NCBI RefSeq assembly: GCF_028745505.1
Contig: NZ_JAQZZL010000002.1
Coordinates: forward strand, 930,001 to 994,000
Reading direction: 5' to 3'
DNA: 64,000 nt
Source: Lentisphaera marina
GTDB taxonomy: Bacteria > Verrucomicrobiota > Lentisphaeria > Lentisphaerales > Lentisphaeraceae
Made by a program: the position numbers and the translations under genes. The notes beneath the pieces are model-generated. The model worked only from the letters and a program-made list of their open reading frames with translations, made no database searches and was not told the origin of the DNA. Below, one piece after another: positions 1 through 64,000 of this stretch; within the stretch, counting starts at the first letter, position 1; every line of letters starts with the position of its first letter.

Positions 1-1
1 T

Positions 2-2125
2 AAAGATATGCAGCTCACTCTTAGAAGTATAAGTTATGCATTAGGTGGAAAGCACCCTGAGTACCTTGGCGAAATTCCCCATGCACAACTGGCGACTTGG
101 TGGAAGGGCAAACTTGCTGCAGACATTAATTCACAGGCCACTGAAATCATAGTGGCTGAAACTAATGAGCAGAGAACAGAATTTGATTCTAACTATCGCT
201 GGGACAATATTTTTGGTCGCAAATGTATTCAAATAGGCAATGAGCTCATCACTTTTAAATCATTTGTAGATAATGGTGACAAGACCTGGACTTTGAAAGG
301 CTGCAAGCGTGGTTTTGGCAATTCCCTTGCTACTCATCATCAAGCTGATGTTCCCGCTCGTGGGCTCTACAGAATTTATGGCATTGCTTTTGCACCAGAC
401 CCTGACTCTAAGTTAATGAAAGAAATGGCAAAGAATTTTGGTGAATTTCATAACGATATAAATGCAGGTATTGTCAATTTTGATGCACTTGAGGTTCACG
501 AAATGATGTACAATTACGGCGACACCAAATTCATGGGTGAAGTCTATAAGCATATTAAAACGCCCATGCATGGCAGTACCTCGGGACCAGGACTCACTTG
601 GGGCTTTATTGAAGGAATGTTTAACTCAGTAAAAATGGCTGAAGATCCATGGAGAGCTACAAGACCAAAAGGCATTCCATACGCTGTGGATATGAAGCTA
701 GGCTTACACCAAAGTCATTGGTCGGCGAGTAGTCCCTATGCCTATGTTTGGGCAATTCCAGCCAATGCAGCAGCGGGGCGTCAGCTCGCTGTATCAGCGC
801 AAGCGGGTTTTCACGACGTGACAACAGAAATTATTAATCAACATGGCCTTATAGATCACTACGCCAAGGTTTTTAAGCAATGGAGTAAATACGGTTCCCA
901 ATTACCTGCGCACATTAGAGAGCGTATCTTTAATTCCTGGTATAAGAATCCTTGGGAAGCGCGTTATTCTTTGATCGATGAACTCTTTCGCTTCGAGGGT
1001 GAGGGTAGCTTTTTAAGTGTGGTTCCTTTTAGAATGATGAAGGGAGAGAACGATCGTGGATGGACTTATCATCAGGAGCATGGCACGATATATCCCTATC
1101 AGTACCTACGTCCCGGTCAAAGCATGAAGGTGGCGAATCCCTATGAAAATCAGAGCCCGGAGTTCATAATTCGCGTTATGCCTGACTTTAAAAGAAATGT
1201 TGATTTTGCTCGTAATCAGTCAAAAGGTGAGAGTGAACAAGATAAAAAATTTAATGATATGCTGGATAAATTTCAGGGAGCATCTGGTGTAGTGATTGAA
1301 GAGCAAAAAGTTAATAATGATAATAATACAAAAATTACTTATCGTATTATGCCAGACCCCATGGAGAAAAACCCCAAAAACAAAATACGAATTAAGGGGC
1401 CTGTGACTTTTGCTGAAGAGGCCAATGGCCTTCGCATTTCTTGCGCTAATGATTCGGATACACCGCTCAATCAAGTGAATAGTAAAAACGATTCCCTTTC
1501 CTGGTACCCTGTAAAGAGTGATATTACCAAAGCAGGGGGCTTAGGTCTGATTGTGCATGGAGATGGCAGTGGATCTATTTTAGTGATTCGAACCAAAGGA
1601 CAAGGCTCCAGAGACTATATTGTCCATTTAGATTTTAAAGGTAAACGCTATATCGAGATTCCTTCGCCACAGGCTTCATGGGTAGATGCCCGCTGGTTTT
1701 TTACAAATGCTTATAAACGCTGGCGCGGAAACAGCATTACCAGCATTGCAATTGGTTTTAATAAGGTAGAAGCAAAATCTAAGACATCTGTACTTATTGA
1801 AGATATGCGTTTTTTACCTGAGAAAGAGTCAGTTTTAAAAGATGCTGTCATTCAGGTTGGTGAAGGAAAAATGACTATTCTTGGTGAAGTTGAATCAGGA
1901 CATTACCTCTGGTATCAGGGAGGTGATTCCGTAAGTGTTTACGATCTGAACTGGAACAAACTAAAAGAGCTTCCCATCAAAAACAATTCATACCAGGCAA
2001 GCAATGGTGATAATGAAATTAAGATCATCAATAATAATGAAGGCAATAACCCCTGGCTAGAAGTTCAGTTCTTCGTTAAAGATAAGGCGATGCTTATCAA
2101 TGAGAAACTCACTCAAGTCAAATAA
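2..2125 (+). CDS. Glycosidase-like hypothetical protein, 5' end cut by the window edge
   Basis: The frame is already open at base 2, and the first ATG at 8 is followed by no signal peptide, so the true start probably lies upstream. From that ATG the visible part is 705 residues. I do not recognise a named family. The first half contains NFDALEVHEMM near residue 158 and aromatic-rich stretches (LTWGF, HQSHWSASSPYAYVW) that resemble TIM-barrel glycosidases of PVC bacteria. The second half reads as beta-rich modules, possibly carbohydrate-binding. A DUF1080 lipoprotein gene follows after 37 bp, which supports a role in glycan breakdown. The last 191 bp are duplicated in degraded form at 3904-4094. 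The glycosidase call is inference from composition and context. Confidence 0.55.
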   Translation, partial: KDMQLTLRSISYALGGKHPEYLGEIPHAQLATWWKGKLAADINSQATEIIVAETNEQRTEFDSNYRWDNIFGRKCIQIGNELITFKSFVDNGDKTWTLKGCKRGFGNSLATHHQADVPARGLYRIYGIAFAPDPDSKLMKEMAKNFGEFHNDINAGIVNFDALEVHEMMYNYGDTKFMGEVYKHIKTPMHGSTSGPGLTWGFIEGMFNSVKMAEDPWRATRPKGIPYAVDMKLGLHQSHWSASSPYAYVWAIPANAAAGRQLAVSAQAGFHDVTTEIINQHGLIDHYAKVFKQWSKYGSQLPAHIRERIFNSWYKNPWEARYSLIDELFRFEGEGSFLSVVPFRMMKGENDRGWTYHQEHGTIYPYQYLRPGQSMKVANPYENQSPEFIIRVMPDFKRNVDFARNQSKGESEQDKKFNDMLDKFQGASGVVIEEQKVNNDNNTKITYRIMPDPMEKNPKNKIRIKGPVTFAEEANGLRISCANDSDTPLNQVNSKNDSLSWYPVKSDITKAGGLGLIVHGDGSGSILVIRTKGQGSRDYIVHLDFKGKRYIEIPSPQASWVDARWFFTNAYKRWRGNSITSIAIGFNKVEAKSKTSVLIEDMRFLPEKESVLKDAVIQVGEGKMTILGEVESGHYLWYQGGDSVSVYDLNWNKLKELPIKNNSYQASNGDNEIKIINNNEGNNPWLEVQFFVKDKAMLINEKLTQVK

Positions 2126-2162
2126 TTTTTTCAACAATATTTTAGTACATATAGGAATAAAA

Positions 2163-2819
2163 ATGAAGTATATTTTAATCAGTTTAATAGTTCTATTGAC
2201 CGGCTGTGTCTCAAATCAAAATAATGAATGGCAGAGCCTCTTAAATGGCCAGGATTTACAAGGCTGGAGAAATTATAACAGTCAGGAAATTAATGAAAAA
2301 TGGATCGTGGAAGATGGTGCTATACACTTAACAGAAAAGGGAGGTAAGCACATTGTCTATAATCAGCCCTTTAAAGACTTTGAACTAAAATTACAGTGGA
2401 AGATTTCTGAGCGTGGCAATAGTGGGATTTTCCTAAGATCCAGTGAAGGAGATAAATACCCTTGGATGTCGGGGGTAGAAATGCAAATTCTCGATGATGA
2501 GAAACATCCCAATGCAAAAAATCCATTGACTAAAGCAGGGTCCTGCTATGATTTAATTGCAGCTCCTGAGGGAGCCGTTAATAAGGCAATGGAATGGAAT
2601 GATGCGCATATCATTGTAAAGGGCAGTCATTACCAGTTTTTTCTAAATGGAGTCAAGACTGCCGATTTTGATGTGGAGAGTGCGGAATGGAAGGCCTTGA
2701 TTGCGGGGTCAAAGTTCAAAAAGTATCCCGGTTTTTCAGAAAATAAGCAAGGATTTATTTGTTTGCAGGATCACGGCGATCAGGTTTGGTTCCGCAATAT
2801 AAAAATTCGCGAATTATAA
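2163..2819 (+). CDS. DUF1080 (3-keto-disaccharide hydrolase-like) lipoprotein
   Basis: The product is 218 residues and starts with a lipoprotein signal (MKYILISLIVLLTGC); the LTGC lipobox predicts lipidation of Cys15. The ATG at 2163 is preferred because upstream in-frame codons from 2100 overlap the previous gene and lack a signal. DUF1080 hallmarks are visible: LLNGQDLQGWRNY near the start, FELKLQWKISERGNSGIFLR in the middle, and a C-terminal QDHGDQVWFRNIKIREL. The family has a concanavalin-like beta-sandwich fold, and some members hydrolyse 3-keto-disaccharides. The gene lies between the glycosidase-like gene and a pseudopilin gene and probably acts outside the cytoplasm on glycans. The substrate is unknown. 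Confidence 0.85.
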   Translation: MKYILISLIVLLTGCVSNQNNEWQSLLNGQDLQGWRNYNSQEINEKWIVEDGAIHLTEKGGKHIVYNQPFKDFELKLQWKISERGNSGIFLRSSEGDKYPWMSGVEMQILDDEKHPNAKNPLTKAGSCYDLIAAPEGAVNKAMEWNDAHIIVKGSHYQFFLNGVKTADFDVESAEWKALIAGSKFKKYPGFSENKQGFICLQDHGDQVWFRNIKIREL

Positions 2820-2915
2820 TTCCTATAATTTTTATAGTTTAATTGTTACGCTGATTAAACATGCGCCTCTTATATTTTTAGTATTAGAATAATAAACTTT
2901 ATTAACTAGGTAAAG

Positions 2916-3638
2916 ATGAAACAGAAATTCACATTGATTGAACTATTGGTTGTAGTGGCCATTATCGGAATTTTGGGTTCGTTATTACTGCCCAGCCTTT
3001 CCAAGGCACGCATGACTTCGAGAATTGCTGTCTGCAAAAGTAATTTGAAGCAAGTTTACACGGCTCAAGTACTCTTTGCCGATGACAATGACGGTATGGT
3101 TTTTACAAATAACAAGGGTCCTGAATGGATGACTTTAACGAAGTTTAATAAAAATTTTGATTCTGATGGTTTCCCTAAAAATAAATACGCTGGACAGTTT
3201 ATTCATTCAGATGGATCGCCTTTTTTAGTACCCTATTTAGGACCAAGTGATTCCGCGGTTTATGCTTGCCCGGCTACTGAAATAGATAAAACTTCAGATT
3301 ACTATCCCACTAATAAATGGGGTTTTAAAGATAGGTCCTACGAGGGGTTTATGGATAGGAATAGTGGATACCCAGTTAAATGGGATCAAGTCTATGCTTT
3401 AGGTTTTGATAGTGCTAGTATACACACAAGGCTATGGGCTGAAAAAACGCGAAAGCCCTTTGTTATTGATGCATTTTCTCAATCAGGAGGGCTTGCAGGA
3501 GATTCCAAATTCCATAATAACACCGGAAATTATAATCTCTTGGTCACTGATGGCAGTGTCGTTAAATACTATCTACCTTATAGCTTGGCGGATACAGCTG
3601 CTAAAAAAATGTATATGGAAGCGGCTATGGGCTATTGA
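2916..3638 (+). CDS. Type II secretion-like pseudopilin, copy 1
   Basis: The 240-residue product has a type IV prepilin N-terminus: short basic MKQK, cleavage-type FTLIE motif, then a hydrophobic helix ([17 protein letters not shown]). Prepilin peptidase would cut before the Phe at position 5. The C-terminal part has [17 protein letters not shown], which resembles the H-x9-DG motif of planctomycete/Lentisphaera pseudopilins, although the H-to-DG spacing here is eleven residues. A ribosome site (AGGTAAAG) abuts the ATG. It is paralogous to the gene at 4224-4931; the first about 60 residues are identical and the rest diverges. Such pseudopilins are abundant in this phylum and often sit beside hydrolase genes, but their exact role is unclear. 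Confidence 0.9.
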
Positions 3639-3702
3639 TTTAGCTCATCATATATACTAATAAATTAATCACAAACATTATCATAAAACTTAAAAGGAAA
3701 TC

Positions 3703-3905
3703 ATGAAGTATTTCCTACTTTTGATCATGGCTATCAGTAGCCAAGTCTATGCTCAAGAAGGAGCTTTTTGCTGTAATTTAGATTTACCGGCAAGATTCTA
3801 GTATTTCAGTTTAGTAAGGATTTTATCGCTTACGACACTCATAAGGGGAGCTTTTGGAAGTATTGGCAGGCATCTGATAAAAAGCCTGGTGTTGAATTTG
3901 TAGGT
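3703..3905 (+). pseudogene. Broken 5' copy of the small secreted protein gene
   Basis: This matches 4996-5199 closely, including the AAAGGAAA ribosome site and the signal-peptide codons (MKYFLLLIMAISSQVYAQ). It has lost one A at about 3799 (GCAAGATTC against GCAAGAATTC in the intact gene), which shifts the frame and exposes a stop. Homology ends in GTAGGTG at about 3905, where it is fused to duplicated glycosidase 3' sequence. It cannot encode the full protein and is the broken end of the tandem duplication. Confidence 0.85.
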
Positions 3906-4094
3906 GTTTACGACCTGAACTGGAATAAACTAAAAGAGCTTCCCATCAGAAATAATTCATGCCAGGCAAGCGATGGTGATAATGAAATTAAAATTATCAA
4001 CATTAATGAAGGGAATAACCCTTGACTGGAAGTTCAGTTCTTCGTTAAAGATAAGGCGATGCTTATCAATGATAAACTCAGCCAAGTTAAATAA
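3904..4094 (+). pseudogene. Degraded duplicate of the 3' end of the glycosidase-like gene
   Basis: This aligns with 1935-2125 over its whole length and ends at the same stop-codon position (TAA at 4092-4094). It carries scattered substitutions, and one turns CCCTGGCTAG into CCTTGACTGG, placing a TGA inside the old reading frame. It has no start signal of its own. It is joined directly to the truncated secreted-protein copy, with GGTG/GTG shared by both parents at the junction, so it looks like an illegitimate recombination scar. Confidence 0.85.
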
Positions 4095-4150
4095 TTTCAC
4101 AGATGTCCGTGTAAAAACACCTAACTTTTAATCAAAAATTTTCTAGTCAT

Positions 4151-5200
4151 TTGTTACGCTGATTAAACATGTGCCTCTTATATTTTTAGTATTAGAATAA
4201 TAAACTTTATTAACGAGGTAAAGATGAAACAGAAATTCACATTGATTGAACTATTGGTTGTAGTGGCCATTATCGGAATTTTGGGTTCGTTATTACTGCC
4301 CAGCCTTTCCAAGGCACGCATGACTTCGAGAATTGCTGTCTGCAAAAGTAATTTGAAGCAAGTTTACACGGCTCAAGTACTCTTTGCCGATGACAATGAC
4401 AATATGGTTTTTACAAATGATCAGGGCCCTGATTGGATGACCTTAAGCGTATACAATGTAAATACTAGTCCAAATGAATGGTCCAATGTGAATATCCACT
4501 CTGATGGCGCGCCCTTTTTAGAACCCTACTTAGGGCCAAGAGAGTCAGCTGTTTATGCCTGTCCGGCCACTGAAATAGATCAAAGTTCGGATTACTATCT
4601 TGCTAATAAATGGAATTTTAAAGACAGATCCTACCAGGGTTTTATGTCCCGCAATATTGGATACCCAGTAACATTGGATCAAGTCTATGCTTTAGGTTTT
4701 CATGCCGACCCCAATAATCACACATTATGGTCGGAAAAAACACGCAAACCCTTTGTTTATGATGCATTTACTCAATCAGGAGGACTTGCAGGGGATTCCA
4801 AATTCCATGATAACACCGGTAATTATAATCTCTTAGTCACTGATGGCAGTGTCATTAAATACTTTTTACCTTATGGATTGACGGATAGAGCTGCTAAAAA
4901 AATGTATATGGAAGCGGCTATGGGCTATTGATTTATCTCATCATATTTACTAATAAATTAATCACAAACATTATAATAAAACTTAAAAGGAAATTATGAA
5001 GTATTTACTACTTTTGATCATGGCTATCAGTAGCCAAGTCTATGCTCAAGAAGGAGCTTTTCGCTGTAATTTAGATTTACGGGCAAGAATTCTAGTTTTT
5101 CAGTTTAGCAAGGATTTTATCGCCTACGACACTCATAAGGGGAGCTTTTGGAAGTATTGGCAGGCATCTGATAAAAAGCCTGGTGTTGAATTTGTAGGTG
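4151..5200 (+). repeat. Copy 2 of the tandem duplication
   Basis: This is the counterpart of 2843-3905. The 73-bp leader differs from copy 1 at only two positions that I can see (ATGTGCC/ATGCGCC and AACGAGG/AACTAGG), so the pilin promoter and ribosome site were duplicated with the gene. Copy 2 runs into an intact secreted-protein gene and the downstream heme-c gene, so it looks like the functional copy. Confidence 0.9.
4224..4931 (+). CDS. Type II secretion-like pseudopilin, copy 2
   Basis: The 235-residue product is a paralog of the pilin at 2916-3638. It has the same prepilin signal ([20 protein letters not shown]), identical sequence to about residue 60, and the same C-terminal H-x11-DG-like segment ([17 protein letters not shown]). 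The centre differs (for example [19 protein letters not shown] in place of a longer segment), and it is five residues shorter. The contrast between an identical 5' part and a divergent centre suggests either recent gene conversion of the 5' end or rapid change of the exposed domain. It is followed after 64 bp by the small secreted protein gene, which may be co-transcribed. Confidence 0.9.
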
Positions 5201-5517
5201 CCGTGTATAATTCGGGGGGACATGGTCCTCAACCCATTTCACATGGTGAAATAATTGTGGAAAGTAAGACTCAGGATGTGTGGTCTCTAGGCGCGAAAGA
5301 AGCTCAATATGTCTCTTATTCACCAGTGAGAAAAACCCTGACATGTAAAATACTTAGGTCAGATGCTTCAAGTATTAAAATTATCGAAAGTCCCGAGTTC
5401 AAGCAAGGGAGATTTCACCGTAATTTTCTTATCTCAGGTCTCCAAAAGGGAGAGAAAATCAACTTGAATAAATTTGAAGTGAGCCAAAATGGTTCCATTA
5501 CTTTGGAGGTTAAATAA
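4996..5517 (+). CDS. Small secreted protein resembling the N-terminal module (DUF6797-like) of PVC heme proteins
   Basis: The 173-residue product has a clear signal peptide (MKYLLLLIMAISSQVYA, cut before QEG) and an AAAGGAAA ribosome site. The mature part is beta-rich: FRCNLDLRARILVF, then IAYDTHKGSFWKYW, then VYNSGGHGPQPISHGE. This layout resembles the module that often precedes beta-propeller and cytochrome c domains in large PVC heme proteins (DUF6797-like), from memory only. The next gene encodes exactly such a propeller-cytochrome protein, and the stop and start overlap in TAATG (5515-5519), so the two are probably translationally coupled and act together outside the cytoplasm. A broken copy lies at 3703-3905. 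Confidence 0.6.
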   Translation: MKYLLLLIMAISSQVYAQEGAFRCNLDLRARILVFQFSKDFIAYDTHKGSFWKYWQASDKKPGVEFVGAVYNSGGHGPQPISHGEIIVESKTQDVWSLGAKEAQYVSYSPVRKTLTCKILRSDASSIKIIESPEFKQGRFHRNFLISGLQKGEKINLNKFEVSQNGSITLEVK

Positions 5518-7331
5518 TGTACAAAACTATCTTATTAAGCCTCTTTAGTCTAATACCAGGTATTATGGCAGATCCCGTTAATGCCACTAGCCATGTATTT
5601 GATCGCTCTCCTGGCTTTGGTGAAAAATTACTCAGTATTAATCCAAGCATTGATTACCAAGATGTTAGCCCAAATATTTCGAAATTTCGCGTCAGTGGAT
5701 TTGATTTCTTTTCCGATGGTCGTTTAGCCATTTCTCTATGGGATGCCAAGGGAAGGGTTTATATTCTAGAGAATCCTCTCGCACCACAAGAAGAGCACAA
5801 ATACATTAAGTATGCAGAGGGCTTACATGAAGCTCTAGGGATAAAAGTAGTCGATGATCAAGTTTATGTTCTACAAAAAAGTGAATTGACGCGCTTGGAT
5901 GATACCGACAAAGATGGTGTGGCAGATGAGTATGTCTGTATATCAAATAAATGGGACGTTACTACAAACTTTCATGAATTTTCTTTTGGACCACTTTATA
6001 AAGACGGTAAATTTTATATTGCTCTAGCTGTGGCAGTCAACCCTGGTGGGGTTACGACTAATCCGCAGACAAATGATCGTGGGACAATTATCGAGGTTGA
6101 TCCAAAAAGTGGAGATTACCGAGTTGTTCTTGCTGGTTTGCGCACCCCAAATGGCTTAATGAGCAACGCTGCAGGAGATATGTTTGTAGCAGATAATCAG
6201 GGTGATTATTTACCCGCAAATAAAATAATGCATATTAAAGAAGGTGCTTTTTATAATCATACTTACTCGCCGAAACACGCCTTTGCGGATAAAGAAGTCA
6301 CACAACCCGCCGCCTGGTTGCAGCAAAATGAAATAGCTAACTCACCAACTCAAGGTTCTTTTGTTCCCCATGGGATTTATAAGGATCAGCTACTCATAGG
6401 TGACATTCACCATGGTGGTCTAAAAAGAATTTTCTTTGAAAAAATTGATGGTGAATATCAATCAGCAGCCTTTCGTTTTACTCAGAACTTGAGATCGTCA
6501 ATTAATAGAACGATTTTTGATAAAGATAATAACTTATATTTAGGCGGTTGTGGTATGGGGGGGAATTGGGCTACAGATGGTCTAAAGCATGATGGTATAA
6601 TGCGTGTAAAACTCTATCAAAAACCGATTTTCGAGATGCTTGCGATTCGCGCAAAGAGCAATGGAATCGAAATCGAATTCACTGAACCAATAGCAGAAAA
6701 TATTGCCTGGACTAAAAGCCTCTATCGTATTAATCAGTGGACTTATAAACCGACTCGTAATTACGGAGGCCCCAAAATTGATGCACAGCAATTACAGGTG
6801 CTTTCGGTAACACCAAGTCAAGATCTCAAGAAGGTCTTTGTTGAAATCGCTGGAATGAAAGAAAAGCATGTCATTAACTTGCGTTTAGCGAACAATTTTA
6901 CATCGAAATCTGGAGCCAAAATCTTTACTGGTGATGCTTACTACACACTCAATAAAATACCTCAAAATAAAGTGATGATTGCCAAATCGGTACCATCTCA
7001 TGTCCAGCTCATCTCAAATGTTGTCACGTCTAATAACGAGCACCCTGGTGCAGAAGTCTATCGTGCACTCTGCATGTCTTGTCATAGTCTCGATGGGTCT
7101 AAATTGGTGGGGCCGACTTTTAAAGGCTTGGCTAAAAGCATGAGAACGGTCATTAAAAATGGCCAGGAACAAAAAGTCCACGCGGATCGCGCTTACCTTC
7201 GTCGCTCAATTACTAAGCCAGCAGAAGAAGTAGCTAAAGGCTACCAGCCGATCATGCCGACTTTGGCACCGAATATGAGCAAAAAACAACTAAGTGATGT
7301 CATTGATTACATGGAGTCATTGGCAAAATAA
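5517..7331 (+). CDS. Secreted beta-propeller protein with C-terminal cytochrome c domain
   Basis: The 604-residue product has a signal peptide (MYKTILLSLFSLIPGIMA). Residues about 40-360 form an NHL/sorbosone-dehydrogenase-like propeller, as in PVC-type heme proteins (DGRLAISLWDAKGRVYIL, LTRLDDTDKDGVADE, LRTPNGLMSNAAGDMFVADNQGDY, FVPHGIYKDQLLIGDIHHGG). A beta-rich linker follows, then a class I cytochrome c domain with the CMSCH heme site at residues 519-523 and a likely Met ligand in the MPTLAPNMS region. The protein is probably periplasmic or outer-membrane associated and may oxidise a sugar or pass electrons. The substrate is not evident. It overlaps the preceding secreted-protein gene. 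Confidence 0.85.
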   Translation: MYKTILLSLFSLIPGIMADPVNATSHVFDRSPGFGEKLLSINPSIDYQDVSPNISKFRVSGFDFFSDGRLAISLWDAKGRVYILENPLAPQEEHKYIKYAEGLHEALGIKVVDDQVYVLQKSELTRLDDTDKDGVADEYVCISNKWDVTTNFHEFSFGPLYKDGKFYIALAVAVNPGGVTTNPQTNDRGTIIEVDPKSGDYRVVLAGLRTPNGLMSNAAGDMFVADNQGDYLPANKIMHIKEGAFYNHTYSPKHAFADKEVTQPAAWLQQNEIANSPTQGSFVPHGIYKDQLLIGDIHHGGLKRIFFEKIDGEYQSAAFRFTQNLRSSINRTIFDKDNNLYLGGCGMGGNWATDGLKHDGIMRVKLYQKPIFEMLAIRAKSNGIEIEFTEPIAENIAWTKSLYRINQWTYKPTRNYGGPKIDAQQLQVLSVTPSQDLKKVFVEIAGMKEKHVINLRLANNFTSKSGAKIFTGDAYYTLNKIPQNKVMIAKSVPSHVQLISNVVTSNNEHPGAEVYRALCMSCHSLDGSKLVGPTFKGLAKSMRTVIKNGQEQKVHADRAYLRRSITKPAEEVAKGYQPIMPTLAPNMSKKQLSDVIDYMESLAK

Positions 7332-7381
7332 TAATCACAACAAAAACTTTATTTTACAATCTTAAATATTTGGAACCTAAT

Positions 7382-8011
7382 ATGAAAAAACTTCTTAAAA
7401 TACAATTTTTAATTGCACTGAGCTTTCTATCCTTATCATCATTTGGCAAGAATGAAGCCATTAATTTATTAAGTACTGACGAGCTTGAAATGAATAGTAA
7501 ATGGATATTAAAAGACGGCTTACTTTATCCATCGGAAAAACCAGGCTACATCATCTGGACTAAAAAGAGTTTCTCAGATTTCGAGCTCACTGTCGAGTTC
7601 AAAACTTCTGAAGAATGCAATAGTGGGATCTTTTTTAGAACAAATATAAACAACCCAGTACAGGAAGGTTTTGAAATACAGGTGGCATCACCAGGACTCT
7701 ACAGTGGTAAGCATGTTGTGGGCTCTTTGTACGATGCTAAAGAACCTTCCGAAATCGCGGTTAAGCCCGATGGCGAATGGAATACTATGGTTTTAACCTG
7801 TAAAGGGCCAAAAATTAAGGTAGTACTCAATGGAGTCCAGGTTCAGAATCTAAATATCAATGACTGGGACACAGCAAAGAAAAACCCAGATGGTACGAAA
7901 AATAAATTTAAAACCGCTCTCAAGGATTTACCTCATAATGGTCGTATTGGCGTTCAATACCACGGCCAGCCCGTTTGGTACAGAAAACTCTCTTTGAAAG
8001 AGCTTAATTAA
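7382..8011 (+). CDS. DUF1080 secreted protein
   Basis: The 209-residue product has a signal peptide (MKKLLKIQFLIALSFLSLSSFG). The ATG at 7382 is chosen over an in-frame TTG at 7370 because it starts the signal peptide and has GGA about seven bases upstream. Family features include FSDFELTVEFKTSEECNSGIFFR and a C-terminal GRIGVQYHGQPVWYRKLSLKEL. It differs from the lipoprotein at 2163 in lacking a lipobox and in being slightly shorter. It lies 50 bp after the heme-c gene and closes the glycan locus. Keto-sugar glycoside hydrolysis is inferred from the family. Confidence 0.85.
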   Translation: MKKLLKIQFLIALSFLSLSSFGKNEAINLLSTDELEMNSKWILKDGLLYPSEKPGYIIWTKKSFSDFELTVEFKTSEECNSGIFFRTNINNPVQEGFEIQVASPGLYSGKHVVGSLYDAKEPSEIAVKPDGEWNTMVLTCKGPKIKVVLNGVQVQNLNINDWDTAKKNPDGTKNKFKTALKDLPHNGRIGVQYHGQPVWYRKLSLKELN

Positions 8012-8118
8012 GGAATAGGCCAATACGACAGGCTTAGTAGCGGACTTTTTTTGTTAAAGGACTTTGTTCTTTAGTGTTGGATATAAGAGCAGGGTGCATA
8101 ACTCTGTTTAGCGGATAA

Positions 8119-8158
8119 ACAAAAAGCCTCAGTAACTCGTGTAAGTTACTGAAGCTTA
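8119..8158 (-). terminator. Rho-independent terminator of the tRNA-Leu gene
   Basis: Read on the minus strand there is a hairpin with stem CAGTAACT/AGTTACTG, loop TACACG and flanking AGC/GCT pairs, followed by TTTTTG. It lies just downstream of the tRNA. Confidence 0.75.
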
Positions 8159-8164
8159 GCTTAG

Positions 8165-8246
8165 TACCGAAGGTGGGACTTGAACCCACACGCCCGAGGG
8201 CGGGGGATTTTGAATCCCCTGCGTCTGCCAATTCCGCCACTTCGGC
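8165..8246 (-). tRNA. tRNA-Leu (anticodon CAA)
   Basis: Read on the minus strand, acceptor arm GCCGAAG pairs with CTTCGGT, followed by discriminator A. The anticodon stem GGGGA/TCCCC encloses loop TTCAAAA, giving anticodon CAA (UUG codons). A long variable arm (class II tRNA, GCCCTCGGGC) and a T-loop GGTTCAAGTCC are present. No CCA is encoded. A 68-aa reading frame over it is an artefact. Confidence 0.95.
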
Positions 8247-8263
8247 AAGTGAACTGAGCTAGG

Positions 8264-8291
8264 ACAATACATATTTTCATGGGGCTTTCAA
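8264..8291 (-). promoter_or_regulatory. Likely sigma-70 promoter of tRNA-Leu
   Basis: On the minus strand TTGAAA (8286-8291) and TATTGT (8264-8269) are separated by 16 bp. The -10 ends about 17 bp before the tRNA 5' end. This is a sequence match only. Confidence 0.45.
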
Positions 8292-8380
8292 GTTGGGTTT
8301 TGATACAAAAGTCTATAATTTTTTACTTAAAAGAGCTTGTTGTAGCAGATGATCTTAGTAAGTGATTCAGTGAATGATAT

Positions 8381-10807
8381 TTAAGTTAATGCAGTTGGGT
8401 GACGCGTTCCTACATAATCAGCTAATTCAAATTCGTCGACTTGAATAGCAGCTTCACATTTCTCTATGGTTTCTTCAAGGAAATGAGCTTCCTCAGTGGA
8501 AATAGAGCTATTGGCAAGGCCTTCTTTAATCATTGATGTTGGATGTTTAGATTTGATTCCCGATTTTTTTATCTTTGCAAAGAGAGAATCGGATTTACAT
8601 AAATCGATAAAGGCTTCTTCGAGCTTTCCGAGACCAGGTCGCTCTAGGCTAGGAATGTACATGCCATATGAAAAACGATCGCGCTGTTCTCCGGGAGTCA
8701 TCATTGCCAAAGCAATTTTTTGTCCGGTTCTATCATCTGGGCCTGATCCAAAGCTATTAAGGCGAAAGAAGGGACGATGAATGTATTTGAGGATGGGACT
8801 AAGCAGGGGGATTTCGATGTTTTGTAATATTCCATCAAAAGCAGTAGTCATATTCTCCATACAACGATCGAGGGCCCAAGTGGCATGTGCTAAATCTTCT
8901 TTTTTACAGCCCTCGTGTTCATAACGTTTGATGACGGTACAAGCGAAGTACATCCAGGAGAGCATATCACCAAAACGACCGGTTATACGTTCGGCGCGTT
9001 TGAGGTTACCTCCATAAGAACCCATGGCCATATCTGCGAAGACCGCAAAGAGCGAAGATGCCCAGTTAATTCGACGTAAGTATTTACTGAAGGGACCAGA
9101 GGGGACGGGGCTAAGCCAGCCACGTGTAAGGGTGAGTAGTTTTGCTCGAGTGACATTAGAAACGACAAATGAAATATGCGACCAAAGTGCTTTGTCGAAG
9201 GCTTGCGCATCACCATTTTCAATGGCATTGACTTCATCCATAGCTGTTGGATGACAACGAATGAGTCCTTGACCAAAGATAATCATCGTACGAGTTAAAA
9301 TATTGGCTCCTTCTACTGTAATCGCAATAGGTGTGGATGTATAAGCATTAGCAAAAATATTTTTTGGTCCTCGAGAAATCCCCGAACCACCACTAATATC
9401 CATGGAGTGATTAATAGATTTACGCACTGTTTCAGTGAAATGATATTTGGCTAAAGCAGAAACGACTGAAGGCTTCTCTCCGCTATCGACGCCACCGCAG
9501 GTATAAATACGGGCTGCTTCAAGCATATAGTTGTAGCCACCAACTTCGCACATGGCTTCTTGTATGCCTTCGAACTGACCAATTGACATGCCAAATTGTT
9601 TACGAACTTTTGCATAAGCGCCAACTGCACGGTTACACATTTTACTGGTGCCAGTAGATGTTGCTGGTAGGGTAACAGCACGGCCGGCTGAAAGACAGTT
9701 CATGAGCATGCGCCAACCAATGCCCACACCACTAAGCCCGCCAATGACATGCTTTTCTAAAGGTAGTTCAACATTTTCGCCATTGATAGGACAATTGAAA
9801 AATGAGGAGCCTAGGGGATCATGACGACGACCCAAGCGAATGCCGGGAGCATCACTGGGGATAAGAGCACAGGTGATGCCCAGTTCTTTTTCTTTGCCAA
9901 GTAGATTTTGCGGGTCACGCAACTTGAAAGCTAGGCCAATGACAGTGGAGACTGCAGCTAGGGTGATATAGCGCTTTTTGAAATTGAACCTAAGATAGAG
10001 TTCACCATCTTCTTTTTTGAACACTTCAGCATGAGAAGAAATGGATCCCGCATCTGAGCCCGCCATGGGTTCAGTGAGGCCAAAGCAGGGGATCTCGCGC
10101 CCGTCAGCGAGTCGAGGTAAGTAGTAATCCTTTTGTTCTTGAGTACCAAAATGTGAAAGTAATTCACCAGGTCCTAAAGAGTTGGGAACCATAACGGTGA
10201 TACTCAAGGGACCGCAATGAGAAGCTAATTTAGAGCAGACTGAACTAACGGCGAGGCCCGAGAAGGCGAGTCCACCATATTCTTTAGGAATAATCATCGA
10301 AAGGAAACCCGATTTCTTAATGAAATCCCAAGTTTCTGGAGTGAGATCGCCACGGCAAGCTACATCATAGTCGCTAACCATTTTACAGAGTTCTTCAACG
10401 GGGCCATCCATGAAGGCTTGTTCTTCTGCAGTTAATGAGGGGTATGATTGAGCAAGGATACGCTTGAAGTCAGGCTTGCCAGAGAAGAACTCTTTTTCTA
10501 CCCAAACAGTGCCAGCATCAATGGCTTCTCGTTCGGTTTGGGAAATAGCGGGAAGTAAACCGATTTTGCCCAAAAAGCTCATTATGGGTTTGGAGATTAA
10601 AGCACAGCGAATAGCTGGAATGATAAAAATTGCGAAGATCGCAAGTACGATTATTAATGGGCTAATAGAAAGGGAATAACCTGCTACAAAAATAGCCGTA
10701 GCTATTGCCCACATAAAGCCCGGGAGATTCTTATATGCCAAGACTAAAAGAACAATCACAAAAATGGGGATTGATATATAGAGCGGGGTATTGGCTAAGT
10801 AATTCAT
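8381..10807 (-). CDS. fadE: FadE-type membrane-associated acyl-CoA dehydrogenase
   Basis: The 808-residue product matches the long FadE class (E. coli FadE is about 814 residues) and not the usual about 380-residue acyl-CoA dehydrogenases. Residues about 10-65 are hydrophobic and would anchor it in the inner membrane. The flavoprotein core follows, with the FAD/substrate motif CFGLTEPMAGSDAG at 241-254 and a C-terminal extension typical of FadE. It should catalyse the first oxidation step of beta-oxidation, acyl-CoA to 2-enoyl-CoA. It is the last gene of the minus-strand fad operon, 51 bp after the thiolase, and has a good ribosome site (AGGGAG). Confidence 0.92.
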   Translation of the reverse strand: MNYLANTPLYISIPIFVIVLLVLAYKNLPGFMWAIATAIFVAGYSLSISPLIIVLAIFAIFIIPAIRCALISKPIMSFLGKIGLLPAISQTEREAIDAGTVWVEKEFFSGKPDFKRILAQSYPSLTAEEQAFMDGPVEELCKMVSDYDVACRGDLTPETWDFIKKSGFLSMIIPKEYGGLAFSGLAVSSVCSKLASHCGPLSITVMVPNSLGPGELLSHFGTQEQKDYYLPRLADGREIPCFGLTEPMAGSDAGSISSHAEVFKKEDGELYLRFNFKKRYITLAAVSTVIGLAFKLRDPQNLLGKEKELGITCALIPSDAPGIRLGRRHDPLGSSFFNCPINGENVELPLEKHVIGGLSGVGIGWRMLMNCLSAGRAVTLPATSTGTSKMCNRAVGAYAKVRKQFGMSIGQFEGIQEAMCEVGGYNYMLEAARIYTCGGVDSGEKPSVVSALAKYHFTETVRKSINHSMDISGGSGISRGPKNIFANAYTSTPIAITVEGANILTRTMIIFGQGLIRCHPTAMDEVNAIENGDAQAFDKALWSHISFVVSNVTRAKLLTLTRGWLSPVPSGPFSKYLRRINWASSLFAVFADMAMGSYGGNLKRAERITGRFGDMLSWMYFACTVIKRYEHEGCKKEDLAHATWALDRCMENMTTAFDGILQNIEIPLLSPILKYIHRPFFRLNSFGSGPDDRTGQKIALAMMTPGEQRDRFSYGMYIPSLERPGLGKLEEAFIDLCKSDSLFAKIKKSGIKSKHPTSMIKEGLANSSISTEEAHFLEETIEKCEAAIQVDEFELADYVGTRHPTALT

Positions 10808-10858
10808 TGTATTCTCCCTAGTTAATTTATTGAATAAGTATTGTTTGTAGGCCTTGTT

Positions 10859-12040
10859 TCATCGTTTTAAATTCTCAAAGATACCTGCGGCTCCCATACC
10901 GCCTCCGACACACATGGTGACCATGCCATAGCGAAGTGAGCGGCGTTCCATTTCGTGAAGTAAGGTGGCAGTAAGTTTTGCACCTGTACAGCCGAGGGGA
11001 TGACCCAAAGCTATAGCGCCACCATTGACATTGATGATATCAGGATTTAAACCAAGTTCATTAATAACTGCAATGGATTGTGACGCAAAGGCTTCATTGA
11101 GCTCAATGAGTTCAATGTCCTTCAAGTCCAAGCCCGTTTGTTTGAGGACTTTTGGTATGGCCGCTACGGGACCCATTCCCATAAGACGAGCAGCTACAGG
11201 AGCAACAGCAAAACCCACAAGTCGAGCTTGAGGAGTCAATTCTCTTTCTTGCAATGTGTCTTCGTTTAACAAGATTGAAAAAGCGGCACCATCTGACATT
11301 TGAGAAGAACTCGCAGCAGTGACGGATCCACCAGCCCTAAAAACGGCGGGAAGTTTTGCTAAGCTTTCAAGGCTCGAGCCTGCTCGTGGTCCTTCATCTA
11401 CTGCAAAGCGAAATTTACGATTAAGTAACTTGCCATTTTGGAACTGATTCACTTCTAGATCAAGGGGGATAATTTCATTTTTAAAGTAGCCTTTCTCTAT
11501 AGCATTTAGTGCTTTTTCGTGGGAACGCAAAGAGAATTTATCCATGCTAGTTCGCGATACTTTGTATTGGCTGGCCACAGCCTCTGCAGTGTTTCCCATG
11601 TTGAGGTAAGCATCGGGGAAAATATCATTGAGCTTGGGGTTCGCGACAAAATTATTGCCACCTAAAGTTAGCAGACTCATGGATTCACAACCACCGGCAG
11701 CTAAGATGTCGGCATGACCGCAACTAATGGCTTGATGCGCCATGGCAATGGATTGTAAGCCTGAAGCACAAAAGCGGTTAATGGTAACACCAGTGATTTT
11801 GTTTCCAAGCCCCGCAGCTTGCCCAACTTGCATCGCCATATTCATACCTTGTTCGGCTTCAGGGGTGGCTGAGCCAAGGATGACATCCTCGATATCTTCT
11901 AGTTCAAGGTTATTGACTTTTTCGACGGCGCCTTTGAATACTGCAGTTGCGTAATCAACAGGGGGGATGTGGGCAAGACTTCCACGGTTAGCTTTTCCCA
12001 CGGGGGTTCTAACTGAGCTGGCTATGTAAACATTATTCAT
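10859..12040 (-). CDS. fadA: Acetyl-CoA acyltransferase (3-ketoacyl-CoA thiolase)
   Basis: The 393-residue product has standard thiolase length. The nucleophile is Cys91 in NRFCASGLQS; GHPLGCTGAK supplies the catalytic His region and CVGGGMGAAGIFE the second Cys. It should cleave 3-ketoacyl-CoA to acetyl-CoA plus a shortened acyl-CoA. It lies 10 bp after the HAD/ECH gene on the same strand, so the two subunits of a trifunctional complex are probably co-translated from one mRNA. A biosynthetic acetoacetyl-CoA thiolase role is possible, but the operon argues for degradation. Confidence 0.92.
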   Translation of the reverse strand: MNNVYIASSVRTPVGKANRGSLAHIPPVDYATAVFKGAVEKVNNLELEDIEDVILGSATPEAEQGMNMAMQVGQAAGLGNKITGVTINRFCASGLQSIAMAHQAISCGHADILAAGGCESMSLLTLGGNNFVANPKLNDIFPDAYLNMGNTAEAVASQYKVSRTSMDKFSLRSHEKALNAIEKGYFKNEIIPLDLEVNQFQNGKLLNRKFRFAVDEGPRAGSSLESLAKLPAVFRAGGSVTAASSSQMSDGAAFSILLNEDTLQERELTPQARLVGFAVAPVAARLMGMGPVAAIPKVLKQTGLDLKDIELIELNEAFASQSIAVINELGLNPDIINVNGGAIALGHPLGCTGAKLTATLLHEMERRSLRYGMVTMCVGGGMGAAGIFENLKR

Positions 12041-12050
12041 TAGAGGCTCC

Positions 12051-14339
12051 TTAGTTTCGCAGTGGGCGGTTAAATTTTAAAATACTTTCGATACGAGCAA
12101 GGGTTTTTGGCTCCCCTAAGAGGGAGAGGAAAACTTCTCGTTCTAAATCAAGGATATACTGTTCGTCGACCATGGAGGCTCGCGTCAGGTCACCACCACA
12201 AATGACATGAGCCAGTTTACAGGCGAGGAAATAATCGTATTCGCTTATAAACTTACTTTGTAGCATGTTGTATGCCCCCGCTTTGAAAGTGCTAGAAGCA
12301 TTGGTACCAAGTGCTAGGAAGCGATTGGCTTGTGGTGCTCGGTAGGGAAGTTCACTCAATTGTAATAAGACCTGAGCAGCTACATGTAGTCGCCTTTCGG
12401 AATTAGTGACGAGGGTGGCATTGGGATTCAAGTAATGCTTGCTTTGAGCATCGAGCGCGGAGGCACTAACTTTTGCCATCGCAATTGTCAACCAATTTTG
12501 TCGCAAGAAGGGTTCGACTAGAAAAGCTTTTTGTTCGCCAGCCATTTGGGCTGCTAGCTTAGCCATACGCATAGTACCACCCCCTGCAGGGATGAGTCCC
12601 ACACCGAGTTCTACCAAGCCCATATAAGATTCTTGAGCAAGAACCGCATGTGGAGCGGCCATAATGATTTCGCAAGCACCACCCAGGGCACGTCCTTGGA
12701 CCACGGGGATAACGGGCTTTGATGAATAATGAACCACTTGACTCATCTGCTGGAATTTGTTGACTACATCATTGATGGGGGCAAAGTCGCGATTTTGAAC
12801 ATGCCCTGCCATTTCGGCTAAATTAGCTCCTGCAGAGAACATGCTAGAATCATTAGCAATAAGTATGCCTTTAAAGTCGTTGTTATCTTCTACTAGTTTA
12901 ACCGCGTCGATAATTCCATCGAGAACTCGAGAACTTATGGTGTTAGCTTTGCCAGTGAATTCAAAAAGACATATGCCTTGTTTCCACTTGAGTAAACGCG
13001 CATCTTTATAGTCCTTGATGAGGCGCATGCGCTTTTCTTTTATGGTGAATTGATCAACAAAGGGTGATTTTGAACTTGTGAAACCCACATCGGGGTTGAT
13101 GCGATTGATCCATTCGGGGATGGGATAAGATAAACTTTTTAAATCGTCTAATATTTTCTTGAAGCCAATGGCTTGCCAGATTTCAAAAGGTCCCATTTCC
13201 CAAGCCCAACCCCATTTCATGGCCTTATCAATATCTTGATGGTTGTGGCAGATTTCTGGAATGCGTCGAGCGGAGTAAGAAAGTAATGCCAAGATGAATT
13301 TGCGATAGAATTCGCCGACTCGACCTGAGTCATCGTAAAGAGCTACTAATCGTTTTGCTAAGTTGGGGATCTTTTTGTAAAGCTTAATATTATCTAAGTT
13401 AAATTCTTTAGGGCTCTGATAGGAGTAATCTTCAAAATTTATAGAGCGTATTTCTCCACCGATTTTTGAGTAAAAGCCCTTTTTAGTTTTAGCTCCTAAT
13501 TGTCCTTGTTTTACCATTTTTTTGATCTCGGTAGGCATCATGAATTCATTTCTGCATTCATCATTTTTAATGGCACTATGAAGATTGCTGGTAACATATA
13601 GTATGGTGTCTACACCAATGAGGTCTAGGGTTCTAAAAGTCGCAGATTTAGGTCTACCCATCAATGGGCCAGTGAGAAGATCTATTTCTTCAATAGTGAA
13701 ACCATCTTCAAATAGGGGAATCATAGATTTTTGCATGGCATAGCAACCAATGCGGTTTCCTATAAAGTTGGGCGTGTCTTTAGCGATGACAATGCCTTTG
13801 CCTAAATGTAAGCGTGCGAACTCCGCAAATTCTTCAAGAAGTCCCTTTTGAGTTTTTGGTCCAGGAATTAATTCGAGGAGTTTTTGATAACGCGGTGGAT
13901 TGAAGAAGTGTACGCCAAGAAAACGATTGAGTGATTTATTGGAGAATTCACGAGCAATATCCTTTAAGGGTAAACCGCTAGTGTTGGTAGCTAAGATGGC
14001 TTCGGGTTTAGCGTATTTGCATATTTGCGCCCATAAGTTTTGCTTGATGCTTAAGTCTTCAATTACGGCTTCAATAATCAAATCGGCTTCATTGAGATGT
14101 TGTAGATGATCGTCAAAATTGCCAGGGAAAATATTCTCAATGATTTGGGGAGAGAAAAGTGGTGAAGGTGAGATCTTTAATAATTTTTTCACGGCATTTT
14201 CACTAATTGCAGAAGGTCTATTTCCTGCACTCGTTAAATCTAAGAGGGCGACAGAGAAACCACAGTTTGCGAAGTGCGCAGCAATTTGAGATCCCATAAC
14301 ACCCGCACCTAGTACGGCTATGTGTTTAATTTTACTCAT
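12051..14339 (-). CDS. fadN: 3-hydroxyacyl-CoA dehydrogenase / enoyl-CoA hydratase fusion
   Basis: The 762-residue bifunctional beta-oxidation enzyme begins with the Rossmann domain (IAVLGAGVMGSQIAAHF, residues 7-23), followed by the HAD C-terminal domains. The crotonase-type hydratase domain comes last (about 440-690; ILIANDSSMFSAGANLAEM, oxyanion-hole GGACE). This order, dehydrogenase then hydratase, is the reverse of E. coli FadB and matches the Bacillus FadN type. It hydrates 2-enoyl-CoA and oxidises the 3-hydroxy product with NAD+. It lies between the acyl-CoA synthetase (11 bp) and the thiolase (10 bp). The fadN symbol rests on the domain order. Confidence 0.9.
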   Translation of the reverse strand: MSKIKHIAVLGAGVMGSQIAAHFANCGFSVALLDLTSAGNRPSAISENAVKKLLKISPSPLFSPQIIENIFPGNFDDHLQHLNEADLIIEAVIEDLSIKQNLWAQICKYAKPEAILATNTSGLPLKDIAREFSNKSLNRFLGVHFFNPPRYQKLLELIPGPKTQKGLLEEFAEFARLHLGKGIVIAKDTPNFIGNRIGCYAMQKSMIPLFEDGFTIEEIDLLTGPLMGRPKSATFRTLDLIGVDTILYVTSNLHSAIKNDECRNEFMMPTEIKKMVKQGQLGAKTKKGFYSKIGGEIRSINFEDYSYQSPKEFNLDNIKLYKKIPNLAKRLVALYDDSGRVGEFYRKFILALLSYSARRIPEICHNHQDIDKAMKWGWAWEMGPFEIWQAIGFKKILDDLKSLSYPIPEWINRINPDVGFTSSKSPFVDQFTIKEKRMRLIKDYKDARLLKWKQGICLFEFTGKANTISSRVLDGIIDAVKLVEDNNDFKGILIANDSSMFSAGANLAEMAGHVQNRDFAPINDVVNKFQQMSQVVHYSSKPVIPVVQGRALGGACEIIMAAPHAVLAQESYMGLVELGVGLIPAGGGTMRMAKLAAQMAGEQKAFLVEPFLRQNWLTIAMAKVSASALDAQSKHYLNPNATLVTNSERRLHVAAQVLLQLSELPYRAPQANRFLALGTNASSTFKAGAYNMLQSKFISEYDYFLACKLAHVICGGDLTRASMVDEQYILDLEREVFLSLLGEPKTLARIESILKFNRPLRN

Positions 14340-14350
14340 AGAGTGATTCC

Positions 14351-16096
14351 TTATTTTTGATAGATTTCTTGAATGATGTGATCGTAATTTATTTTGACAG
14401 CTTTTCTTTTAACTTTTAGGGTCGCAGTAAGTAAACCATTGAGGGGGCTGAGCTCTTCATGAATGATCTTAAACTTTTTGATTTGAGACCATTTGGGGAG
14501 TTGTTCATTAGCTTGGTCAATTCGACACTGGAAATAGGCGTTGAGTTGAGGGCTTTTACATATGGCATGAACATCTAGCGTATCGAGCTTGAGTTTTTTA
14601 GCGAAGCGAGGTAGCAGGGTGATTTCAGGGAAAATAAGAGCTGAACAAAAGCGTTTGTCTTCACCAATGACTAAAGCATGAGCAATGAAGGGGTCTGCTT
14701 TAAGCGCTGTTTCCAAAGGGGTAGGGATGACAAATTTACCTGTCGACATCTTAAAGATATTTTTCTTGCGATCAGTAATAAATAGGTAGCCATCGTCATC
14801 GAGATAACCAATATCCCCAGTATGTAACCATCCTTCTTTGAGCACTTCGGAAGTGGCGTTTGGATCTTTATAATAAGTTTCCATTATCTGAGGTCCGCTG
14901 ACAAGGATTTCTCCATCTCTGGCGATTTTGATTTTCGTTTGACTGAAAGCTTTTCCCGCGGTGCCAGGCTTGGGGGATATGTAGGGATTTACGGAAATAA
15001 CAGGAGCTTCAGTCATACCGTAGCCTTCCAATATAGGAATGCCGACATTATTTAAAAAGCGACAGAGTTCTGTTCGTAAATGAGCGCCACCGCTACAGAT
15101 AAAAGTGAGTTCTCCACCAAAAATATTTTGCCATGCTTGATATATGGGCGAGAAGGCTTGATGCATGACTTGGTGCTCAGGGTTATTTTTGTCATAAACG
15201 TGAGCAAACTCAAAAGCTTTGTTGTATATGTCCGTGTCAACTTGTGGGTTGTTTTCTGCACCATTGGCAATGTGTAAGTATATTTTCTCCAAAAGATGTG
15301 GGACTGTAGAGAAAGTCTGCGGTTTAACCATGGCAATATGCATCATGATTTGATCGGGGTTAGTAAAGTAAACGCTAGTTCCATGCCAGAGCCAGCGATA
15401 AATTGCTGACTTCGCAAAAATATGACTTAGGGGAAGGAAGCTTATTTCTTTATCGTGTTTTTTGATGCAATTAGAAAGATCTGAGACAATAATCGAGTTG
15501 AGTTGGATTAGATTTTTGTGTTCGAGTAAGACACCTTTTGGTTGGCCTGTCGTTCCCGATGTGTAGATAATTGTTAAGGGAGATTCTCCGGTGCATGTAG
15601 GAAGTTCTACCTTTTGTGAATTTTCTATTAAATTCGGGCCGTGAAGAACATCGCTTATTTCTTCGCCAGCATCTGTAGTTAGGTATTGTATATTAGAGTT
15701 TAAAGCATTTAGACGATGGTATTGTTCTCTGTTATTTACAACGCAAAGACAGGCGTCACTATGTTCTAAGACATAAGAAATTGAAGAATCGTTAAAAGTT
15801 AAATGAAGTGGAACAGATACAAAGCCAGCCAAAGATATAGCTATATCGTATAGGCAGAAGTTAGAATTGTTATTGAGGAATAAAGCAATTTTTGCTTGTG
15901 GTTCAAGGTTTAGACTTTGTAGCGAACACGCGATTTCATGAGCTGTATTGTAAAACTCTTGATAAGTTAAGGTATCCCATGATTTACCATTCCAGTCGGA
16001 AAGTAAAGTATCGTTAGGGGAGTTTTTAATGCCTAATTCCAAGAGTTGTGAAACTGTAGATACAGAAGTGTCTATATATTCTTGTGCAGTCTTCAT
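14351..16096 (-). CDS. fadD: Long-chain acyl-CoA synthetase (AMP-forming)
   Basis: The 581-residue ANL-superfamily ligase has the P-loop-like motif YTSGTTGQPKG at 178-188, the GYGMTEAP motif and the GWLHTGDIGYLDDDGYLFITDRKK hinge region. The family activates fatty acids to acyl-AMP and then acyl-CoA. As the first gene of the four-gene fad operon it supplies substrate to the downstream enzymes. The ribosome site is AAGG about nine bases before the ATG. No dedicated regulator gene is adjacent. The acyl chain range cannot be judged from sequence. Confidence 0.88.
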   Translation of the reverse strand: MKTAQEYIDTSVSTVSQLLELGIKNSPNDTLLSDWNGKSWDTLTYQEFYNTAHEIACSLQSLNLEPQAKIALFLNNNSNFCLYDIAISLAGFVSVPLHLTFNDSSISYVLEHSDACLCVVNNREQYHRLNALNSNIQYLTTDAGEEISDVLHGPNLIENSQKVELPTCTGESPLTIIYTSGTTGQPKGVLLEHKNLIQLNSIIVSDLSNCIKKHDKEISFLPLSHIFAKSAIYRWLWHGTSVYFTNPDQIMMHIAMVKPQTFSTVPHLLEKIYLHIANGAENNPQVDTDIYNKAFEFAHVYDKNNPEHQVMHQAFSPIYQAWQNIFGGELTFICSGGAHLRTELCRFLNNVGIPILEGYGMTEAPVISVNPYISPKPGTAGKAFSQTKIKIARDGEILVSGPQIMETYYKDPNATSEVLKEGWLHTGDIGYLDDDGYLFITDRKKNIFKMSTGKFVIPTPLETALKADPFIAHALVIGEDKRFCSALIFPEITLLPRFAKKLKLDTLDVHAICKSPQLNAYFQCRIDQANEQLPKWSQIKKFKIIHEELSPLNGLLTATLKVKRKAVKINYDHIIQEIYQK

Positions 16097-16201
16097 AACT
16101 AATGCCTTTTTTAAAGTATTGACTCTCTATAAAAAACATAATTCGGCAGAAATCAAAAAACAAATTTTTAGGCAATGAAAATTAAATAGCTATTTGATTA
16201 A

Positions 16202-16236
16202 CAAAAAAAAGCCACTTTGATTTATCAAAGTGGCTT
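16202..16236 (-). terminator. Rho-independent terminator of thrS
   Basis: On the minus strand the hairpin AAGCCACTTTGAT/ATCAAAGTGGCTT has only two loop bases and is followed by a run of eight T. It lies about 20 bp after the thrS stop and separates it from the fad operon. Confidence 0.85.
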
Positions 16237-16256
16237 GAGTCAAGAATAAGGAAGTT

Positions 16257-18062
16257 TTAAATGATGGAACCCATGGGCTCGCGTAACATTTTTCTTTCTT
16301 TTACTTCTGCTTTAAAGGTCGCGACAAATTCATCACGTGAAATAGTGACTTGATCGCGTGAGCCATAGCGTCTTACTGTGACAGTTTGGTCTGCAACTTC
16401 TTGCTCACCAATAATAAGTAAGATAGGAATCTTACGTTTTGTATTGGTACGAATCTTTTTGTTGAAGGTATTGTTGCTGTTATCTACTTCGACTCTAAAG
16501 AAATCTTGGGTGAGTTCATCTGCAAGTGCATTGGTGAATTCTAAGCAAGAATCCTGGACTGGGAGCATGCAAACTTGCACTGGAGCACACCAAGTTGGGA
16601 AGGCACCACCGTAGTATTCGAGTAAGAAAGAAATGAAGCGCTCGTGAGTTGATAAAGGCGCACGGTGCATGATGACTGGGATTTGATCGTTCCCATCAGC
16701 ATCAACGTATTTTAAATCAAACTTATCGCCAGATTGGAAGTCAACTTGGATAGTAGATACAGTTTCTTCACGACCCATGAGGTTCTTGAATTGGATGTCA
16801 ATTTTTGGGCCGTAGAAAGCGGCTTCGCCTTCGCCTATGTAATAAGGAATTTCCATTTCATCCATTACTTTTGCGAGTAGAGCTTCTGCTTTAGCCCATA
16901 GAGCAGGATCACCGACAAATTTTTCTGAATCATCGCGAACAGAAAGTCGGAAACTGTATTGAGTTAATTTGAAGGTATCGTAAAACTCTTTATACATTTC
17001 CATGGTTCTACGGAATTCAGACTCGAATTGATCTAAGCTAATGTAGATGTGAGCGTCATTCATCGTCATGCATCGTACACGTAGTAGACCAGAGAGTTCA
17101 CCTGATTGCTCATAGCGGTAACAAGTACCATATTCAGCTAAACGCAAAGGAAGGTCACGGTATGAGTGAGGGCGGCTCTTAAAAATTAAATGGTGATGAG
17201 GGCAGTTCATTGCTTTGAGGTAGAACTTTTCTGTACACTCATCATGGTCGTGTTCTTTGACTTCCATAGGAGGGAACATGGAGTCTGCGTAATGTGGCAA
17301 GTGGCCAGAAGTTAGGTAGAGTTCTTCTTTGGCGATATGAGGTGTGGAAACACGCTTGTAGCCATAACGGAATTCCATCTCATTGGCGTATTTTTCTACT
17401 TCGTCACGAATGACAGTGCCATTAGGTAGCCAAAGTGGGAGGCCTTTGCCAACCATGTCGTCGATGTGATAGATGTCGAGTTCTTTACCCAGCTTCTTAT
17501 GGTCAAATTGCTCGGCAATACGACGTCTTTCTAAAAAGCCTTGAAGTTCTTCTGGTGTTTCAAAACAAAGGGCATAAATGCGTGTGAGTTGTTTGTTTTT
17601 TTCACTACCGAGCCAGTAAGCGCCAGCAACGCGGTCTAGTTTAAAAGCTTTTGCGGGAAGTGCACCAGTATCTGGAACGTGAGGGCCTTCACAGAGGTCA
17701 GCGAAATCACCGTTTTGGTAGAAAGAAAATTTTTCTACGCCACGTGAGTGAAGATTGCGAACGTTTTCGATTTTGTATTCGCCCTCGCCGAGTTCTTCAA
17801 GTTTGGCGACAGCACCATCGACATCAGTTTCGCTGTAGAGAAATTCCTGTTTGCGACCGATGATTTTTTTCATGCGTTTTTCGATTTCTTTGAGCTTATT
17901 CTCTGCGAATTCTTCTTCGCTAAAATCAAAATCGTAATAAAAGCCAGTGTCGATGGGAGGACCGAAACCAAGTTTTACTTTTGGGTACACTTCTTGTACT
18001 GCTTGAGCCAGCACATGTGCCATTGAGTGACGGATTTTATAGAGATTTGAATTTTCATCCAT
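16257..18062 (-). CDS. thrS: Threonyl-tRNA synthetase lacking the TGS domain
   Basis: The 601-residue class II synthetase starts directly in the editing domain. HSMAH (His12, His16) and CEGPH (Cys124, His128) form the Ser-tRNA(Thr) editing site. The catalytic core follows, with motif 2 region LRVRCMTMNDAHIY, zinc-binding MNCPHH and motif 3 HRAPLSTHERFI, then the anticodon-binding domain (ILLIIGEQEV). Compared with E. coli ThrS (about 642 residues) the about 60-residue N-terminal TGS domain is absent, and no upstream in-frame extension is evident. It should still charge and proofread tRNA-Thr. It is monocistronic, with a terminator after it and a divergent thiE. Confidence 0.95.
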   Translation of the reverse strand: MDENSNLYKIRHSMAHVLAQAVQEVYPKVKLGFGPPIDTGFYYDFDFSEEEFAENKLKEIEKRMKKIIGRKQEFLYSETDVDGAVAKLEELGEGEYKIENVRNLHSRGVEKFSFYQNGDFADLCEGPHVPDTGALPAKAFKLDRVAGAYWLGSEKNKQLTRIYALCFETPEELQGFLERRRIAEQFDHKKLGKELDIYHIDDMVGKGLPLWLPNGTVIRDEVEKYANEMEFRYGYKRVSTPHIAKEELYLTSGHLPHYADSMFPPMEVKEHDHDECTEKFYLKAMNCPHHHLIFKSRPHSYRDLPLRLAEYGTCYRYEQSGELSGLLRVRCMTMNDAHIYISLDQFESEFRRTMEMYKEFYDTFKLTQYSFRLSVRDDSEKFVGDPALWAKAEALLAKVMDEMEIPYYIGEGEAAFYGPKIDIQFKNLMGREETVSTIQVDFQSGDKFDLKYVDADGNDQIPVIMHRAPLSTHERFISFLLEYYGGAFPTWCAPVQVCMLPVQDSCLEFTNALADELTQDFFRVEVDNSNNTFNKKIRTNTKRKIPILLIIGEQEVADQTVTVRRYGSRDQVTISRDEFVATFKAEVKERKMLREPMGSII

Positions 18063-18169
18063 GAGTAATATTTCCAGAAAGCTTTAGATTAAAAAAAATT
18101 TGCTCATATTAATGCCTATATGCATTAGGGGCAAGTAGAAAAAATATTTCTCGAGGAATTAAGTGGACT

Positions 18170-18805
18170 ATGAATCAATCACTTTTGAAAGCAGTTGAAC
18201 CGTATTGGATTTATGATCATGAAGTGGCTCAAAAATTGGACCCGGATTATAGTATTTTAAAATGCTTGGCAAGAGACTTAAAACTCATTCAGCTACGTGT
18301 TAAAAACTTGTCAGGTGATGAGCTTTTTAAGCAAGTAGAAAAGTATAATGAGCTTATCAAAGAACAAAATTCTGATTGTTTAGTTATTATGAATGATCAT
18401 ATTCAGCTTTGTCAAGATTTAAATTTAGGAGGGGTGCACCTCGGTCAAAGTGATGCATCAGTCGTAGAGGCTCGAGAAGTTTTAGGAAGAGATGCGTTTA
18501 TTGGTTTGACGGTTAGGTCACTAGAAGAGGCTCATGAGGCAAAGATCTTGATAGAGAATAACTGCATTGATTATGTTGGTGTGGGTACGGTGTTTGAAAC
18601 CACTACAAAGAAGGGGCTAAGTGCTAAAGGGCCTAGTTTTATTGAGGATGTGTTTGCTCTGATTGAAGCAGAGCGAGTTTATCCAATTGGAGGCATCAAT
18701 AAAGAGAATATAAATGAGCTTAGAGGCATTGGTGTTAAGCATGTCGCATTGTGCTCGGAACTTTATAAGTGTCCTAGATTAGAGCTCTATCATGGCGTGA
18801 ACTAA
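18170..18805 (+). CDS. thiE: Thiamine-phosphate synthase
   Basis: The 211-residue TIM-barrel product has ThiE motifs: LIQLRVKN, VIMNDHIQLC, GVHLGQSDASV, DYVGVGTVFETTTKK and YPIGGINKENI. It joins hydroxymethylpyrimidine diphosphate and thiazole phosphate to give thiamine phosphate. The ribosome site GAGGA lies about 14 bp before the ATG. No other thi gene is next to it, and I see no convincing TPP riboswitch in the short 107-bp gap to thrS. The TenI subfamily (aminotransferase) is an alternative, but the QLR and VHLGQ motifs favour ThiE. Its stop overlaps the xer stop. Confidence 0.85.
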   Translation: MNQSLLKAVEPYWIYDHEVAQKLDPDYSILKCLARDLKLIQLRVKNLSGDELFKQVEKYNELIKEQNSDCLVIMNDHIQLCQDLNLGGVHLGQSDASVVEAREVLGRDAFIGLTVRSLEEAHEAKILIENNCIDYVGVGTVFETTTKKGLSAKGPSFIEDVFALIEAERVYPIGGINKENINELRGIGVKHVALCSELYKCPRLELYHGVN

Positions 18806-19758
18806 GTCTGTGCGTGTGGATGAGCTTTGTCGTAAGCCTCTAGCAAGCGATCAGTAGAAATATGGGTATAGATTTGGGTTGTTGAGAGATTCTCGTGGCC
18901 TAAAAGCTCTTGAACAGAGCGTAAGTCAGCACCTGCATCTAGTAAATGAGTCGCAAAAGAGTGTCTCAATTTGTGTGGTGTGATATCAGGTGGTAGTTGA
19001 CAAAAAGCTAGGTAGTTTTTTAAATTGCGCTGAATGGAGCGGGCATTGAGTTTTTTGAAGTCTTTGAGGTTGATAAAGACGGGGTCTTGTTGTGAAGTCC
19101 AGTTTAATTCGGCGTTTTTACGGCAAGACGAATAGTTTGCTAAAGCCTTTTTTGCAGGTTCACCTAGGTAGGCAATTCTTTGTTTTTTTCCTTTGCCTAA
19201 AATCCTCAGAGTTGATTCTTCCAAGTTAATTTGATCAAAAGATATGTCTAAGGCTTCTTGTATACGTAAGCCACCGCTATAGATGATTTCCAAGATTGCG
19301 GTGTCTCGTGCAGCGAGAAGATCGTTGTTTTTTCCTTTTTTTTGAGCCCAATAGGAGCTTGGAGAACTTAAAAGCGTGGAGATGTCTTCACGGGATAAGA
19401 TGAGTGGTAAAGTCTTGTCTTTTTTTGCCGCTTTTATATCCTGAAATGGATTGTTGTTGTGCAGTTCTTCTTTCAAGAAAAAATTATAAAGACTACGGAG
19501 TGATGAACACTTTCTGAGTAGAGTGTTTTTCGAAGTATCATTTTCCTGTAAGGAAAAAATATAATTCTTTGCTTTATTCTTATCTATGGCGTTCCAAGCT
19601 AAAGATTGAGCTTCAATGGCTTCGTCGCCCCATGTTTGAGTGATGAACTCAATTATGTCAAAGAAGTAGGCTTTTTGCGTATGAATAGAAAAGTTCTTTT
19701 CAGTTTTTAGGTATTTAAAAAATGCTAAGAGAGTCTTATCTTTGAATGGCAAATCCAT
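18802..19758 (-). CDS. xerC: XerC/XerD-type tyrosine recombinase
   Basis: The 318-residue product has an N-terminal SAM-like core-binding domain (about 8-105) and a catalytic domain with the full set of residues: Arg165 (GGLRIQEAL), a Lys in LGKGKKQ (about 189-191), His262 and Arg265 (HKLRHS), His288 (LLGHEN) and nucleophile Tyr297 (TQIYTHI). The family resolves chromosome dimers at dif. It is the last gene of a minus-strand run with the PTS IIA and FGE-fold genes (2-bp gaps). Whether it is XerC or XerD cannot be settled here. No integron or phage features lie nearby. Confidence 0.88.
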   Translation of the reverse strand: MDLPFKDKTLLAFFKYLKTEKNFSIHTQKAYFFDIIEFITQTWGDEAIEAQSLAWNAIDKNKAKNYIFSLQENDTSKNTLLRKCSSLRSLYNFFLKEELHNNNPFQDIKAAKKDKTLPLILSREDISTLLSSPSSYWAQKKGKNNDLLAARDTAILEIIYSGGLRIQEALDISFDQINLEESTLRILGKGKKQRIAYLGEPAKKALANYSSCRKNAELNWTSQQDPVFINLKDFKKLNARSIQRNLKNYLAFCQLPPDITPHKLRHSFATHLLDAGADLRSVQELLGHENLSTTQIYTHISTDRLLEAYDKAHPHAQT

Positions 19759-19760
19759 CT

Positions 19761-21317
19761 TTAGGTCATATTGGCAATGTAGTAATCTTTAAAGTACTCA
19801 GCAGGAACGTGGATAATGCGGAAGCCAAAGTAATCCTCGCGTCGACTTGGTGGATAGGAAACAACACTGGAGTGTGTGTTACAGAAGTCGATAGGCGAGC
19901 GCCATGAGCCGCCTTTGAGGATGTGTGGGTCGCGTTCGTCATCAAAGGAGTCGTTGGTCCATTCCATTGCATTGCCGACCATGCCAACAACACCGTAAGG
20001 ACTTTTGTTGTGAGCATAATAATCAACGGATGAGCAAGATAGAGGTTCATTAACACCATCATTGAATAGGGCAATTTCTAAACTAGGAGCTTGCTCACCC
20101 CAAGGGTAATGGAGACCATATGTTCCACGGGCCGCAGCTTCCCATTCATAGGAAGTTGGGAGGTTGTAGTATTCACCAGTAACTTTGCGTAACCAGCGAC
20201 AATAATTTTTTGCATCGTTCCAACTAACGTTTACAATTGGGCAGGTTGCGTAAGGAGCGATGGCATTGATTTGGTTGAGTTCTTCTTCTGGTAAACTCTG
20301 ACCTGTTTCATTAAGGTAGTGAAAAAATTGTTCTTTTGTGATTTGAAATTTGCCAATGCCAAAGGGGATTGTGACCTCGTGAGGGCGGTTATCAGTGCCG
20401 ACGACATAGTTTCCTGCAGGAATTAAGCAAAAGGCAGTCCCCTGACTATCTTGATAATCATTATAGTTACTAGGTGTACTTGTAGCAGGAGCTGGAGAAA
20501 CAGGAGTAGTAGTCGGTGCTACAGGAGTAGTAGCCGGTGTTTCTTGAGTCGTGGCTTGGGCATCAGGTGTTGATAAGAGTGGATCAAGGACTGGTGCAGC
20601 TTTTTTAAGTGGCTTCGCTGGAGTCTCTTCCTTTTTTACCGCGGCTTTAATATTGCCAAATAAGCCATTACTTGGTGTGTGAGCGTGGAAAGCTTGCTCA
20701 TTTAAAGTGTTGTTCCCTGAGGCTTTGAGTTGGAACTTTTGTGCCTCAGGAGTTGTTTCATTATTATTGAGTACGCTGGCTTGGATTTTTTCTAATTGGC
20801 CTTTGTCTTTACGACCGGATACTTTGAGTCCAACACCTTGTGTTTTTCCACCGGGACGTTTTACATTAAGTCCCTCAGGTGTGGCGGTGTCATTCCCACT
20901 CTTTTTACGCCTTAATATGTGTGAGGCAGTTTTTCCGTTTTTAATGGAAAGTCCAGTAGCGTTTGTTTGATTAGAAGCACTCTTGATTCGTAGACCAGTT
21001 GTTTTATTTCCTGGGACTTGCGAATCTTGCCCAGCTTTTTTGATTTTCAGAGCCCCCGTTTGGTTAGATGCGCTCTTGATTTTTAGTCCAGAAGTTTTGC
21101 TGCTAGCTGGTCTTGAATCTTGCCCAGCTTTTTTGATTTTCAGAGCTCCCGTTTGGTTGGAAGTACCCTTGATTTTTAATCCCCCTGTTTTTGTGTCTTT
21201 AACAGAGGAGGACTGAGAACCTGGTTTTCTGACTTTTAGACCACGCTTTGTATCGCCGGCATCAGATTTTTGCTTGCGAATAAATTTTTTGGCGCTGGGA
21301 GGACGTTTTTGATTCAT
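19761..21317 (-). CDS. FGE/SUMF1-fold protein with basic GLKIK-type repeats
   Basis: The 518-residue product has no signal peptide. Residues about 26-167 are lysine-rich and carry nine short [G/A]-L-x-[I/V]-x motifs (GLKVR, GLKIK, ALKIK, GLRIK, GLSIK, GLNVK). Part of this is a 31-residue tandem repeat whose nucleotide copies are 93 bp apart (about 21026 and 21119). A Thr/Pro/Ala linker follows (about 225-280), then a C-terminal formylglycine-generating-enzyme-sulfatase domain (about 285-505: NVSWNDAKNYCRWL, LPTSYEWEAAARG, GNAMEWTND, KGGSWRSPIDFC). Active aerobic FGE needs two Cys in GGSxxCxxxxC; here the first position is Ser and only the second Cys remains. Sulfatase activation is therefore doubtful. 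A structural or binding role is inferred. Confidence 0.8.
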   Translation of the reverse strand: MNQKRPPSAKKFIRKQKSDAGDTKRGLKVRKPGSQSSSVKDTKTGGLKIKGTSNQTGALKIKKAGQDSRPASSKTSGLKIKSASNQTGALKIKKAGQDSQVPGNKTTGLRIKSASNQTNATGLSIKNGKTASHILRRKKSGNDTATPEGLNVKRPGGKTQGVGLKVSGRKDKGQLEKIQASVLNNNETTPEAQKFQLKASGNNTLNEQAFHAHTPSNGLFGNIKAAVKKEETPAKPLKKAAPVLDPLLSTPDAQATTQETPATTPVAPTTTPVSPAPATSTPSNYNDYQDSQGTAFCLIPAGNYVVGTDNRPHEVTIPFGIGKFQITKEQFFHYLNETGQSLPEEELNQINAIAPYATCPIVNVSWNDAKNYCRWLRKVTGEYYNLPTSYEWEAAARGTYGLHYPWGEQAPSLEIALFNDGVNEPLSCSSVDYYAHNKSPYGVVGMVGNAMEWTNDSFDDERDPHILKGGSWRSPIDFCNTHSSVVSYPPSRREDYFGFRIIHVPAEYFKDYYIANMT

Positions 21318-21318
21318 T

Positions 21319-21771
21319 TTACTGCTTGAGTTTTTCTACTATAAATTGATAGAATGAGTCAATATCTTCACAGAAATTAGTGAGCTGGTCGTGAAGTTGA
21401 CTATTTTTAAGAAAGCTAGATAATCCGGCTAAGAGTTTTAGGTAGACATCTTGTTGACCGTCGGGACCGCCAATCATAAATATAAGCTGAGCGTCTTTTT
21501 GATCGAAAGATTTCCAATCAATGCCTGATTTACTGATGCCAATAGTTACAAAGAATTCATCGATGTCAACTGTCTTAGCGTGCGGGTAAGCAATCCCAAA
21601 GCCAAAGCCTGTACTCATGAGTTCTTCTCTGTTGATTAAGGCTTCTAAGAAGTTTGCAGGCTTATTAATCTTGTTACGAGATGCGTCAACCATTTCCTGA
21701 AGAGCGGAATTGATGTCTGTAGCTTCAAGGAAGATGATGCGTTGGCGATCGATGTAATTGACTAGTTGCAC
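21319..21771 (-). CDS. PTS EIIA (fructose/nitrogen type) domain protein
   Basis: The 150-residue single-domain product has the phospho-acceptor His64 in GFGIAYPHAKT and the expected EIIA-Fru/Ntr layout (LEALINREELMSTGFGFG). Such proteins receive phosphate from NPr/HPr and often act in regulation, as PtsN does, when no EIIB or EIIC is near. None is seen here. The gene starts a minus-strand run with the FGE-fold gene (1-bp gap) and xer, which may link phosphotransfer to the FGE-fold protein. Confidence 0.85.
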   Translation of the reverse strand: MQLVNYIDRQRIIFLEATDINSALQEMVDASRNKINKPANFLEALINREELMSTGFGFGIAYPHAKTVDIDEFFVTIGISKSGIDWKSFDQKDAQLIFMIGGPDGQQDVYLKLLAGLSSFLKNSQLHDQLTNFCEDIDSFYQFIVEKLKQ

Positions 21772-21878
21772 GACAGGTAAAAACTCTGTTGGTTAATAAT
21801 GATCGCTAATCTATCACTCAAGTTGATGATGTCTATAGATTTTTAAGTTCAAAACAAGACTAATTGTTGTATTTTTTA

Positions 21879-21998
21879 ATGCCTGAAAGAATTAAAAAAG
21901 CAGTGACTTTAAAAAAGCATGTCTTGAAAAGAGTCCATATACCTTTAGTTTTTCGGGATTTTATTATCCAATCCATACAGGGCTTACAATTATTATGA
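21879..21998 (+). CDS. Possible 39-aa leader ORF overlapping the PRPP-synthetase-like gene
   Basis: An ATG at 21879 opens 39 codons (begins MPERIKKAVTLKKHVLKRVH) and ends at TGA 21996-21998, which overlaps the next gene's ATG as ATGA. The peptide is strongly basic. The next gene lacks a good ribosome site of its own, so coupling through this overlap is plausible. However, this ORF also lacks an obvious ribosome site and may be chance. Confidence 0.25.
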   Translation: MPERIKKAVTLKKHVLKRVHIPLVFRDFIIQSIQGLQLL

Positions 21999-23164
21999 AT
22001 ACGATTATAATCGGTAACACTTCAGACAACCCATTTGCAATCGATGTGGCACATTTCTGTGGCCAAATTGTTGATGTTTCAGACCTTATAGCATTGAAAG
22101 ATTTTCAAAATACTGAGTTTTGCCCACGTTTCATTAATGATGAAAATGCGTTCGAAGACATTGGTTATTACCTAAAGGGGAAGACGGTTGTTATCGTTTC
22201 AACTCAGTCTTTAAATTTCTCTAGGAACTCATTGTCGATGCGTAACTTAGTTATTGCTAGAGCTGCAAAAGATAATGGCGCAGAGCAGGTTATTTTGATG
22301 GAGCCGGATTTGTTCTACTCATGTCAAGACCGTGGGCCTAGGCATGAGCATTCTTTTTTTAATGAAGATCGTGGAGCGGATTTAAGGAAAAAATTTGATG
22401 GTCAGCCTTTTACTGCCTTACTCTACGCGCAGTTACTTTCTCTAGCAGGTGTTGATCAAGTTTTTACGATACATAATCACTCATTTTCTACTCAAAACCT
22501 CTTTCAAAAAGAATTGAATGGTGCATTTCATAACTATGTTCCCTGCGATATATTCTCTCACTACTTAGCGAGTTCCGGCATTGTTGACCCAGGAAAAACA
22601 ATTGTCTGTTCTCCAGATAAAGGAGCTGTTCCTTTTGTTCAGATGATTAAAGATGAGATGGCTCATATTAATCCTCCTATGCTAAAGATGGATAAGGTTC
22701 GTTCGGGTGAAAGAGCTATTGAGATGGAGCCTAGTGAAGACTCTGATATCGGGATGGAAGATATTGAAGGTAAAGACGTGATTGTTTTTGATGACATGGT
22801 GCGAACTGGTACAACAATTGTGAAGTGTTGCCGTATATTAAAGCAATATAAGCCAAGAAGGATTATCTTTTGCGTGACGCATTTTCATTCATCAGCTGAA
22901 AGTCGTGAAAAATTGGCAGATGAGTCAATTGATGAGATTGTAACTACTAATACAATCCCAGCCATTTTGAATCGTGACCAACAGGGGCGTTTACGTAAGA
23001 AAATCACAGTCTTGAAACTTGAAAATTGGATTGCTAATAAGTTGACTGAGATTACTGGTGGGCAAGAAATTGCATCTTCTCCTGGCGAGCTTTACAGCGT
23101 AGATATTAGCTCTAAAAACCCTCGCTGGAAACAGCATATTACTTCGGCATTCGGAAACAAATAA
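21995..23164 (+). CDS. Ribose-phosphate pyrophosphokinase-like protein
   Basis: The 389-residue product carries two phosphoribosyltransferase-like halves. The C-terminal PRPP loop is VIVFDDMVRTGTTIVK (about 262-277). The N-terminal half has the Prs-like NLVIARAAKDNGAEQVILMEP and TALLYAQLLSLAGVDQVFTIHNHS. Canonical Prs proteins are about 315 residues with a DLHA.Q segment; this one is longer and its mid-section (IHNHSFSTQNLFQ) differs, so it may be a divergent or class-II-like enzyme. The expected reaction is ribose-5-phosphate plus ATP to PRPP. It is 9 bp upstream of the OleC-like ligase gene. Whether it is the cell's only Prs is unknown. Confidence 0.75.
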   Translation: MNTIIIGNTSDNPFAIDVAHFCGQIVDVSDLIALKDFQNTEFCPRFINDENAFEDIGYYLKGKTVVIVSTQSLNFSRNSLSMRNLVIARAAKDNGAEQVILMEPDLFYSCQDRGPRHEHSFFNEDRGADLRKKFDGQPFTALLYAQLLSLAGVDQVFTIHNHSFSTQNLFQKELNGAFHNYVPCDIFSHYLASSGIVDPGKTIVCSPDKGAVPFVQMIKDEMAHINPPMLKMDKVRSGERAIEMEPSEDSDIGMEDIEGKDVIVFDDMVRTGTTIVKCCRILKQYKPRRIIFCVTHFHSSAESREKLADESIDEIVTTNTIPAILNRDQQGRLRKKITVLKLENWIANKLTEITGGQEIASSPGELYSVDISSKNPRWKQHITSAFGNK

Positions 23165-23173
23165 AGCTTTTTC

Positions 23174-24823
23174 ATGAAGAACGCTAATGTAGCTTGTCGC
23201 TTAGAACAGCAGGTTGATCAGCAGCCCTATAAGCGTGCTGTTATTGAGCTCTGTAAACGTGATAAAATTACAGGAGCGGGGGTTTATAAACACTTAACTT
23301 TTTTGCAGCTAGAAGAGTTAAGTTCAAAATATGCACGTGCCTTTGCAGATTCTGGAATCAAAAAGGGTAGTCGAGTCTTGCTGGGGGTTAAGCCTGGGGC
23401 TGATTTGTGTGCCTTAACTTTTGCTTTGTTTAAAGTTGGGGCAGTGCCAGTATTTATTGATCCAGGGATGGGAAAAAAGCATTTGCTTAATTGTGTTGAG
23501 CAGGCCAAAGCAGATGCTTTAGTTGCTTTGCCGGCAGTATTTCTTTTTAAATTGTTTAACTCTAATGCTTTTAAAGGGGTTAAGATCAACTGGAGTTTGG
23601 GTTTCTGTCCTCTTTTTGGGGTTAAGAATTTAAACTCAGTGAGCTTTAAAGAGAAGTTCTACCCTGCTTGTCATATGGAAGAAGACGAACTAGCAGCGTT
23701 GCTGTTTACCAGTGGGAGTACAGGGCCAGCAAAAGGTGTCGTTTACACATGTAAAATCTTTAATTTTCAGCTGGATATAATTAAAGAGCAATACGAAGTG
23801 ACGGTAAACGACATGGATATGAGTGTATTTCCTTTGTTTGCACTCTTTGCCGTATGTATGGGGATGCCAACACTGATTCCCGATATGGATACCTCGAAGC
23901 CTGCGGCGGCCGATCCTGTAAAAATCTTGCGAATTATGGAAGAGCAAAATGTAAGTTTCTCTTTTGGCTCACCAGCTTTTTGGAAAGTAATGGCAGATCA
24001 TTGTGAGGAAAATAATCAAAGTTTGCCTTCTGTGCGTTGCTTAGTAATGGCAGGGTGTTCGGTTGAGCCGGAGTTGCATCGTCGCTACCTAAGATCAATT
24101 TTAAATGAGGATGCAGAGATTTTTGTTCCATACGGAGCCACGGAGTCTTTGCCCTTAACCAGTATGAAAGGTTCGGAGGTTTTGAATTTTAGTGCAGAGC
24201 GCTCCGAAGCAGGTGAGGGAACATGTGTAGGTAAGCCTATGTCTCCTGAGTACGATGTGAAAATCATAAAAATAAGTGATGAAGCCATAGAGAAGTGGTC
24301 AAGTGATTTAGTTTTGGGTTCAGGCGAAGTTGGCGAGATCGTTAACTCTGGTCCTATTACAACTCATGAATACTACAATAATGAAGAAGGTACTAAGAAA
24401 TCTAAAATCTATGAGGAAGACCGTGTCTGGCACAGGATGGGAGACTTAGGTTATTTTGATGAGCAAGGTTATTTATGGTTTTGTGGCCGAAAAAATGAAA
24501 GAGTTGAGATTAAAGATAAGTTGCTTTGTACAGATAAGATTGAAAATGTTTTGAATCTTCATGAGAGTGTTAAGCGCAGTGCTTTGGTTCCCTATGGTGA
24601 AGAAAAAGCGGCTTTGATTGTCGAGCCAAATTGTTTAGAGCTCTTAGGGAGTAAAGAAAAGCAAGCTGTAAGTATTAAAGAATTTAGTGATTTGCTTGGA
24701 GAAAAATTACCTAATTTGAATATAGATAAATTTTTATTCAAAGAGAGTTTTCCTGTGGATGTACGGCATAATGCAAAAATAAAGCGCGATCTCTTGAGGG
24801 ATTGGGCGCAAAAAGAAGTTTAG
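23174..24823 (+). CDS. OleC-like AMP-dependent ligase
   Basis: The 549-residue ANL-superfamily enzyme has TSGSTGPAKG at about 179-188, PYGATESLPL, RMGDLGYFDEQGYLWFCGRKNE and a C-terminal Lys in HNAKIKRDLL. The N-terminal part (GVKPGADLCALTFALFKVGAVPVFIDPGMG) closely resembles OleC proteins, which make beta-lactones from beta-hydroxy acids in long-chain olefin synthesis. No oleA, oleB or oleD is adjacent. The neighbours are a LolA-like gene (start 11 bp on) and, further along, an alpha-oxoamine synthase. A general fatty-acid ligase role remains possible; OleC is the best family match from memory. Confidence 0.75.
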   Translation: MKNANVACRLEQQVDQQPYKRAVIELCKRDKITGAGVYKHLTFLQLEELSSKYARAFADSGIKKGSRVLLGVKPGADLCALTFALFKVGAVPVFIDPGMGKKHLLNCVEQAKADALVALPAVFLFKLFNSNAFKGVKINWSLGFCPLFGVKNLNSVSFKEKFYPACHMEEDELAALLFTSGSTGPAKGVVYTCKIFNFQLDIIKEQYEVTVNDMDMSVFPLFALFAVCMGMPTLIPDMDTSKPAAADPVKILRIMEEQNVSFSFGSPAFWKVMADHCEENNQSLPSVRCLVMAGCSVEPELHRRYLRSILNEDAEIFVPYGATESLPLTSMKGSEVLNFSAERSEAGEGTCVGKPMSPEYDVKIIKISDEAIEKWSSDLVLGSGEVGEIVNSGPITTHEYYNNEEGTKKSKIYEEDRVWHRMGDLGYFDEQGYLWFCGRKNERVEIKDKLLCTDKIENVLNLHESVKRSALVPYGEEKAALIVEPNCLELLGSKEKQAVSIKEFSDLLGEKLPNLNIDKFLFKESFPVDVRHNAKIKRDLLRDWAQKEV

Positions 24824-24834
24824 TAGGAGTTTTT

Positions 24835-25548
24835 ATGAGGTTTAAGTTTTTATCTATTTTATGCTTTGTGTGTTTTTTGAGTTCATATGCTCAGGATGAT
24901 CGATCAAAAATGAACACAGAAGATTTTATGAGCTTAGCTAGGAAGGCTTTGATTGGTGAGTCGTGGATCAAGATGCAGGGCAATATTAATACTCGACCAA
25001 AAGAGGGGAAGAGAGCTAGGTATCCTTTTACTTTAGTTGCCCTGATGCGAAAAGAGAGTTTGGTGGTCAAGACTAAATTGAAAGATGATGTGATGAAAGT
25101 TGCGTACAGCTTTGGTGATGTCCATGAGACTAAGGAGTTGGAGTCGAAAGGGAAGGAATTGTACAATCTACTGCAATTACGGCCTGGGGATTTTAGTTTG
25201 TCATTTATGTATTGGGACTTGATGAAAGAATATGAAGTTGACCATCTTGGTTTAGCTCGAATTAAATGTCGTGTATTTTTGTTAGCGGACCCTGATAATG
25301 ATGAGTACGCCAAAGTTTGGATTTCAGAAAAATATTTAGGCCCAGTTAAAGTTATGTGGAAGACGGGGAGTTTAAATTTTGATAAACCTGATAGGCTTTT
25401 ACAATTCGAGGGCTTTACCAAAAAAAATAACCGCTCAATGCCTAAAGAAGCGTACCTAAAAAATGCTTTTGGAGATATGCAGATAAAGTTTAATGAGCAC
25501 GATGGCGATTATGGAGTGGAGTATCCTAAAGGTTTATTCGTTTTTTAA
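24835..25548 (+). CDS. LolA/LolB-like outer-membrane lipoprotein-sorting protein
   Basis: The 237-residue product has a signal peptide (MRFKFLSILCFVCFLSSYA, cut before QDD). The ATG at 24835 starts it and has TAGGAG a few bases upstream. The body is beta-rich: GESWIKMQGNINTRPKEG, then YEVDHLGLARIKCRVFLL and YAKVWISEKYLGPVKVMW. That pattern fits the LolA-like family of periplasmic proteins that bind acyl chains in a half-barrel. The gene directly follows the OleC-like ligase, so it may carry or sense a lipid made by the cluster. The lipid role is inferred. Confidence 0.65.
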   Translation: MRFKFLSILCFVCFLSSYAQDDRSKMNTEDFMSLARKALIGESWIKMQGNINTRPKEGKRARYPFTLVALMRKESLVVKTKLKDDVMKVAYSFGDVHETKELESKGKELYNLLQLRPGDFSLSFMYWDLMKEYEVDHLGLARIKCRVFLLADPDNDEYAKVWISEKYLGPVKVMWKTGSLNFDKPDRLLQFEGFTKKNNRSMPKEAYLKNAFGDMQIKFNEHDGDYGVEYPKGLFVF

Positions 25549-25636
25549 GTGATTTAAGTTCAAAAAAACTTTTATTGCTGTTTGTGGTAAAGTAGAGTAT
25601 AGGCCTACGATTAATAGGATAGGTACAGTTTATTCA

Positions 25637-27532
25637 ATGGAAAATGAAGCTAATAATCTAGTCGAAAAACTTAAGGCTTTGAAAAAGGGGCAAGACCTAG
25701 AAGATAGAGGTCTATTAGAAATAGGTGGAATGGGAGAAGTTCATCGCAAATATGATATTCCATTAAATCGTGATATAGCTTACAAAGTTATGCTAGATAA
25801 GATAGCTAAAGATGACGAAAGGATTCTGCAGTTTATTGAAGAAGCTAGGATTACAGGTCGACTAGAGCACCCCAATATTGTTCCTGTTCACAGTTTGGGT
25901 GTGGATGAAGAGGGCAAAGTTTTCTTTACAATGAAGTATGTTCAAGGTGACTCTCTCTCGGATGTTATTAAGCTCTTGTCGAGTGGAGAAGAGGAGTTCC
26001 TAAGCTTTTATAGCCAATTCACTCTACTTACGATATTTCGAAAAGTTTGCGATGCGGTGTCTTTCGCTCATTTTAACGGCGTGGTTCACCGTGATATAAA
26101 GCCTGAAAACATTATGGTAGGTTCCTTTGGTGAAGTTTTACTGATGGATTGGGGTTTAGCTAAATATTTAGGTGACGAAGAACGTGAGTATGATGAGGAG
26201 GACGGCGAGACACCGTACCATCCCACAAATACTTCGCTTACAATGGATGGTATTATTAAAGGTAGCCCAGGTTACATGTCACCAGAACAGGCTCGTGGTG
26301 ATATTGATGATGTTGATCAGCTTTCGGATATATTTCTCTTAGGTGCAACCCTATATCATTTGTTTACTCATAGGCAGCCATTTAAAGGTTCTAGTTTAAC
26401 TGATACCATTGAGCGGTCTGAGCTTAACAAATTAACACCAGTGGTTGATCTTTCATTAGAAAAGCAAATTCCAGTAGAGTTGTGTGAGATTATTGAAAAG
26501 GCTATGGCCTCTAAAAAAGATGAGCGTTTCCAGACTGTAGAAGAGTTTTCCACCGCTTTAGATGGCTTTATGTCTGGTCAAATTATTTCTAATAATAAAG
26601 AATATAAAAAGGGGCAGGTTATCGTTAAACATGGCGAGTTAGGTAACGATGCTTATTTGATTGTGGAGGGAGAAGTAGAAGTTTATAAACGAATAAACGG
26701 CAAAAAACATATCCTTACACATTTAGGTCCAGGTGATGTATTTGGAGAAATGGCTCTTATTACAGAGGAGACACGTTCGGCTACAGTGAGTACAACAACT
26801 AAGACAAAATGTATAAAAATTTCCAATGACTGCCTTTTACGCCAAATAGAGAAACTACCTCCGTGGTTTCAGGGGATGATGAGTTCTTTATTTAAGCGCT
26901 TGCGTCAGATGGATGATATAGCGCATCCAATGATAGTTGCAGATTGTACTTTTGAAGTCATCATGCAGGTTCGTTTGTTGATGGCTGTTTATGGGAGTTT
27001 GGATGCTGATGGGCATATAAGTATGCCGATGCAGGAGTTGATAAGTGAAGTTTCCAATAATTTAAAAATTCCTAAGAAAAGAATCCGTCCTGTTTTAGCA
27101 GGCTTGGTTGAAATGGGGTTAGCCGAAGATAATAACGCAACACGTTTGTCAATTACAAGTTGGACGCTGTTTTGTGACTTTGTCGATTACACGAAGAATG
27201 CACCTAGTATGGCTCGCACGTCAACGACGATTATAAGTTCATTGAATATAAATAGAACTTATACAGATGGGAAAAGTTTGGTGCATAGGAATTTACGTTT
27301 GTGGCCGAATGAAGCTATTCCTTCCTTTGGGAAATTACAGAGGATAAAAGAAGAATTTAGTGAAGGTGATATCAAAGACTTTCGTATTCACTTCGGTAAA
27401 AAGCTACAAGAACTGAAAAATTATTCGCTATACTCCGAATCTCTGCAGAATGCTCAAGGAAAAAAGCATAGAACAAAGGCTTTTAACCCAAGTGAACCGC
27501 CAAAAATACTGGATGCATTTAAGGATGCATGA
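25637..27532 (+). CDS. Ser/Thr protein kinase fused to a CRP-like cyclic-nucleotide and winged-helix module
   Basis: The 631-residue product has an N-terminal kinase domain (about 20-315) that looks active: glycine loop IGGMGEVH, Lys in IAYKVM, HRDIKPEN at 151-158, DWGLA in place of DFG, and GYMSPEQA. Residues about 325-430 form a cNMP-binding domain (GELGNDAYLIVEGEVEVYK, FGEMAL with RSATV, the phosphate-binding cassette). Residues about 430-520 resemble the CRP winged helix (ISMPMQELISEVSNNL, KIPKKRIRPVLAGLVEMGLA). It has no transmembrane segment and no repeats. A second messenger may control kinase output, DNA binding, or both. Its 3' end overlaps the next gene by 8 bp. Confidence 0.85.
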   Translation: MENEANNLVEKLKALKKGQDLEDRGLLEIGGMGEVHRKYDIPLNRDIAYKVMLDKIAKDDERILQFIEEARITGRLEHPNIVPVHSLGVDEEGKVFFTMKYVQGDSLSDVIKLLSSGEEEFLSFYSQFTLLTIFRKVCDAVSFAHFNGVVHRDIKPENIMVGSFGEVLLMDWGLAKYLGDEEREYDEEDGETPYHPTNTSLTMDGIIKGSPGYMSPEQARGDIDDVDQLSDIFLLGATLYHLFTHRQPFKGSSLTDTIERSELNKLTPVVDLSLEKQIPVELCEIIEKAMASKKDERFQTVEEFSTALDGFMSGQIISNNKEYKKGQVIVKHGELGNDAYLIVEGEVEVYKRINGKKHILTHLGPGDVFGEMALITEETRSATVSTTTKTKCIKISNDCLLRQIEKLPPWFQGMMSSLFKRLRQMDDIAHPMIVADCTFEVIMQVRLLMAVYGSLDADGHISMPMQELISEVSNNLKIPKKRIRPVLAGLVEMGLAEDNNATRLSITSWTLFCDFVDYTKNAPSMARTSTTIISSLNINRTYTDGKSLVHRNLRLWPNEAIPSFGKLQRIKEEFSEGDIKDFRIHFGKKLQELKNYSLYSESLQNAQGKKHRTKAFNPSEPPKILDAFKDA

Positions 27533-28670
27533 TGAGAGTAAGTATGGAAATTTCATACAGGGTATAAAGGATAAAGATTTATTTAGACAAGCTAAAGTCT
27601 ATTATCATACTCACGATGCGGAGTACGATTATGAAGGAAAGAGGATAATAAATTTTTCCTCGAATAGTTATTTGGGTATGCATTTAGATCAGCAGCTTAT
27701 TCAAGCTTCTGTAGAAGCTACTCAGCGTTATGGTGTGTCGTCTACGGCATCTCGCTTAGTTTGTGGAACTTTACCTTTACATGCTGATCTAGAGGCTGCT
27801 ATTTGCGATTGGAAGGGGGCTGAAGCCTCTATTGTGTTTAATAGTGGCTTTCAAGCAAATGTAGGTTTATTGCAGGCTCTAGCGGATTCAGGAACTATGA
27901 TTTTTGTTGATCGCCTAGTTCATGCATCTATTATTGATGGTGTTCGTTTGTCAGGTGCGAAGTTTCAGCGCTTTAAGCATAATGATATGAGCTCCTTGAA
28001 TGACTTGTTGAAACGTTATGAGTCGGTGGAGAATAAAATCATTGTTTCAGAAACGGTCTTTAGTATGGATGGTGATATGGCGCCGGTGGATGATTTGATA
28101 GGTCTTTCCAAGCAATATAAAGCTTTTTTATATCTAGATGATGCTCATGGTGCGGGTGTCTATGGAGAGGCTGGTTGTGGACCTACAGGTAAGTGGGCAA
28201 AAGATGTCGACTTGTTATTAGGGACTTTCTCAAAAGCTTTTGGCAGCTTTGGCGCATATGCATGTATGAGTAAGAGTATAAAAGACTATTTACTCAATAC
28301 TTGTCGTTCTTATATTTTTTCTACGGCTCTGCCGCCAGGAGTTGTTGCGGCAAATTTGAAAGCGGTGGAGTTGATGTGTACTAAAGAGTATGAGGCAAAG
28401 CGTAAATACGTCATGGATATGTCTAGAAAGCTTAGGTGTTCATTAGAAGCCAAAGCTTATAAGCTTGTGGATGGAGATGGCCCGATTGTTGCGATTATCA
28501 TGGGAGAGGAAAAACTTGCTTTGGAGAAGTCTAAAAACTTATTGGATAAAGGTTTTTTAGTGCCGGCAATTAGACCTCCAACAGTGCCGAAAGGAACGGC
28601 TCGACTACGCTTGACTTTGTCAAGTCTTCACACAGAAGAGCAGGTAGTAGCCTTGCTAGATGTGTTGTGA
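27525..28670 (+). CDS. Alpha-oxoamine synthase family PLP enzyme (BioF/KBL/SPT-like)
   Basis: The 381-residue fold-type I aminotransferase-like enzyme has the PLP Lys in LLGTFSKAFGSFGAYAC and other family marks (NFSSNSYLGMHLD, VSSTASRLVCGTLPLH, DDAHGAGVYGEAG). The family condenses an acyl-CoA with an amino acid (BioF, 2-amino-3-ketobutyrate ligase, serine palmitoyltransferase). The ATG at 27525 overlaps the kinase stop (27530-27532); an ATG at 27513 is the alternative. No other bio gene is adjacent. With OleC-like and LolA-like neighbours, an acyl-chain-using role such as sphingoid-base synthesis is worth considering, but sequence does not decide. Confidence 0.8.
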   Translation: MHDESKYGNFIQGIKDKDLFRQAKVYYHTHDAEYDYEGKRIINFSSNSYLGMHLDQQLIQASVEATQRYGVSSTASRLVCGTLPLHADLEAAICDWKGAEASIVFNSGFQANVGLLQALADSGTMIFVDRLVHASIIDGVRLSGAKFQRFKHNDMSSLNDLLKRYESVENKIIVSETVFSMDGDMAPVDDLIGLSKQYKAFLYLDDAHGAGVYGEAGCGPTGKWAKDVDLLLGTFSKAFGSFGAYACMSKSIKDYLLNTCRSYIFSTALPPGVVAANLKAVELMCTKEYEAKRKYVMDMSRKLRCSLEAKAYKLVDGDGPIVAIIMGEEKLALEKSKNLLDKGFLVPAIRPPTVPKGTARLRLTLSSLHTEEQVVALLDVL

Positions 28671-28696
28671 TAATCTGCTAAGATTTCACTGTACCG

Positions 28697-29950
28697 CTAA
28701 GGGAATATTCCTCGCTCTGTATAAACTTCATCAATGTTTTTTAAGGCTCGTATATAGGCCGCTTCTCTTTTACTGACATTGAGTTCGATACTTAGGTCGT
28801 GAACTATATGATAGGCTTGAGTTATTTTGTCATGGAGTTTTTCTAAGACGTGGTGCTCGTGCCAGTAATCATTTGAGCGGTTTTGCAGCCATTCAAAATA
28901 GGAGACGATAACGCCACCTGAGTTAGCAAGTATGTCTGGTATGACAGCAATACCCCTTTCTTCTAAAATGGCATCTGCTTTGTTGTTGATAGGGCCATTT
29001 GCGCCTTCAGCAATAAGTTCAACCTGGGCCATACGAGCTTCTTCTTCACCGATTTGGTTTTCTAGAGCGGCGGGAATCATGACATCAGCTTTCATGGAAA
29101 AGAAATCTTCGCGACTTAGTAATTCTTGACCCATGAAGTCTTCCAGGCTTCCTTTGTTTTGAATGTGTTCAGTGAGCTGACGTATGGGGATGCCGTCTTT
29201 CATGTAGAGTGTGCCGGCACAGTCATTTACAGCAATGACTTTGGCGCCTAGGGAATCGAGTCTTTTGGCGGCCCATGAGCCAACCTTGCCAAATCCCTGA
29301 ATGATGAAGGTTTTTTGGCTTAAATCATAATTGTGTTGTTTGGCCCATTCTTCAATACACATGACGACACCGTAGCCCGTGGCTTGTGCGCGCCCTTTTG
29401 TGCCGCCGACTTTAACAGACTTGCCAGTGACTACGCCTTTTAAGCATTGTCTTTCGAGTGAACCAGAAGTGTTGAGGTAGGTGTCCATCATCCAGTTCAT
29501 CGTCTGAGCACTCGTACCCATGTCGGGTGCGGGTATATCAAAGTTTGGTCCTATGTTATTTCCCAAAGCATGAACGAATCGTCGGGTGATTCTTTCCATT
29601 TCACTTTCGGAGTGATCTTTTGGATTGAATTTCACACCGCCTTTGGCACCACCAAAAGGTAGGTCCGCCAAAGAACATTTTAGGGTCATTAGCATTGCGA
29701 GACCCTTTACTTCGTCTAAATTCACTTGTGGATGAAAGCGAAAGCCTCCTTTGTAGGGTCCCAAGATATTATTGTGCTGAATACGGTAGCCTTTAAAAAG
29801 TTTCATTTCACCGGAGTCCATACGAACGGGGAAATTGACAATGAGTTCATTTTTAGGTTGTTTTAAAATGGTGTGTATGGTTTTGCCAATATCAGCTGTT
29901 TTGCAGGCTTCGTTGAAAATGTTAATGACGTTTTTGAATAGTTTATCCAA
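28697..29950 (-). CDS. gdhA: Glutamate dehydrogenase (Glu/Leu/Phe/Val family)
   Basis: The 417-residue product has the hexameric class I/II GDH layout, with the substrate-binding and catalytic segment LPFGGAKGGVKFNPK (Lys103) and NFDIPAPDMGTSAQTMNWMMD, followed by a Rossmann domain (IIQGFGKVGSWAAKRL). It interconverts glutamate and 2-oxoglutarate plus ammonium. Sequence context does not tell NAD from NADP preference. It is monocistronic and convergent with the alpha-oxoamine synthase (26-bp gap), with GGGAGA just upstream of the start. Leucine dehydrogenase is a remote alternative. Confidence 0.92.
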   Translation of the reverse strand: MDKLFKNVINIFNEACKTADIGKTIHTILKQPKNELIVNFPVRMDSGEMKLFKGYRIQHNNILGPYKGGFRFHPQVNLDEVKGLAMLMTLKCSLADLPFGGAKGGVKFNPKDHSESEMERITRRFVHALGNNIGPNFDIPAPDMGTSAQTMNWMMDTYLNTSGSLERQCLKGVVTGKSVKVGGTKGRAQATGYGVVMCIEEWAKQHNYDLSQKTFIIQGFGKVGSWAAKRLDSLGAKVIAVNDCAGTLYMKDGIPIRQLTEHIQNKGSLEDFMGQELLSREDFFSMKADVMIPAALENQIGEEEARMAQVELIAEGANGPINNKADAILEERGIAVIPDILANSGGVIVSYFEWLQNRSNDYWHEHHVLEKLHDKITQAYHIVHDLSIELNVSKREAAYIRALKNIDEVYTERGIFP

Positions 29951-30095
29951 GGTGATCTCCCTTTTGTTTTTCTTATTCTACAGCATCGAGCTCGGCAAAG
30001 GAATAGGAAAGAGGGCTTTAAGTTAAAAAATAATTTCATTTTTTGTACTTTGTGTCATAAATTAACTACATTAGAAACCTAAGCAGGAGTTTATT

Positions 30096-30548
30096 ATGTC
30101 CTTTTCTCAAACGAAAGAAATTATCCGGCAATGTCGAAGAGAGCATCTCGAGATGTCAGATACTATGGAAGAATTAGAAGAAATTTTTGTTAAACCAAAA
30201 ACTCAAGCGATTAGTCATTTTTGCGCACGTCAGCAAAAGCATATTGCAAATTACTTAAAATGTTTCTTAGATTCGTCTCCGCAAGCCGTTTTGAATTCAT
30301 GGTTTCAAAACACGCCGGATATGGGGAAGCCCCTAACTTTACTTGATGATTTGCCAGAAGATTTAAAGAGTTCAGATTTTGAAAAAGTAATTCATAAAAT
30401 TTCTAAGGTGTTTGAGTTGAGATATGAGGCTTACTCAAAAATCTCTGAACTCGCCAAAACTAAAGAGCTCTTTACTCAGTTATCCGGTATCAATCATCAC
30501 GCTTCGGAGCAATTTCACTGGTCTTTGATGGAGAATAGAGACTTATAA
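30096..30548 (+). CDS. Hypothetical protein, 150 aa
   Basis: I do not recognise this family. It is a soluble, charged, mainly helical 150-residue protein with no signal peptide, preceded by a good ribosome site (AGCAGGAG). Several His/Glu-rich helices (REHLEMSDTMEELEE, RQQKHIANYL, INHHASEQFHW) recall four-helix hemerythrin- or ferritin-like bundles, but the metal-ligand pattern is not convincing. It stands alone between divergent gdhA and the sigma-factor gene. Confidence 0.6.
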   Translation: MSFSQTKEIIRQCRREHLEMSDTMEELEEIFVKPKTQAISHFCARQQKHIANYLKCFLDSSPQAVLNSWFQNTPDMGKPLTLLDDLPEDLKSSDFEKVIHKISKVFELRYEAYSKISELAKTKELFTQLSGINHHASEQFHWSLMENRDL

Positions 30549-30714
30549 TATGACTTACTTTAAGTAGGGGCTTGTTTTCTAAAAATCAGGCTTGTATTAT
30601 ATTGAACGTCCGTTACTATAGCACGCTTATTTCCGCACAGAACGTGAGGGGTGAAATATGCTATTGTATTTTACAAGTAAACATTAACAAATTTAAGTAT
30701 CCGGGAAATTGCAG

Positions 30715-31539
30715 ATGGATTCAAAAAGCGACGCCATTCGTAATTATATGCATAATATTAGTGATTATTCACTAGTAACAAAAGAAGAAGAGGTCGATTT
30801 AGCGGCTGATATTAAGTTAGGTAGTGATAAAGCACGTGAAAAGCTAATCGTTTCCAATCTTCGACTTGTTGTGAAAATTGCACATGATTTCAAAGGACTC
30901 GGCTTGCCCTTATCTGACCTTATTTCAGAAGGCAATATTGGATTGATGCGTGCGGTTGAAAAATTCGACCCCGCTAAAGGTGCAAAATTTTCTTCTTATG
31001 CAGCGTGGTGGATTAAACAGTCCATGCGCCGTGGTTTGGCTAATCAGAGCCGTACAATTCGTATTCCTGTCCAGTCGGCAGGTAAAATAAACAAGATTCG
31101 AAATGCTCGCATTGAATTGAAAGAAAAGCTCATGCGTGAGCCTACTGATCAAGAGATTGCAACCTATTTAGAGTTTTCAAAGAGAACAGTTTCAGGTCTC
31201 AGTACTGTTGGTGGATCAACTATTTCACTCCAAGCCAAACTACAAGATGGTGAAGATGGTGAAATTCAAGATATTGTAGCCGACAAAGCTTCTCAGACCG
31301 CTTCAGATATCATTGGTGAAGCAGAATCAATAAACTCCATGATGAAGTTTATTGTCTACTTAACTGATCGTGAAAAATTGGTATTAGAATTACGCTTTGG
31401 TTTATTGTCAGGTCGTCCAAAAACTTTGGAAGAAGTAAGTCAAGCTATTGGTAGAACACGTGAGCGTGTTCGTCAGATTCAAAACCAAGCGCTCAAGAAA
31501 CTCAGAGAAAGAATGCAGCGTGAAAGTCTGCTTAATTAA
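30715..31539 (+). CDS. Sigma-70 family RNA polymerase sigma factor
   Basis: The 274-residue product has regions 1.2-4 but no 1.1. Region 2 contains DLISEGNIGLMRAVEKFDP and FSSYAAWWIKQSMRRGLA; region 4 contains LEEVSQAIGRTRERVRQIQNQALKKLRE. The size and lack of region 1.1 point to an alternative (group 2/3, RpoH- or RpoS-like) factor and not the housekeeping RpoD. The ATG at 30715 has GGGA eight bases upstream and is preferred over a TTG at 30709. proC follows 9 bp later. Confidence 0.88.
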   Translation: MDSKSDAIRNYMHNISDYSLVTKEEEVDLAADIKLGSDKAREKLIVSNLRLVVKIAHDFKGLGLPLSDLISEGNIGLMRAVEKFDPAKGAKFSSYAAWWIKQSMRRGLANQSRTIRIPVQSAGKINKIRNARIELKEKLMREPTDQEIATYLEFSKRTVSGLSTVGGSTISLQAKLQDGEDGEIQDIVADKASQTASDIIGEAESINSMMKFIVYLTDREKLVLELRFGLLSGRPKTLEEVSQAIGRTRERVRQIQNQALKKLRERMQRESLLN

Positions 31540-31548
31540 GTAGAATAT

Positions 31549-32349
31549 ATGAAGCACTTATCATTTATTGGTACTGGCAAAATGGCCAGTGCTATTGCAA
31601 AAGGTATATGCCTTAATGGTGTATTGACTAGCGATCAAATTATTGGTACAGCACCAGATGAAAGTCGCAATGACTTTCACAAGTTAACAGATATACCTGT
31701 TAGTGAAAACAACTCAGATGCTATGAACTCACGAATGGTTGTTCTCGCGTTTAAGCCTCAAATGGCTGAGCAAATTTGTCGTTCTTTACAGCCAATGGTG
31801 AAAGATCAATACTTCGTATCTATTTGTGCAGGTATAACCTTAGAGAATCTACAAGAATGGTTGGGTAGTGATAAAGTGACTCGAACCATGCCTAATACAC
31901 CTTTGTGTGTATCTAAAGGTGCGGTCGCGTACTGTTCAGCTGATGGCGTTAATAATGAAGATTTTGATTTATTGACAAAATATTTTGAATGTTCGGGTAT
32001 TTTAGCTCAAGTTGCAGAAGAAGACATCAATACAATTACTGCACTGAGTGGAAGTGGACCTGCTTATGTATTTGAAATGATTGATACTTTTGCGCAATCC
32101 GCAAAAGAAAGTGGTTTGACTGATGAAGTTGCCTTGGCTTTTACGATTCAGACTTTTTTAGGAGCATCACAAATGCTCAGCGATAAATTGGGGAGTCCGG
32201 AAGAGTTACGCAATGCGGTGACATCTCCAAATGGAACGACTTATGCCGCCTTAGAGAATTTCAAAAAAAATAATTTGAGACAAGTTCTTAGAGATGGCTT
32301 TCAAGCGGCAAAAGATAGAGGCGACGAATTAAGTCGCGGTATAAAATAA
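31549..32349 (+). CDS. proC: Pyrroline-5-carboxylate reductase
   Basis: The 266-residue product has the N-terminal Rossmann motif FIGTGKMASAIAKGI and the signature region ITALSGSGPAYVFEMIDTFAQSA, with TSPNGTTYAALE near the C-terminus. It reduces pyrroline-5-carboxylate to proline with NAD(P)H. It lies 9 bp after the sigma factor gene and 35 bp before the ROK gene, with no proA or proB close by. Confidence 0.93.
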   Translation: MKHLSFIGTGKMASAIAKGICLNGVLTSDQIIGTAPDESRNDFHKLTDIPVSENNSDAMNSRMVVLAFKPQMAEQICRSLQPMVKDQYFVSICAGITLENLQEWLGSDKVTRTMPNTPLCVSKGAVAYCSADGVNNEDFDLLTKYFECSGILAQVAEEDINTITALSGSGPAYVFEMIDTFAQSAKESGLTDEVALAFTIQTFLGASQMLSDKLGSPEELRNAVTSPNGTTYAALENFKKNNLRQVLRDGFQAAKDRGDELSRGIK

Positions 32350-32384
32350 ATTTATTAGTGTATCAATTTTAGGGTAGATTAAAC

Positions 32385-33392
32385 ATGATTATTTGTGGAT
32401 TAGATATTGGCGGAACAAAAGTTGAAGCCGCATTTTTTGAAGTTGTCAAAGAAACTCAAGATAATGACCATTGGCAAGAAATTCAGATTGCTGGAGAAGT
32501 TCTCTTTTTAAGAAACAGAGGTTCTAGAAGAATCCCTACAGAGAGAAGCAAAGGCTACCAAATTGTCATTGAAAATATCTCTAACCTTATAAAAGATCTA
32601 TCCAAAGAGTTGACAATTTCCCTAGAAGAAATCAAAGGCATAGGCATAGGCCTACCTGGTTCTGTTGATCCCAAAAGAAAAGCAATGTCCAATGGTAATA
32701 CGCGCATCTTTTTGGATAAGAATTTAGAAAATGACTTACAGATTTTACTTAAGTTGCCCATTCCAGTTGAAGTAAGCAATGACGCTAACTGCTTTGCTTT
32801 AGCAGAAGTGCTTGCAGGCGCAGGTATAAGCTTTGCAAAAGATAGTGGTAAACCAGTTAAGAAACAAAATGGCTTAGGGCTTATCCTCGGTACTGGTTTA
32901 GGTGGTGGTTGCATTATCAACGGCCAGTTAGTGGCAGGAGCATCTGGTTCAGCCTTCGAAGTTGGACATATGGCATTAGAGTTAGATGGTGGTTTACCTT
33001 GTCACTGTGGTGTAGCAGGTTGCGCTGAGCAGTATTTATCAGGTACGGCAATTGAAGCTGCATATTCTTCAAGAATGTATTCTCAAATTGCTGAACGCCC
33101 TGATGCGCGCAAGATCTTCGAAATGGCCGAAGCACAAGAACCTATGGCACAAGCTATAATTAAGCAATACAAGAAACGTTTAGCTAAATTCCTTGCGAAT
33201 TTAACAAATATTATGGATCCCGACTATTTTGTTTTAGGCGGAGGTGTATCTTTACAGAGTACTGTTTATGAAGGTCTTGAAGAAGAAATGAGACGCTATA
33301 TTTATAGTCCTGTTGCAAAGCCAAAAGTTTATTGTCACCAGTTAGGTGATTCAGCAGGTGTATTAGGAGCGGCTTTACTAGCATTAATATAA
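32385..33392 (+). CDS. ROK-family sugar kinase (glucokinase-like)
   Basis: The 335-residue product has the ATP phosphate motif GLDIGGTKVEAA at the start, LGLILGTGLGGGCIING in the middle and the ROK zinc motif PCHCGVAGCAEQYLSG. There is no N-terminal HTH, so it is a kinase and not a repressor. It phosphorylates a hexose such as glucose, N-acetylglucosamine or fructose; motifs do not fix the sugar. It is separated from the pseudokinase gene by 13 bp. Confidence 0.88.
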   Translation: MIICGLDIGGTKVEAAFFEVVKETQDNDHWQEIQIAGEVLFLRNRGSRRIPTERSKGYQIVIENISNLIKDLSKELTISLEEIKGIGIGLPGSVDPKRKAMSNGNTRIFLDKNLENDLQILLKLPIPVEVSNDANCFALAEVLAGAGISFAKDSGKPVKKQNGLGLILGTGLGGGCIINGQLVAGASGSAFEVGHMALELDGGLPCHCGVAGCAEQYLSGTAIEAAYSSRMYSQIAERPDARKIFEMAEAQEPMAQAIIKQYKKRLAKFLANLTNIMDPDYFVLGGGVSLQSTVYEGLEEEMRRYIYSPVAKPKVYCHQLGDSAGVLGAALLALI

Positions 33393-33405
33393 GAGGGGAT
33401 TGTAC

Positions 33406-34692
33406 ATGAGTGCCGAGCAAATTAAAGCAGCTTGTCCATCTTGTGAAAACAGGATGTTTTTTGATTATAATAAAGCTTTAACTCAGCAGTCATGCTCCTC
33501 CTGTAATTACACTTTTACAGTACCAAAGTCTTTTGGCTCTTATGTTTTACAAGTTATAAAAGCCAATGACGAATTTTCAGACACTTATAATGCCCTAAAT
33601 AAAGACGGGAAACTTTGCCGACTAAGAGTATTTAACAGTTTAGTTAGCGACTCTCTGCATGCTCAGCAAGCATTAAAGCTTAGTGTTCAAAAACAACAAT
33701 TAGTTGAAAGTGATCATTTGCTTAAAATCCAAGATTCCTTTGAACATGAAAATCAGTTCTGTATTGAATACGACTTTATTAAAACAAGCCTTAAGGGGTA
33801 CAGACAAAAAGAATCACTAAGCTTAGATAAATGTTTTGAAATTAGCTTAAAACTCATTCGAGCTTATAAAGATTTAGCTGATAAAGATCTGAATGCGGCC
33901 AACTTAAAGCCAAGTACGATAGCTTATCTCAATGAAAATATTTTATTTTATGATGTCGAAACTTCTTGGCCAGCTGCGCTAGAACTTTCCAAAAAAGATT
34001 TAGGATTCAATCCTATTAACAATGCTCAATATGTTGCTCCAGAGGTAATAACTGAACGTAAGGTCTCAGTAAATTCAGATATATATTCATTGGGATGTAT
34101 TATTTACGAAATATTTTCATCGCATGCACCTTTTTATAAAATGCAGACGACGAATGAACTTTTAGAGGCGCATAAAAATATAAAACCTGAATCACTTAGA
34201 GATTCTAATAATCGAGTGCCAGAAAGTTTGGATCGCTTGATACTCTCTATGTTGGAAAAGAATCCAGAACACCGCCCCAAATTAGATGATTTAATAAAAG
34301 ACTTTGAACGTGTCGACTTAAATCCCAGTAAAGAAATATTAAAAGAATTCGCGCCAAGTCCTAGCGATACTTTAGTTCCTAAAAAAACTGAAGAAATTGA
34401 CCTGAGTTTATTAGCATCAGAGAGAAGTTTACATCCCCCGAGCTCAGTGACTCCAATGGAAGAAGATCAGGACAAAGTATATGGAATTGATCCAAATGAT
34501 GAAGGTAATTTAGGCGATGAAAATTTGGAGCCCAAGAGTTTTCCAATAAGTGCAGTGTTTATTATCATTATGATAATACTTGTTCTTATTATGGCTTATT
34601 TCATGAAGAGTAGTTCTGATAGCAATACAGATGATCGAGAAAGCCTTTCTCATAACTTAGTGGATGCGTATGAAAATCATCGAAGCGCTTGA
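33406..34692 (+). CDS. Zinc-ribbon pseudokinase with C-terminal membrane anchor
   Basis: The 428-residue product begins with a CPSC-x16-CSSC zinc ribbon (Cys10, 13, 30, 33). A kinase-like domain (about 40-305) follows, but catalytic motifs are lost: the HRD loop reads DKDLNAANLKPSTI, the DFG region reads FYDVETSW, and no glycine loop is clear. Kinase C-lobe features survive (YVAPEVITERKVSVNSDIYSLGCIIYEIFS, MLEKNPEHRPKLDDLI). An acidic linker leads to one transmembrane helix (about 387-408). The ATG at 33406 follows GAGGGG; a TTG at 33400 is the alternative. It probably acts as a scaffold or sensor and overlaps the next gene. Confidence 0.8.
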   Translation: MSAEQIKAACPSCENRMFFDYNKALTQQSCSSCNYTFTVPKSFGSYVLQVIKANDEFSDTYNALNKDGKLCRLRVFNSLVSDSLHAQQALKLSVQKQQLVESDHLLKIQDSFEHENQFCIEYDFIKTSLKGYRQKESLSLDKCFEISLKLIRAYKDLADKDLNAANLKPSTIAYLNENILFYDVETSWPAALELSKKDLGFNPINNAQYVAPEVITERKVSVNSDIYSLGCIIYEIFSSHAPFYKMQTTNELLEAHKNIKPESLRDSNNRVPESLDRLILSMLEKNPEHRPKLDDLIKDFERVDLNPSKEILKEFAPSPSDTLVPKKTEEIDLSLLASERSLHPPSSVTPMEEDQDKVYGIDPNDEGNLGDENLEPKSFPISAVFIIIMIILVLIMAYFMKSSSDSNTDDRESLSHNLVDAYENHRSA

Positions 34693-35524
34693 AGAAGTTT
34701 TACAAAATGAGCAACGTTTAGGTGATAAAAATTTTGAACTTTCTCACGATCAACTAAATGACTTCTTTTATTATGTGAATGAAACTCCGATTGAATTCCC
34801 TAATGCAAATCAGCCTGTCGTTGAAGCACATAAAAGCGAAGAAGAAACAAAAACACTAAGTCAACACAGCACTCCACCAGTTCTCCTTGAAAAACTAGAA
34901 GTGAAAGAACCGAAAGAAACTCCCATTCGTAAGCTTCCAGTACAAAAACCAGAAGAGGAATTTAGCCCAGAAGCAACTCCTCAGCCACAAGTTGATTTAA
35001 GTGGTTTAACATTGAGTGAGTTAAGAAAAACGGCTGTGTCCTGTAACAAGTGTACTGTGTCATTTAATGATGAGCACGAAGATAAGCAGGCTAAGGTAAT
35101 GTTTGTTTTGGACTCCTCTCTAATAAAGGGAGAATTACAAGACCCTTTTGATGGTCCCTCTGGTGAGTTCTTCAAGAAAATGTTATTGGCCATGAAACTT
35201 AATCTAGAGAATGTTTATGTTGCTAAAATTCATCGCTGTCCACGTTCAAGCGATTTAAAAGAGCAAGTTGCAGCAATTTTACAGCAAATGAAAAATGTGA
35301 AGCCTCAATCATGTGTCGTATGTAGCCCGAGTATTATTAGAGAGATCTCTGATTTCGAGAGTATTAATCAATGCCGTGGTAAGTGGTTGGAGTGGGATGG
35401 CATAAAAATCATGCCAACCTATTCGCCAGCATTTTTAATGCGTTCAGAGAACGTTTACGGTAAAGTTAAAAAGAAAGAAGCTTGGTCAGATTTACAATTA
35501 GTGATGCACGACCTAGAGAATTAA
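34664..35524 (+). CDS. Divergent family-4 uracil-DNA glycosylase-like protein
   Basis: The 286-residue product has an about 110-residue acidic, proline-rich N-terminal region, then a domain with the UDG family-4/5 layout: CNKC (127, 130), a PFDGPSGEFFKKML segment, VYVAKIHRCPRSS (Cys192) and TYSPAFLMR. The usual GEGPG active-site motif is missing, HPSALLR is changed to SPAFLMR, and the fourth iron-sulfur Cys expected about 16 residues after Cys192 is not there, although Cys217/220 lie nearby. Activity is therefore uncertain. The start overlaps the pseudokinase gene by 29 bp, so the two are probably coupled. Confidence 0.7.
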   Translation: MRMKIIEALEEVLQNEQRLGDKNFELSHDQLNDFFYYVNETPIEFPNANQPVVEAHKSEEETKTLSQHSTPPVLLEKLEVKEPKETPIRKLPVQKPEEEFSPEATPQPQVDLSGLTLSELRKTAVSCNKCTVSFNDEHEDKQAKVMFVLDSSLIKGELQDPFDGPSGEFFKKMLLAMKLNLENVYVAKIHRCPRSSDLKEQVAAILQQMKNVKPQSCVVCSPSIIREISDFESINQCRGKWLEWDGIKIMPTYSPAFLMRSENVYGKVKKKEAWSDLQLVMHDLEN

Positions 35525-35593
35525 TACTTAAAAACTGGATTTTACCCTCATTCATACACTATATTATTCTGTAAAAGTACAGAGGAGTATGGA

Positions 35594-37135
35594 ATGAAAT
35601 TAGCCAAAACGTGGTCAATTGCTTTAAATGGCATAGAACCCTTTCGTGTTGAAGTCGAAGTCAGTACAAATGATGCCGCAGGGAGTGACAATTTTTTAAG
35701 TATTGTAGGAGTTCCCGATACAACTGTACGGGAGAGTAGAGAGCGGGTTAGATCAGCCATTAATGCGTCGGGTTTTCACTTTCCCATGGGATCTACCACA
35801 ATTTCATTAGCACCTGCAGGAATAAAAAAATCTGGCTCTGCACTAGACCTCCCCATTGCCATGGCATTAATAGCGAGCTGTGATGAAAATTTTCCACTTG
35901 AAGCGCTCAATGAGACGGTATTTATCGGCGAGTTGGGCTTAGATGGTCATATACGCTCTGTGAAAGGCGCATTGGCCATGGCGCTTTATGCACGTGAGTT
36001 GGATTATAAGCAAATTTATATAGCTGAAGATAATGCTAAAGAAGCTGCTATCGCCGAAGGTGTGAAAGTCATTCCAGTCAAGAACCTATCGCAAGTTTAT
36101 CAATCTTTACAAGGAACAATAAACCTATCACCAGTTCAAACGAATTTAGAGGCTTTATTTTCTCAAGAACAAAATCATTCACTAGTCGACTTTGCCTATA
36201 TCAAGGGGCAAACTGCTTTGCGCCGAGGTTTAGAGATAGCCGCCTGTGGAAGTCATAACTTATTAATGATTGGTCCACCTGGTTGCGGAAAAACTCTAAT
36301 GGCACGATCTTTTCCGACAATTCTGCCAAAACTAAGTTTAGAGGAAGCTCTTAAAGTCACACAGATTCATTCAATTGCAGGAACATTAGAAGCAGGACAA
36401 TCGTTAATAACACAAAGACCGTATAGGTCACCACATCACACAATATCTGAAGCGGGCTTATTAGGTGGTTCATCTAATCCGAGACCAGGAGAAGTGAGTC
36501 TCGCACATCGAGGAGTACTGTTCTTAGATGAGCTGCCTGAGTATAAACGAAGTACTTTGGAAGTTCTCCGTCAACCTATGGAATCAGGAGATGTGGAAAT
36601 TTCTCGAGCCAATGGTTCATGTCGTTTTCCAGCTGATTTTACTCTGATTTCTGCGATGAATCCATGCCCCTGTGGATTTTTTGGCTCATCACAGAAAGAG
36701 TGTCGTTGCACTTCAATGCAGATCCAAAGATATAGAAATAAAATTTCCGGGCCACTTCTTGATCGCATCGATTTACATTTGGAAGTGAATCCACTAAGTC
36801 AGGAAGAGCTTATGAAGAAGGCGGAAGGCGAGAGCTCTGCCTCGATTCGTGAGAGAGTGGAGCAGGCGAGAGAACTTCAGCATAAGCGTTTTGGTGATAG
36901 TCGTACAAATGCGAGTCTCAACGCCAAAGAACTCCAAGAGCTCTGTGAATTAGATTCTGGAAGTCGAGAACTTCTGCAGAATGCAATATCTAGTCTCGAT
37001 TTATCAGCAAGAGCTTACGACCGTATTTTGCGAGTGTCGCGAACCATCGCCGATTTAGAAGCAAGCGAAGCTATCCAAGCCGAGCACATTGCCGAAGCCA
37101 TCCAATACCGTAGTTTAGACCGCAAACTATGGTGA
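35594..37135 (+). CDS. comM: ComM/YifB-type Mg-chelatase-like AAA+ ATPase
   Basis: The 513-residue product has an N-terminal Lon-protease-like fold region ([20 protein letters not shown]), Walker A GPPGCGKT at 227-234, Walker B LFLDELPE and the family's [14 protein letters not shown] zinc-like segment. ComM is a hexameric helicase that extends heteroduplex during natural transformation. The gene has AGAGGAG upstream and lies 69 bp after the UDG-like gene. No other competence genes are in the window. Confidence 0.92.
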
Positions 37136-37244
37136 GCTTGGTTATTTTATCCTTTCATCAATTGATTTGTCATTCTATTTGTAAGTAAAGGCAATCAAAA
37201 CGATAATAGAGTTATGAATAATTAATGATAAGCGAGATACATAG

Positions 37245-38138
37245 ATGCAGGTAATGATTATCGGTGGGTCAGGCTGTGTGGGTGAAGAAACTGCTAAAGC
37301 TTTGTTGAAACGGCAGAAGTGTAAAGTTATTGCAGTTTCACGAGGTAAGTCAGCACATAAAGTAATTGAGGGAGTGATTTATGAGCAGGGGGATATTTTA
37401 GATAAAGATTCAATTTTGCGATTACTGCATAAGTATGAAGTGACGCATGTCTTACATACGGCGGCATTGCGAACTTCGCAATGTAAAACTGATCCAGTGC
37501 AAGCAGTAAGAGTGAATATTAATGGCACGGCAAATGTCTTGGAAGCCGTACGTGAATACGGCAAGTTAGAGCATTTTGTTTTTATCAGTACTGCGGCAGT
37601 TTATAAAGTGCCGAGTGACGGAAGCTTTCCAGATGAGAGTTCTCCTACTGAAGCTCTCAACCTCTACACTTCAACGAAACTTGCCGGCGAAGAACTCTGT
37701 GAATCATACGCCCATAGTTACGGAATTAAATGCACTGTGCTGAGACCGCAAATTATATATGGTCCCAGTAGAGGAGAAGAGGGCTCGACAGCTGGTTTGA
37801 GTATAGCTATGAAGGAAGCTAAAGCAGGGAACGCCTACACAATTCCCTTTAGTGGTCAATATGCTTTTACTTACAGTGGAGATGTAGGAAAGTTTTGCAA
37901 AGAAGTGATATCTAATAAACCTGTGAATGATTATGAACTCTATAATCTACCGGGTGAGAGTTTAGAAATTAGTGAAATTGTAAAGCAAATTAATCTTAAA
38001 TGCGGTCGAGACTTAATTAGCTCTAAGGAAATAATTTATCCCTTCGCTAAAGGGGTTTCATCGAATAAGTTTTTTGAAATGTTTACACAATGTCGACTCA
38101 GTCATTTTGAAGATCTTTTGACCCAAAATTATAGGTAG
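37245..38138 (+). CDS. NAD-dependent epimerase/dehydratase (extended SDR)
   Basis: The 297-residue product has an N-terminal nucleotide-binding GGSGCVGEE motif, the DI/D segment (YEQGDILDKDSI), a catalytic YTSTK (Tyr-x3-Lys) and the LRPQIIYGPSR substrate region typical of sugar-nucleotide epimerases and related dehydratases. There is no signal peptide. It stands alone between comM and the first PSCyt1 operon. The substrate is unknown. OleD is an SDR of similar type but longer, and this protein is too far from the OleC-like gene to assign it. Confidence 0.8.
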   Translation: MQVMIIGGSGCVGEETAKALLKRQKCKVIAVSRGKSAHKVIEGVIYEQGDILDKDSILRLLHKYEVTHVLHTAALRTSQCKTDPVQAVRVNINGTANVLEAVREYGKLEHFVFISTAAVYKVPSDGSFPDESSPTEALNLYTSTKLAGEELCESYAHSYGIKCTVLRPQIIYGPSRGEEGSTAGLSIAMKEAKAGNAYTIPFSGQYAFTYSGDVGKFCKEVISNKPVNDYELYNLPGESLEISEIVKQINLKCGRDLISSKEIIYPFAKGVSSNKFFEMFTQCRLSHFEDLLTQNYR

Positions 38139-38194
38139 CGAAAAAGGTATTTACTAAGCACATCATGAGGATTTGTGATAAAAACAACATTTTC

Positions 38195-38211
38195 TGCCGA
38201 AAATGCACAAG
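38195..38211 (+). promoter_or_regulatory. Candidate operator, copy 1 (TGCCGAAAATGCACAAG)
   Basis: This 17-bp stretch, 64 bp before the first PSCyt1 gene, matches 15 of 17 bases at 43856-43872 in front of the second PSCyt1 operon and the AraC gene. Both are followed by A-rich sequence ending in AGCT. It is a likely binding site of the PAS-AraC regulator. Confidence 0.5.
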
Positions 38212-38275
38212 AATAAAGCTATAGGCATGAGCATGGTGTATATACTTTCAATGAATGAATTTTCTAGGATTTTAA

Positions 38276-40942
38276 ATGAATCGTTTTTTAATACTTATCT
38301 TCGCTCTCATCACCTGTGTACACGCTAAAGAGATTAATTTTAATCAGGATATACGACCGATTCTCTCGGATCGTTGTTTTCATTGTCATGGTCCCGATAA
38401 ACATGATCGTAAGAAAAAGCTTCGTCTCGATATAGCAGAGGGAGATGATGGGGCTTATCGAGTTCGTAGGGGGAAGCACGGTATCTTACCAGGTGATCTT
38501 GAAAAGAGTACTGTTTGGCAGCGCATCATTACTGATGACGAAGACGATATTATGCCACCTATTGATTCTCATAAAAAGCCTTTGAACGACAAAGAGAAAG
38601 CCCTTATTAAGCAGTGGATTGAAGAGGGCGCGAAATATGAAGATTTTTGGGCTTTTGTCCCAGCAAAGAAAGTTCAACCGAAGGTAAGTAATAAAAATTG
38701 GGGTAATGGAGAAATTGATCAATATATTTTATCCATTTTAGAAAAGAATCAGCATAGCCCTTCTGAAGAAGCTGATAAAAGAACTTTAATCCGTCGCCTA
38801 AGTTTTGATTTGACTGGTTTACCTCCAACAAGAGAAGAAATAAAACAGTTTCTTAGTGACTCCAGTGATAAAGCTTATGAGAACTTAGTTGATCGCCTGA
38901 TTGCCAAGCCACAATATGGTGAACATATGACCAAATATTGGCTAGATTTAGTTCGCTTTGCCGATACAAATGGTCGCCACCACGATCACTACCGCGATAT
39001 GACTCCTTATCGTGATTGGGTGATTAAATCTTTCAATGAAAATTTGCCCTATGATGATTTCATTCGTTACCAAGTGGCGGGTGATCTTTACGAAAAGCCG
39101 ACACAAGATCAGTTAGTCGCTTCGGGCTTCAATCGCCTCCATTTAATTATTGATAAAGGTACAGCGCCACCAGAAGAAAGTTTGACACGCAATGTAATTG
39201 ATCGAGTGACGGCAGTGGGCACGGCTTTTATGGGCTTAACAGTTCAATGTGCAGTCTGTCATGATCATAAATATGATCCCATTACTCAAAAAGATTTCTT
39301 TTCGCTGTATGCCTTTTTTAATAACTTTGATGGTGGAGCTGAAACTGGAGGTCGAAAGGGCGGGGACTTTAAAAAAGGTCTTCAGAAACCCTATATTTAC
39401 TTAAAAGATGAAAGTGTGGGTGCAGCGGCTGAAATTAATCCCTACTGGATTTGGAAACAGGCCAAAGTTAAGACTGAAAAAGCCAACTTTAAAAAGCTTT
39501 TTAAACTCAAATCAAAACCCAAAAAAGCTTTGCTTCAAGCTACTTGTGACAATGATTTCAGCCTGAAGATTAATGGTCAGCAAGTTGCTCATTCGAAGGA
39601 ATGGCATAAGCCTGTTAAAAAAGATGTTGCCTCCTATCTCAAAGAGGGTGAGAATGAGATTATTGTGGAAGCGGGGAACGTCGGAGGCTTAGGTGGTTTT
39701 ATTATGCTTTTACGTGGTGAAAACTTTCATGTTATTAGTGATGATTCTTGGTTGGCACAGACTCCTGGTGCTGATTGGCATTCTGCAGTACAATTGCATC
39801 CCCATGGTGTAGATCCTTGGAAGTCAGTAATTGAAACTGTACCCGAAGATAATCGTCGAGCTGCAATGATAATGAAAGAACGCAAAGATATTCGTCCAGC
39901 TCATATATTGCTCAGGGGTGAGTATGATAAATTAGGTGAAGTGGTAGAACGCAATACACCAGGTTTTTTACCGCCCTTGAAAAAGCAAGGTGACATTGCC
40001 TCGAGAATGGATCTAGCGAATTGGTTGGTGAATGATCATCCCTTAACAGCTCGCATTGCAGTCAATCGTTTTTGGCAACAGCTCTTTGGAGTTGGTTTAG
40101 TGAAGACTTCAGAAGACTTTGGTGCGCAAGGAGAAGTCCCCAGTCATCCCAAATTACTCGATTATTTAACAGTGTCTTTCGAAGAATCGTCTTGGGATGT
40201 GAAAGCCTTAATGAAAAAAATAGTTTTATCAAAAACGTATCGCCAATCATCGAAGGCGAGTCAAGAAGAATTTAAGAGTGACGCAGAGAACCGACTCTTA
40301 GCACGTGGTTCGCGTTTCCGTATGGATTCAGAAATGATTCGCGATCAAATTTTGTTTAATAGTGGTTTGCTATCGAATAAGATGTACGGACGAAGTGTAA
40401 AGCCAGCTCAACCTGATGGCTTATGGAAAGCCGTAACAATGCCATATTCTTATCCCAAGACTTATACAGCCGATACTGGGGAAGCAACTCGTCGAAGAAG
40501 TGTTTACACTTTTTGGAAACGTGGTATGCCACCGCCCCAGATGAGTATTATGAATGCACCAGAACGCGAAGCCTGTATTGCTAGAAGAGAAAGAACTAAT
40601 ACTCCCTTGCAAGCCTTATTATTAATGAATGAACCTGAATTCTTTAAGATGCAGGGACTCTTAGCACAAAAGCTTTTAGCGGATACTCAATTAAGTGATT
40701 CAGAACGTATTCAAAAAATTTATGAGCAATTAACATCACAGTTGCTCAGTGAGTATCGAGAAAAAATCCTATTAGACTTACTCAATACGTTAAAAGCTAA
40801 ATACAAAAAAATGCCTAAAGAAGCGAAAGAAACTTGTTTATCGCTTGGTATTAATAGTGCCTCAAATGAGGTCGATTTAGCTTCTTGGGCAATGCTGGTT
40901 AATACGCTGTATAGCTTAGATACAATGAAAACGAGAGAATAG
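38276..40942 (+). CDS. PSCyt1-DUF1549-DUF1553 protein, paralog 1
   Basis: The 888-residue secreted protein has a signal peptide ([17 protein letters not shown]), a planctomycete-type cytochrome (PSCyt1) with CFHCH at 34-38, a DUF1549 domain ([37 protein letters not shown]) with CAVCHDHK at about 325, then DUF1553 ([64 protein letters not shown]). Between them, about 390-497, lies a beta-rich insert ([37 protein letters not shown]) resembling a galactose-binding-like module. Pairs with DUF1501 genes are typical, as here 10 bp on. The reaction is unknown. Confidence 0.88.
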
Positions 40943-40952
40943 AGAGATGACT

Positions 40953-42374
40953 ATGTTTAAACAAAAATTATCACGCCGCAATTTTCTCAAACAGAGTGCA
41001 TTGGGTTTAGGTGCTACCTCATTTGGTGGGTTTAATTCACAATTATTAGCTGGTGCGCAATTGGGTACTCATCATAAAGCTAAAGCTAAGAGGGTTATTT
41101 TTCTCTTTATGGCGGGTGGCCAAAGTCAGTTGGATTTATTTGACTACAAGCCTCAACTTAATAAACTTTTTAATACCAAACTTCCTCCTTCAGTCAGTAA
41201 TGGGCAAAGAGTTACTCAGATGACCAAGGGGAAGGAACAGCTGATTCAGCCATCTAAATTCAAGTTTTCACAGCATGGACAATCGGGAACATGGATGAGT
41301 GAGTTATTGCCACACTTATCAAAACAAGTTGATGATATGTGTATTATTAAATCAATGCATACCAAATCAATTAATCACGACCCAGGCAAGACAATGTTCT
41401 GTACGGGTGACGAAATGCCAGGGAAACCCAGTATGGGCTCTTGGCTTAGTCATGGTTTACCATCAATGAATAAAGATTTACCTGGTTTTATCGTCATGCC
41501 TTCAGCTTTTTGGTCAGGCGGCACAGGAAATGTACAGGCACTCTATAGTCGCTTGTGGGGTAATGGCTTTCTACCTTCAAAATACCAAGGAACCGCTTTG
41601 CAAGCAGCCGGTGACCCTGTACTATTTTTATCAAACCCTAAGGGAGTTAGTCCCGAAATCCGTCGTGCATCACTGGATAGCCTATCGAAGTTGAATGATA
41701 ATGACTATAGAATCATCGGCGACCCAGAAATTCAAACGAGTATTGCCCAGCAAGAGTTAGCGTTTCGCATGCAATCGTCAGTGCCCGAACTAACCGATTT
41801 AAGCCACGAATCTAAAGCCACGATGGCACTCTATGGACCAGAAGTCGAAAAGCAGGGTTCTTTTGCTAGAAACTGCCTTTTAGCACGCCGTATGGCAGAA
41901 AGAGGAGTGCGATTCATTCAACTCTTCCACCGTGGATGGGATCACCATTCAGGTTTGCCAGGAAAAATTAAAGGTCAGTGTTATGATGTCGACCAAGCTT
42001 CAGCAGGACTCATCCAAGATCTCAAGCAGCGTGGTATGCTCGAAGATACACTTGTGGTCTCTGTGGGGGAATTTGGGCGTACGGTTTATGGGCAAGGAAA
42101 ACTCAATCGCGATAATTATGGACGCGATCACCACCCGCGTTGTTTCTCTGCTTGGATGGCAGGTGGAGGAATAAAAGCAGGTTTAAGCTACGGACAAACT
42201 GATGACTTTTCCTACAACGTTGTAGAGAATCCTGTTTCTGTTGCAGACTTTCACGCCACCATGCTGTGGCAGCTGGGAATTGATCATACGCGTTTAACTG
42301 TTCCTTTTCAGGGCTTAGACCAAAAGTTGACTGGTGTTGATCCTTGCGATGTGATCAATAATATCATAGCATAA
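40953..42374 (+). CDS. DUF1501 (sulfatase-fold) Tat-exported protein, paralog 1
   Basis: The 473-residue product has a twin-arginine signal (SRRNFLKQSALGLGATSFGG). DUF1501 proteins have an alkaline-phosphatase/sulfatase-like fold; visible features are [54 protein letters not shown] and VVSVGEFGRTVYGQ. The ATG at 40953 has AGAGAG six bases upstream; an ATG at 40947 is the alternative. It is co-transcribed with the PSCyt1 gene before it and followed 3 bp later by a polysaccharide deacetylase gene. The two proteins probably work together outside the cytoplasm, with unknown substrate. Confidence 0.87.
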   Translation: MFKQKLSRRNFLKQSALGLGATSFGGFNSQLLAGAQLGTHHKAKAKRVIFLFMAGGQSQLDLFDYKPQLNKLFNTKLPPSVSNGQRVTQMTKGKEQLIQPSKFKFSQHGQSGTWMSELLPHLSKQVDDMCIIKSMHTKSINHDPGKTMFCTGDEMPGKPSMGSWLSHGLPSMNKDLPGFIVMPSAFWSGGTGNVQALYSRLWGNGFLPSKYQGTALQAAGDPVLFLSNPKGVSPEIRRASLDSLSKLNDNDYRIIGDPEIQTSIAQQELAFRMQSSVPELTDLSHESKATMALYGPEVEKQGSFARNCLLARRMAERGVRFIQLFHRGWDHHSGLPGKIKGQCYDVDQASAGLIQDLKQRGMLEDTLVVSVGEFGRTVYGQGKLNRDNYGRDHHPRCFSAWMAGGGIKAGLSYGQTDDFSYNVVENPVSVADFHATMLWQLGIDHTRLTVPFQGLDQKLTGVDPCDVINNIIA

Positions 42375-42377
42375 GTC

Positions 42378-43106
42378 ATGAATTTAAATCACTTTCGATT
42401 GCTGCTGACACTACTGGTGTTTGGAATTTATATAAAGGCTAGTGAAAATCATAAAACTGTGGTTTTGACTTTTGATGATTCAGTCAAAAGTCATTATGAT
42501 TTTGTTGCGCCTTTATTAAAAAAACATGGCTTTAATGCCACCTTTTTCATTACCGAGGGCTTCTCCTTTCACAAGCGCAAAGATCTCTATATGACCTGGA
42601 GTGAAATTAAAGAACTTCATGATCAAGGTTTTGAAATAGGCAATCATACTAAGGCTCATCGCAATGTTAAAAAACTTTCTTCTGAGCAATTGCGTTTATC
42701 TTTGTCTCATATCGAAGAGAAGTGTAAAAAACATGGGATACCCAAACCCATTTCATTTTGTTACCCTGGCTATGTTACTGATCCGAAAGCTTTGAAAGTC
42801 TTGCAGGAGATGAATTATAAGTTTGCCCGAGCGGGAGGGGATCGTGCCAGTCAAGTAGGAAAAGATAAACTATTGCTTTTACCCCAAGCCTTTGACGCCA
42901 AGCCCCACTGTACTTTAGAACAATTCAAAAAAGCCGTCGATCAAGCTGATGAAAAACACATCCCGATTTTAACCTTTCATGGTGTGCCGGATATTGAGCA
43001 CCCTTGGGTGAATACTGAGCCCGAGCTTTTTAAGAAATACATGAAATATCTTAAGGATAATAAGTTTAAAGTGATAAGCTTGCGAGAGTACCCCGCAGCA
43101 CAATAA
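42378..43106 (+). CDS. Secreted polysaccharide deacetylase (NodB homology)
   Basis: The 242-residue product has a signal peptide (MNLNHFRLLLTLLVFGIYIKAS). NodB motif 1 is TFDDSVKSH (Asp-Asp) and motif 2 is NHTKAHRNV (zinc His-x3-His). CYPGYV and ILTFHGVPD supply later motifs. The family removes N- or O-acetyl groups from glycans such as chitin, peptidoglycan or xylan. As third gene of the operon with PSCyt1 and DUF1501, it strengthens the case that this operon handles acetylated polysaccharide. It is convergent with the araC-type gene (4-bp gap). Confidence 0.88.
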   Translation: MNLNHFRLLLTLLVFGIYIKASENHKTVVLTFDDSVKSHYDFVAPLLKKHGFNATFFITEGFSFHKRKDLYMTWSEIKELHDQGFEIGNHTKAHRNVKKLSSEQLRLSLSHIEEKCKKHGIPKPISFCYPGYVTDPKALKVLQEMNYKFARAGGDRASQVGKDKLLLLPQAFDAKPHCTLEQFKKAVDQADEKHIPILTFHGVPDIEHPWVNTEPELFKKYMKYLKDNKFKVISLREYPAAQ

Positions 43107-43110
43107 GCTT

Positions 43111-43842
43111 TTAGAGCTTATGATATTGTGAGCGATATTGACTCGGACTCATATCTTTAAGTCGTTTAAAATTCTTTGTGAAGTGGCTATGATCAAAAAA
43201 GCCGCAATCGTAGGCTATTGATGATAGGGTATCGTTAGTTTGAATCAAAAGTTCACAGGCTTTATCAATACGCATTTTATTAATGAATTTTAGAGGCGTG
43301 ATATTCATGGTTCTTTTAAAACTTCGCTCAAATTGACTTAGAGATAAATTTGCGAGATCCGCAAGTTCTTGAATTTCGATTTGGCGGGTAATATTTTTTT
43401 TGACATAATTAAAAATAGGTGTGAATTTTTGATAGGGCGAGAGGAAACTTCCCGCTTGGTTGGAGTTGCGCATGATGCCCACTAAACCCATGCAGTTTTG
43501 ATGAGAATCAAAGAGGGGGTATTTGCTAGATATATACCAGTCAACTCCACCCCGGCGATTATCAATGGCCCAAGTTCTATTATAAATAGGTTTTTCTGAA
43601 TCAAATAACTCTCTATCTTCCCTAAGGAATAAGTCAGCTTGATTACGCTGAAAAAAATCGTAATCAGTTTTGCCTAAAACTTCACTTTCTGAGCTTAGAT
43701 TTAGCTGTTTAAGAAGAGTTTTATTCATCATCGTGAATTTAAAATTGATATCTTTCGCAAAGGCAAAGATATCGGGTGAATTATCGAAGAAGTTCTGAAT
43801 GAAATCATCCAGCTTAGCATGAGAGAAGAAGTTGTAGTCCAT
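43111..43842 (-). CDS. PAS-domain AraC-family transcription regulator
   Basis: The 243-residue product has an N-terminal PAS domain (about 12-130; NSPDIFAFAKDINFKFTMMN, VLGKTDYDFF) and a C-terminal double HTH (about 140-243; LANLSLSQFERSFKRTMNITP, IAYDCGFFDHSHFTKNFKRLKDMSPSQYR). It lies between two paralogous PSCyt1/DUF1501 operons and is divergent from the second. A 17-bp motif shared with the first operon is 14 bp before its start, so it probably controls both operons and itself. The inducer is unknown. The ribosome site is AAGGGC. Confidence 0.88.
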   Translation of the reverse strand: MDYNFFSHAKLDDFIQNFFDNSPDIFAFAKDINFKFTMMNKTLLKQLNLSSESEVLGKTDYDFFQRNQADLFLREDRELFDSEKPIYNRTWAIDNRRGGVDWYISSKYPLFDSHQNCMGLVGIMRNSNQAGSFLSPYQKFTPIFNYVKKNITRQIEIQELADLANLSLSQFERSFKRTMNITPLKFINKMRIDKACELLIQTNDTLSSIAYDCGFFDHSHFTKNFKRLKDMSPSQYRSQYHKL

Positions 43843-43855
43843 AAAAGCCCTTATA

Positions 43856-43872
43856 TGCCGAAAATATACAAG
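43856..43872 (+). promoter_or_regulatory. Candidate operator, copy 2 (TGCCGAAAATATACAAG)
   Basis: Located in the 110-bp gap between the divergent AraC gene and the second PSCyt1 gene, 80 bp before the latter's ATG. It differs from 38195-38211 only at two adjacent bases (AT against GC). Its placement fits a shared operator with autoregulation. Confidence 0.5.
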
Positions 43873-43952
43873 TAAAAAATAGCTTTGTCCAAGTCCTTAT
43901 TCATACAAGCCCTTTATTGATCTTATATTTTATCAAATTTAACAGGCTTAAT

Positions 43953-46754
43953 ATGAAAAGAATTTTATTGCTTCTTCTATTCACAAACTCAATATCAGCT
44001 GAGGTTAACTTTAACCGCGATGTACGCCCCATCTTGTCTAAGTACTGCTTTCATTGTCATGGACCCGATGAAGAGAGTCGTGAAAAGAAGTTGCGCCTAG
44101 ATATAGCTGATGGCGAACTTGGAGCTTATCGCACGCGCAGGGGAAAAACGGCTATCAAACCAGGCGATGCTATGGCGAGTCATGTTTATTTACGTATGAT
44201 CAGTGATGATGAAGATGACATCATGCCGCCACCAGATATTAAAAAGGAAATGAAGAAAGAGGAAATTGCTATAATCAAGCAGTGGATTGAGGAGGGTGCT
44301 GAATATCAAGGTCACTGGGCATTTCAAAAGCCCCAAAAACATTCTGCTCCTCAAGTAAAAAATGATAAGTGGCCGAAAAATCTGATTGATAGCTTCATTT
44401 TATCTGAGTTAGAAAAGAAAGATTTAAGTCCTGCGGATAAAGCGGATAAAAGAACTTTAATTAGACGCCTTTATTTGGATTTAACGGGCATGTCCCCAAG
44501 TCTTGAGGCCGTGAATGAATTCCTCAATGATAATTCATCGCAGGCTTATGAAAAATTAGTGGATAAGATTTTAGCCAGCCCAGCTCATGCCGAAAGATTG
44601 GCTCTCGACTGGTTGGATACGGCACGTTATGCCGACACAAATGGTTACTCCATTGATGATCACCGTGATATGTGGGCCTGGCGTGATTGGGTCATTAAAG
44701 CCTTTATTGATAATAAGCCTTACGACGAATTTATGACTGAGCAAGTCGCAGGTGATTTGTTGGTGAAGAAGCCCATTCATGAAATGCCAAAAACCTCGTG
44801 GATTTGGAAAAAGGAAGTTAAGCAAAACGAAAAAATTAATCTAAGGAAACGTTTTCATTTGGATAGCTTACCCAAAGAAGCCCACTTAGATGCGACCTGT
44901 GATGACAAGTTTACTATTATTCTAAACGGTAAAAAACTGGGTGGCTCAGATTTATGGAGCAAACCTTTATCCACAGATATCACCAAACACTTGAAGGAAG
45001 GTTGGAATGACATTTTAGTTCATGCAGAAAATGTGGCATCTTTAGGTGGTTTTGTCGCTGTTCTAAAAATCGATGATTATTATGTGGTGAGCGATAAATC
45101 ATGGGATGTTCAATTTGATAATAAATCATGGGTTAAAGCGACGGAGCACAAAGCCTATGGCTCAACACCTTGGGCTACGGTTTTAAAGCTTGAGAAACAA
45201 GCTCAGTTGAGTGAAGAAGAAATTCAAAGAGTGGTCGCTACTGGTTTTTTACGCAATGGTATGAATACTCACGAAGGTGGTACTTTACCGGAAGAGTACA
45301 TTACTTTTTATCACAATGATAAAGTCGATACTGTGTCTACAGCTTTTTTAGGCATGACGACTAAATGTGCTCAGTGTCATGACCACAAATTTGATCCCAT
45401 TTCGCAAAAAGATTTTTACTCGATGTACGCGTTTTTTAACAACTCATCAGAAAGTGGTATGGGAGCAGGGCGAGGGGGGAATTCTAAGCCATTTATTCGA
45501 GTGAATTCATTACTTACTCCTAAGGACGAGATGCTTAAAAATTATAAGGAACGCATTAGTGAACTTAAAGAGCTTCAAGCTGAGATAAAAAAGCAAGAGA
45601 ATTATTTGGGCTTTAAATCAATTAAGGGCGTAAAAAATATAGATAAAGAAATTCATGTCTTAGACGAACAGATTAAATCAGGAAAAACATCTGTCATGGT
45701 GATGGATTGGAGAGCTAAGAAAACCCATATCCGTATACGTGGCCAATATGACCAATTGGGTGAAGAAGTGAGTCCAGCTGCGCTAGGACAAATTCTTGCT
45801 TTTGATGATAAATACCCAAGCAATCGTTTAGGCCTAGCTCAATGGATCCTGGATAAAGAAAACCCCTTGACAGCACGCGTAGCGGTTAACCGTTATTGGC
45901 AGATGATTTTTGGCACGGGACTTGTCAAAACAAGTGAGGATTTCGGTTCTCAAGGTGAGTACCCCTCCCATTTGGAATTACTTGACGTGTTAGCCCTGGA
46001 TTTTCGTGATAATAATTGGGATATACGTCGCCTCATTAAGAAAATTGTGATGTCCGCAACCTATCAGCAAATCTCAAAATATAATGCGAAAGCCGCAAAA
46101 ATTGATCCTTATAATCGTCTTCATCACAGGGCACCAAGTTTCCGCCTGTCAGCTGAACTTGTAAGAGATAATGCTTTACAAATTTCGGGATTAATGAATC
46201 AGAAAGTAGGGGGGCCAAGTGTACACCCTGTTCAACCCTCGGGGCTTTGGGCCCAAGTAAGCCACTTCGGTCATGGTGGTGGCGGAGGTTTTAGTTCTCA
46301 AGCTTACTATGAAGGGAAGTCTTTACGACGTAGTATGTACACGGCCATCAAAAGAACGGCAGGCCATCCAGCGATGGCAGCTTTTGATGCTCCTAATAGA
46401 GAAGTTTGTACTGTGCGACGTCAACAAACGAATACGCCACTGCAGTCTTTAGTCATGCTCAATGACCCTCAGTTTATGGGGACGGCGCGATATTTAGCTA
46501 AACGCATGAAGCTAAAAACTCCTGTAGTAGATGAGCAACTAGCCTATGGATTTACCTTAAGTACAGGACGACCGCCAAGAGCGCAAGAAACAGCTTTATT
46601 ATTACAGAACTATAAGCAGCAATTGAAATTTTATACTGAGCATAAAGAGGAGTTAGCTAAGTTAAAAAGTACTCAGGGTGACCCCGAGCATGGAGCTTTG
46701 ATTATATCGGCTTCCATGATGATAAATCTCAGTGAAACAATGACGCGTAACTAA
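43953..46754 (+). CDS. PSCyt1-DUF1549-DUF1553 protein, paralog 2
   Basis: The 933-residue product begins with a signal peptide from the ATG at 43953 ([16 protein letters not shown]); upstream codons from 43917 do not fit a signal. CFHCH lies at 32-36, followed by DUF1549 ([42 protein letters not shown]). A lectin-like insert (about 283-384: [38 protein letters not shown]) is placed inside DUF1549, before CAQCHDHK (472), unlike paralog 1, where it follows that motif. A helical stretch (about 525-570) and DUF1553 complete it. Together with the DUF1501 gene it repeats the first operon without the deacetylase. Confidence 0.88.
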
Positions 46755-46765
46755 GGGTGAGCAAT

Positions 46766-48163
46766 ATGAAATTTAATCGTAGAAACTTTGTAAAAACTGG
46801 GGCCTTAGCTCTAGGTGCTCTAGGAAGTGAAAAAACTCTTTTAGCGGGGTCGAATAAGAACTCCTTGCCACACTTTGCACCTAAGGCGAAGTCAATCATT
46901 TACCTTTGTCAATCAGGTGGGCCTTCACACATTGATCTGTTTGATTACCACCCAGAAATGAAAAAACTCCACGGAACTGAGTTACCCGATTCAGTGAGAG
47001 GTGGGCAACGAGTCACGGGCATGACTGCAGGACAAAAGAATTTCCCTGTTTGCGCACCAATTAAAGAATTTAAACAGCACGGGCAATCGGGTACTTGGGT
47101 GAGTGAATTTTTACCTTATACTTCTAAAATTGTTGATGATATAACAGTGATTAAATCAATGCATACCGAGGCGATTAATCACGACCCTGGAATTACCTTT
47201 CTCAATACAGGATCACAAATTCCTGGAAGACCTAGCTTGGGAGCTTGGTTGAGTCATGGCTTGGGTAGTACTAATAAAAATATGCCGGCCTACAATATTC
47301 TCCTTTCTCAAGGGAATGGTAAGAAACCAGGACAACCGATTTTTTCTCGCCTATGGGGAAGTGGTTTTTTACCGTCGGTACACCAAGGAGTGCAATTGAG
47401 AAGTGCTGGAGATCCTATTTTGTATTTAAAAAATCCTGCAGGCGTGAGTCGTCCAAGTCGCCGGAATATGTTAGATTCTTTAAAATCATTAAATCATATG
47501 TATTATCAACAATCTCAGGATCCAGAAGTTCAAACGCGAATTGAACAGTATGAAATGGCTTATCGCATGCAGGAGTCAGCACCAGAAATTGCCGATATAA
47601 GTTCCGAACCTGAATCAACTTTTAAACTCTATGGAGAAGACGCTCGTAAGCCAGGGACCTATGCATACAATTGCCTTATGGCGCGTCGTATGATTGAGCG
47701 TGGTATCCGCATGGTACAACTCTTTCATCGCGGTTGGGATCAGCATGGTAGTTTGATGCCACATTTAACGGCTCAGTGCAAAGACACCGATCAGGCTTCG
47801 GCAGCCTTAGTGACGGATCTCAAACAACGTGGTTTATTAGATGAGACCATGGTTGTTTGGGGAGGAGAATTTGGTCGCAGTGTTTACTCACAGGGTAAGT
47901 TGGGTAATGGTCGGGACCACCACGGCAAGTGCTTTTCCATGTGGGTTGCCGGCGGAGGTTTCAAAGCTGGTTTATCTTATGGTCAAACAGATGAATATGC
48001 CTATAATATTGTTGAGGACGCAGTAAGCGTTAATGACCTCAACGCGACCATTTTGCATAATTTAGGTATTGATCATGAACGCTTTACTTATCCTTTCCAA
48101 GGCTTGGACAACAAACTAACTGGTGTTGATCATGCTTCAGTGATAGCGGATTTATTAAGTTAA
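46766..48163 (+). CDS. DUF1501 (sulfatase-fold) Tat-exported protein, paralog 2
   Basis: The 465-residue product has the twin-arginine signal [19 protein letters not shown]. The ATG at 46766 has AAGGGTG seven bases upstream and is preferred over a GTG at 46757. It matches the 40953 protein in order of motifs ([67 protein letters not shown]). It lies 11 bp after PSCyt1 paralog 2. Pairwise duplication of both genes suggests the two form a functional unit. Confidence 0.87.
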
Positions 48164-48268
48164 GATTCAATTACCATTATTGATTAGGCTTATGGATTTG
48201 ATTGATATTTTTGTATCTACAAAGGATATTAAGGGTTTATAATAAATTTCTTAATATTTAATTTGTAG

Positions 48269-51200
48269 ATGAGGGTGATTTTGGAGGATCAAGAAAAGAA
48301 CAATCAGGTTTTAGAGAGTTTACTCTATCTTTTGTTGTCGGGTAAAGTTTCTAATGATAAACTTATCCCTGCATTAAAGAAGTTTACGAATGAGTCATTA
48401 GATCTTGACGAAGTTTTATCAATTTTAAAAGCTACTTCTGGTGATGCTTTTCAAGATATCTGTCGACAAATCGAAGGGAGTCAGTTAGAAGACGCCAAAA
48501 AGTTTTACGAATTAAATCAAATATCGGCAATAGATGAAAAATACTTCAGTGAACAGCTCAAGGGCTTACCTCTTGATATGCCTAAAAATAATCAAGAACA
48601 AGGTATTTATAGTGAACTGGAGGATGCCTGCCTATTACTCAATGATTACTTCTCCCTCCTAAAAAAGCAGCGATCAATCCCCATACTTTTTACTTATATC
48701 GAGCAAAAGAGTTTAAAGAAAGTCGATTTTTTCACTGAGAATAAACACTTTTTAGCATGTCTAGATATAGAGAGATTAGTCGGCTACGCATGGCATCAAG
48801 CTAGTGATGATTTACGACTCGAATTACGTCAGTTAAAGCAACAAAGCCAAGAGTCTTATCTGCGTAATTTTGAAGAAGGGCTAGAGGCTATAAAGTCAAA
48901 AGAAAGTTCGTTTGTCCTTAGCAGTCCCAAAGCATTTCTCGATGCACTGATCGTCTATTTAGGTGAGGGTGGGGAACTTTCCCAGGAGCTGCTAGAGATT
49001 ATTTTTAAGTGGCCAAGTTCTGATATTGTAAGTTTATTAAAAGTTTTGTGGCAGAAAACAGAAGATAAATCTAAGTTATCCTTACTCCTAACCATGAGAT
49101 TTGGAGATCTTAATTCTTATAATCGTACTGAGTGGCCAGTCCTTTTGGATAAATTTGAAGGGGAGTATTTAAGTTTTGTAGACAGGATTAATCACCTCAG
49201 TAAAAAGTTCCCGATTCGTTTGCTATATATGTGGTGTATGGACCATGGTGAAGTAAGTGAAAAACTTCTTGATTTGCTAAAAGAATCTTGCTTAGAAGAG
49301 GCTGATCAGTACGATTGTAAAAATATTATTCAACGTTATCAAACTGAGCTACAGATTCCTCGTGCAGAGTACAATTTGCTCTTAGGGATTAAAGAAGATC
49401 CACTTATAAGTGTTGAATATGCTGAAGAACAAGGGCCCGAATTGGGCAATGACGATGACAAACTAGTCAGCGCTAAACCAAAAATTATTTTAAAAGATTA
49501 TTTAGCTAAGAGAGATAAAGAGGCCGCCTTAACAGAGTCATTAAAACACGAGCCTAAAAAGTCTGATTCTTTAAAACCAGAGCCTAGAAAACCAGCAGTA
49601 AAGGCAGTGAAAACTGAGAAGCTTTCTAAGAGGTCCGTGTGGCAAGAACACATGAAGCCATTTATAAGCGAAAACTGGTTCATGATGGCGGGCTTACTAC
49701 TTTTTGTCGCGGGGAGTTTGATTTTATCTTATTTTACTTGGGATAAACATTGGCTCTTTCGCTATAGTCTGATGCCTGGTTTATTGGCTTCATTTACCAT
49801 GGGTTTAGCGTATTTAGGGAAATGGATTGAGAGTAAGAGTAGAGACTTTGTGAACTCAGCTAGCATTCTTCGTGGTGCCGCGATTCAATTACTGCCAATA
49901 AATTTCATGACAGTTGCCTTGATGTCTTCTGATGACATGGTGCGTTATAAACACTTTCTCATTCCCGTCATGGCCGCCATATACCTGAGCTTAACTTGGT
50001 ATGGTCTAAGTCGTTGGTGCATGTCCGTATCCAAGCACCTAAGTCCCGTGCTCCCACGTACGCTTTTAGCGATTAATAGCTTGGTAATTTTAGCGCCATT
50101 AGCCGAAACTTTTGGACTGAAAAATAACGAAACTTTATTATTGATTTTGGCTTTTGGTTTTTATTTTGGTTTTGCTTTTCTGACATACTCATTTTATTCT
50201 TTTTCTTTGCGGATTAAGCAATTTAAGCTTCAACTTGAGCGTAGGATCATCTGGTTCTTTAGCCTGATGATTGCCGCTAGTTTTATTCAAGTTTTCTTAT
50301 GGGTTCACAGTCATATCCGCTATTTGCCAGAGATTTATACCTATGCACCCTTAGTCCTTATTGCGGGTGCTTTAGTCTTAATGCTTGAGCGCTGTAGTGG
50401 AGACTTGGTTGGATCACTTAAATCATCACAAGAAGATGAGTCTTTTGTGGGTTATGTACTGATTGTTGTCGGTTTAGTTATGAGCTTTAATCATCCCATA
50501 TTTCGAATTATTTGTTTATTTCTTTCCTCGTATATTTGGTTCCTGCAATCAAAACACCGGCAGAGGCATGTGCATTATTACATTACGGTTACTTTGCTGA
50601 GTGTCGGCTTCTTTGCCATTAGTGGATTAACTGGTTTTAAAGCTCAATATATGCCCGCACTCGGTCTAATAAATGTATTAGTGTTGAGCTTATTAACCCT
50701 GCAGTTTCGCCAGCAGAAATCTTATGGCTTTGCCAAGGCTTGTAGCAATACACAAGTAGTGGTTTTACTAGCTGTCGTCATTTTAGCTATGGTGAAGCAC
50801 GCACAAATTCAGCATTCATTATTACTTACTTCTTTCTACCTTTTATTTCCCGCAATAATGTTCATGTTTCGTGCTTACCGCGACGAACAGCTTAAGTGGA
50901 TTCATCTTAGTATGTTTGTGTTTGCACTTAGCCTCCCTTACATGGGTTGTGTGGATATGGAAGCAGGGACGCTGGTGGGTAATACTTTGGTTTTTGGCTT
51001 AGCCTGCTTATCCATAGTTTGGTTACTTGCAATTCGCTATATTCCCTTTTATTTACTCAAAGAAGCGAGATCTACTGTTTTGTGGTTCTACGGTTCCCTG
51101 TCAGTCGTGGTAATGTTTATACGGATTTTCATGGAACGTCACGTTCCTGTGGATCCTGAATGGTATAAGGGCTTTATGGATTACTCAGGGCCGCTGTTAA

Positions 51201-54200
51201 TGACGGCAGTATTAGTTCTGGCAAGTTATCTTTCGCGCTCACTGATCCCATCTTTTATGGCTGCCATTATAGCCGTTATTTTATTCCCTGAATTAAAAGC
51301 AAATTTTCGTGCCACTTTTGATACTCTAGGTTTTGGTTCAGGGCTGGGCAGTGCATTTTCATCTTTAATTATGATCGCAGTCGCTTTTTTCTTAAGGCAA
51401 AATCAAAAGTTTAAGAACTTAGGCGAGGGTGATAAGTTTATGATGAGTTCTTACTTCCCCTTAAGGCGCTATGATCATACTTTGTTTACTTTGCCTTTAA
51501 TTGGATCCGCCTGTTTTTTACTCGTAAAAACGGCCACGTTTAATCTGATTCGTCAGGAAGTGGTGGGTGGAGGCGTGAGTATGAAAGGCGCAGTGGCCTT
51601 AATAATATGTTCTCTTTGTGCCTGTTTTTTATATCTTTATTTCCGAAAACAAAAAATCACCTGGCTCTTTCACTTGGCTTGGATCTATTTAGCCATAGGT
51701 ATGTGCTTTACTTTTGATTTGCTTGAAGGGGAATTCCATTGGACAGAGCCATGTTTCTGGACCCTGTTAAGCTTACAAGTGGCATACTTCTTGAATCTTA
51801 AACTTCGTGACTCTTATGAGTTTATAGATGACTTATTTATTCAACCCTTAAGTACGACTCTAGCGGGATTAAGTCACGTAAGTTCTGTACTGCTCATTGT
51901 GACTTTTGTGGGTTCAAATACCTTCGGGATGACATACCCTTTATTTTTCTTCATAGTTGGTCAGTTTTTATCGTATTTGAAAAGTCGAGAGAAAGTACAT
52001 TTTGGCATTAATTTATATTTACTCATTTGTGCATGTGTAAGTCCTTGGGATAGTCATTCTTTTGAAGAGCTTCTAATGCCGAGTCTTTACTTCACATTAA
52101 TTTGCTTATTGGCTCATGTTTTTGTGAGTCGCATCGAGGGGCTCTACAATCAGTACAAAGCCTTGTTTAAATCCTTTTTAATCATGGCGACTCTCTTCAG
52201 TTTAACTTTTACTTTATACTCATTGCCTTATCTAGCGCAAGTACTTGATTTGAGTGCGTTTTTTATTCTAATGACGAGCTGTATTTTGATTTTAGTTTAT
52301 TTAGAAAATCAATCCAAAGTCTTTTTATTACTTTCCTTCATAAGCTTCTATTCCTATTTTCATCATGATCAGCTAGACTTGATTTTTGATCCAAAGCACT
52401 TGTCATTATTCGCCTTATTATTTAGCTTAGTATCCTATGGCCTCATGAACTTAGAAAAAGAAAAATCCGCTTGGATGAATACGGGATATTCACTAAGAGC
52501 TTTTAAAAGTGTGAGTGGGGCGGTGCTTTATGTGCCACTGATTTTAATCTGTGAATTTTCAGCAATACTGCATGTTCTGCATTGGCGTAATAATAGTGAA
52601 TATATTGTGGCTACTTACATTGGGGCGATAACATTATCATTTATTGCGTGGGCTTGGAAACGCATCGAAGTAGGGGTTTTCTGTGTTATTACTTTAGCGT
52701 TAGCCAATGTTCATTTAATTCGTTGTTTCGGAAAAAATTATTTGAACGAACAAGGCCTATCAGAGATACACCTCTTGTGTTTAGCTCTGGGCTTAACTTT
52801 ATTGATGACGAGTTTAGTTCGTAAATACAATCCAAATAAAGCGATCAAATCACTACTGGCTCATAGTGCTTTGGTTTTATCTCTCTTAGTTCTAGTCTTT
52901 CTCATTGGTAATTATATGAGTCACCCGAATTTGAATGAAGTGAGTTCATTCCGCTTCTTTATTTCGGGTGCAATGTCTTTCTTGGCGGCACTTTATTTCC
53001 GAAGTGCCTCACGCAAACCACAAGATGGAGAAGAGGCATATACAGAGATTTTTGAAGGGATTTATCATTTCGGTCTCAGTATGAGCTTTTGGTGTCTTAC
53101 TTTAATGATCCCCTTTATGCGCAGTCCGCAAACGGCAATATTAGCTTTTGGTTTACCAGCAATTTATTTCTACTACATGACGGAGTGGTATTACGCTCAG
53201 GGGAAGAACCACAAGGTATATAGGAATTCTTCCGCTTTATTATTGTTGGTTCTTTTCCTCTTATACATTTTTAAAGGTGTTGTTCATATGACCTTTTATC
53301 CTGACATAGTTATGGATAATAGTTATTATCACAGCAATGCGCCCATTTTAATAATTTATGGGCTCTTATTATTTCGTTTACATGCTTTGGGTGCTCGCAT
53401 TCAGATGCCTTTATACGGAGGATTTGCTTTGGTGTTAGGCTTCTTTTTTACTTTGAGTTCGGCTCCTAGCTTCAGTCCCTTTAATCACCCAATAAGAGCA
53501 TCTTATCTTGCAATGATTAACGCGCACATATGGATCCTACTCAATTATCAAAAGTCACCACTTAGGGTCTATTTTATGCAATGGTCTAAGTTAGATGAAG
53601 AACAATGGCTTTCATTGAGGAAGACTTGGGCAATTTATTTATTTGTCCTCACTCAAATAATGGCTTGCATAGCTTTGCTAAATACCTGGGGGCAGAGTCA
53701 TTTGTTTGCACCGGTATTACTGCTGGCGGCCAGTGTGGTAGCTCATCTTGCTTATGTGCGGAAATCAAAGTTTTTTGCAATTGTTACACTTTTAGAAATC
53801 CTAATCGCAATGCATTCAGGCTTTTTGATGGATAGTTACTTACGGGCAGACGATGTTATTTATGTACTCTTAGCAATTTGGGCCATATTTACCTTTGTCA
53901 GCTTCTATAAATATAATAATGTTCCAAGTAAACGAGCTTGGCCAGTAGCCATATTATTTATAGCTTTGCTTATTCCGCATATTATTTACCATGATCTATA
54001 TAGTTTTAAATCATTGGCAGCAGTTGTGCTAATGGTGCTCTTAAGTTTATTGACCGCCTATTCACGGGAAAATATTAAACACAGCTTAGAGAAAATCATA
54101 CCATTAACTTACTTGTGTGTCCCCGTTTATTTAGCGTATTTAGCTGCTTATGATGAAGAACTTCATTCGCCATTATACTTACAAAAAGAAGCTCTACCAG

Positions 54201-55366
54201 CGACTTTGTTTGCCCTGTTTTTAACAGCAAGTTCTATTCGCTATCTAGGGGGACAATCATCAGGCTTAATTAAGGAACTACTTTCTTTGCGTTATAAGGT
54301 TTTAAATTTAGTCTACCTTTTTTATAAGCATGAATCGACCAAAATCTCTTCCTGTATACTTTGGCTTCTTAGTGGATTAACGACGGTTCTCTTGGTGATC
54401 TTTATGGGTGAAGCTTTTACTCAAAAGCAATTTTTAATGCTCTTGATTACCTATGCGGGCCTCATTGTCATTTGGTATTTCAATGGCAGAAAAAAACGTA
54501 GTCAATTAGCATATTATATGGTGGCGTATTCGCTACTAATTTTTATGGCCTTTTTACGTCATCAAATGCTTACGGCTACAGACTTATGGCGAAATGAATA
54601 CGATGTGTGGAGTAGCTTACTTGTATCATTAACAATTGCGGGGCTAAAACCTTTTATTGATGAGACTGAAAAAGAGATGAAAAACCCTCTCTTGGGAGTC
54701 CTTTTTCTCATGCCCATAATCGCTCTGGGGAAATCTTTTTATTACGGATTGGGAACAGATTATATTCTGATGATTCTCGGTGTGAATAGTTTGATATTTT
54801 CTTTTCTCGGAAAAGATGATCGAGAATCTCCTTATCACTTAATAGCCATGATAGGTTATGTCTCATTTACCTCAATGACTCTATGGAATAAGCTCGAATT
54901 GAGAACTCTTCATACTTATGTTATTCCATCGGGAGTTGGGGTTTTAATGATCTTACAATTGATGAAAAATAGTCTTTCAAGCCAGAAGAGAAACGTGATT
55001 CGTTTAGTCACTCTATTGATGATGGTGTCGACTTCGGCTTTTTATGCGGTAATAGCAGAACCACGGTCCATAGCATATAATTTAACGCTGATTACCCTTT
55101 GCCTTTTAGCAATGGCTTTTGGATCTTTATGGAAAATTCGTCTTTATTTAATTCTTGGTTTTACGGGTTTGCTCATAGATATTTTGTCGATATTTACGCG
55201 TGTATTGATCGATCTCCAAAGGGGGACACGTATGGCAATTCTGGGTAGCTGTATATTGCTGATAGGTGGCTCTTTGGTCTTTGCCAACCTCTACTACAAA
55301 ACTCAGCAGGAGCGGATAAAGAAAATTATAAGTAAATGGCGACTCAAACTCTCCACTTGGGAATAA
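48269..55366 (+). CDS. Giant polytopic membrane protein, 2365 aa
   Basis: I do not recognise this family. Residues 1 to about 410 are soluble, acidic and mainly helical (LESLLYLLLSGKVSNDKLIPALKKF). A Lys/Pro/Glu-rich linker follows (about 410-455, ESLKHEPKKSDSLKPEPRKP). From about 462 (NWFMMAGLLLFVAGSLILSYF) to the end, hydrophobic helices of 18-22 residues follow one another with short loops, several dozen in all. No signal peptide, transporter motif or enzymatic signature is seen. It is a single gene with a terminator-like hairpin downstream. Polytopic DUF2339/DUF2157-type proteins share the look but are much shorter. Function is unknown. Confidence 0.8.
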   Translation: MRVILEDQEKNNQVLESLLYLLLSGKVSNDKLIPALKKFTNESLDLDEVLSILKATSGDAFQDICRQIEGSQLEDAKKFYELNQISAIDEKYFSEQLKGLPLDMPKNNQEQGIYSELEDACLLLNDYFSLLKKQRSIPILFTYIEQKSLKKVDFFTENKHFLACLDIERLVGYAWHQASDDLRLELRQLKQQSQESYLRNFEEGLEAIKSKESSFVLSSPKAFLDALIVYLGEGGELSQELLEIIFKWPSSDIVSLLKVLWQKTEDKSKLSLLLTMRFGDLNSYNRTEWPVLLDKFEGEYLSFVDRINHLSKKFPIRLLYMWCMDHGEVSEKLLDLLKESCLEEADQYDCKNIIQRYQTELQIPRAEYNLLLGIKEDPLISVEYAEEQGPELGNDDDKLVSAKPKIILKDYLAKRDKEAALTESLKHEPKKSDSLKPEPRKPAVKAVKTEKLSKRSVWQEHMKPFISENWFMMAGLLLFVAGSLILSYFTWDKHWLFRYSLMPGLLASFTMGLAYLGKWIESKSRDFVNSASILRGAAIQLLPINFMTVALMSSDDMVRYKHFLIPVMAAIYLSLTWYGLSRWCMSVSKHLSPVLPRTLLAINSLVILAPLAETFGLKNNETLLLILAFGFYFGFAFLTYSFYSFSLRIKQFKLQLERRIIWFFSLMIAASFIQVFLWVHSHIRYLPEIYTYAPLVLIAGALVLMLERCSGDLVGSLKSSQEDESFVGYVLIVVGLVMSFNHPIFRIICLFLSSYIWFLQSKHRQRHVHYYITVTLLSVGFFAISGLTGFKAQYMPALGLINVLVLSLLTLQFRQQKSYGFAKACSNTQVVVLLAVVILAMVKHAQIQHSLLLTSFYLLFPAIMFMFRAYRDEQLKWIHLSMFVFALSLPYMGCVDMEAGTLVGNTLVFGLACLSIVWLLAIRYIPFYLLKEARSTVLWFYGSLSVVVMFIRIFMERHVPVDPEWYKGFMDYSGPLLMTAVLVLASYLSRSLIPSFMAAIIAVILFPELKANFRATFDTLGFGSGLGSAFSSLIMIAVAFFLRQNQKFKNLGEGDKFMMSSYFPLRRYDHTLFTLPLIGSACFLLVKTATFNLIRQEVVGGGVSMKGAVALIICSLCACFLYLYFRKQKITWLFHLAWIYLAIGMCFTFDLLEGEFHWTEPCFWTLLSLQVAYFLNLKLRDSYEFIDDLFIQPLSTTLAGLSHVSSVLLIVTFVGSNTFGMTYPLFFFIVGQFLSYLKSREKVHFGINLYLLICACVSPWDSHSFEELLMPSLYFTLICLLAHVFVSRIEGLYNQYKALFKSFLIMATLFSLTFTLYSLPYLAQVLDLSAFFILMTSCILILVYLENQSKVFLLLSFISFYSYFHHDQLDLIFDPKHLSLFALLFSLVSYGLMNLEKEKSAWMNTGYSLRAFKSVSGAVLYVPLILICEFSAILHVLHWRNNSEYIVATYIGAITLSFIAWAWKRIEVGVFCVITLALANVHLIRCFGKNYLNEQGLSEIHLLCLALGLTLLMTSLVRKYNPNKAIKSLLAHSALVLSLLVLVFLIGNYMSHPNLNEVSSFRFFISGAMSFLAALYFRSASRKPQDGEEAYTEIFEGIYHFGLSMSFWCLTLMIPFMRSPQTAILAFGLPAIYFYYMTEWYYAQGKNHKVYRNSSALLLLVLFLLYIFKGVVHMTFYPDIVMDNSYYHSNAPILIIYGLLLFRLHALGARIQMPLYGGFALVLGFFFTLSSAPSFSPFNHPIRASYLAMINAHIWILLNYQKSPLRVYFMQWSKLDEEQWLSLRKTWAIYLFVLTQIMACIALLNTWGQSHLFAPVLLLAASVVAHLAYVRKSKFFAIVTLLEILIAMHSGFLMDSYLRADDVIYVLLAIWAIFTFVSFYKYNNVPSKRAWPVAILFIALLIPHIIYHDLYSFKSLAAVVLMVLLSLLTAYSRENIKHSLEKIIPLTYLCVPVYLAYLAAYDEELHSPLYLQKEALPATLFALFLTASSIRYLGGQSSGLIKELLSLRYKVLNLVYLFYKHESTKISSCILWLLSGLTTVLLVIFMGEAFTQKQFLMLLITYAGLIVIWYFNGRKKRSQLAYYMVAYSLLIFMAFLRHQMLTATDLWRNEYDVWSSLLVSLTIAGLKPFIDETEKEMKNPLLGVLFLMPIIALGKSFYYGLGTDYILMILGVNSLIFSFLGKDDRESPYHLIAMIGYVSFTSMTLWNKLELRTLHTYVIPSGVGVLMILQLMKNSLSSQKRNVIRLVTLLMMVSTSAFYAVIAEPRSIAYNLTLITLCLLAMAFGSLWKIRLYLILGFTGLLIDILSIFTRVLIDLQRGTRMAILGSCILLIGGSLVFANLYYKTQQERIKKIISKWRLKLSTWE

Positions 55367-55384
55367 TTCATACGTTTACCTAGA

Positions 55385-55570
55385 GGTACAAAGTACCGGA
55401 ATTAAGCAGCGTGTGGTGTGAGCCACACGTACGACGTAATAAAATAAATGGAGGGCTCGCGGATGTGAGTCCGGAATAGAGTTTCGGACCCAAGTTTGGG
55501 TCCTTGCTTTATTTTAATTCAACTTTCATGCACCTCACGGTGCATGCTATATTCTGTGGGCTTGCAGCCC
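55385..55570. repeat. Island of seven short inverted repeats
   Basis: Within 186 bp there are GGTAC/GTACC (55385-55397), CGTGTGG/CCACACG (55410-55429), GGGCTC/GAGTCC with one G-T pair (55453-55472), GTCCG/CGGAC (55469-55489), GGACCCAA/TTTGGGTCC (55486-55503), CATGCACC/GGTGCATG (55527-55546) and GGGCT/AGCCC (55558-55570). No protein is coded. Two pairs share bases and cannot fold at once. This may be a dispersed repeat element or a structured RNA. Confidence 0.7.
55486..55517 (+). terminator. Likely terminator of the giant membrane protein gene
   Basis: The hairpin GGACCCAAGTTTGGGTCC is followed by the T-rich TTGCTTTATTTT, about 120 bp after the stop codon. It is part of the hairpin island. 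Confidence 0.5.
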
Positions 55571-55656
55571 TAATGTGAACTGTATTTATTTTTCACACAG
55601 CCTCAGGTGATTAGGGACTTTGTCTCGCTTTATGGGTAATGATTAATTTAAAATAT

Positions 55657-57012
55657 CTATTTTTTAGTGATAAAGGTTTTCCCCAGTGGATCGGCGGTTT
55701 CTCTAAGGCGCTTACGCATTTTTTTAAGGATCTCTTTATATTCCGGGTTTTTGGCAAAGTTTTGTAGTTGATTGGGGTCTTTTTGCAGGTCGTGAAGGAA
55801 TTCATATCCTTCCTCTGGATAGGATGCATAAACATAACGCTCTCCACGTATTCCTTCCCATTTTGGAATGGATGTATGTTTACTGAAAAATTCGCCCATG
55901 AAGTCATTACGCCAATCTACAGCTTCGCCCTCAATAATTGGCTTTAGACTTTTACCATTATATTCTTTCGGCGTAGGCACTCCTGCGTAATCGAGCATAG
56001 TTGCACCAAGATCGATATTGAGAGCCATTTGCGTCGTTTTTTGTCCTTTTTTATTGCGACCATCGAAAATGATAAGTGGTACACGTAGTGATTGCTCGTA
56101 ATGAGTCCATTTACCAGCAAAACCACGATCTCCGGCGTAGTAGCCATTATCAGCAGAGTAAACGATGATTGTGTTATCTAAAAAGCTTTTATCTTTTAAA
56201 GTCTCAACAACTCTTCCTAGTGCAAAATCAATACCTGAAGCCATACGTAGATAGTTACGCATGTTGTGCTGATATTTCTCTGGGGTATCCCAACGCCATT
56301 TATAGCGGTCGGCATGCATAGAGTTTTGCATAAAATCTGGCTGAGATTCAAAGATCTTGCGATCGTGAAGTTTAGGCAAAGGCATGGTCATGCCTGTATA
56401 GAGGTGAGCTGCTGATTCAGGGTAAGGAAAGTGATCCTTCTTATCCCCATCTTCTGCATGTGTCGCGTTAAAGTTTAAGCTGACAAAAAAGGGCTTTTCT
56501 ACACTTTGATCTTTTATAAAATTGATTGCGTGGTCCGCAATAATATCGGTTTCGTGCTTAAGTGAGCCATCGCGCATTTTTTTATGAAAGGGATTTCTTC
56601 CTACCTGGATAAATTTATCAAACATCATCTTTTGTTGTTTTTTATCCAGCCTGAAGTGAGTTTTACCAAAATAAGCCATTTGATAACCGGCCTTTTTCAA
56701 ACCCATTGGGTAAGAAGTTGTGATGAATTTAGGCTGAATCATTCCTCCCGTGAAGCGATGCTTGCGCATGTACATGCCCGTGAGAATAGAAGCACGACTT
56801 ACCCAGCAAGTCGCTGTGGTCACGAAAGCATTTTCAAAAAGCGTGCCATTTTCTGCGAGCTTATCGATGTTTGGAGTCTTTACTACTGGGTGCCCCGTGC
56901 AGCCTAGAAAGTCGTTGCGCTGGTCATCAATTAAAAAGAAAACAATATTAGGTTTATCAGCTGCGGTGACCGCAAAAGTCATAAGACTTAATATTAGGAA
57001 TAGGTATTTCAT
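55657..57012 (-). CDS. Arylsulfatase A-type sulfatase, CWVSR active site
   Basis: The 451-residue product has a signal peptide (MKYLFLILSLMTFAVTAA). The metal-binding segment FFLIDDQRNDFLGCTG and the active-site Cys69 (TATCWVSRASILTG) are present; Arg is kept but the usual Pro/Ala at +2 is Val. Later, IVYSADNGYYAGDRGFAGKWT marks the second metal site. The ATG at 57012 has GAGAG at normal spacing, whereas the in-frame ATG at 57018 is too close. It ends the sulfatase array, 11 bp after the iduronate-sulfatase-like gene. The substrate is unknown. Confidence 0.88.
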   Translation of the reverse strand: MKYLFLILSLMTFAVTAADKPNIVFFLIDDQRNDFLGCTGHPVVKTPNIDKLAENGTLFENAFVTTATCWVSRASILTGMYMRKHRFTGGMIQPKFITTSYPMGLKKAGYQMAYFGKTHFRLDKKQQKMMFDKFIQVGRNPFHKKMRDGSLKHETDIIADHAINFIKDQSVEKPFFVSLNFNATHAEDGDKKDHFPYPESAAHLYTGMTMPLPKLHDRKIFESQPDFMQNSMHADRYKWRWDTPEKYQHNMRNYLRMASGIDFALGRVVETLKDKSFLDNTIIVYSADNGYYAGDRGFAGKWTHYEQSLRVPLIIFDGRNKKGQKTTQMALNIDLGATMLDYAGVPTPKEYNGKSLKPIIEGEAVDWRNDFMGEFFSKHTSIPKWEGIRGERYVYASYPEEGYEFLHDLQKDPNQLQNFAKNPEYKEILKKMRKRLRETADPLGKTFITKK

Positions 57013-57023
57013 TGGCATCTCTC

Positions 57024-58448
57024 TTATTTATATTCAAAGTTTTTAACTTTTTGAATCATGCTTTTTTTGATGTGAGCATATTCAGGGTTTGAACTCAAGT
57101 TGGTCCATTCATGTGGGTCTTTTTGGTGATCGTAAAGTTCGTTACTACCATCCTCGTAAGAAATTAATCTATATCTCTCGGACTGCACCGCAGTATTTTC
57201 AGGACCATAACTCAAATAGGCCACATCTCGCTTAGCATTGGGGTCTTTCAATAAGGGGAGAATAGATGTTCCTTCTAAATGCTTTGGTTTGTTGACGCCG
57301 GCAAAATCACACAAAGTGGGGTAGATGTCAACATGTGAGATAGGCTGATTATTGATTGATCCCGGCTTGGCTATTCTGGGAGCAACAACAATGTAGGGGA
57401 CGCGCGTCGTATTTCGCCATAGTGCAGCTTTGCACCAGTGTTCTTTTTCGCCGAGATTCCAACCATGATCACCAGTCAGGATAATCACTGTGTCGTTGCC
57501 ACGTGGATTATTCTTAAGGGCTTCCAAAAAGAGACCGATTTGTGTGTCGACATAATTGATACAGGCAAGGTAAGACTGAATCATATATTTCCATTCATCT
57601 TCTCCACCCAAGTGAAGGATGTGTTCATGTACTGTTCTAGGTGCAAAGAGATCTTTATGGGCGTTTGAACGAGCCAATGCCTTGCCATATTCAGGTAGGT
57701 CAGCCAAGTCGTCAAATTCTGGACGCACAGGAAGTTGAATAGATTCAAGGGGGAACTTATTAAAGTATTTAACAGGTACATTAAAGGGACGATGCGGTCT
57801 GTAGAAACCCACGGACATCAAGAGAGGTTTATCACTCTTTGTGTTCCATTGTTTTATGGCCCACTGAGCGGTTTTATAATCTCCCGTTTCCGAATCCTTA
57901 AGGTTTTGAGGTCCGCCTTCACCCCAGAGGTTAACTCTGTCATCGGTGAAGTGCGCAACTTCTTTTGGTCGTGGAAAAAATTCGTCTATATTTTTGATTA
58001 CTCCACCATGCTGAACTTTTCCTCCACTTACCACACGGTAGTTTTGTTTCATAAAGTGCTTGTGAAAATCGAAAGGCTTTTTAGGTGGGTTTTTAGATGT
58101 AATACCCTTGAGTGGCTGATCTTTATAAAAAGGCATTTTCTTTGGGCTATTAAAGTACTTCCCTGTGCTTTTTGGGTAGAGGCCTTGTAGAAAGCTAAGT
58201 CGAGAGGGTCCGCATTGGGGAGCATTGCAGTGGGCATTGGTAAAGAGTGTTCCACGAGCAGCAAGGGCATCTAGGTTTGGCGTTTTACTTTGGGGATGGC
58301 CGCCCATGACTCCAATCCAATCATTGAGGTCATCAACGACGATAAAGACAATATCTTTTTTATTTGAATTTGTGTCAGCAAAAACAAAGCTGTTGAAATA
58401 TAATAATGAGCTTAATAAAATAGCCGATTTCTTAAGTATGTTCTTCAC
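57024..58448 (-). CDS. Iduronate-2-sulfatase-like sulfatase, CGPSR active site
   Basis: The 474-residue product has an N-terminal signal region (ILKKSAILLSSLLYFNSFVFA). The canonical site Cys79-Gly-Pro-Ser-Arg83 (APQCGPSRLSFLQG) is the only fully standard CxPSR motif among the five sulfatases here. FIVVDDLNDWIGVMGGHPQS and LTGDHGWNLGEKEHWCK resemble iduronate-2-sulfatases. It needs formylglycine maturation of Cys79. Its start overlaps the stop of the propeller gene (ATGA), so they are co-translated. Confidence 0.88.
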   Translation of the reverse strand: MKNILKKSAILLSSLLYFNSFVFADTNSNKKDIVFIVVDDLNDWIGVMGGHPQSKTPNLDALAARGTLFTNAHCNAPQCGPSRLSFLQGLYPKSTGKYFNSPKKMPFYKDQPLKGITSKNPPKKPFDFHKHFMKQNYRVVSGGKVQHGGVIKNIDEFFPRPKEVAHFTDDRVNLWGEGGPQNLKDSETGDYKTAQWAIKQWNTKSDKPLLMSVGFYRPHRPFNVPVKYFNKFPLESIQLPVRPEFDDLADLPEYGKALARSNAHKDLFAPRTVHEHILHLGGEDEWKYMIQSYLACINYVDTQIGLFLEALKNNPRGNDTVIILTGDHGWNLGEKEHWCKAALWRNTTRVPYIVVAPRIAKPGSINNQPISHVDIYPTLCDFAGVNKPKHLEGTSILPLLKDPNAKRDVAYLSYGPENTAVQSERYRLISYEDGSNELYDHQKDPHEWTNLSSNPEYAHIKKSMIQKVKNFEYK

Positions 58449-59422
58449 TTTATACCTTTGTTCATGATTTTATAGATTGTGTCACCTTTGGTCTTTGGAG
58501 CATGGTGAAAAATCGCCAGATAAAGAGCGTCGTCTTTGACGGTAAAATAGTACGGGGTTATACCACTTGGGATTAAGTGACTAAGATCTTCCCAAGCACC
58601 TTTCACAAAATCCTCTAAAGTTTTAAAACGAATAAGTTTATTTTTATCGAAATCAGTTTTGCCTGCGTAAGGCTTACAAAAATAACTACTGGCATACCAA
58701 TAGCCATCGAAAAACTCCACATCATTGAGGACAAGTCCGGTGCGTTCCCACGAGCCAGCTGCTCCCTGACGCTTTGATGGATCAAAACTATCGTAGATCT
58801 TAAATTCTTTTTTGTCCCAATCGACGATCTCAACAACTCTTCCCTTTGATGAGCCAATTGCATAAAGTTTACCCTTAACTAAGCTTATGGAGCGGGAATA
58901 AGCATGAGTGGGAACTTTTAGAGCACTTTCATTCTCGCCTATGGCAGTAAAGCGAAAAACCGTCCCCGAATTGGGATTAATCGCATAAATCCACGAACTC
59001 TCAGAGTCCACAATAATGTCGTGCGGTCTTTGTAGTTGAACTCCTGCAATAGACTTTGTCTCCGCATGTATTTCTGCTTTTGAGAGATCCTTAACGGCGA
59101 CGATACGATGATGTTCAGTGTCGTTTATATAATAGAGTTTGTCTTTGGGGTTATAGGCTACGGAATGTAGCCCTTTAAGTGGTAGAGGAGAAACCTTAAA
59201 GAGTTCATCCTTTTTATTGCGGTAGACAATACGATTATTCTTTAAATCAGAAATAATTTCCTGTTCACCAGGACCAAAGGCAATATGAGTTGGCCACTTA
59301 AACTCTATGGGATCTTGTTCAGAAATATAGTTTTCAGCTACAAGTGATGACTTGACATCAGCTAGTAAAGCAAAATTAAACATAGCTAAAAAACTAAGAG
59401 TATGGAGAAGTGGCAATTTCAA
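58445..59422 (-). CDS. Secreted NHL/SMP-30-like beta-propeller protein
   Basis: The 325-residue product has a signal peptide (MKLPLLHTLSFLAMFNFALLA). Repeated blades of the type FGPGEQEIISDLKNNRIVYR, YNPKDKLYYINDTEHHRIVAV and VDSESSWIYAINPNSGTVFRF show an NHL-like propeller. No catalytic residues stand out. It lies in the sulfatase run, 2 bp after one sulfatase and overlapping the next, so it may be a lactonase-like or binding component for sugars released by the sulfatases. Function is inferred. Confidence 0.75.
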   Translation of the reverse strand: MKLPLLHTLSFLAMFNFALLADVKSSLVAENYISEQDPIEFKWPTHIAFGPGEQEIISDLKNNRIVYRNKKDELFKVSPLPLKGLHSVAYNPKDKLYYINDTEHHRIVAVKDLSKAEIHAETKSIAGVQLQRPHDIIVDSESSWIYAINPNSGTVFRFTAIGENESALKVPTHAYSRSISLVKGKLYAIGSSKGRVVEIVDWDKKEFKIYDSFDPSKRQGAAGSWERTGLVLNDVEFFDGYWYASSYFCKPYAGKTDFDKNKLIRFKTLEDFVKGAWEDLSHLIPSGITPYYFTVKDDALYLAIFHHAPKTKGDTIYKIMNKGIK

Positions 59423-59424
59423 TA

Positions 59425-60762
59425 TTATTTAAACTCTGTTATTACTTTTCGTTTTTTGACTGGATACCAATCATTGATCAATTTTGCGAGTTCCGCAACT
59501 TTTTCAGCATTATCTTTTGCGAGGTTATTCTTTTCGGATGGATCATTGGAAAGGTCAAAAAGCTGAGGCCTTTGCTCTTTATCTTCATATGTGGGTTTCC
59601 CTTTGTCCGTCTTACCATCGTACGTTAGGAGCAATTTCCAGTTATCTTTAATTACCCAGCGATAAAGTAAACTGGCTTCATAGTCACTAATGTCAGCAAT
59701 ATCATGGGCAAATGTTTCACCAAAAATGTGATCACGAGGGATTTCTTTTTGCTCGGACATGAATGAGTTTAAGTCGAGACCTGGAAGGTCTTTTGGCATA
59801 CGTGCTCCTGCTGCAGAAACGATCGTTGGAAATATATCGATGCTTGAGCAGAGTTCTTTACGGTCCTGAGCTTTAAATTTTGCCGGCCACGAAAAAAAGA
59901 TCGGTGTACGCGTTCCACCTTCGAAGGGCGATCGTTTTGAGCGTGGTTCATAACCATTTTTTTGAGGATTTTGAATCCAGCCATTATCACATACATAGAC
60001 AATTAAGGTGTTATCTCTTATACCTCTGTCTTCTATGGATTGGATAAGATCTCCACAGGCCTGATCAAACCATTCACACATAGCATAATATTTGGCAATG
60101 CTTGGAGGTAAGTTATAATCTTGATATCTTTTGAGAATGTCTTTAGGTGGTGTATGCGGTGTGTGGGGCATGAAAGGAGCATACCAAAGAAAGAATGGTT
60201 TTTTCTTTTTTATGGCCATATCCATGAAATCGGTAACGGGCTTATTTCCCTTACGACCAATTTTCAAGCCTTCATCACCATGACGGCCTTTCTTGTGAGC
60301 AGGATAGCCTTCAGTCATACCATGAGTGAAGCCTCCTCGTTGATAATTGCCTTCCCACCATTTACCACTCTGATGAGCTAAATAACCTTGTTCAACCAGA
60401 AGTTCTGCAATGGTATCAAATCTATCGATATTAGCTATTACAGAAGCTTTCAGGTCGGGGTTATTTGGGTTTTTACTATCTCCCTTTGGATTATTGCCCG
60501 TCACGCCGTTCACGCTGGAGTAACGGCCAGTCGCCAGAGTCATGAGTGATGGACGGCACAGTGCTGTGGGAACATAAGCACGTTTAAATAATACGGACTC
60601 AGAACTAAGTTTATCTAAATGAGGTGTCTTTATATGTTCATGTCCCATGAAACCATAATCAGTCCATGCCTGATCGTCTGAGAGGATGAGAAGGATGTTT
60701 GGCTTCTCTGCTGCTTGTGAACTAAATAGGTAGATAAATAATATAATAAAATAGCTTTTCAT
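59425..60762 (-). CDS. Sulfatase of the CRPSL type, array copy 3
   Basis: The 445-residue product has a signal peptide (MKSYFIILFIYLFSSQAA). Metal motif LILSDDQAWTDYGFMGHE; active site ALCRPSLMTLATG with Cys69, where the usual CxPxR Arg is Leu73 and Arg occupies the x position. VYVCDNGW gives the second metal region. It is a close paralog of the next two genes. The preceding 200-bp gap carries a 10-bp inverted repeat, and the propeller gene follows after 2 bp. Confidence 0.88.
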   Translation of the reverse strand: MKSYFIILFIYLFSSQAAEKPNILLILSDDQAWTDYGFMGHEHIKTPHLDKLSSESVLFKRAYVPTALCRPSLMTLATGRYSSVNGVTGNNPKGDSKNPNNPDLKASVIANIDRFDTIAELLVEQGYLAHQSGKWWEGNYQRGGFTHGMTEGYPAHKKGRHGDEGLKIGRKGNKPVTDFMDMAIKKKKPFFLWYAPFMPHTPHTPPKDILKRYQDYNLPPSIAKYYAMCEWFDQACGDLIQSIEDRGIRDNTLIVYVCDNGWIQNPQKNGYEPRSKRSPFEGGTRTPIFFSWPAKFKAQDRKELCSSIDIFPTIVSAAGARMPKDLPGLDLNSFMSEQKEIPRDHIFGETFAHDIADISDYEASLLYRWVIKDNWKLLLTYDGKTDKGKPTYEDKEQRPQLFDLSNDPSEKNNLAKDNAEKVAELAKLINDWYPVKKRKVITEFK

Positions 60763-60903
60763 GTCTTTTTCCTTGATTCATTTTTATAGTATATGCTAAG
60801 CAAATCCTGAATCTTACCTTCCAATAGTGATTTTGGTTGATTTTTTATGCGAAATGCGGATTTTATTATATTTACAAGCGCGTTTTATTGCAGAGAATTG
60901 TTA

Positions 60904-60930
60904 CTCATGGATTTTAGTCGAATCCATGAG
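60904..60930. repeat. 10-bp perfect inverted repeat between sulfatase genes
   Basis: CTCATGGATT and AATCCATGAG flank a 7-bp loop. It lies 33 bp after the 60963 stop and 142 bp before the 60762 start, on the minus-strand reading. No T-run follows on either strand, so it may be an operator or RNA processing site and not a simple terminator. Confidence 0.6.
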
Positions 60931-60962
60931 GTAAATATACGACTTTAAATGATTGCTTGTGC

Positions 60963-62300
60963 TTATTTAAACTCGGTTAAAACTTTGCGTTTTGTCACTG
61001 GGTACCAATCATTGATCAATTTTGCGAGCTCCGCAACTTTTTCAGGGTGATCTTTAGCGATGTTAATGTGCTCTGCAGGATCTTTAGAAAGGTCGAAGAG
61101 TTGAGGGCGTTTCTCTGTACGTGGGTGAGTCGATATATATTTGCTGACTTTGCCATCGTAAGTGAGTAAAAGTTTATAATTGCCTTTGATCACCCAGCGG
61201 TACAATAAGGTTTTTTCATGATCACTGATATCGACAATGTCGTGAGCAAAGCCTTCGCCAAAAATATGATCGCGTGGAATCGCTTTTTTATTGATCATGT
61301 AAGAGTTGAGATCTAAACCAGGAAGCTTATTTGGCATACGAGCACCTGCCGCGGCTACGATGGTTGGGAAAATATCGAGGCTTGTGCAAAGTTCCGGGCG
61401 ATCTTGTGGTTTTAGCTTATCGGGCCAAGAAAAGAAAATGGGAGTACGTGTTCCACCTTCGTAGGCAGTTTGCTTAGATCTTTGATCGTACCTGTTAAGC
61501 CTATTTGGGTCTTGAATCCAGCCATTATCGCATACATAGACAATGAGGGTGTTGTCTCTCACACCCTTGTCTTCTAGGTGTTGAATTAAGTCGCCACAAG
61601 CCTCATCAAACCATTCGCACATAGCATAATATTTTGCAACTGGAACTGGTAGGTCATATTTTTTATATTTTTTGAGGATGCGTTCTGGTGGTGTATGTGG
61701 AGTGTGAGGCATAAATGGAGCATACCAGAGGAAGAAAGGCTTTTTCTTTTCAATTGCCATATCCACAAAATCAGTAACAGGCTTATTACCTTCACGACCA
61801 ATTTTTAAACCATCATCACCGTGACGACCGCCTTTTTGCGGATAACCGCGCGTCATACCATGAGTAAAACCACCACGCTTGTAATTACCTTCCCACCATT
61901 TGCCACTTTGATGGCTGAGATAGCCCTGTTCACCAAGTAGCTTTGCTAAAGTATCGTGCTGATCAACTTTAGAGATTAAGGATTCGCGCAAGTCCGGATC
62001 ATTGGGGTTCTGACTATCACCTTTGGGATCATTCCCCGTAATGCCATGCTGGTGAACGTATTTCCCTGTGGCAAAAGTCATCAAAGAAGGGCGGCAAAGT
62101 GCAGTTGGTACATAAGCGCGCTTAAATAAAACGGATTCGGAAGCCAGCTTATCAAGATGCGGAGTCTTAATCTGTTCATGTCCCATGAAGCTGTAGTCAG
62201 TCCAAGCCTGATCATCCGAGAGAATCAGAAGAATATTTGGTTTATCAGCTGCCTGAAGGCAGAAGAGTGAGCTTAGTAATATGAAGAGTGCATGTTTCAT
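60963..62300 (-). CDS. Sulfatase of the CRPSL type, array copy 2
   Basis: The 445-residue product has a signal peptide (MKHALFILLSSLFCLQAA). It has the same LSDDQAWTDYSFMGHEQ and ALCRPSLMTFATG motifs (Cys69, Leu73) as copy 3, and the two are near-identical in length and much of their sequence, which indicates tandem duplication. The ribosome site AAAGGAAA lies in the 3' end of the previous sulfatase gene (2-bp gap), so copies 1 and 2 share one transcript. Confidence 0.88.
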   Translation of the reverse strand: MKHALFILLSSLFCLQAADKPNILLILSDDQAWTDYSFMGHEQIKTPHLDKLASESVLFKRAYVPTALCRPSLMTFATGKYVHQHGITGNDPKGDSQNPNDPDLRESLISKVDQHDTLAKLLGEQGYLSHQSGKWWEGNYKRGGFTHGMTRGYPQKGGRHGDDGLKIGREGNKPVTDFVDMAIEKKKPFFLWYAPFMPHTPHTPPERILKKYKKYDLPVPVAKYYAMCEWFDEACGDLIQHLEDKGVRDNTLIVYVCDNGWIQDPNRLNRYDQRSKQTAYEGGTRTPIFFSWPDKLKPQDRPELCTSLDIFPTIVAAAGARMPNKLPGLDLNSYMINKKAIPRDHIFGEGFAHDIVDISDHEKTLLYRWVIKGNYKLLLTYDGKVSKYISTHPRTEKRPQLFDLSKDPAEHINIAKDHPEKVAELAKLINDWYPVTKRKVLTEFK

Positions 62301-62302
62301 TA

Positions 62303-63643
62303 TTATTTCCTTTGACTATTGGATTGATTGACTGGATGCCATGATTGAATTTTTGATTTTAAATCCGATACGATTTCTGGGTGTTGCTCAGAAAGGTTTT
62401 TTAATTCTTGTGGGTCTTTAGACAAATCATACAAGTGGATAGGGGTTTTATCCCATTCATGAACTTTTTTATATTCGGTTGTATCGAGTCCATGATGGCG
62501 AATGATGAGTTTCCACTTACCCTTGATACACCATAAGTACTGTAGCGTTTCGTCAGGGTTTTTAGGGTTCATATTGTGAATTGAATTAGTGCAACCAAAA
62601 ATAGTGTCTCGCTCAGAGCGTTGCTTCTCATTAAGAAGGTTTATGCCTGTGAGATTCGCAGGTGCTTGAACATTAATAATACTTGAAAGCGTTGGGAAGA
62701 TGTCTATAGCATGGGCAAAGTCATTAGATCGTTGTGGAGTGATGTTTCCAGGCCAGGAGATCATAATCGGAGTGCGAATTCCATTATCATAGGGAGAACC
62801 TTTAGATTGAGCTGCAAAAGCTTTTTGAATAGATTCTTTATGATTTCCTTTTGGCACAGACTTTGCGACCCAGCCGTTATCACAGATGTAGAGAACTAAA
62901 GTATTTTTATAAACATCTTTTTCTTTTAGAAAAGAAAGTAATTCACCACAGGTTTCGTCAAACCATTCGCACATAGCAAAGTACTTGGCTTCATCTAATT
63001 TAGCCGTGACTTTTGTGTACTTATCTAGCAATCTTTGGGGTGGGTTGTGTGGTGTATGAGGTAGAAAAGGTGCATACCACAAGAAGAAAGGTTTATTTTC
63101 AGTTTTTGCTAATTCAACAAAGTCTTTGATTGGCTGCATTCCCTCTCGGCCAATTTTTAAGCCTACATCACCGTGGCGTCCTTTTCTCTTTGGGTCACCG
63201 TGTGTCATACCATGAGTGAAGCCACCGTCTTTGTAGGATCCTTCCCACCACTTTCCCGATTGGTGAGTGAGGTAGCCCTGATTTTTAAGCATTCTAATAA
63301 AGCTAGGGAGCTGATTAAATTTTTTCTGAACAGGTTTATCTAATTCAGCTCGCTTGTTTCTGCCGTCAACATCATTTCCGGTAATGCCATGTTCAAAGGG
63401 CTGAAGTCCCGTAATCATGGAAGCGAGTGAAGGACGACATAAAGGAGAAGCTACGTAGCCTCTTTCAAAGAGAATAGATTCTGAGGCTAACTTATCCAAA
63501 TGTGGGGTTTTTATATGTTCGTGCCCCATGAAGCCGTAATCTGTCCAAGCTTGATCGTCAGATAAAATGAGCACGATGTTGGGCTTTTCAGCTGCTTCTA
63601 AACTGAAAAAGCCTATCAATAATACTAATAAGTTTAATCTCAT
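62303..63643 (-). CDS. Sulfatase of the CRPSL type, array copy 1
   Basis: The 446-residue product has a signal peptide (MRLNLLVLLIGFFSLEAA). Motifs are LSDDQAWTDYGFMGHEH and PLCRPSLASMITG (Cys69, Leu73). It is the most divergent of the three (GYVASPL in place of AYVPTAL before the Cys) and the first gene of the minus-strand run. Upstream is a 227-bp gap ending with the terminator of the DUF1080 gene, so its promoter should lie within about 63644-63811. Confidence 0.88.
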   Translation of the reverse strand: MRLNLLVLLIGFFSLEAAEKPNIVLILSDDQAWTDYGFMGHEHIKTPHLDKLASESILFERGYVASPLCRPSLASMITGLQPFEHGITGNDVDGRNKRAELDKPVQKKFNQLPSFIRMLKNQGYLTHQSGKWWEGSYKDGGFTHGMTHGDPKRKGRHGDVGLKIGREGMQPIKDFVELAKTENKPFFLWYAPFLPHTPHNPPQRLLDKYTKVTAKLDEAKYFAMCEWFDETCGELLSFLKEKDVYKNTLVLYICDNGWVAKSVPKGNHKESIQKAFAAQSKGSPYDNGIRTPIMISWPGNITPQRSNDFAHAIDIFPTLSSIINVQAPANLTGINLLNEKQRSERDTIFGCTNSIHNMNPKNPDETLQYLWCIKGKWKLIIRHHGLDTTEYKKVHEWDKTPIHLYDLSKDPQELKNLSEQHPEIVSDLKSKIQSWHPVNQSNSQRK

Positions 63644-63811
63644 ATTTATTTCCCAACATTAGGATGACCGACGTAAATGTCTTTATCATATATTCGTAGT
63701 CAAAGTCTATAATCTTACAGAACTTCTCTTGATTGACTTAGTAAAAATATAAAGTGCTGAATTTATTATAAAAAAATATCTACTCAACAAAATTATTAAA
63801 GTTTTGTTGCT

Positions 63812-63857
63812 TCCATAAAAAAACACTATTTGCTAAAAGCTAACAAATAGTGTTCTC
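63812..63857 (-). terminator. Rho-independent terminator of the DUF1080 gene
   Basis: On the minus strand AACACTATTTG and CAAATAGTGTT form an 11-bp stem (63822-63854), followed by a T-run. It lies just after the stop at 63871. Confidence 0.85.
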
Positions 63858-63870
63858 AAAATTTACTTAG

Positions 63871-64000
63871 TTAAAACTTCTTAAGTTGAATATTTTTGAA
63901 CCAGGCTTTCATGGGTACACCGGCGTGAAGCTGCATGCCAATCATACCCTTAGCTAAACGTTCAGGGTGATTATCGGTGATATCAACCGTTACTTTACCA
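63871..64000 (-). CDS. DUF1080 protein, C-terminal part only (cut by the window edge)
   Basis: Reading the minus strand from the window end gives KVTVDITDNHPERLAKGM, then IGMQLHAGVPMKAWFKN, then IQLKKF and a TAA stop (63871-63873). The QLHAG...W-FKNI-L ending is typical of DUF1080 (3-keto-disaccharide hydrolase-like) proteins. Only 43 codons are inside the window, so signal peptide and length are unknown. It heads toward the sulfatase array and is separated from it by a terminator. Confidence 0.75.
   Translation of the reverse strand, partial: GKVTVDITDNHPERLAKGMIGMQLHAGVPMKAWFKNIQLKKF

Follow-up and report, generated by a model that had tools for sequence, protein, structure and literature searches.

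How did the same type of domain come to sit at two different places in two members of one protein family? The question is raised by two genes, p1 and p2, encoded in the window analysed here, a stretch of 64,000 nucleotides from Lentisphaera marina. A preliminary description of this DNA had noticed a lectin-like insert in both proteins and had proposed that it either moved or was gained twice.

On the forward strand, p1 (38276-40942; 888 residues) is organised as PSCyt1-PSCyt2-module-PSD1 and p2 (43953-46754; 933 residues) as PSCyt1-PSCyt2a-module-PSCyt2b-PSD1. From its signal-like N-terminus, p2 most likely starts at the ATG at 43953 rather than at the TTG at 43917; its motif and module residues are counted here from 43950. 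All three Pfam domains are above cut-off and in order in both proteins. In p1 they comprise PSCyt1 (residues 34-96), PSCyt2 (DUF1549) in a single unbroken stretch (residues 146-351; 38711-39328) and PSD1 (DUF1553; residues 577-833; 40004-40774). In p2, PSCyt1 (residues 33-96) is followed by a PSCyt2 split in two (best match 146-295), with the core up to the insertion at 44385-44771 and a second part, containing CAQCHDHK, at 45201-45449, and then by PSD1 (residues 625-886; 45822-46607). Each protein carries two CxxCH motifs, putative haem c sites, at residues 34 and 325 in p1 and 33 and 473 in p2. The reading frames and the motifs WIWK (p1 residue 391, p2 residue 284), CAVCHDHK (p1 residue 325) and CAQCHDHK (p2 residue 473) lie where they had been placed. 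The modules themselves are present as described but longer than the earlier extents of about 390-497 and 283-384: they span residues 391-520 of p1, in the PSCyt2-PSD1 linker (39446-39835), and residues 284-413 of p2, inside PSCyt2 (44799-45188), between two core helices of the predicted model (257-270 and 421-434). That the module follows CAVCHDHK in p1 and breaks DUF1549 before CAQCHDHK in p2 is borne out by Pfam and, independently, by a whole-genome PF07583 search, which recovers p2 as two pieces with 363 bases between them. The two modules are 42% identical over 130 residues (BLASTP E 7e-32), so their likeness is not due to chance.

Against the PDB, the module profile has as its best solved match the lectin POL (E 2e-22), and a profile built from 21 modules matches residues 140-295 of 3w5m, presumably domain D (CBM67), at E 1.5e-19; the p1 module alone reaches only E 0.47 against 3w5m by phmmer. 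Asp425-Asn426 of p1 (39548-39553, forward strand), a putative calcium/sugar site, aligns with D179-N180 of 3w5m, which we take to have that role in the CBM67 enzyme, and Asp318-Asp319 is the equivalent putative pair of p2 (44901-44906, forward strand). Module Pfam matches in p1 and p2 are all below the curated cut-offs: the PF02837/PF08531 test gives p1 23.3 bits against 28, or 27.2 when the module is cut out, and PF02837 returns no row for p2. A relative with the module at a site in PSD1, L079, passes both (PF02837 30.9 against 28, PF08531 25.3 against 25). The NCBIfam rhamnoside jelly-roll domain NF045579 scores 17.6 and 20.7 bits against a cut-off of 50. Structure prediction gives strands for the p2 module at a low block pLDDT of 33-51 and a partly helical p1 module at a low pLDDT of 25-63, and a fold comparison of the core models found no PDB match at E≤0.001 for either. 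Taken together, the sequence matches suggest that the module is probably a CBM67-like jelly-roll, a calcium-dependent glycan-binding lectin domain. It might instead be a structural or docking domain that has lost sugar binding and serves, for example, the formation of a complex among the proteins of the locus. Some of the jelly-roll domains found in GH2 and GH78 enzymes are not lectins, and a docking role would also explain why three proteins of one locus bear the same module. However, the pair aligned with D179-N180 is kept, as D-N in p1, D-D in p2 and D-[N/D] overall, in all 11 modules of the clade described below, and among solved structures the module matches a lectin best, not a structural glycoside hydrolase domain, which leaves a docking role rather unlikely.

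Both placements, in the p1 linker and in the p2 PSCyt2 domain, are kept in the two other genomes of the genus within the order search. The genome itself holds 24 PSCyt2 genes, the split match of p2 being counted once; two of them carry the module, and a search at E 1e-3 detected none in the other 22. In two genomes of a sister genus, the p1 site is empty in the p1-like counterparts (L148, L155) and the PSCyt2 site is empty in the p2-like counterparts (L109, L237), L109 being also without a linker insert. A third genus of the family (G001) has no counterpart of p1 or p2 above about 50% identity. The empty sites could be losses. Because both are empty in two sister-genus genomes, the second of the two earlier options, a double gain, fits better than movement inside one protein.

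Over a wider range of proteins, the PSCyt2-internal site is filled in only three of 110, p2 and its two orthologues, and in none of the other 107. This set, picked by similarity and module presence and hence non-random, comprises p1, p2, four orthologues, 16 of the 22 other PSCyt2 proteins of the genome, 81 proteins encoded at 80 named loci (the top 80 of 177 matches) and seven of the eight proteins with the PSD1 site; the count omits three insert events (L142, L013 and L002, none at the p2 site) in which the matches on the two sides share more than 60 model columns. A profile spanning the p2 site likewise has full-length matches at E≤1e-30 in three of 387 genomes, each one from this genus, when up to seven candidates per genome were scored. 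With only the module as query, a first scan of named genomes gave no relative. Other families have a third module site, within PSD1, and extra sequence in the PSCyt/PSD1 family usually lies in the PSCyt2-PSD1 linker. By subtraction of the module, the p1 linker measures 88-94 residues in the three orthologues; among 25 insert-less members of its core clade, the linker has 126-159 residues in 22 and 75 in three. The shorter linker gives only a hint that the module may have replaced a helical hairpin. A search of the DNA for footprints of insertion, with the settings applied here, showed neither module to be flanked by direct repeats; a single 21-base match, where both modules begin, reflects their homology.

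Comparison of the module tree with the core tree, the check proposed in the preliminary description, returned the discordant histories that it had named as support for independent insertion. The core tree, of 40 rows, puts p1 and p2 in different subfamilies, and constraining them to one clade costs 262 log-likelihood units (AU p 1e-7). The 28-row core clade of p1 contains, besides its two orthologues, 25 proteins with no insert of more than 28 residues. The modules of p1, p2 and a cytochrome c/3-keto-disaccharide hydrolase (DUF1080) fusion, by contrast, form a single clade of 11 rows (100/99) in a tree of 64 modules, a sample made of the modules of the fetched loci rather than of every module match, after two weak ones (L028, L037) were dropped. 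Since the cores fall in separate subfamilies and the modules in one clade, separate gains by the p1 and p2 genes, from a source within the same family, appear the most likely history from these comparisons. In a smaller tree of 27 of the 64 modules, the same clade receives 90/91 and is not starred, and grouping either the p1 or the p2 modules with those of the cytochrome/DUF1080 group gives p 0.23 and 0.15, respectively, with neither pairing preferred. With 64 rows, these two sister pairings outscore the free tree, whose search had missed both, by 8.8 and 9.0 log units (p 0.71 each). The p1 and p2 modules are not nested inside the cytochrome/DUF1080 module group, the proposed donor.

The same trees bear on two other histories. 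Related modules could have been imported horizontally on two occasions from outside the family, and the module type is indeed widespread: of 387 genomes in the phylum, 114 have a match at E≤1e-6. Such imports are improbable, as the 11 clade modules, out of the 64 from fetched loci, all belong to one family, and module G+C content (40.0 and 37.7%) resembles core G+C content (39.9-41.6%). Recent foreign DNA as such was rejected on the same unremarkable G+C content. A little less probable again is a single ancestral gain in the linker, after which the module would have relocated to PSCyt2 in the lineage of p2 and been lost from other lineages. L110, a relative of p2 from the Akkermansiaceae, does combine a p2-like core with a similar module at the linker site, and placing the p2 modules with that of L110 is not rejected in the 64-row set (p 0.25). 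It is, however, rejected in the 27-row set (p 0.011); moreover, the clade of p1 is otherwise free of large inserts, the closest counterparts of p2 have the empty sites noted above, and p2 modules are on average nearer to modules of their own family (mean identity 42.9 and 37.9%) than to the outgroup (31.7%, highest 39.0%). Circular permutation of the core, which the preliminary description named as the finding that would overturn its reading, is excluded by the alignment of p1 and p2, whose flanking domains are, as it had stated, collinear (PSCyt1-PSCyt2-PSD1). Finally, in windows around residues 41-100, p1 is 93-98% like insert-less paralogues of the same genome at the protein level and 75-88% at the DNA level; we do not claim gene conversion between neighbouring paralogues as the carrier of the module, this rise in DNA identity being mild and away from it.

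A DUF1501 gene adjoins both p1 (40947-42374, forward strand) and p2 (46757-48163, forward strand), and between them lie a polysaccharide deacetylase (42378-43106, forward strand) and a PAS/AraC-type regulator (43111-43842, reverse strand). Five sulfatases were found among six open reading frames scanned at 55657-63643 on the reverse strand (55657-57018, 57024-58448, 59425-60762, 60963-62300 and 62303-63643). The cytochrome c/DUF1080 fusion, with its N-terminal module, is encoded about 20 kb from p1 and p2, and in each of the three genomes of the genus a region of about 90 kb takes in all three genes.

We consider it probable that a CBM67-like module was gained separately by p1 and p2 and acts as a glycan tether on redox proteins of a polysaccharide locus. 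The module would have entered the PSCyt2-PSD1 linker of p1 and the loop between two PSCyt2 helices of p2, its likely source being the module at the N-terminus of the nearby fusion protein or some common relative. Folding autonomously, it would hold these secreted redox proteins on one and the same glycan, and its exact position would therefore matter little. Sulfatases and deacetylase would remove substituents, and the PSCyt/DUF1501 and cytochrome/DUF1080 proteins would attack the sugars by a cytochrome-linked, non-hydrolytic route. The direction of copying, the binding of sugar, calcium and haem, and the reaction itself are what we infer here; a targeting role is suggested by the likeness to CBM67 and lectins and by the gene neighbours. 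The sharing of one module through apparently separate gains points to a shared sugar target of a polysaccharide-handling system. More tentatively, the module may be a locus-specific address tag, accepted by any tolerant surface loop. Carried by three or more redox proteins that have haem motifs and are built on two unrelated architectures, it would bring a cytochrome-linked, non-hydrolytic machinery for glycan oxidation together on a single polymer. In that case the identity of the module would be a better guide than core phylogeny to which PSCyt proteins share a substrate. DUF1549, DUF1553 and DUF1501 proteins are numerous in PVC genomes, as the 24 PSCyt2 genes here illustrate. As the module occurs in different cores yet at one locus, it offers a substrate handle: any glycan that it binds would name the polymer of the cluster. 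The locus is also a natural experiment in domain insertion, in which one domain occupies two sites that are empty in the sister-genus counterparts.

PSCyt proteins that bear CBMs have been described before. The parts of He et al. (2017; PMC5615132) consulted describe Verrucomicrobia PSCyt genes with CBMs, including Bac_rhamnosid_N (pfam08531), and with sulfatase neighbours, suggest a carbohydrate role and call the functions unknown. p1 and p2 resemble these proteins in both the fusion and the neighbours; a CBM inside PSCyt2, or one module at several sites, is absent from those parts of the account, and our literature search found no report of a module site inside PSCyt2. CBM67 of the Streptomyces avermitilis rhamnosidase SaRha78A (3w5m), described in the portion of PMC4690510 consulted as calcium-dependent and with rhamnose bound, matches the module profile over its full length with the acidic pair aligned. 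Here, however, the module sits on cytochrome-type proteins rather than on a rhamnosidase, and p2 has D-D where the enzyme has D-N. The best solved match, the Pleurotus ostreatus lectin POL (PDB 6t0q, 6t1d, 6kbj), has been modelled with two conserved aspartates for calcium-based sugar binding (PMC11512411, in part), a pair resembling the D-D of p2, but POL is a free fungal two-domain lectin and not an insert. According to the part of PMC12311003 consulted, added calcium left haemagglutination by POL unchanged, and a study with calcium inhibition is cited there. L074 is a cytochrome c/DUF1080 fusion with another domain order, and its module lies outside the 11-row clade. Close parallels are the cytochrome c/DUF1080 fusions L069 and L076, in which the module is N-terminal and the core different, but which have a cytochrome c domain, belong to the same module clade as p1 and p2 and share a region with them in three genomes.

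Two PSCyt1-PSCyt2(DUF1549)-PSD1(DUF1553) proteins, p1 (888 aa, 38276-40942) and p2 (933 aa, 43953-46754), each with a DUF1501 gene directly after it, carry the same lectin-like, CBM67-like module at two different sites. In p1, PSCyt2 is unbroken according to Pfam (residues 146-351) and the module lies downstream (391-520), whereas in p2 the module (residues 284-413) splits PSCyt2, a split seen both by Pfam and independently by a genome-wide PF07583 search. Both modules are 130 residues long and start with WIWK. They are 42% identical over that length (BLASTP, E 7e-32), and outside them the two cores align from one end to the other. The two positions and the collinear flanking domains reported in the preliminary description are thus borne out, and the circular rearrangement of the core that it had named as a refuting case is absent. 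AlphaFold2 modelled both cores well, with many blocks above 90 and means of 77.7 (p1) and 77.1 (p2). In the p2 model, helix 257-270 precedes the insert and helix 421-434 follows it; in p1 a five-residue loop connects the corresponding helices, 259-271 and 277-287. The module region itself appears as strands in p2 (block pLDDT 33-51) and as partly helical in p1 (25-63), most likely because linker helices of relatives were aligned to it. No PDB neighbour of either model was found at E 0.001 or better.

To assess how rare each site is, four paralogues without an insert served to build a core model. It was run on 80 named loci (the best 80 of 177 matches), on loci that bear the module, on the orthologues, and on p1, p2 and the remaining PSCyt2 genes of this genome. 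Of the proteins scanned, 110 covered 500 core columns or more; an insert of at least 40 residues occurs in 63 of them, giving 64 events. The PSCyt2-PSD1 linker, where the p1 module lies, accounts for 54 of these, counted by length, and the interior of PSD1 for seven. Only p2 and its two orthologues use the p2 site (3 events), where the remaining proteins do not have even an 8-residue insert. When 387 genomes of the phylum were searched with a profile of the p2 module and both its flanks (E 1e-30 or better, up to seven candidates scored per genome), full-length matches came from three, each belonging to this genus.

A search of the order covered two further genomes of the genus, and in each of them the p1 and p2 orthologues carry the module at the p1 and p2 sites, respectively. 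In the sister genus, the p1-like L148 and L155 (64.9 and 63.4% identity to the p1 core) and the p2-like L109 (53.8% to the p2 core) lack it, and the match between p2 and L237, another p2-like protein, leaves out residues 271-426. As L148 appears to belong to G002 and both L109 and L155 to G003, these empty counterparts represent two genomes, not four. In the one other genome of the family, from a third genus, no match to p1 or p2 exceeded about 50% identity. The placement at two sites is real; the genus conserves it, and counterparts with empty sites bracket it.

The preliminary description left open whether the module had moved or been gained twice, and proposed discordant trees as the check. 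The trees are discordant, in favour of two gains. In a 108-row core tree, p1 falls in a 28-row clade where, besides p1 and its two orthologues, 25 proteins have no insert longer than 28 residues, while p2 is placed elsewhere, with L109 and then L110. A tree that unites the p1 and p2 orthologues as a clade is worse by 262 log-likelihood units (AU p 1e-7, 40-row core tree). Three p1 modules, three p2 modules and five N-terminal modules of the cytochrome c/DUF1080 type, all from one family, nevertheless form a single clade (support 100/99 with 64 rows, 90/91 with 27). Within it, p1 and p2 modules are sisters (98/86 or 91/86); with 27 rows the alternatives to this sisterhood are not rejected (p 0.23 and 0.15), and with 64 they outscore the free tree by 8.8 and 9.0 log units. 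With 27 rows, a grouping of the p2 module with that of L110 is rejected (p 0.011); with 64 rows it is not (p 0.25). Core and module trees together make separate gains in two cores well supported, and the cytochrome c/DUF1080-type module group the probable donor.

One member of this group, a cytochrome c/DUF1080 fusion (L246, L069) with an N-terminal module, lies immediately beyond the window (G000:C2:993871-997446), which contains no more than the final 130 bases of its gene (63871-64000). Pfam confirmed DUF1080, a 3-keto-disaccharide hydrolase domain, in two of the five proteins (L069, L076); the remaining three are homologues by sequence or location, or in the case of L034 by module alone. 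The genes for p1, p2 and this fusion share one region in three genomes, spanning about 28 kb in this one, 43 kb in G005 and 90 kb in G004. L074 of this genome (G000:C1, about 811295-815008) has another order than L069, with DUF1080, a more distant module and then cytochrome c; its module-bearing relatives L040 and L041 occur in both further genomes of the genus.

Eight proteins of three other families in the phylum (L071, L072, L079, L080, L084, L097, L098 and L100) carry a related module within PSD1, and PSD1 was in two stretches in both of those scanned with Pfam. In the 64-row tree these modules make up a clade of their own (8 rows, 100/99), and in the 108-row tree seven of the cores make up a distant one. 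Since L110 has a linker-site module in another lineage, such modules probably entered PSCyt/PSD1 proteins several times.

The immediate neighbours of p1 and p2 include a polysaccharide deacetylase, a PAS/AraC regulator, five sulfatases and, between the partner gene of p2 and the sulfatases, a 2365-aa ORF (48269-55366) with many hydrophobic stretches and relatives in both other genomes of the genus. Near p2 in G004, a stop apparently splits a PSCyt-type gene (L241:4372-6645) into two reading frames. Residues 41-100 of p1 (38396-38575) are 93-98% identical to paralogues in the same genome that have no insert (L004 and relatives), above the 83% between two of the p1 orthologues, and local gene conversion, weak at the DNA level, is possible.

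A single-sequence search gave the module only a weak, below-threshold match to the GH2/rhamnosidase N-terminal domain. A profile of 21 modules matched, over its whole length, POL, a lectin of the oyster mushroom (2e-22), and, in the Streptomyces rhamnosidase 3w5m, residues 140-295 (1.5e-19), which we take to be its CBM67 domain D. Counted on the printed alignment, D179 and N180 of 3w5m correspond to the invariant Asp of the module and the residue after it, presumably a functional pair at a putative calcium/sugar site. This pair is D-N in p1 and the cytochrome/DUF1080 modules, as in 3w5m, and D-D in p2, as in POL. Two such aspartates serve calcium-based sugar binding according to PMC11512411. 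However, in PMC12311003, POL haemagglutination is unchanged by added calcium, which counts against a simple calcium story. The likeliest mechanism would be a predicted glycan tether common to the redox proteins of one locus.

PSCyt/DUF terms also occur in PMC2754498 and PMC11495043, and He et al. 2017 (PMC5615132) state that nothing is known of PSCyt gene functions. No report of a module site inside PSCyt2 was found in the literature searched, which covered running text of He et al. 2017. CBM-bearing PSCyt genes are themselves already known from Verrucomicrobia, and He et al. 2017 name Bac_rhamnosid_N as one of their CBMs.
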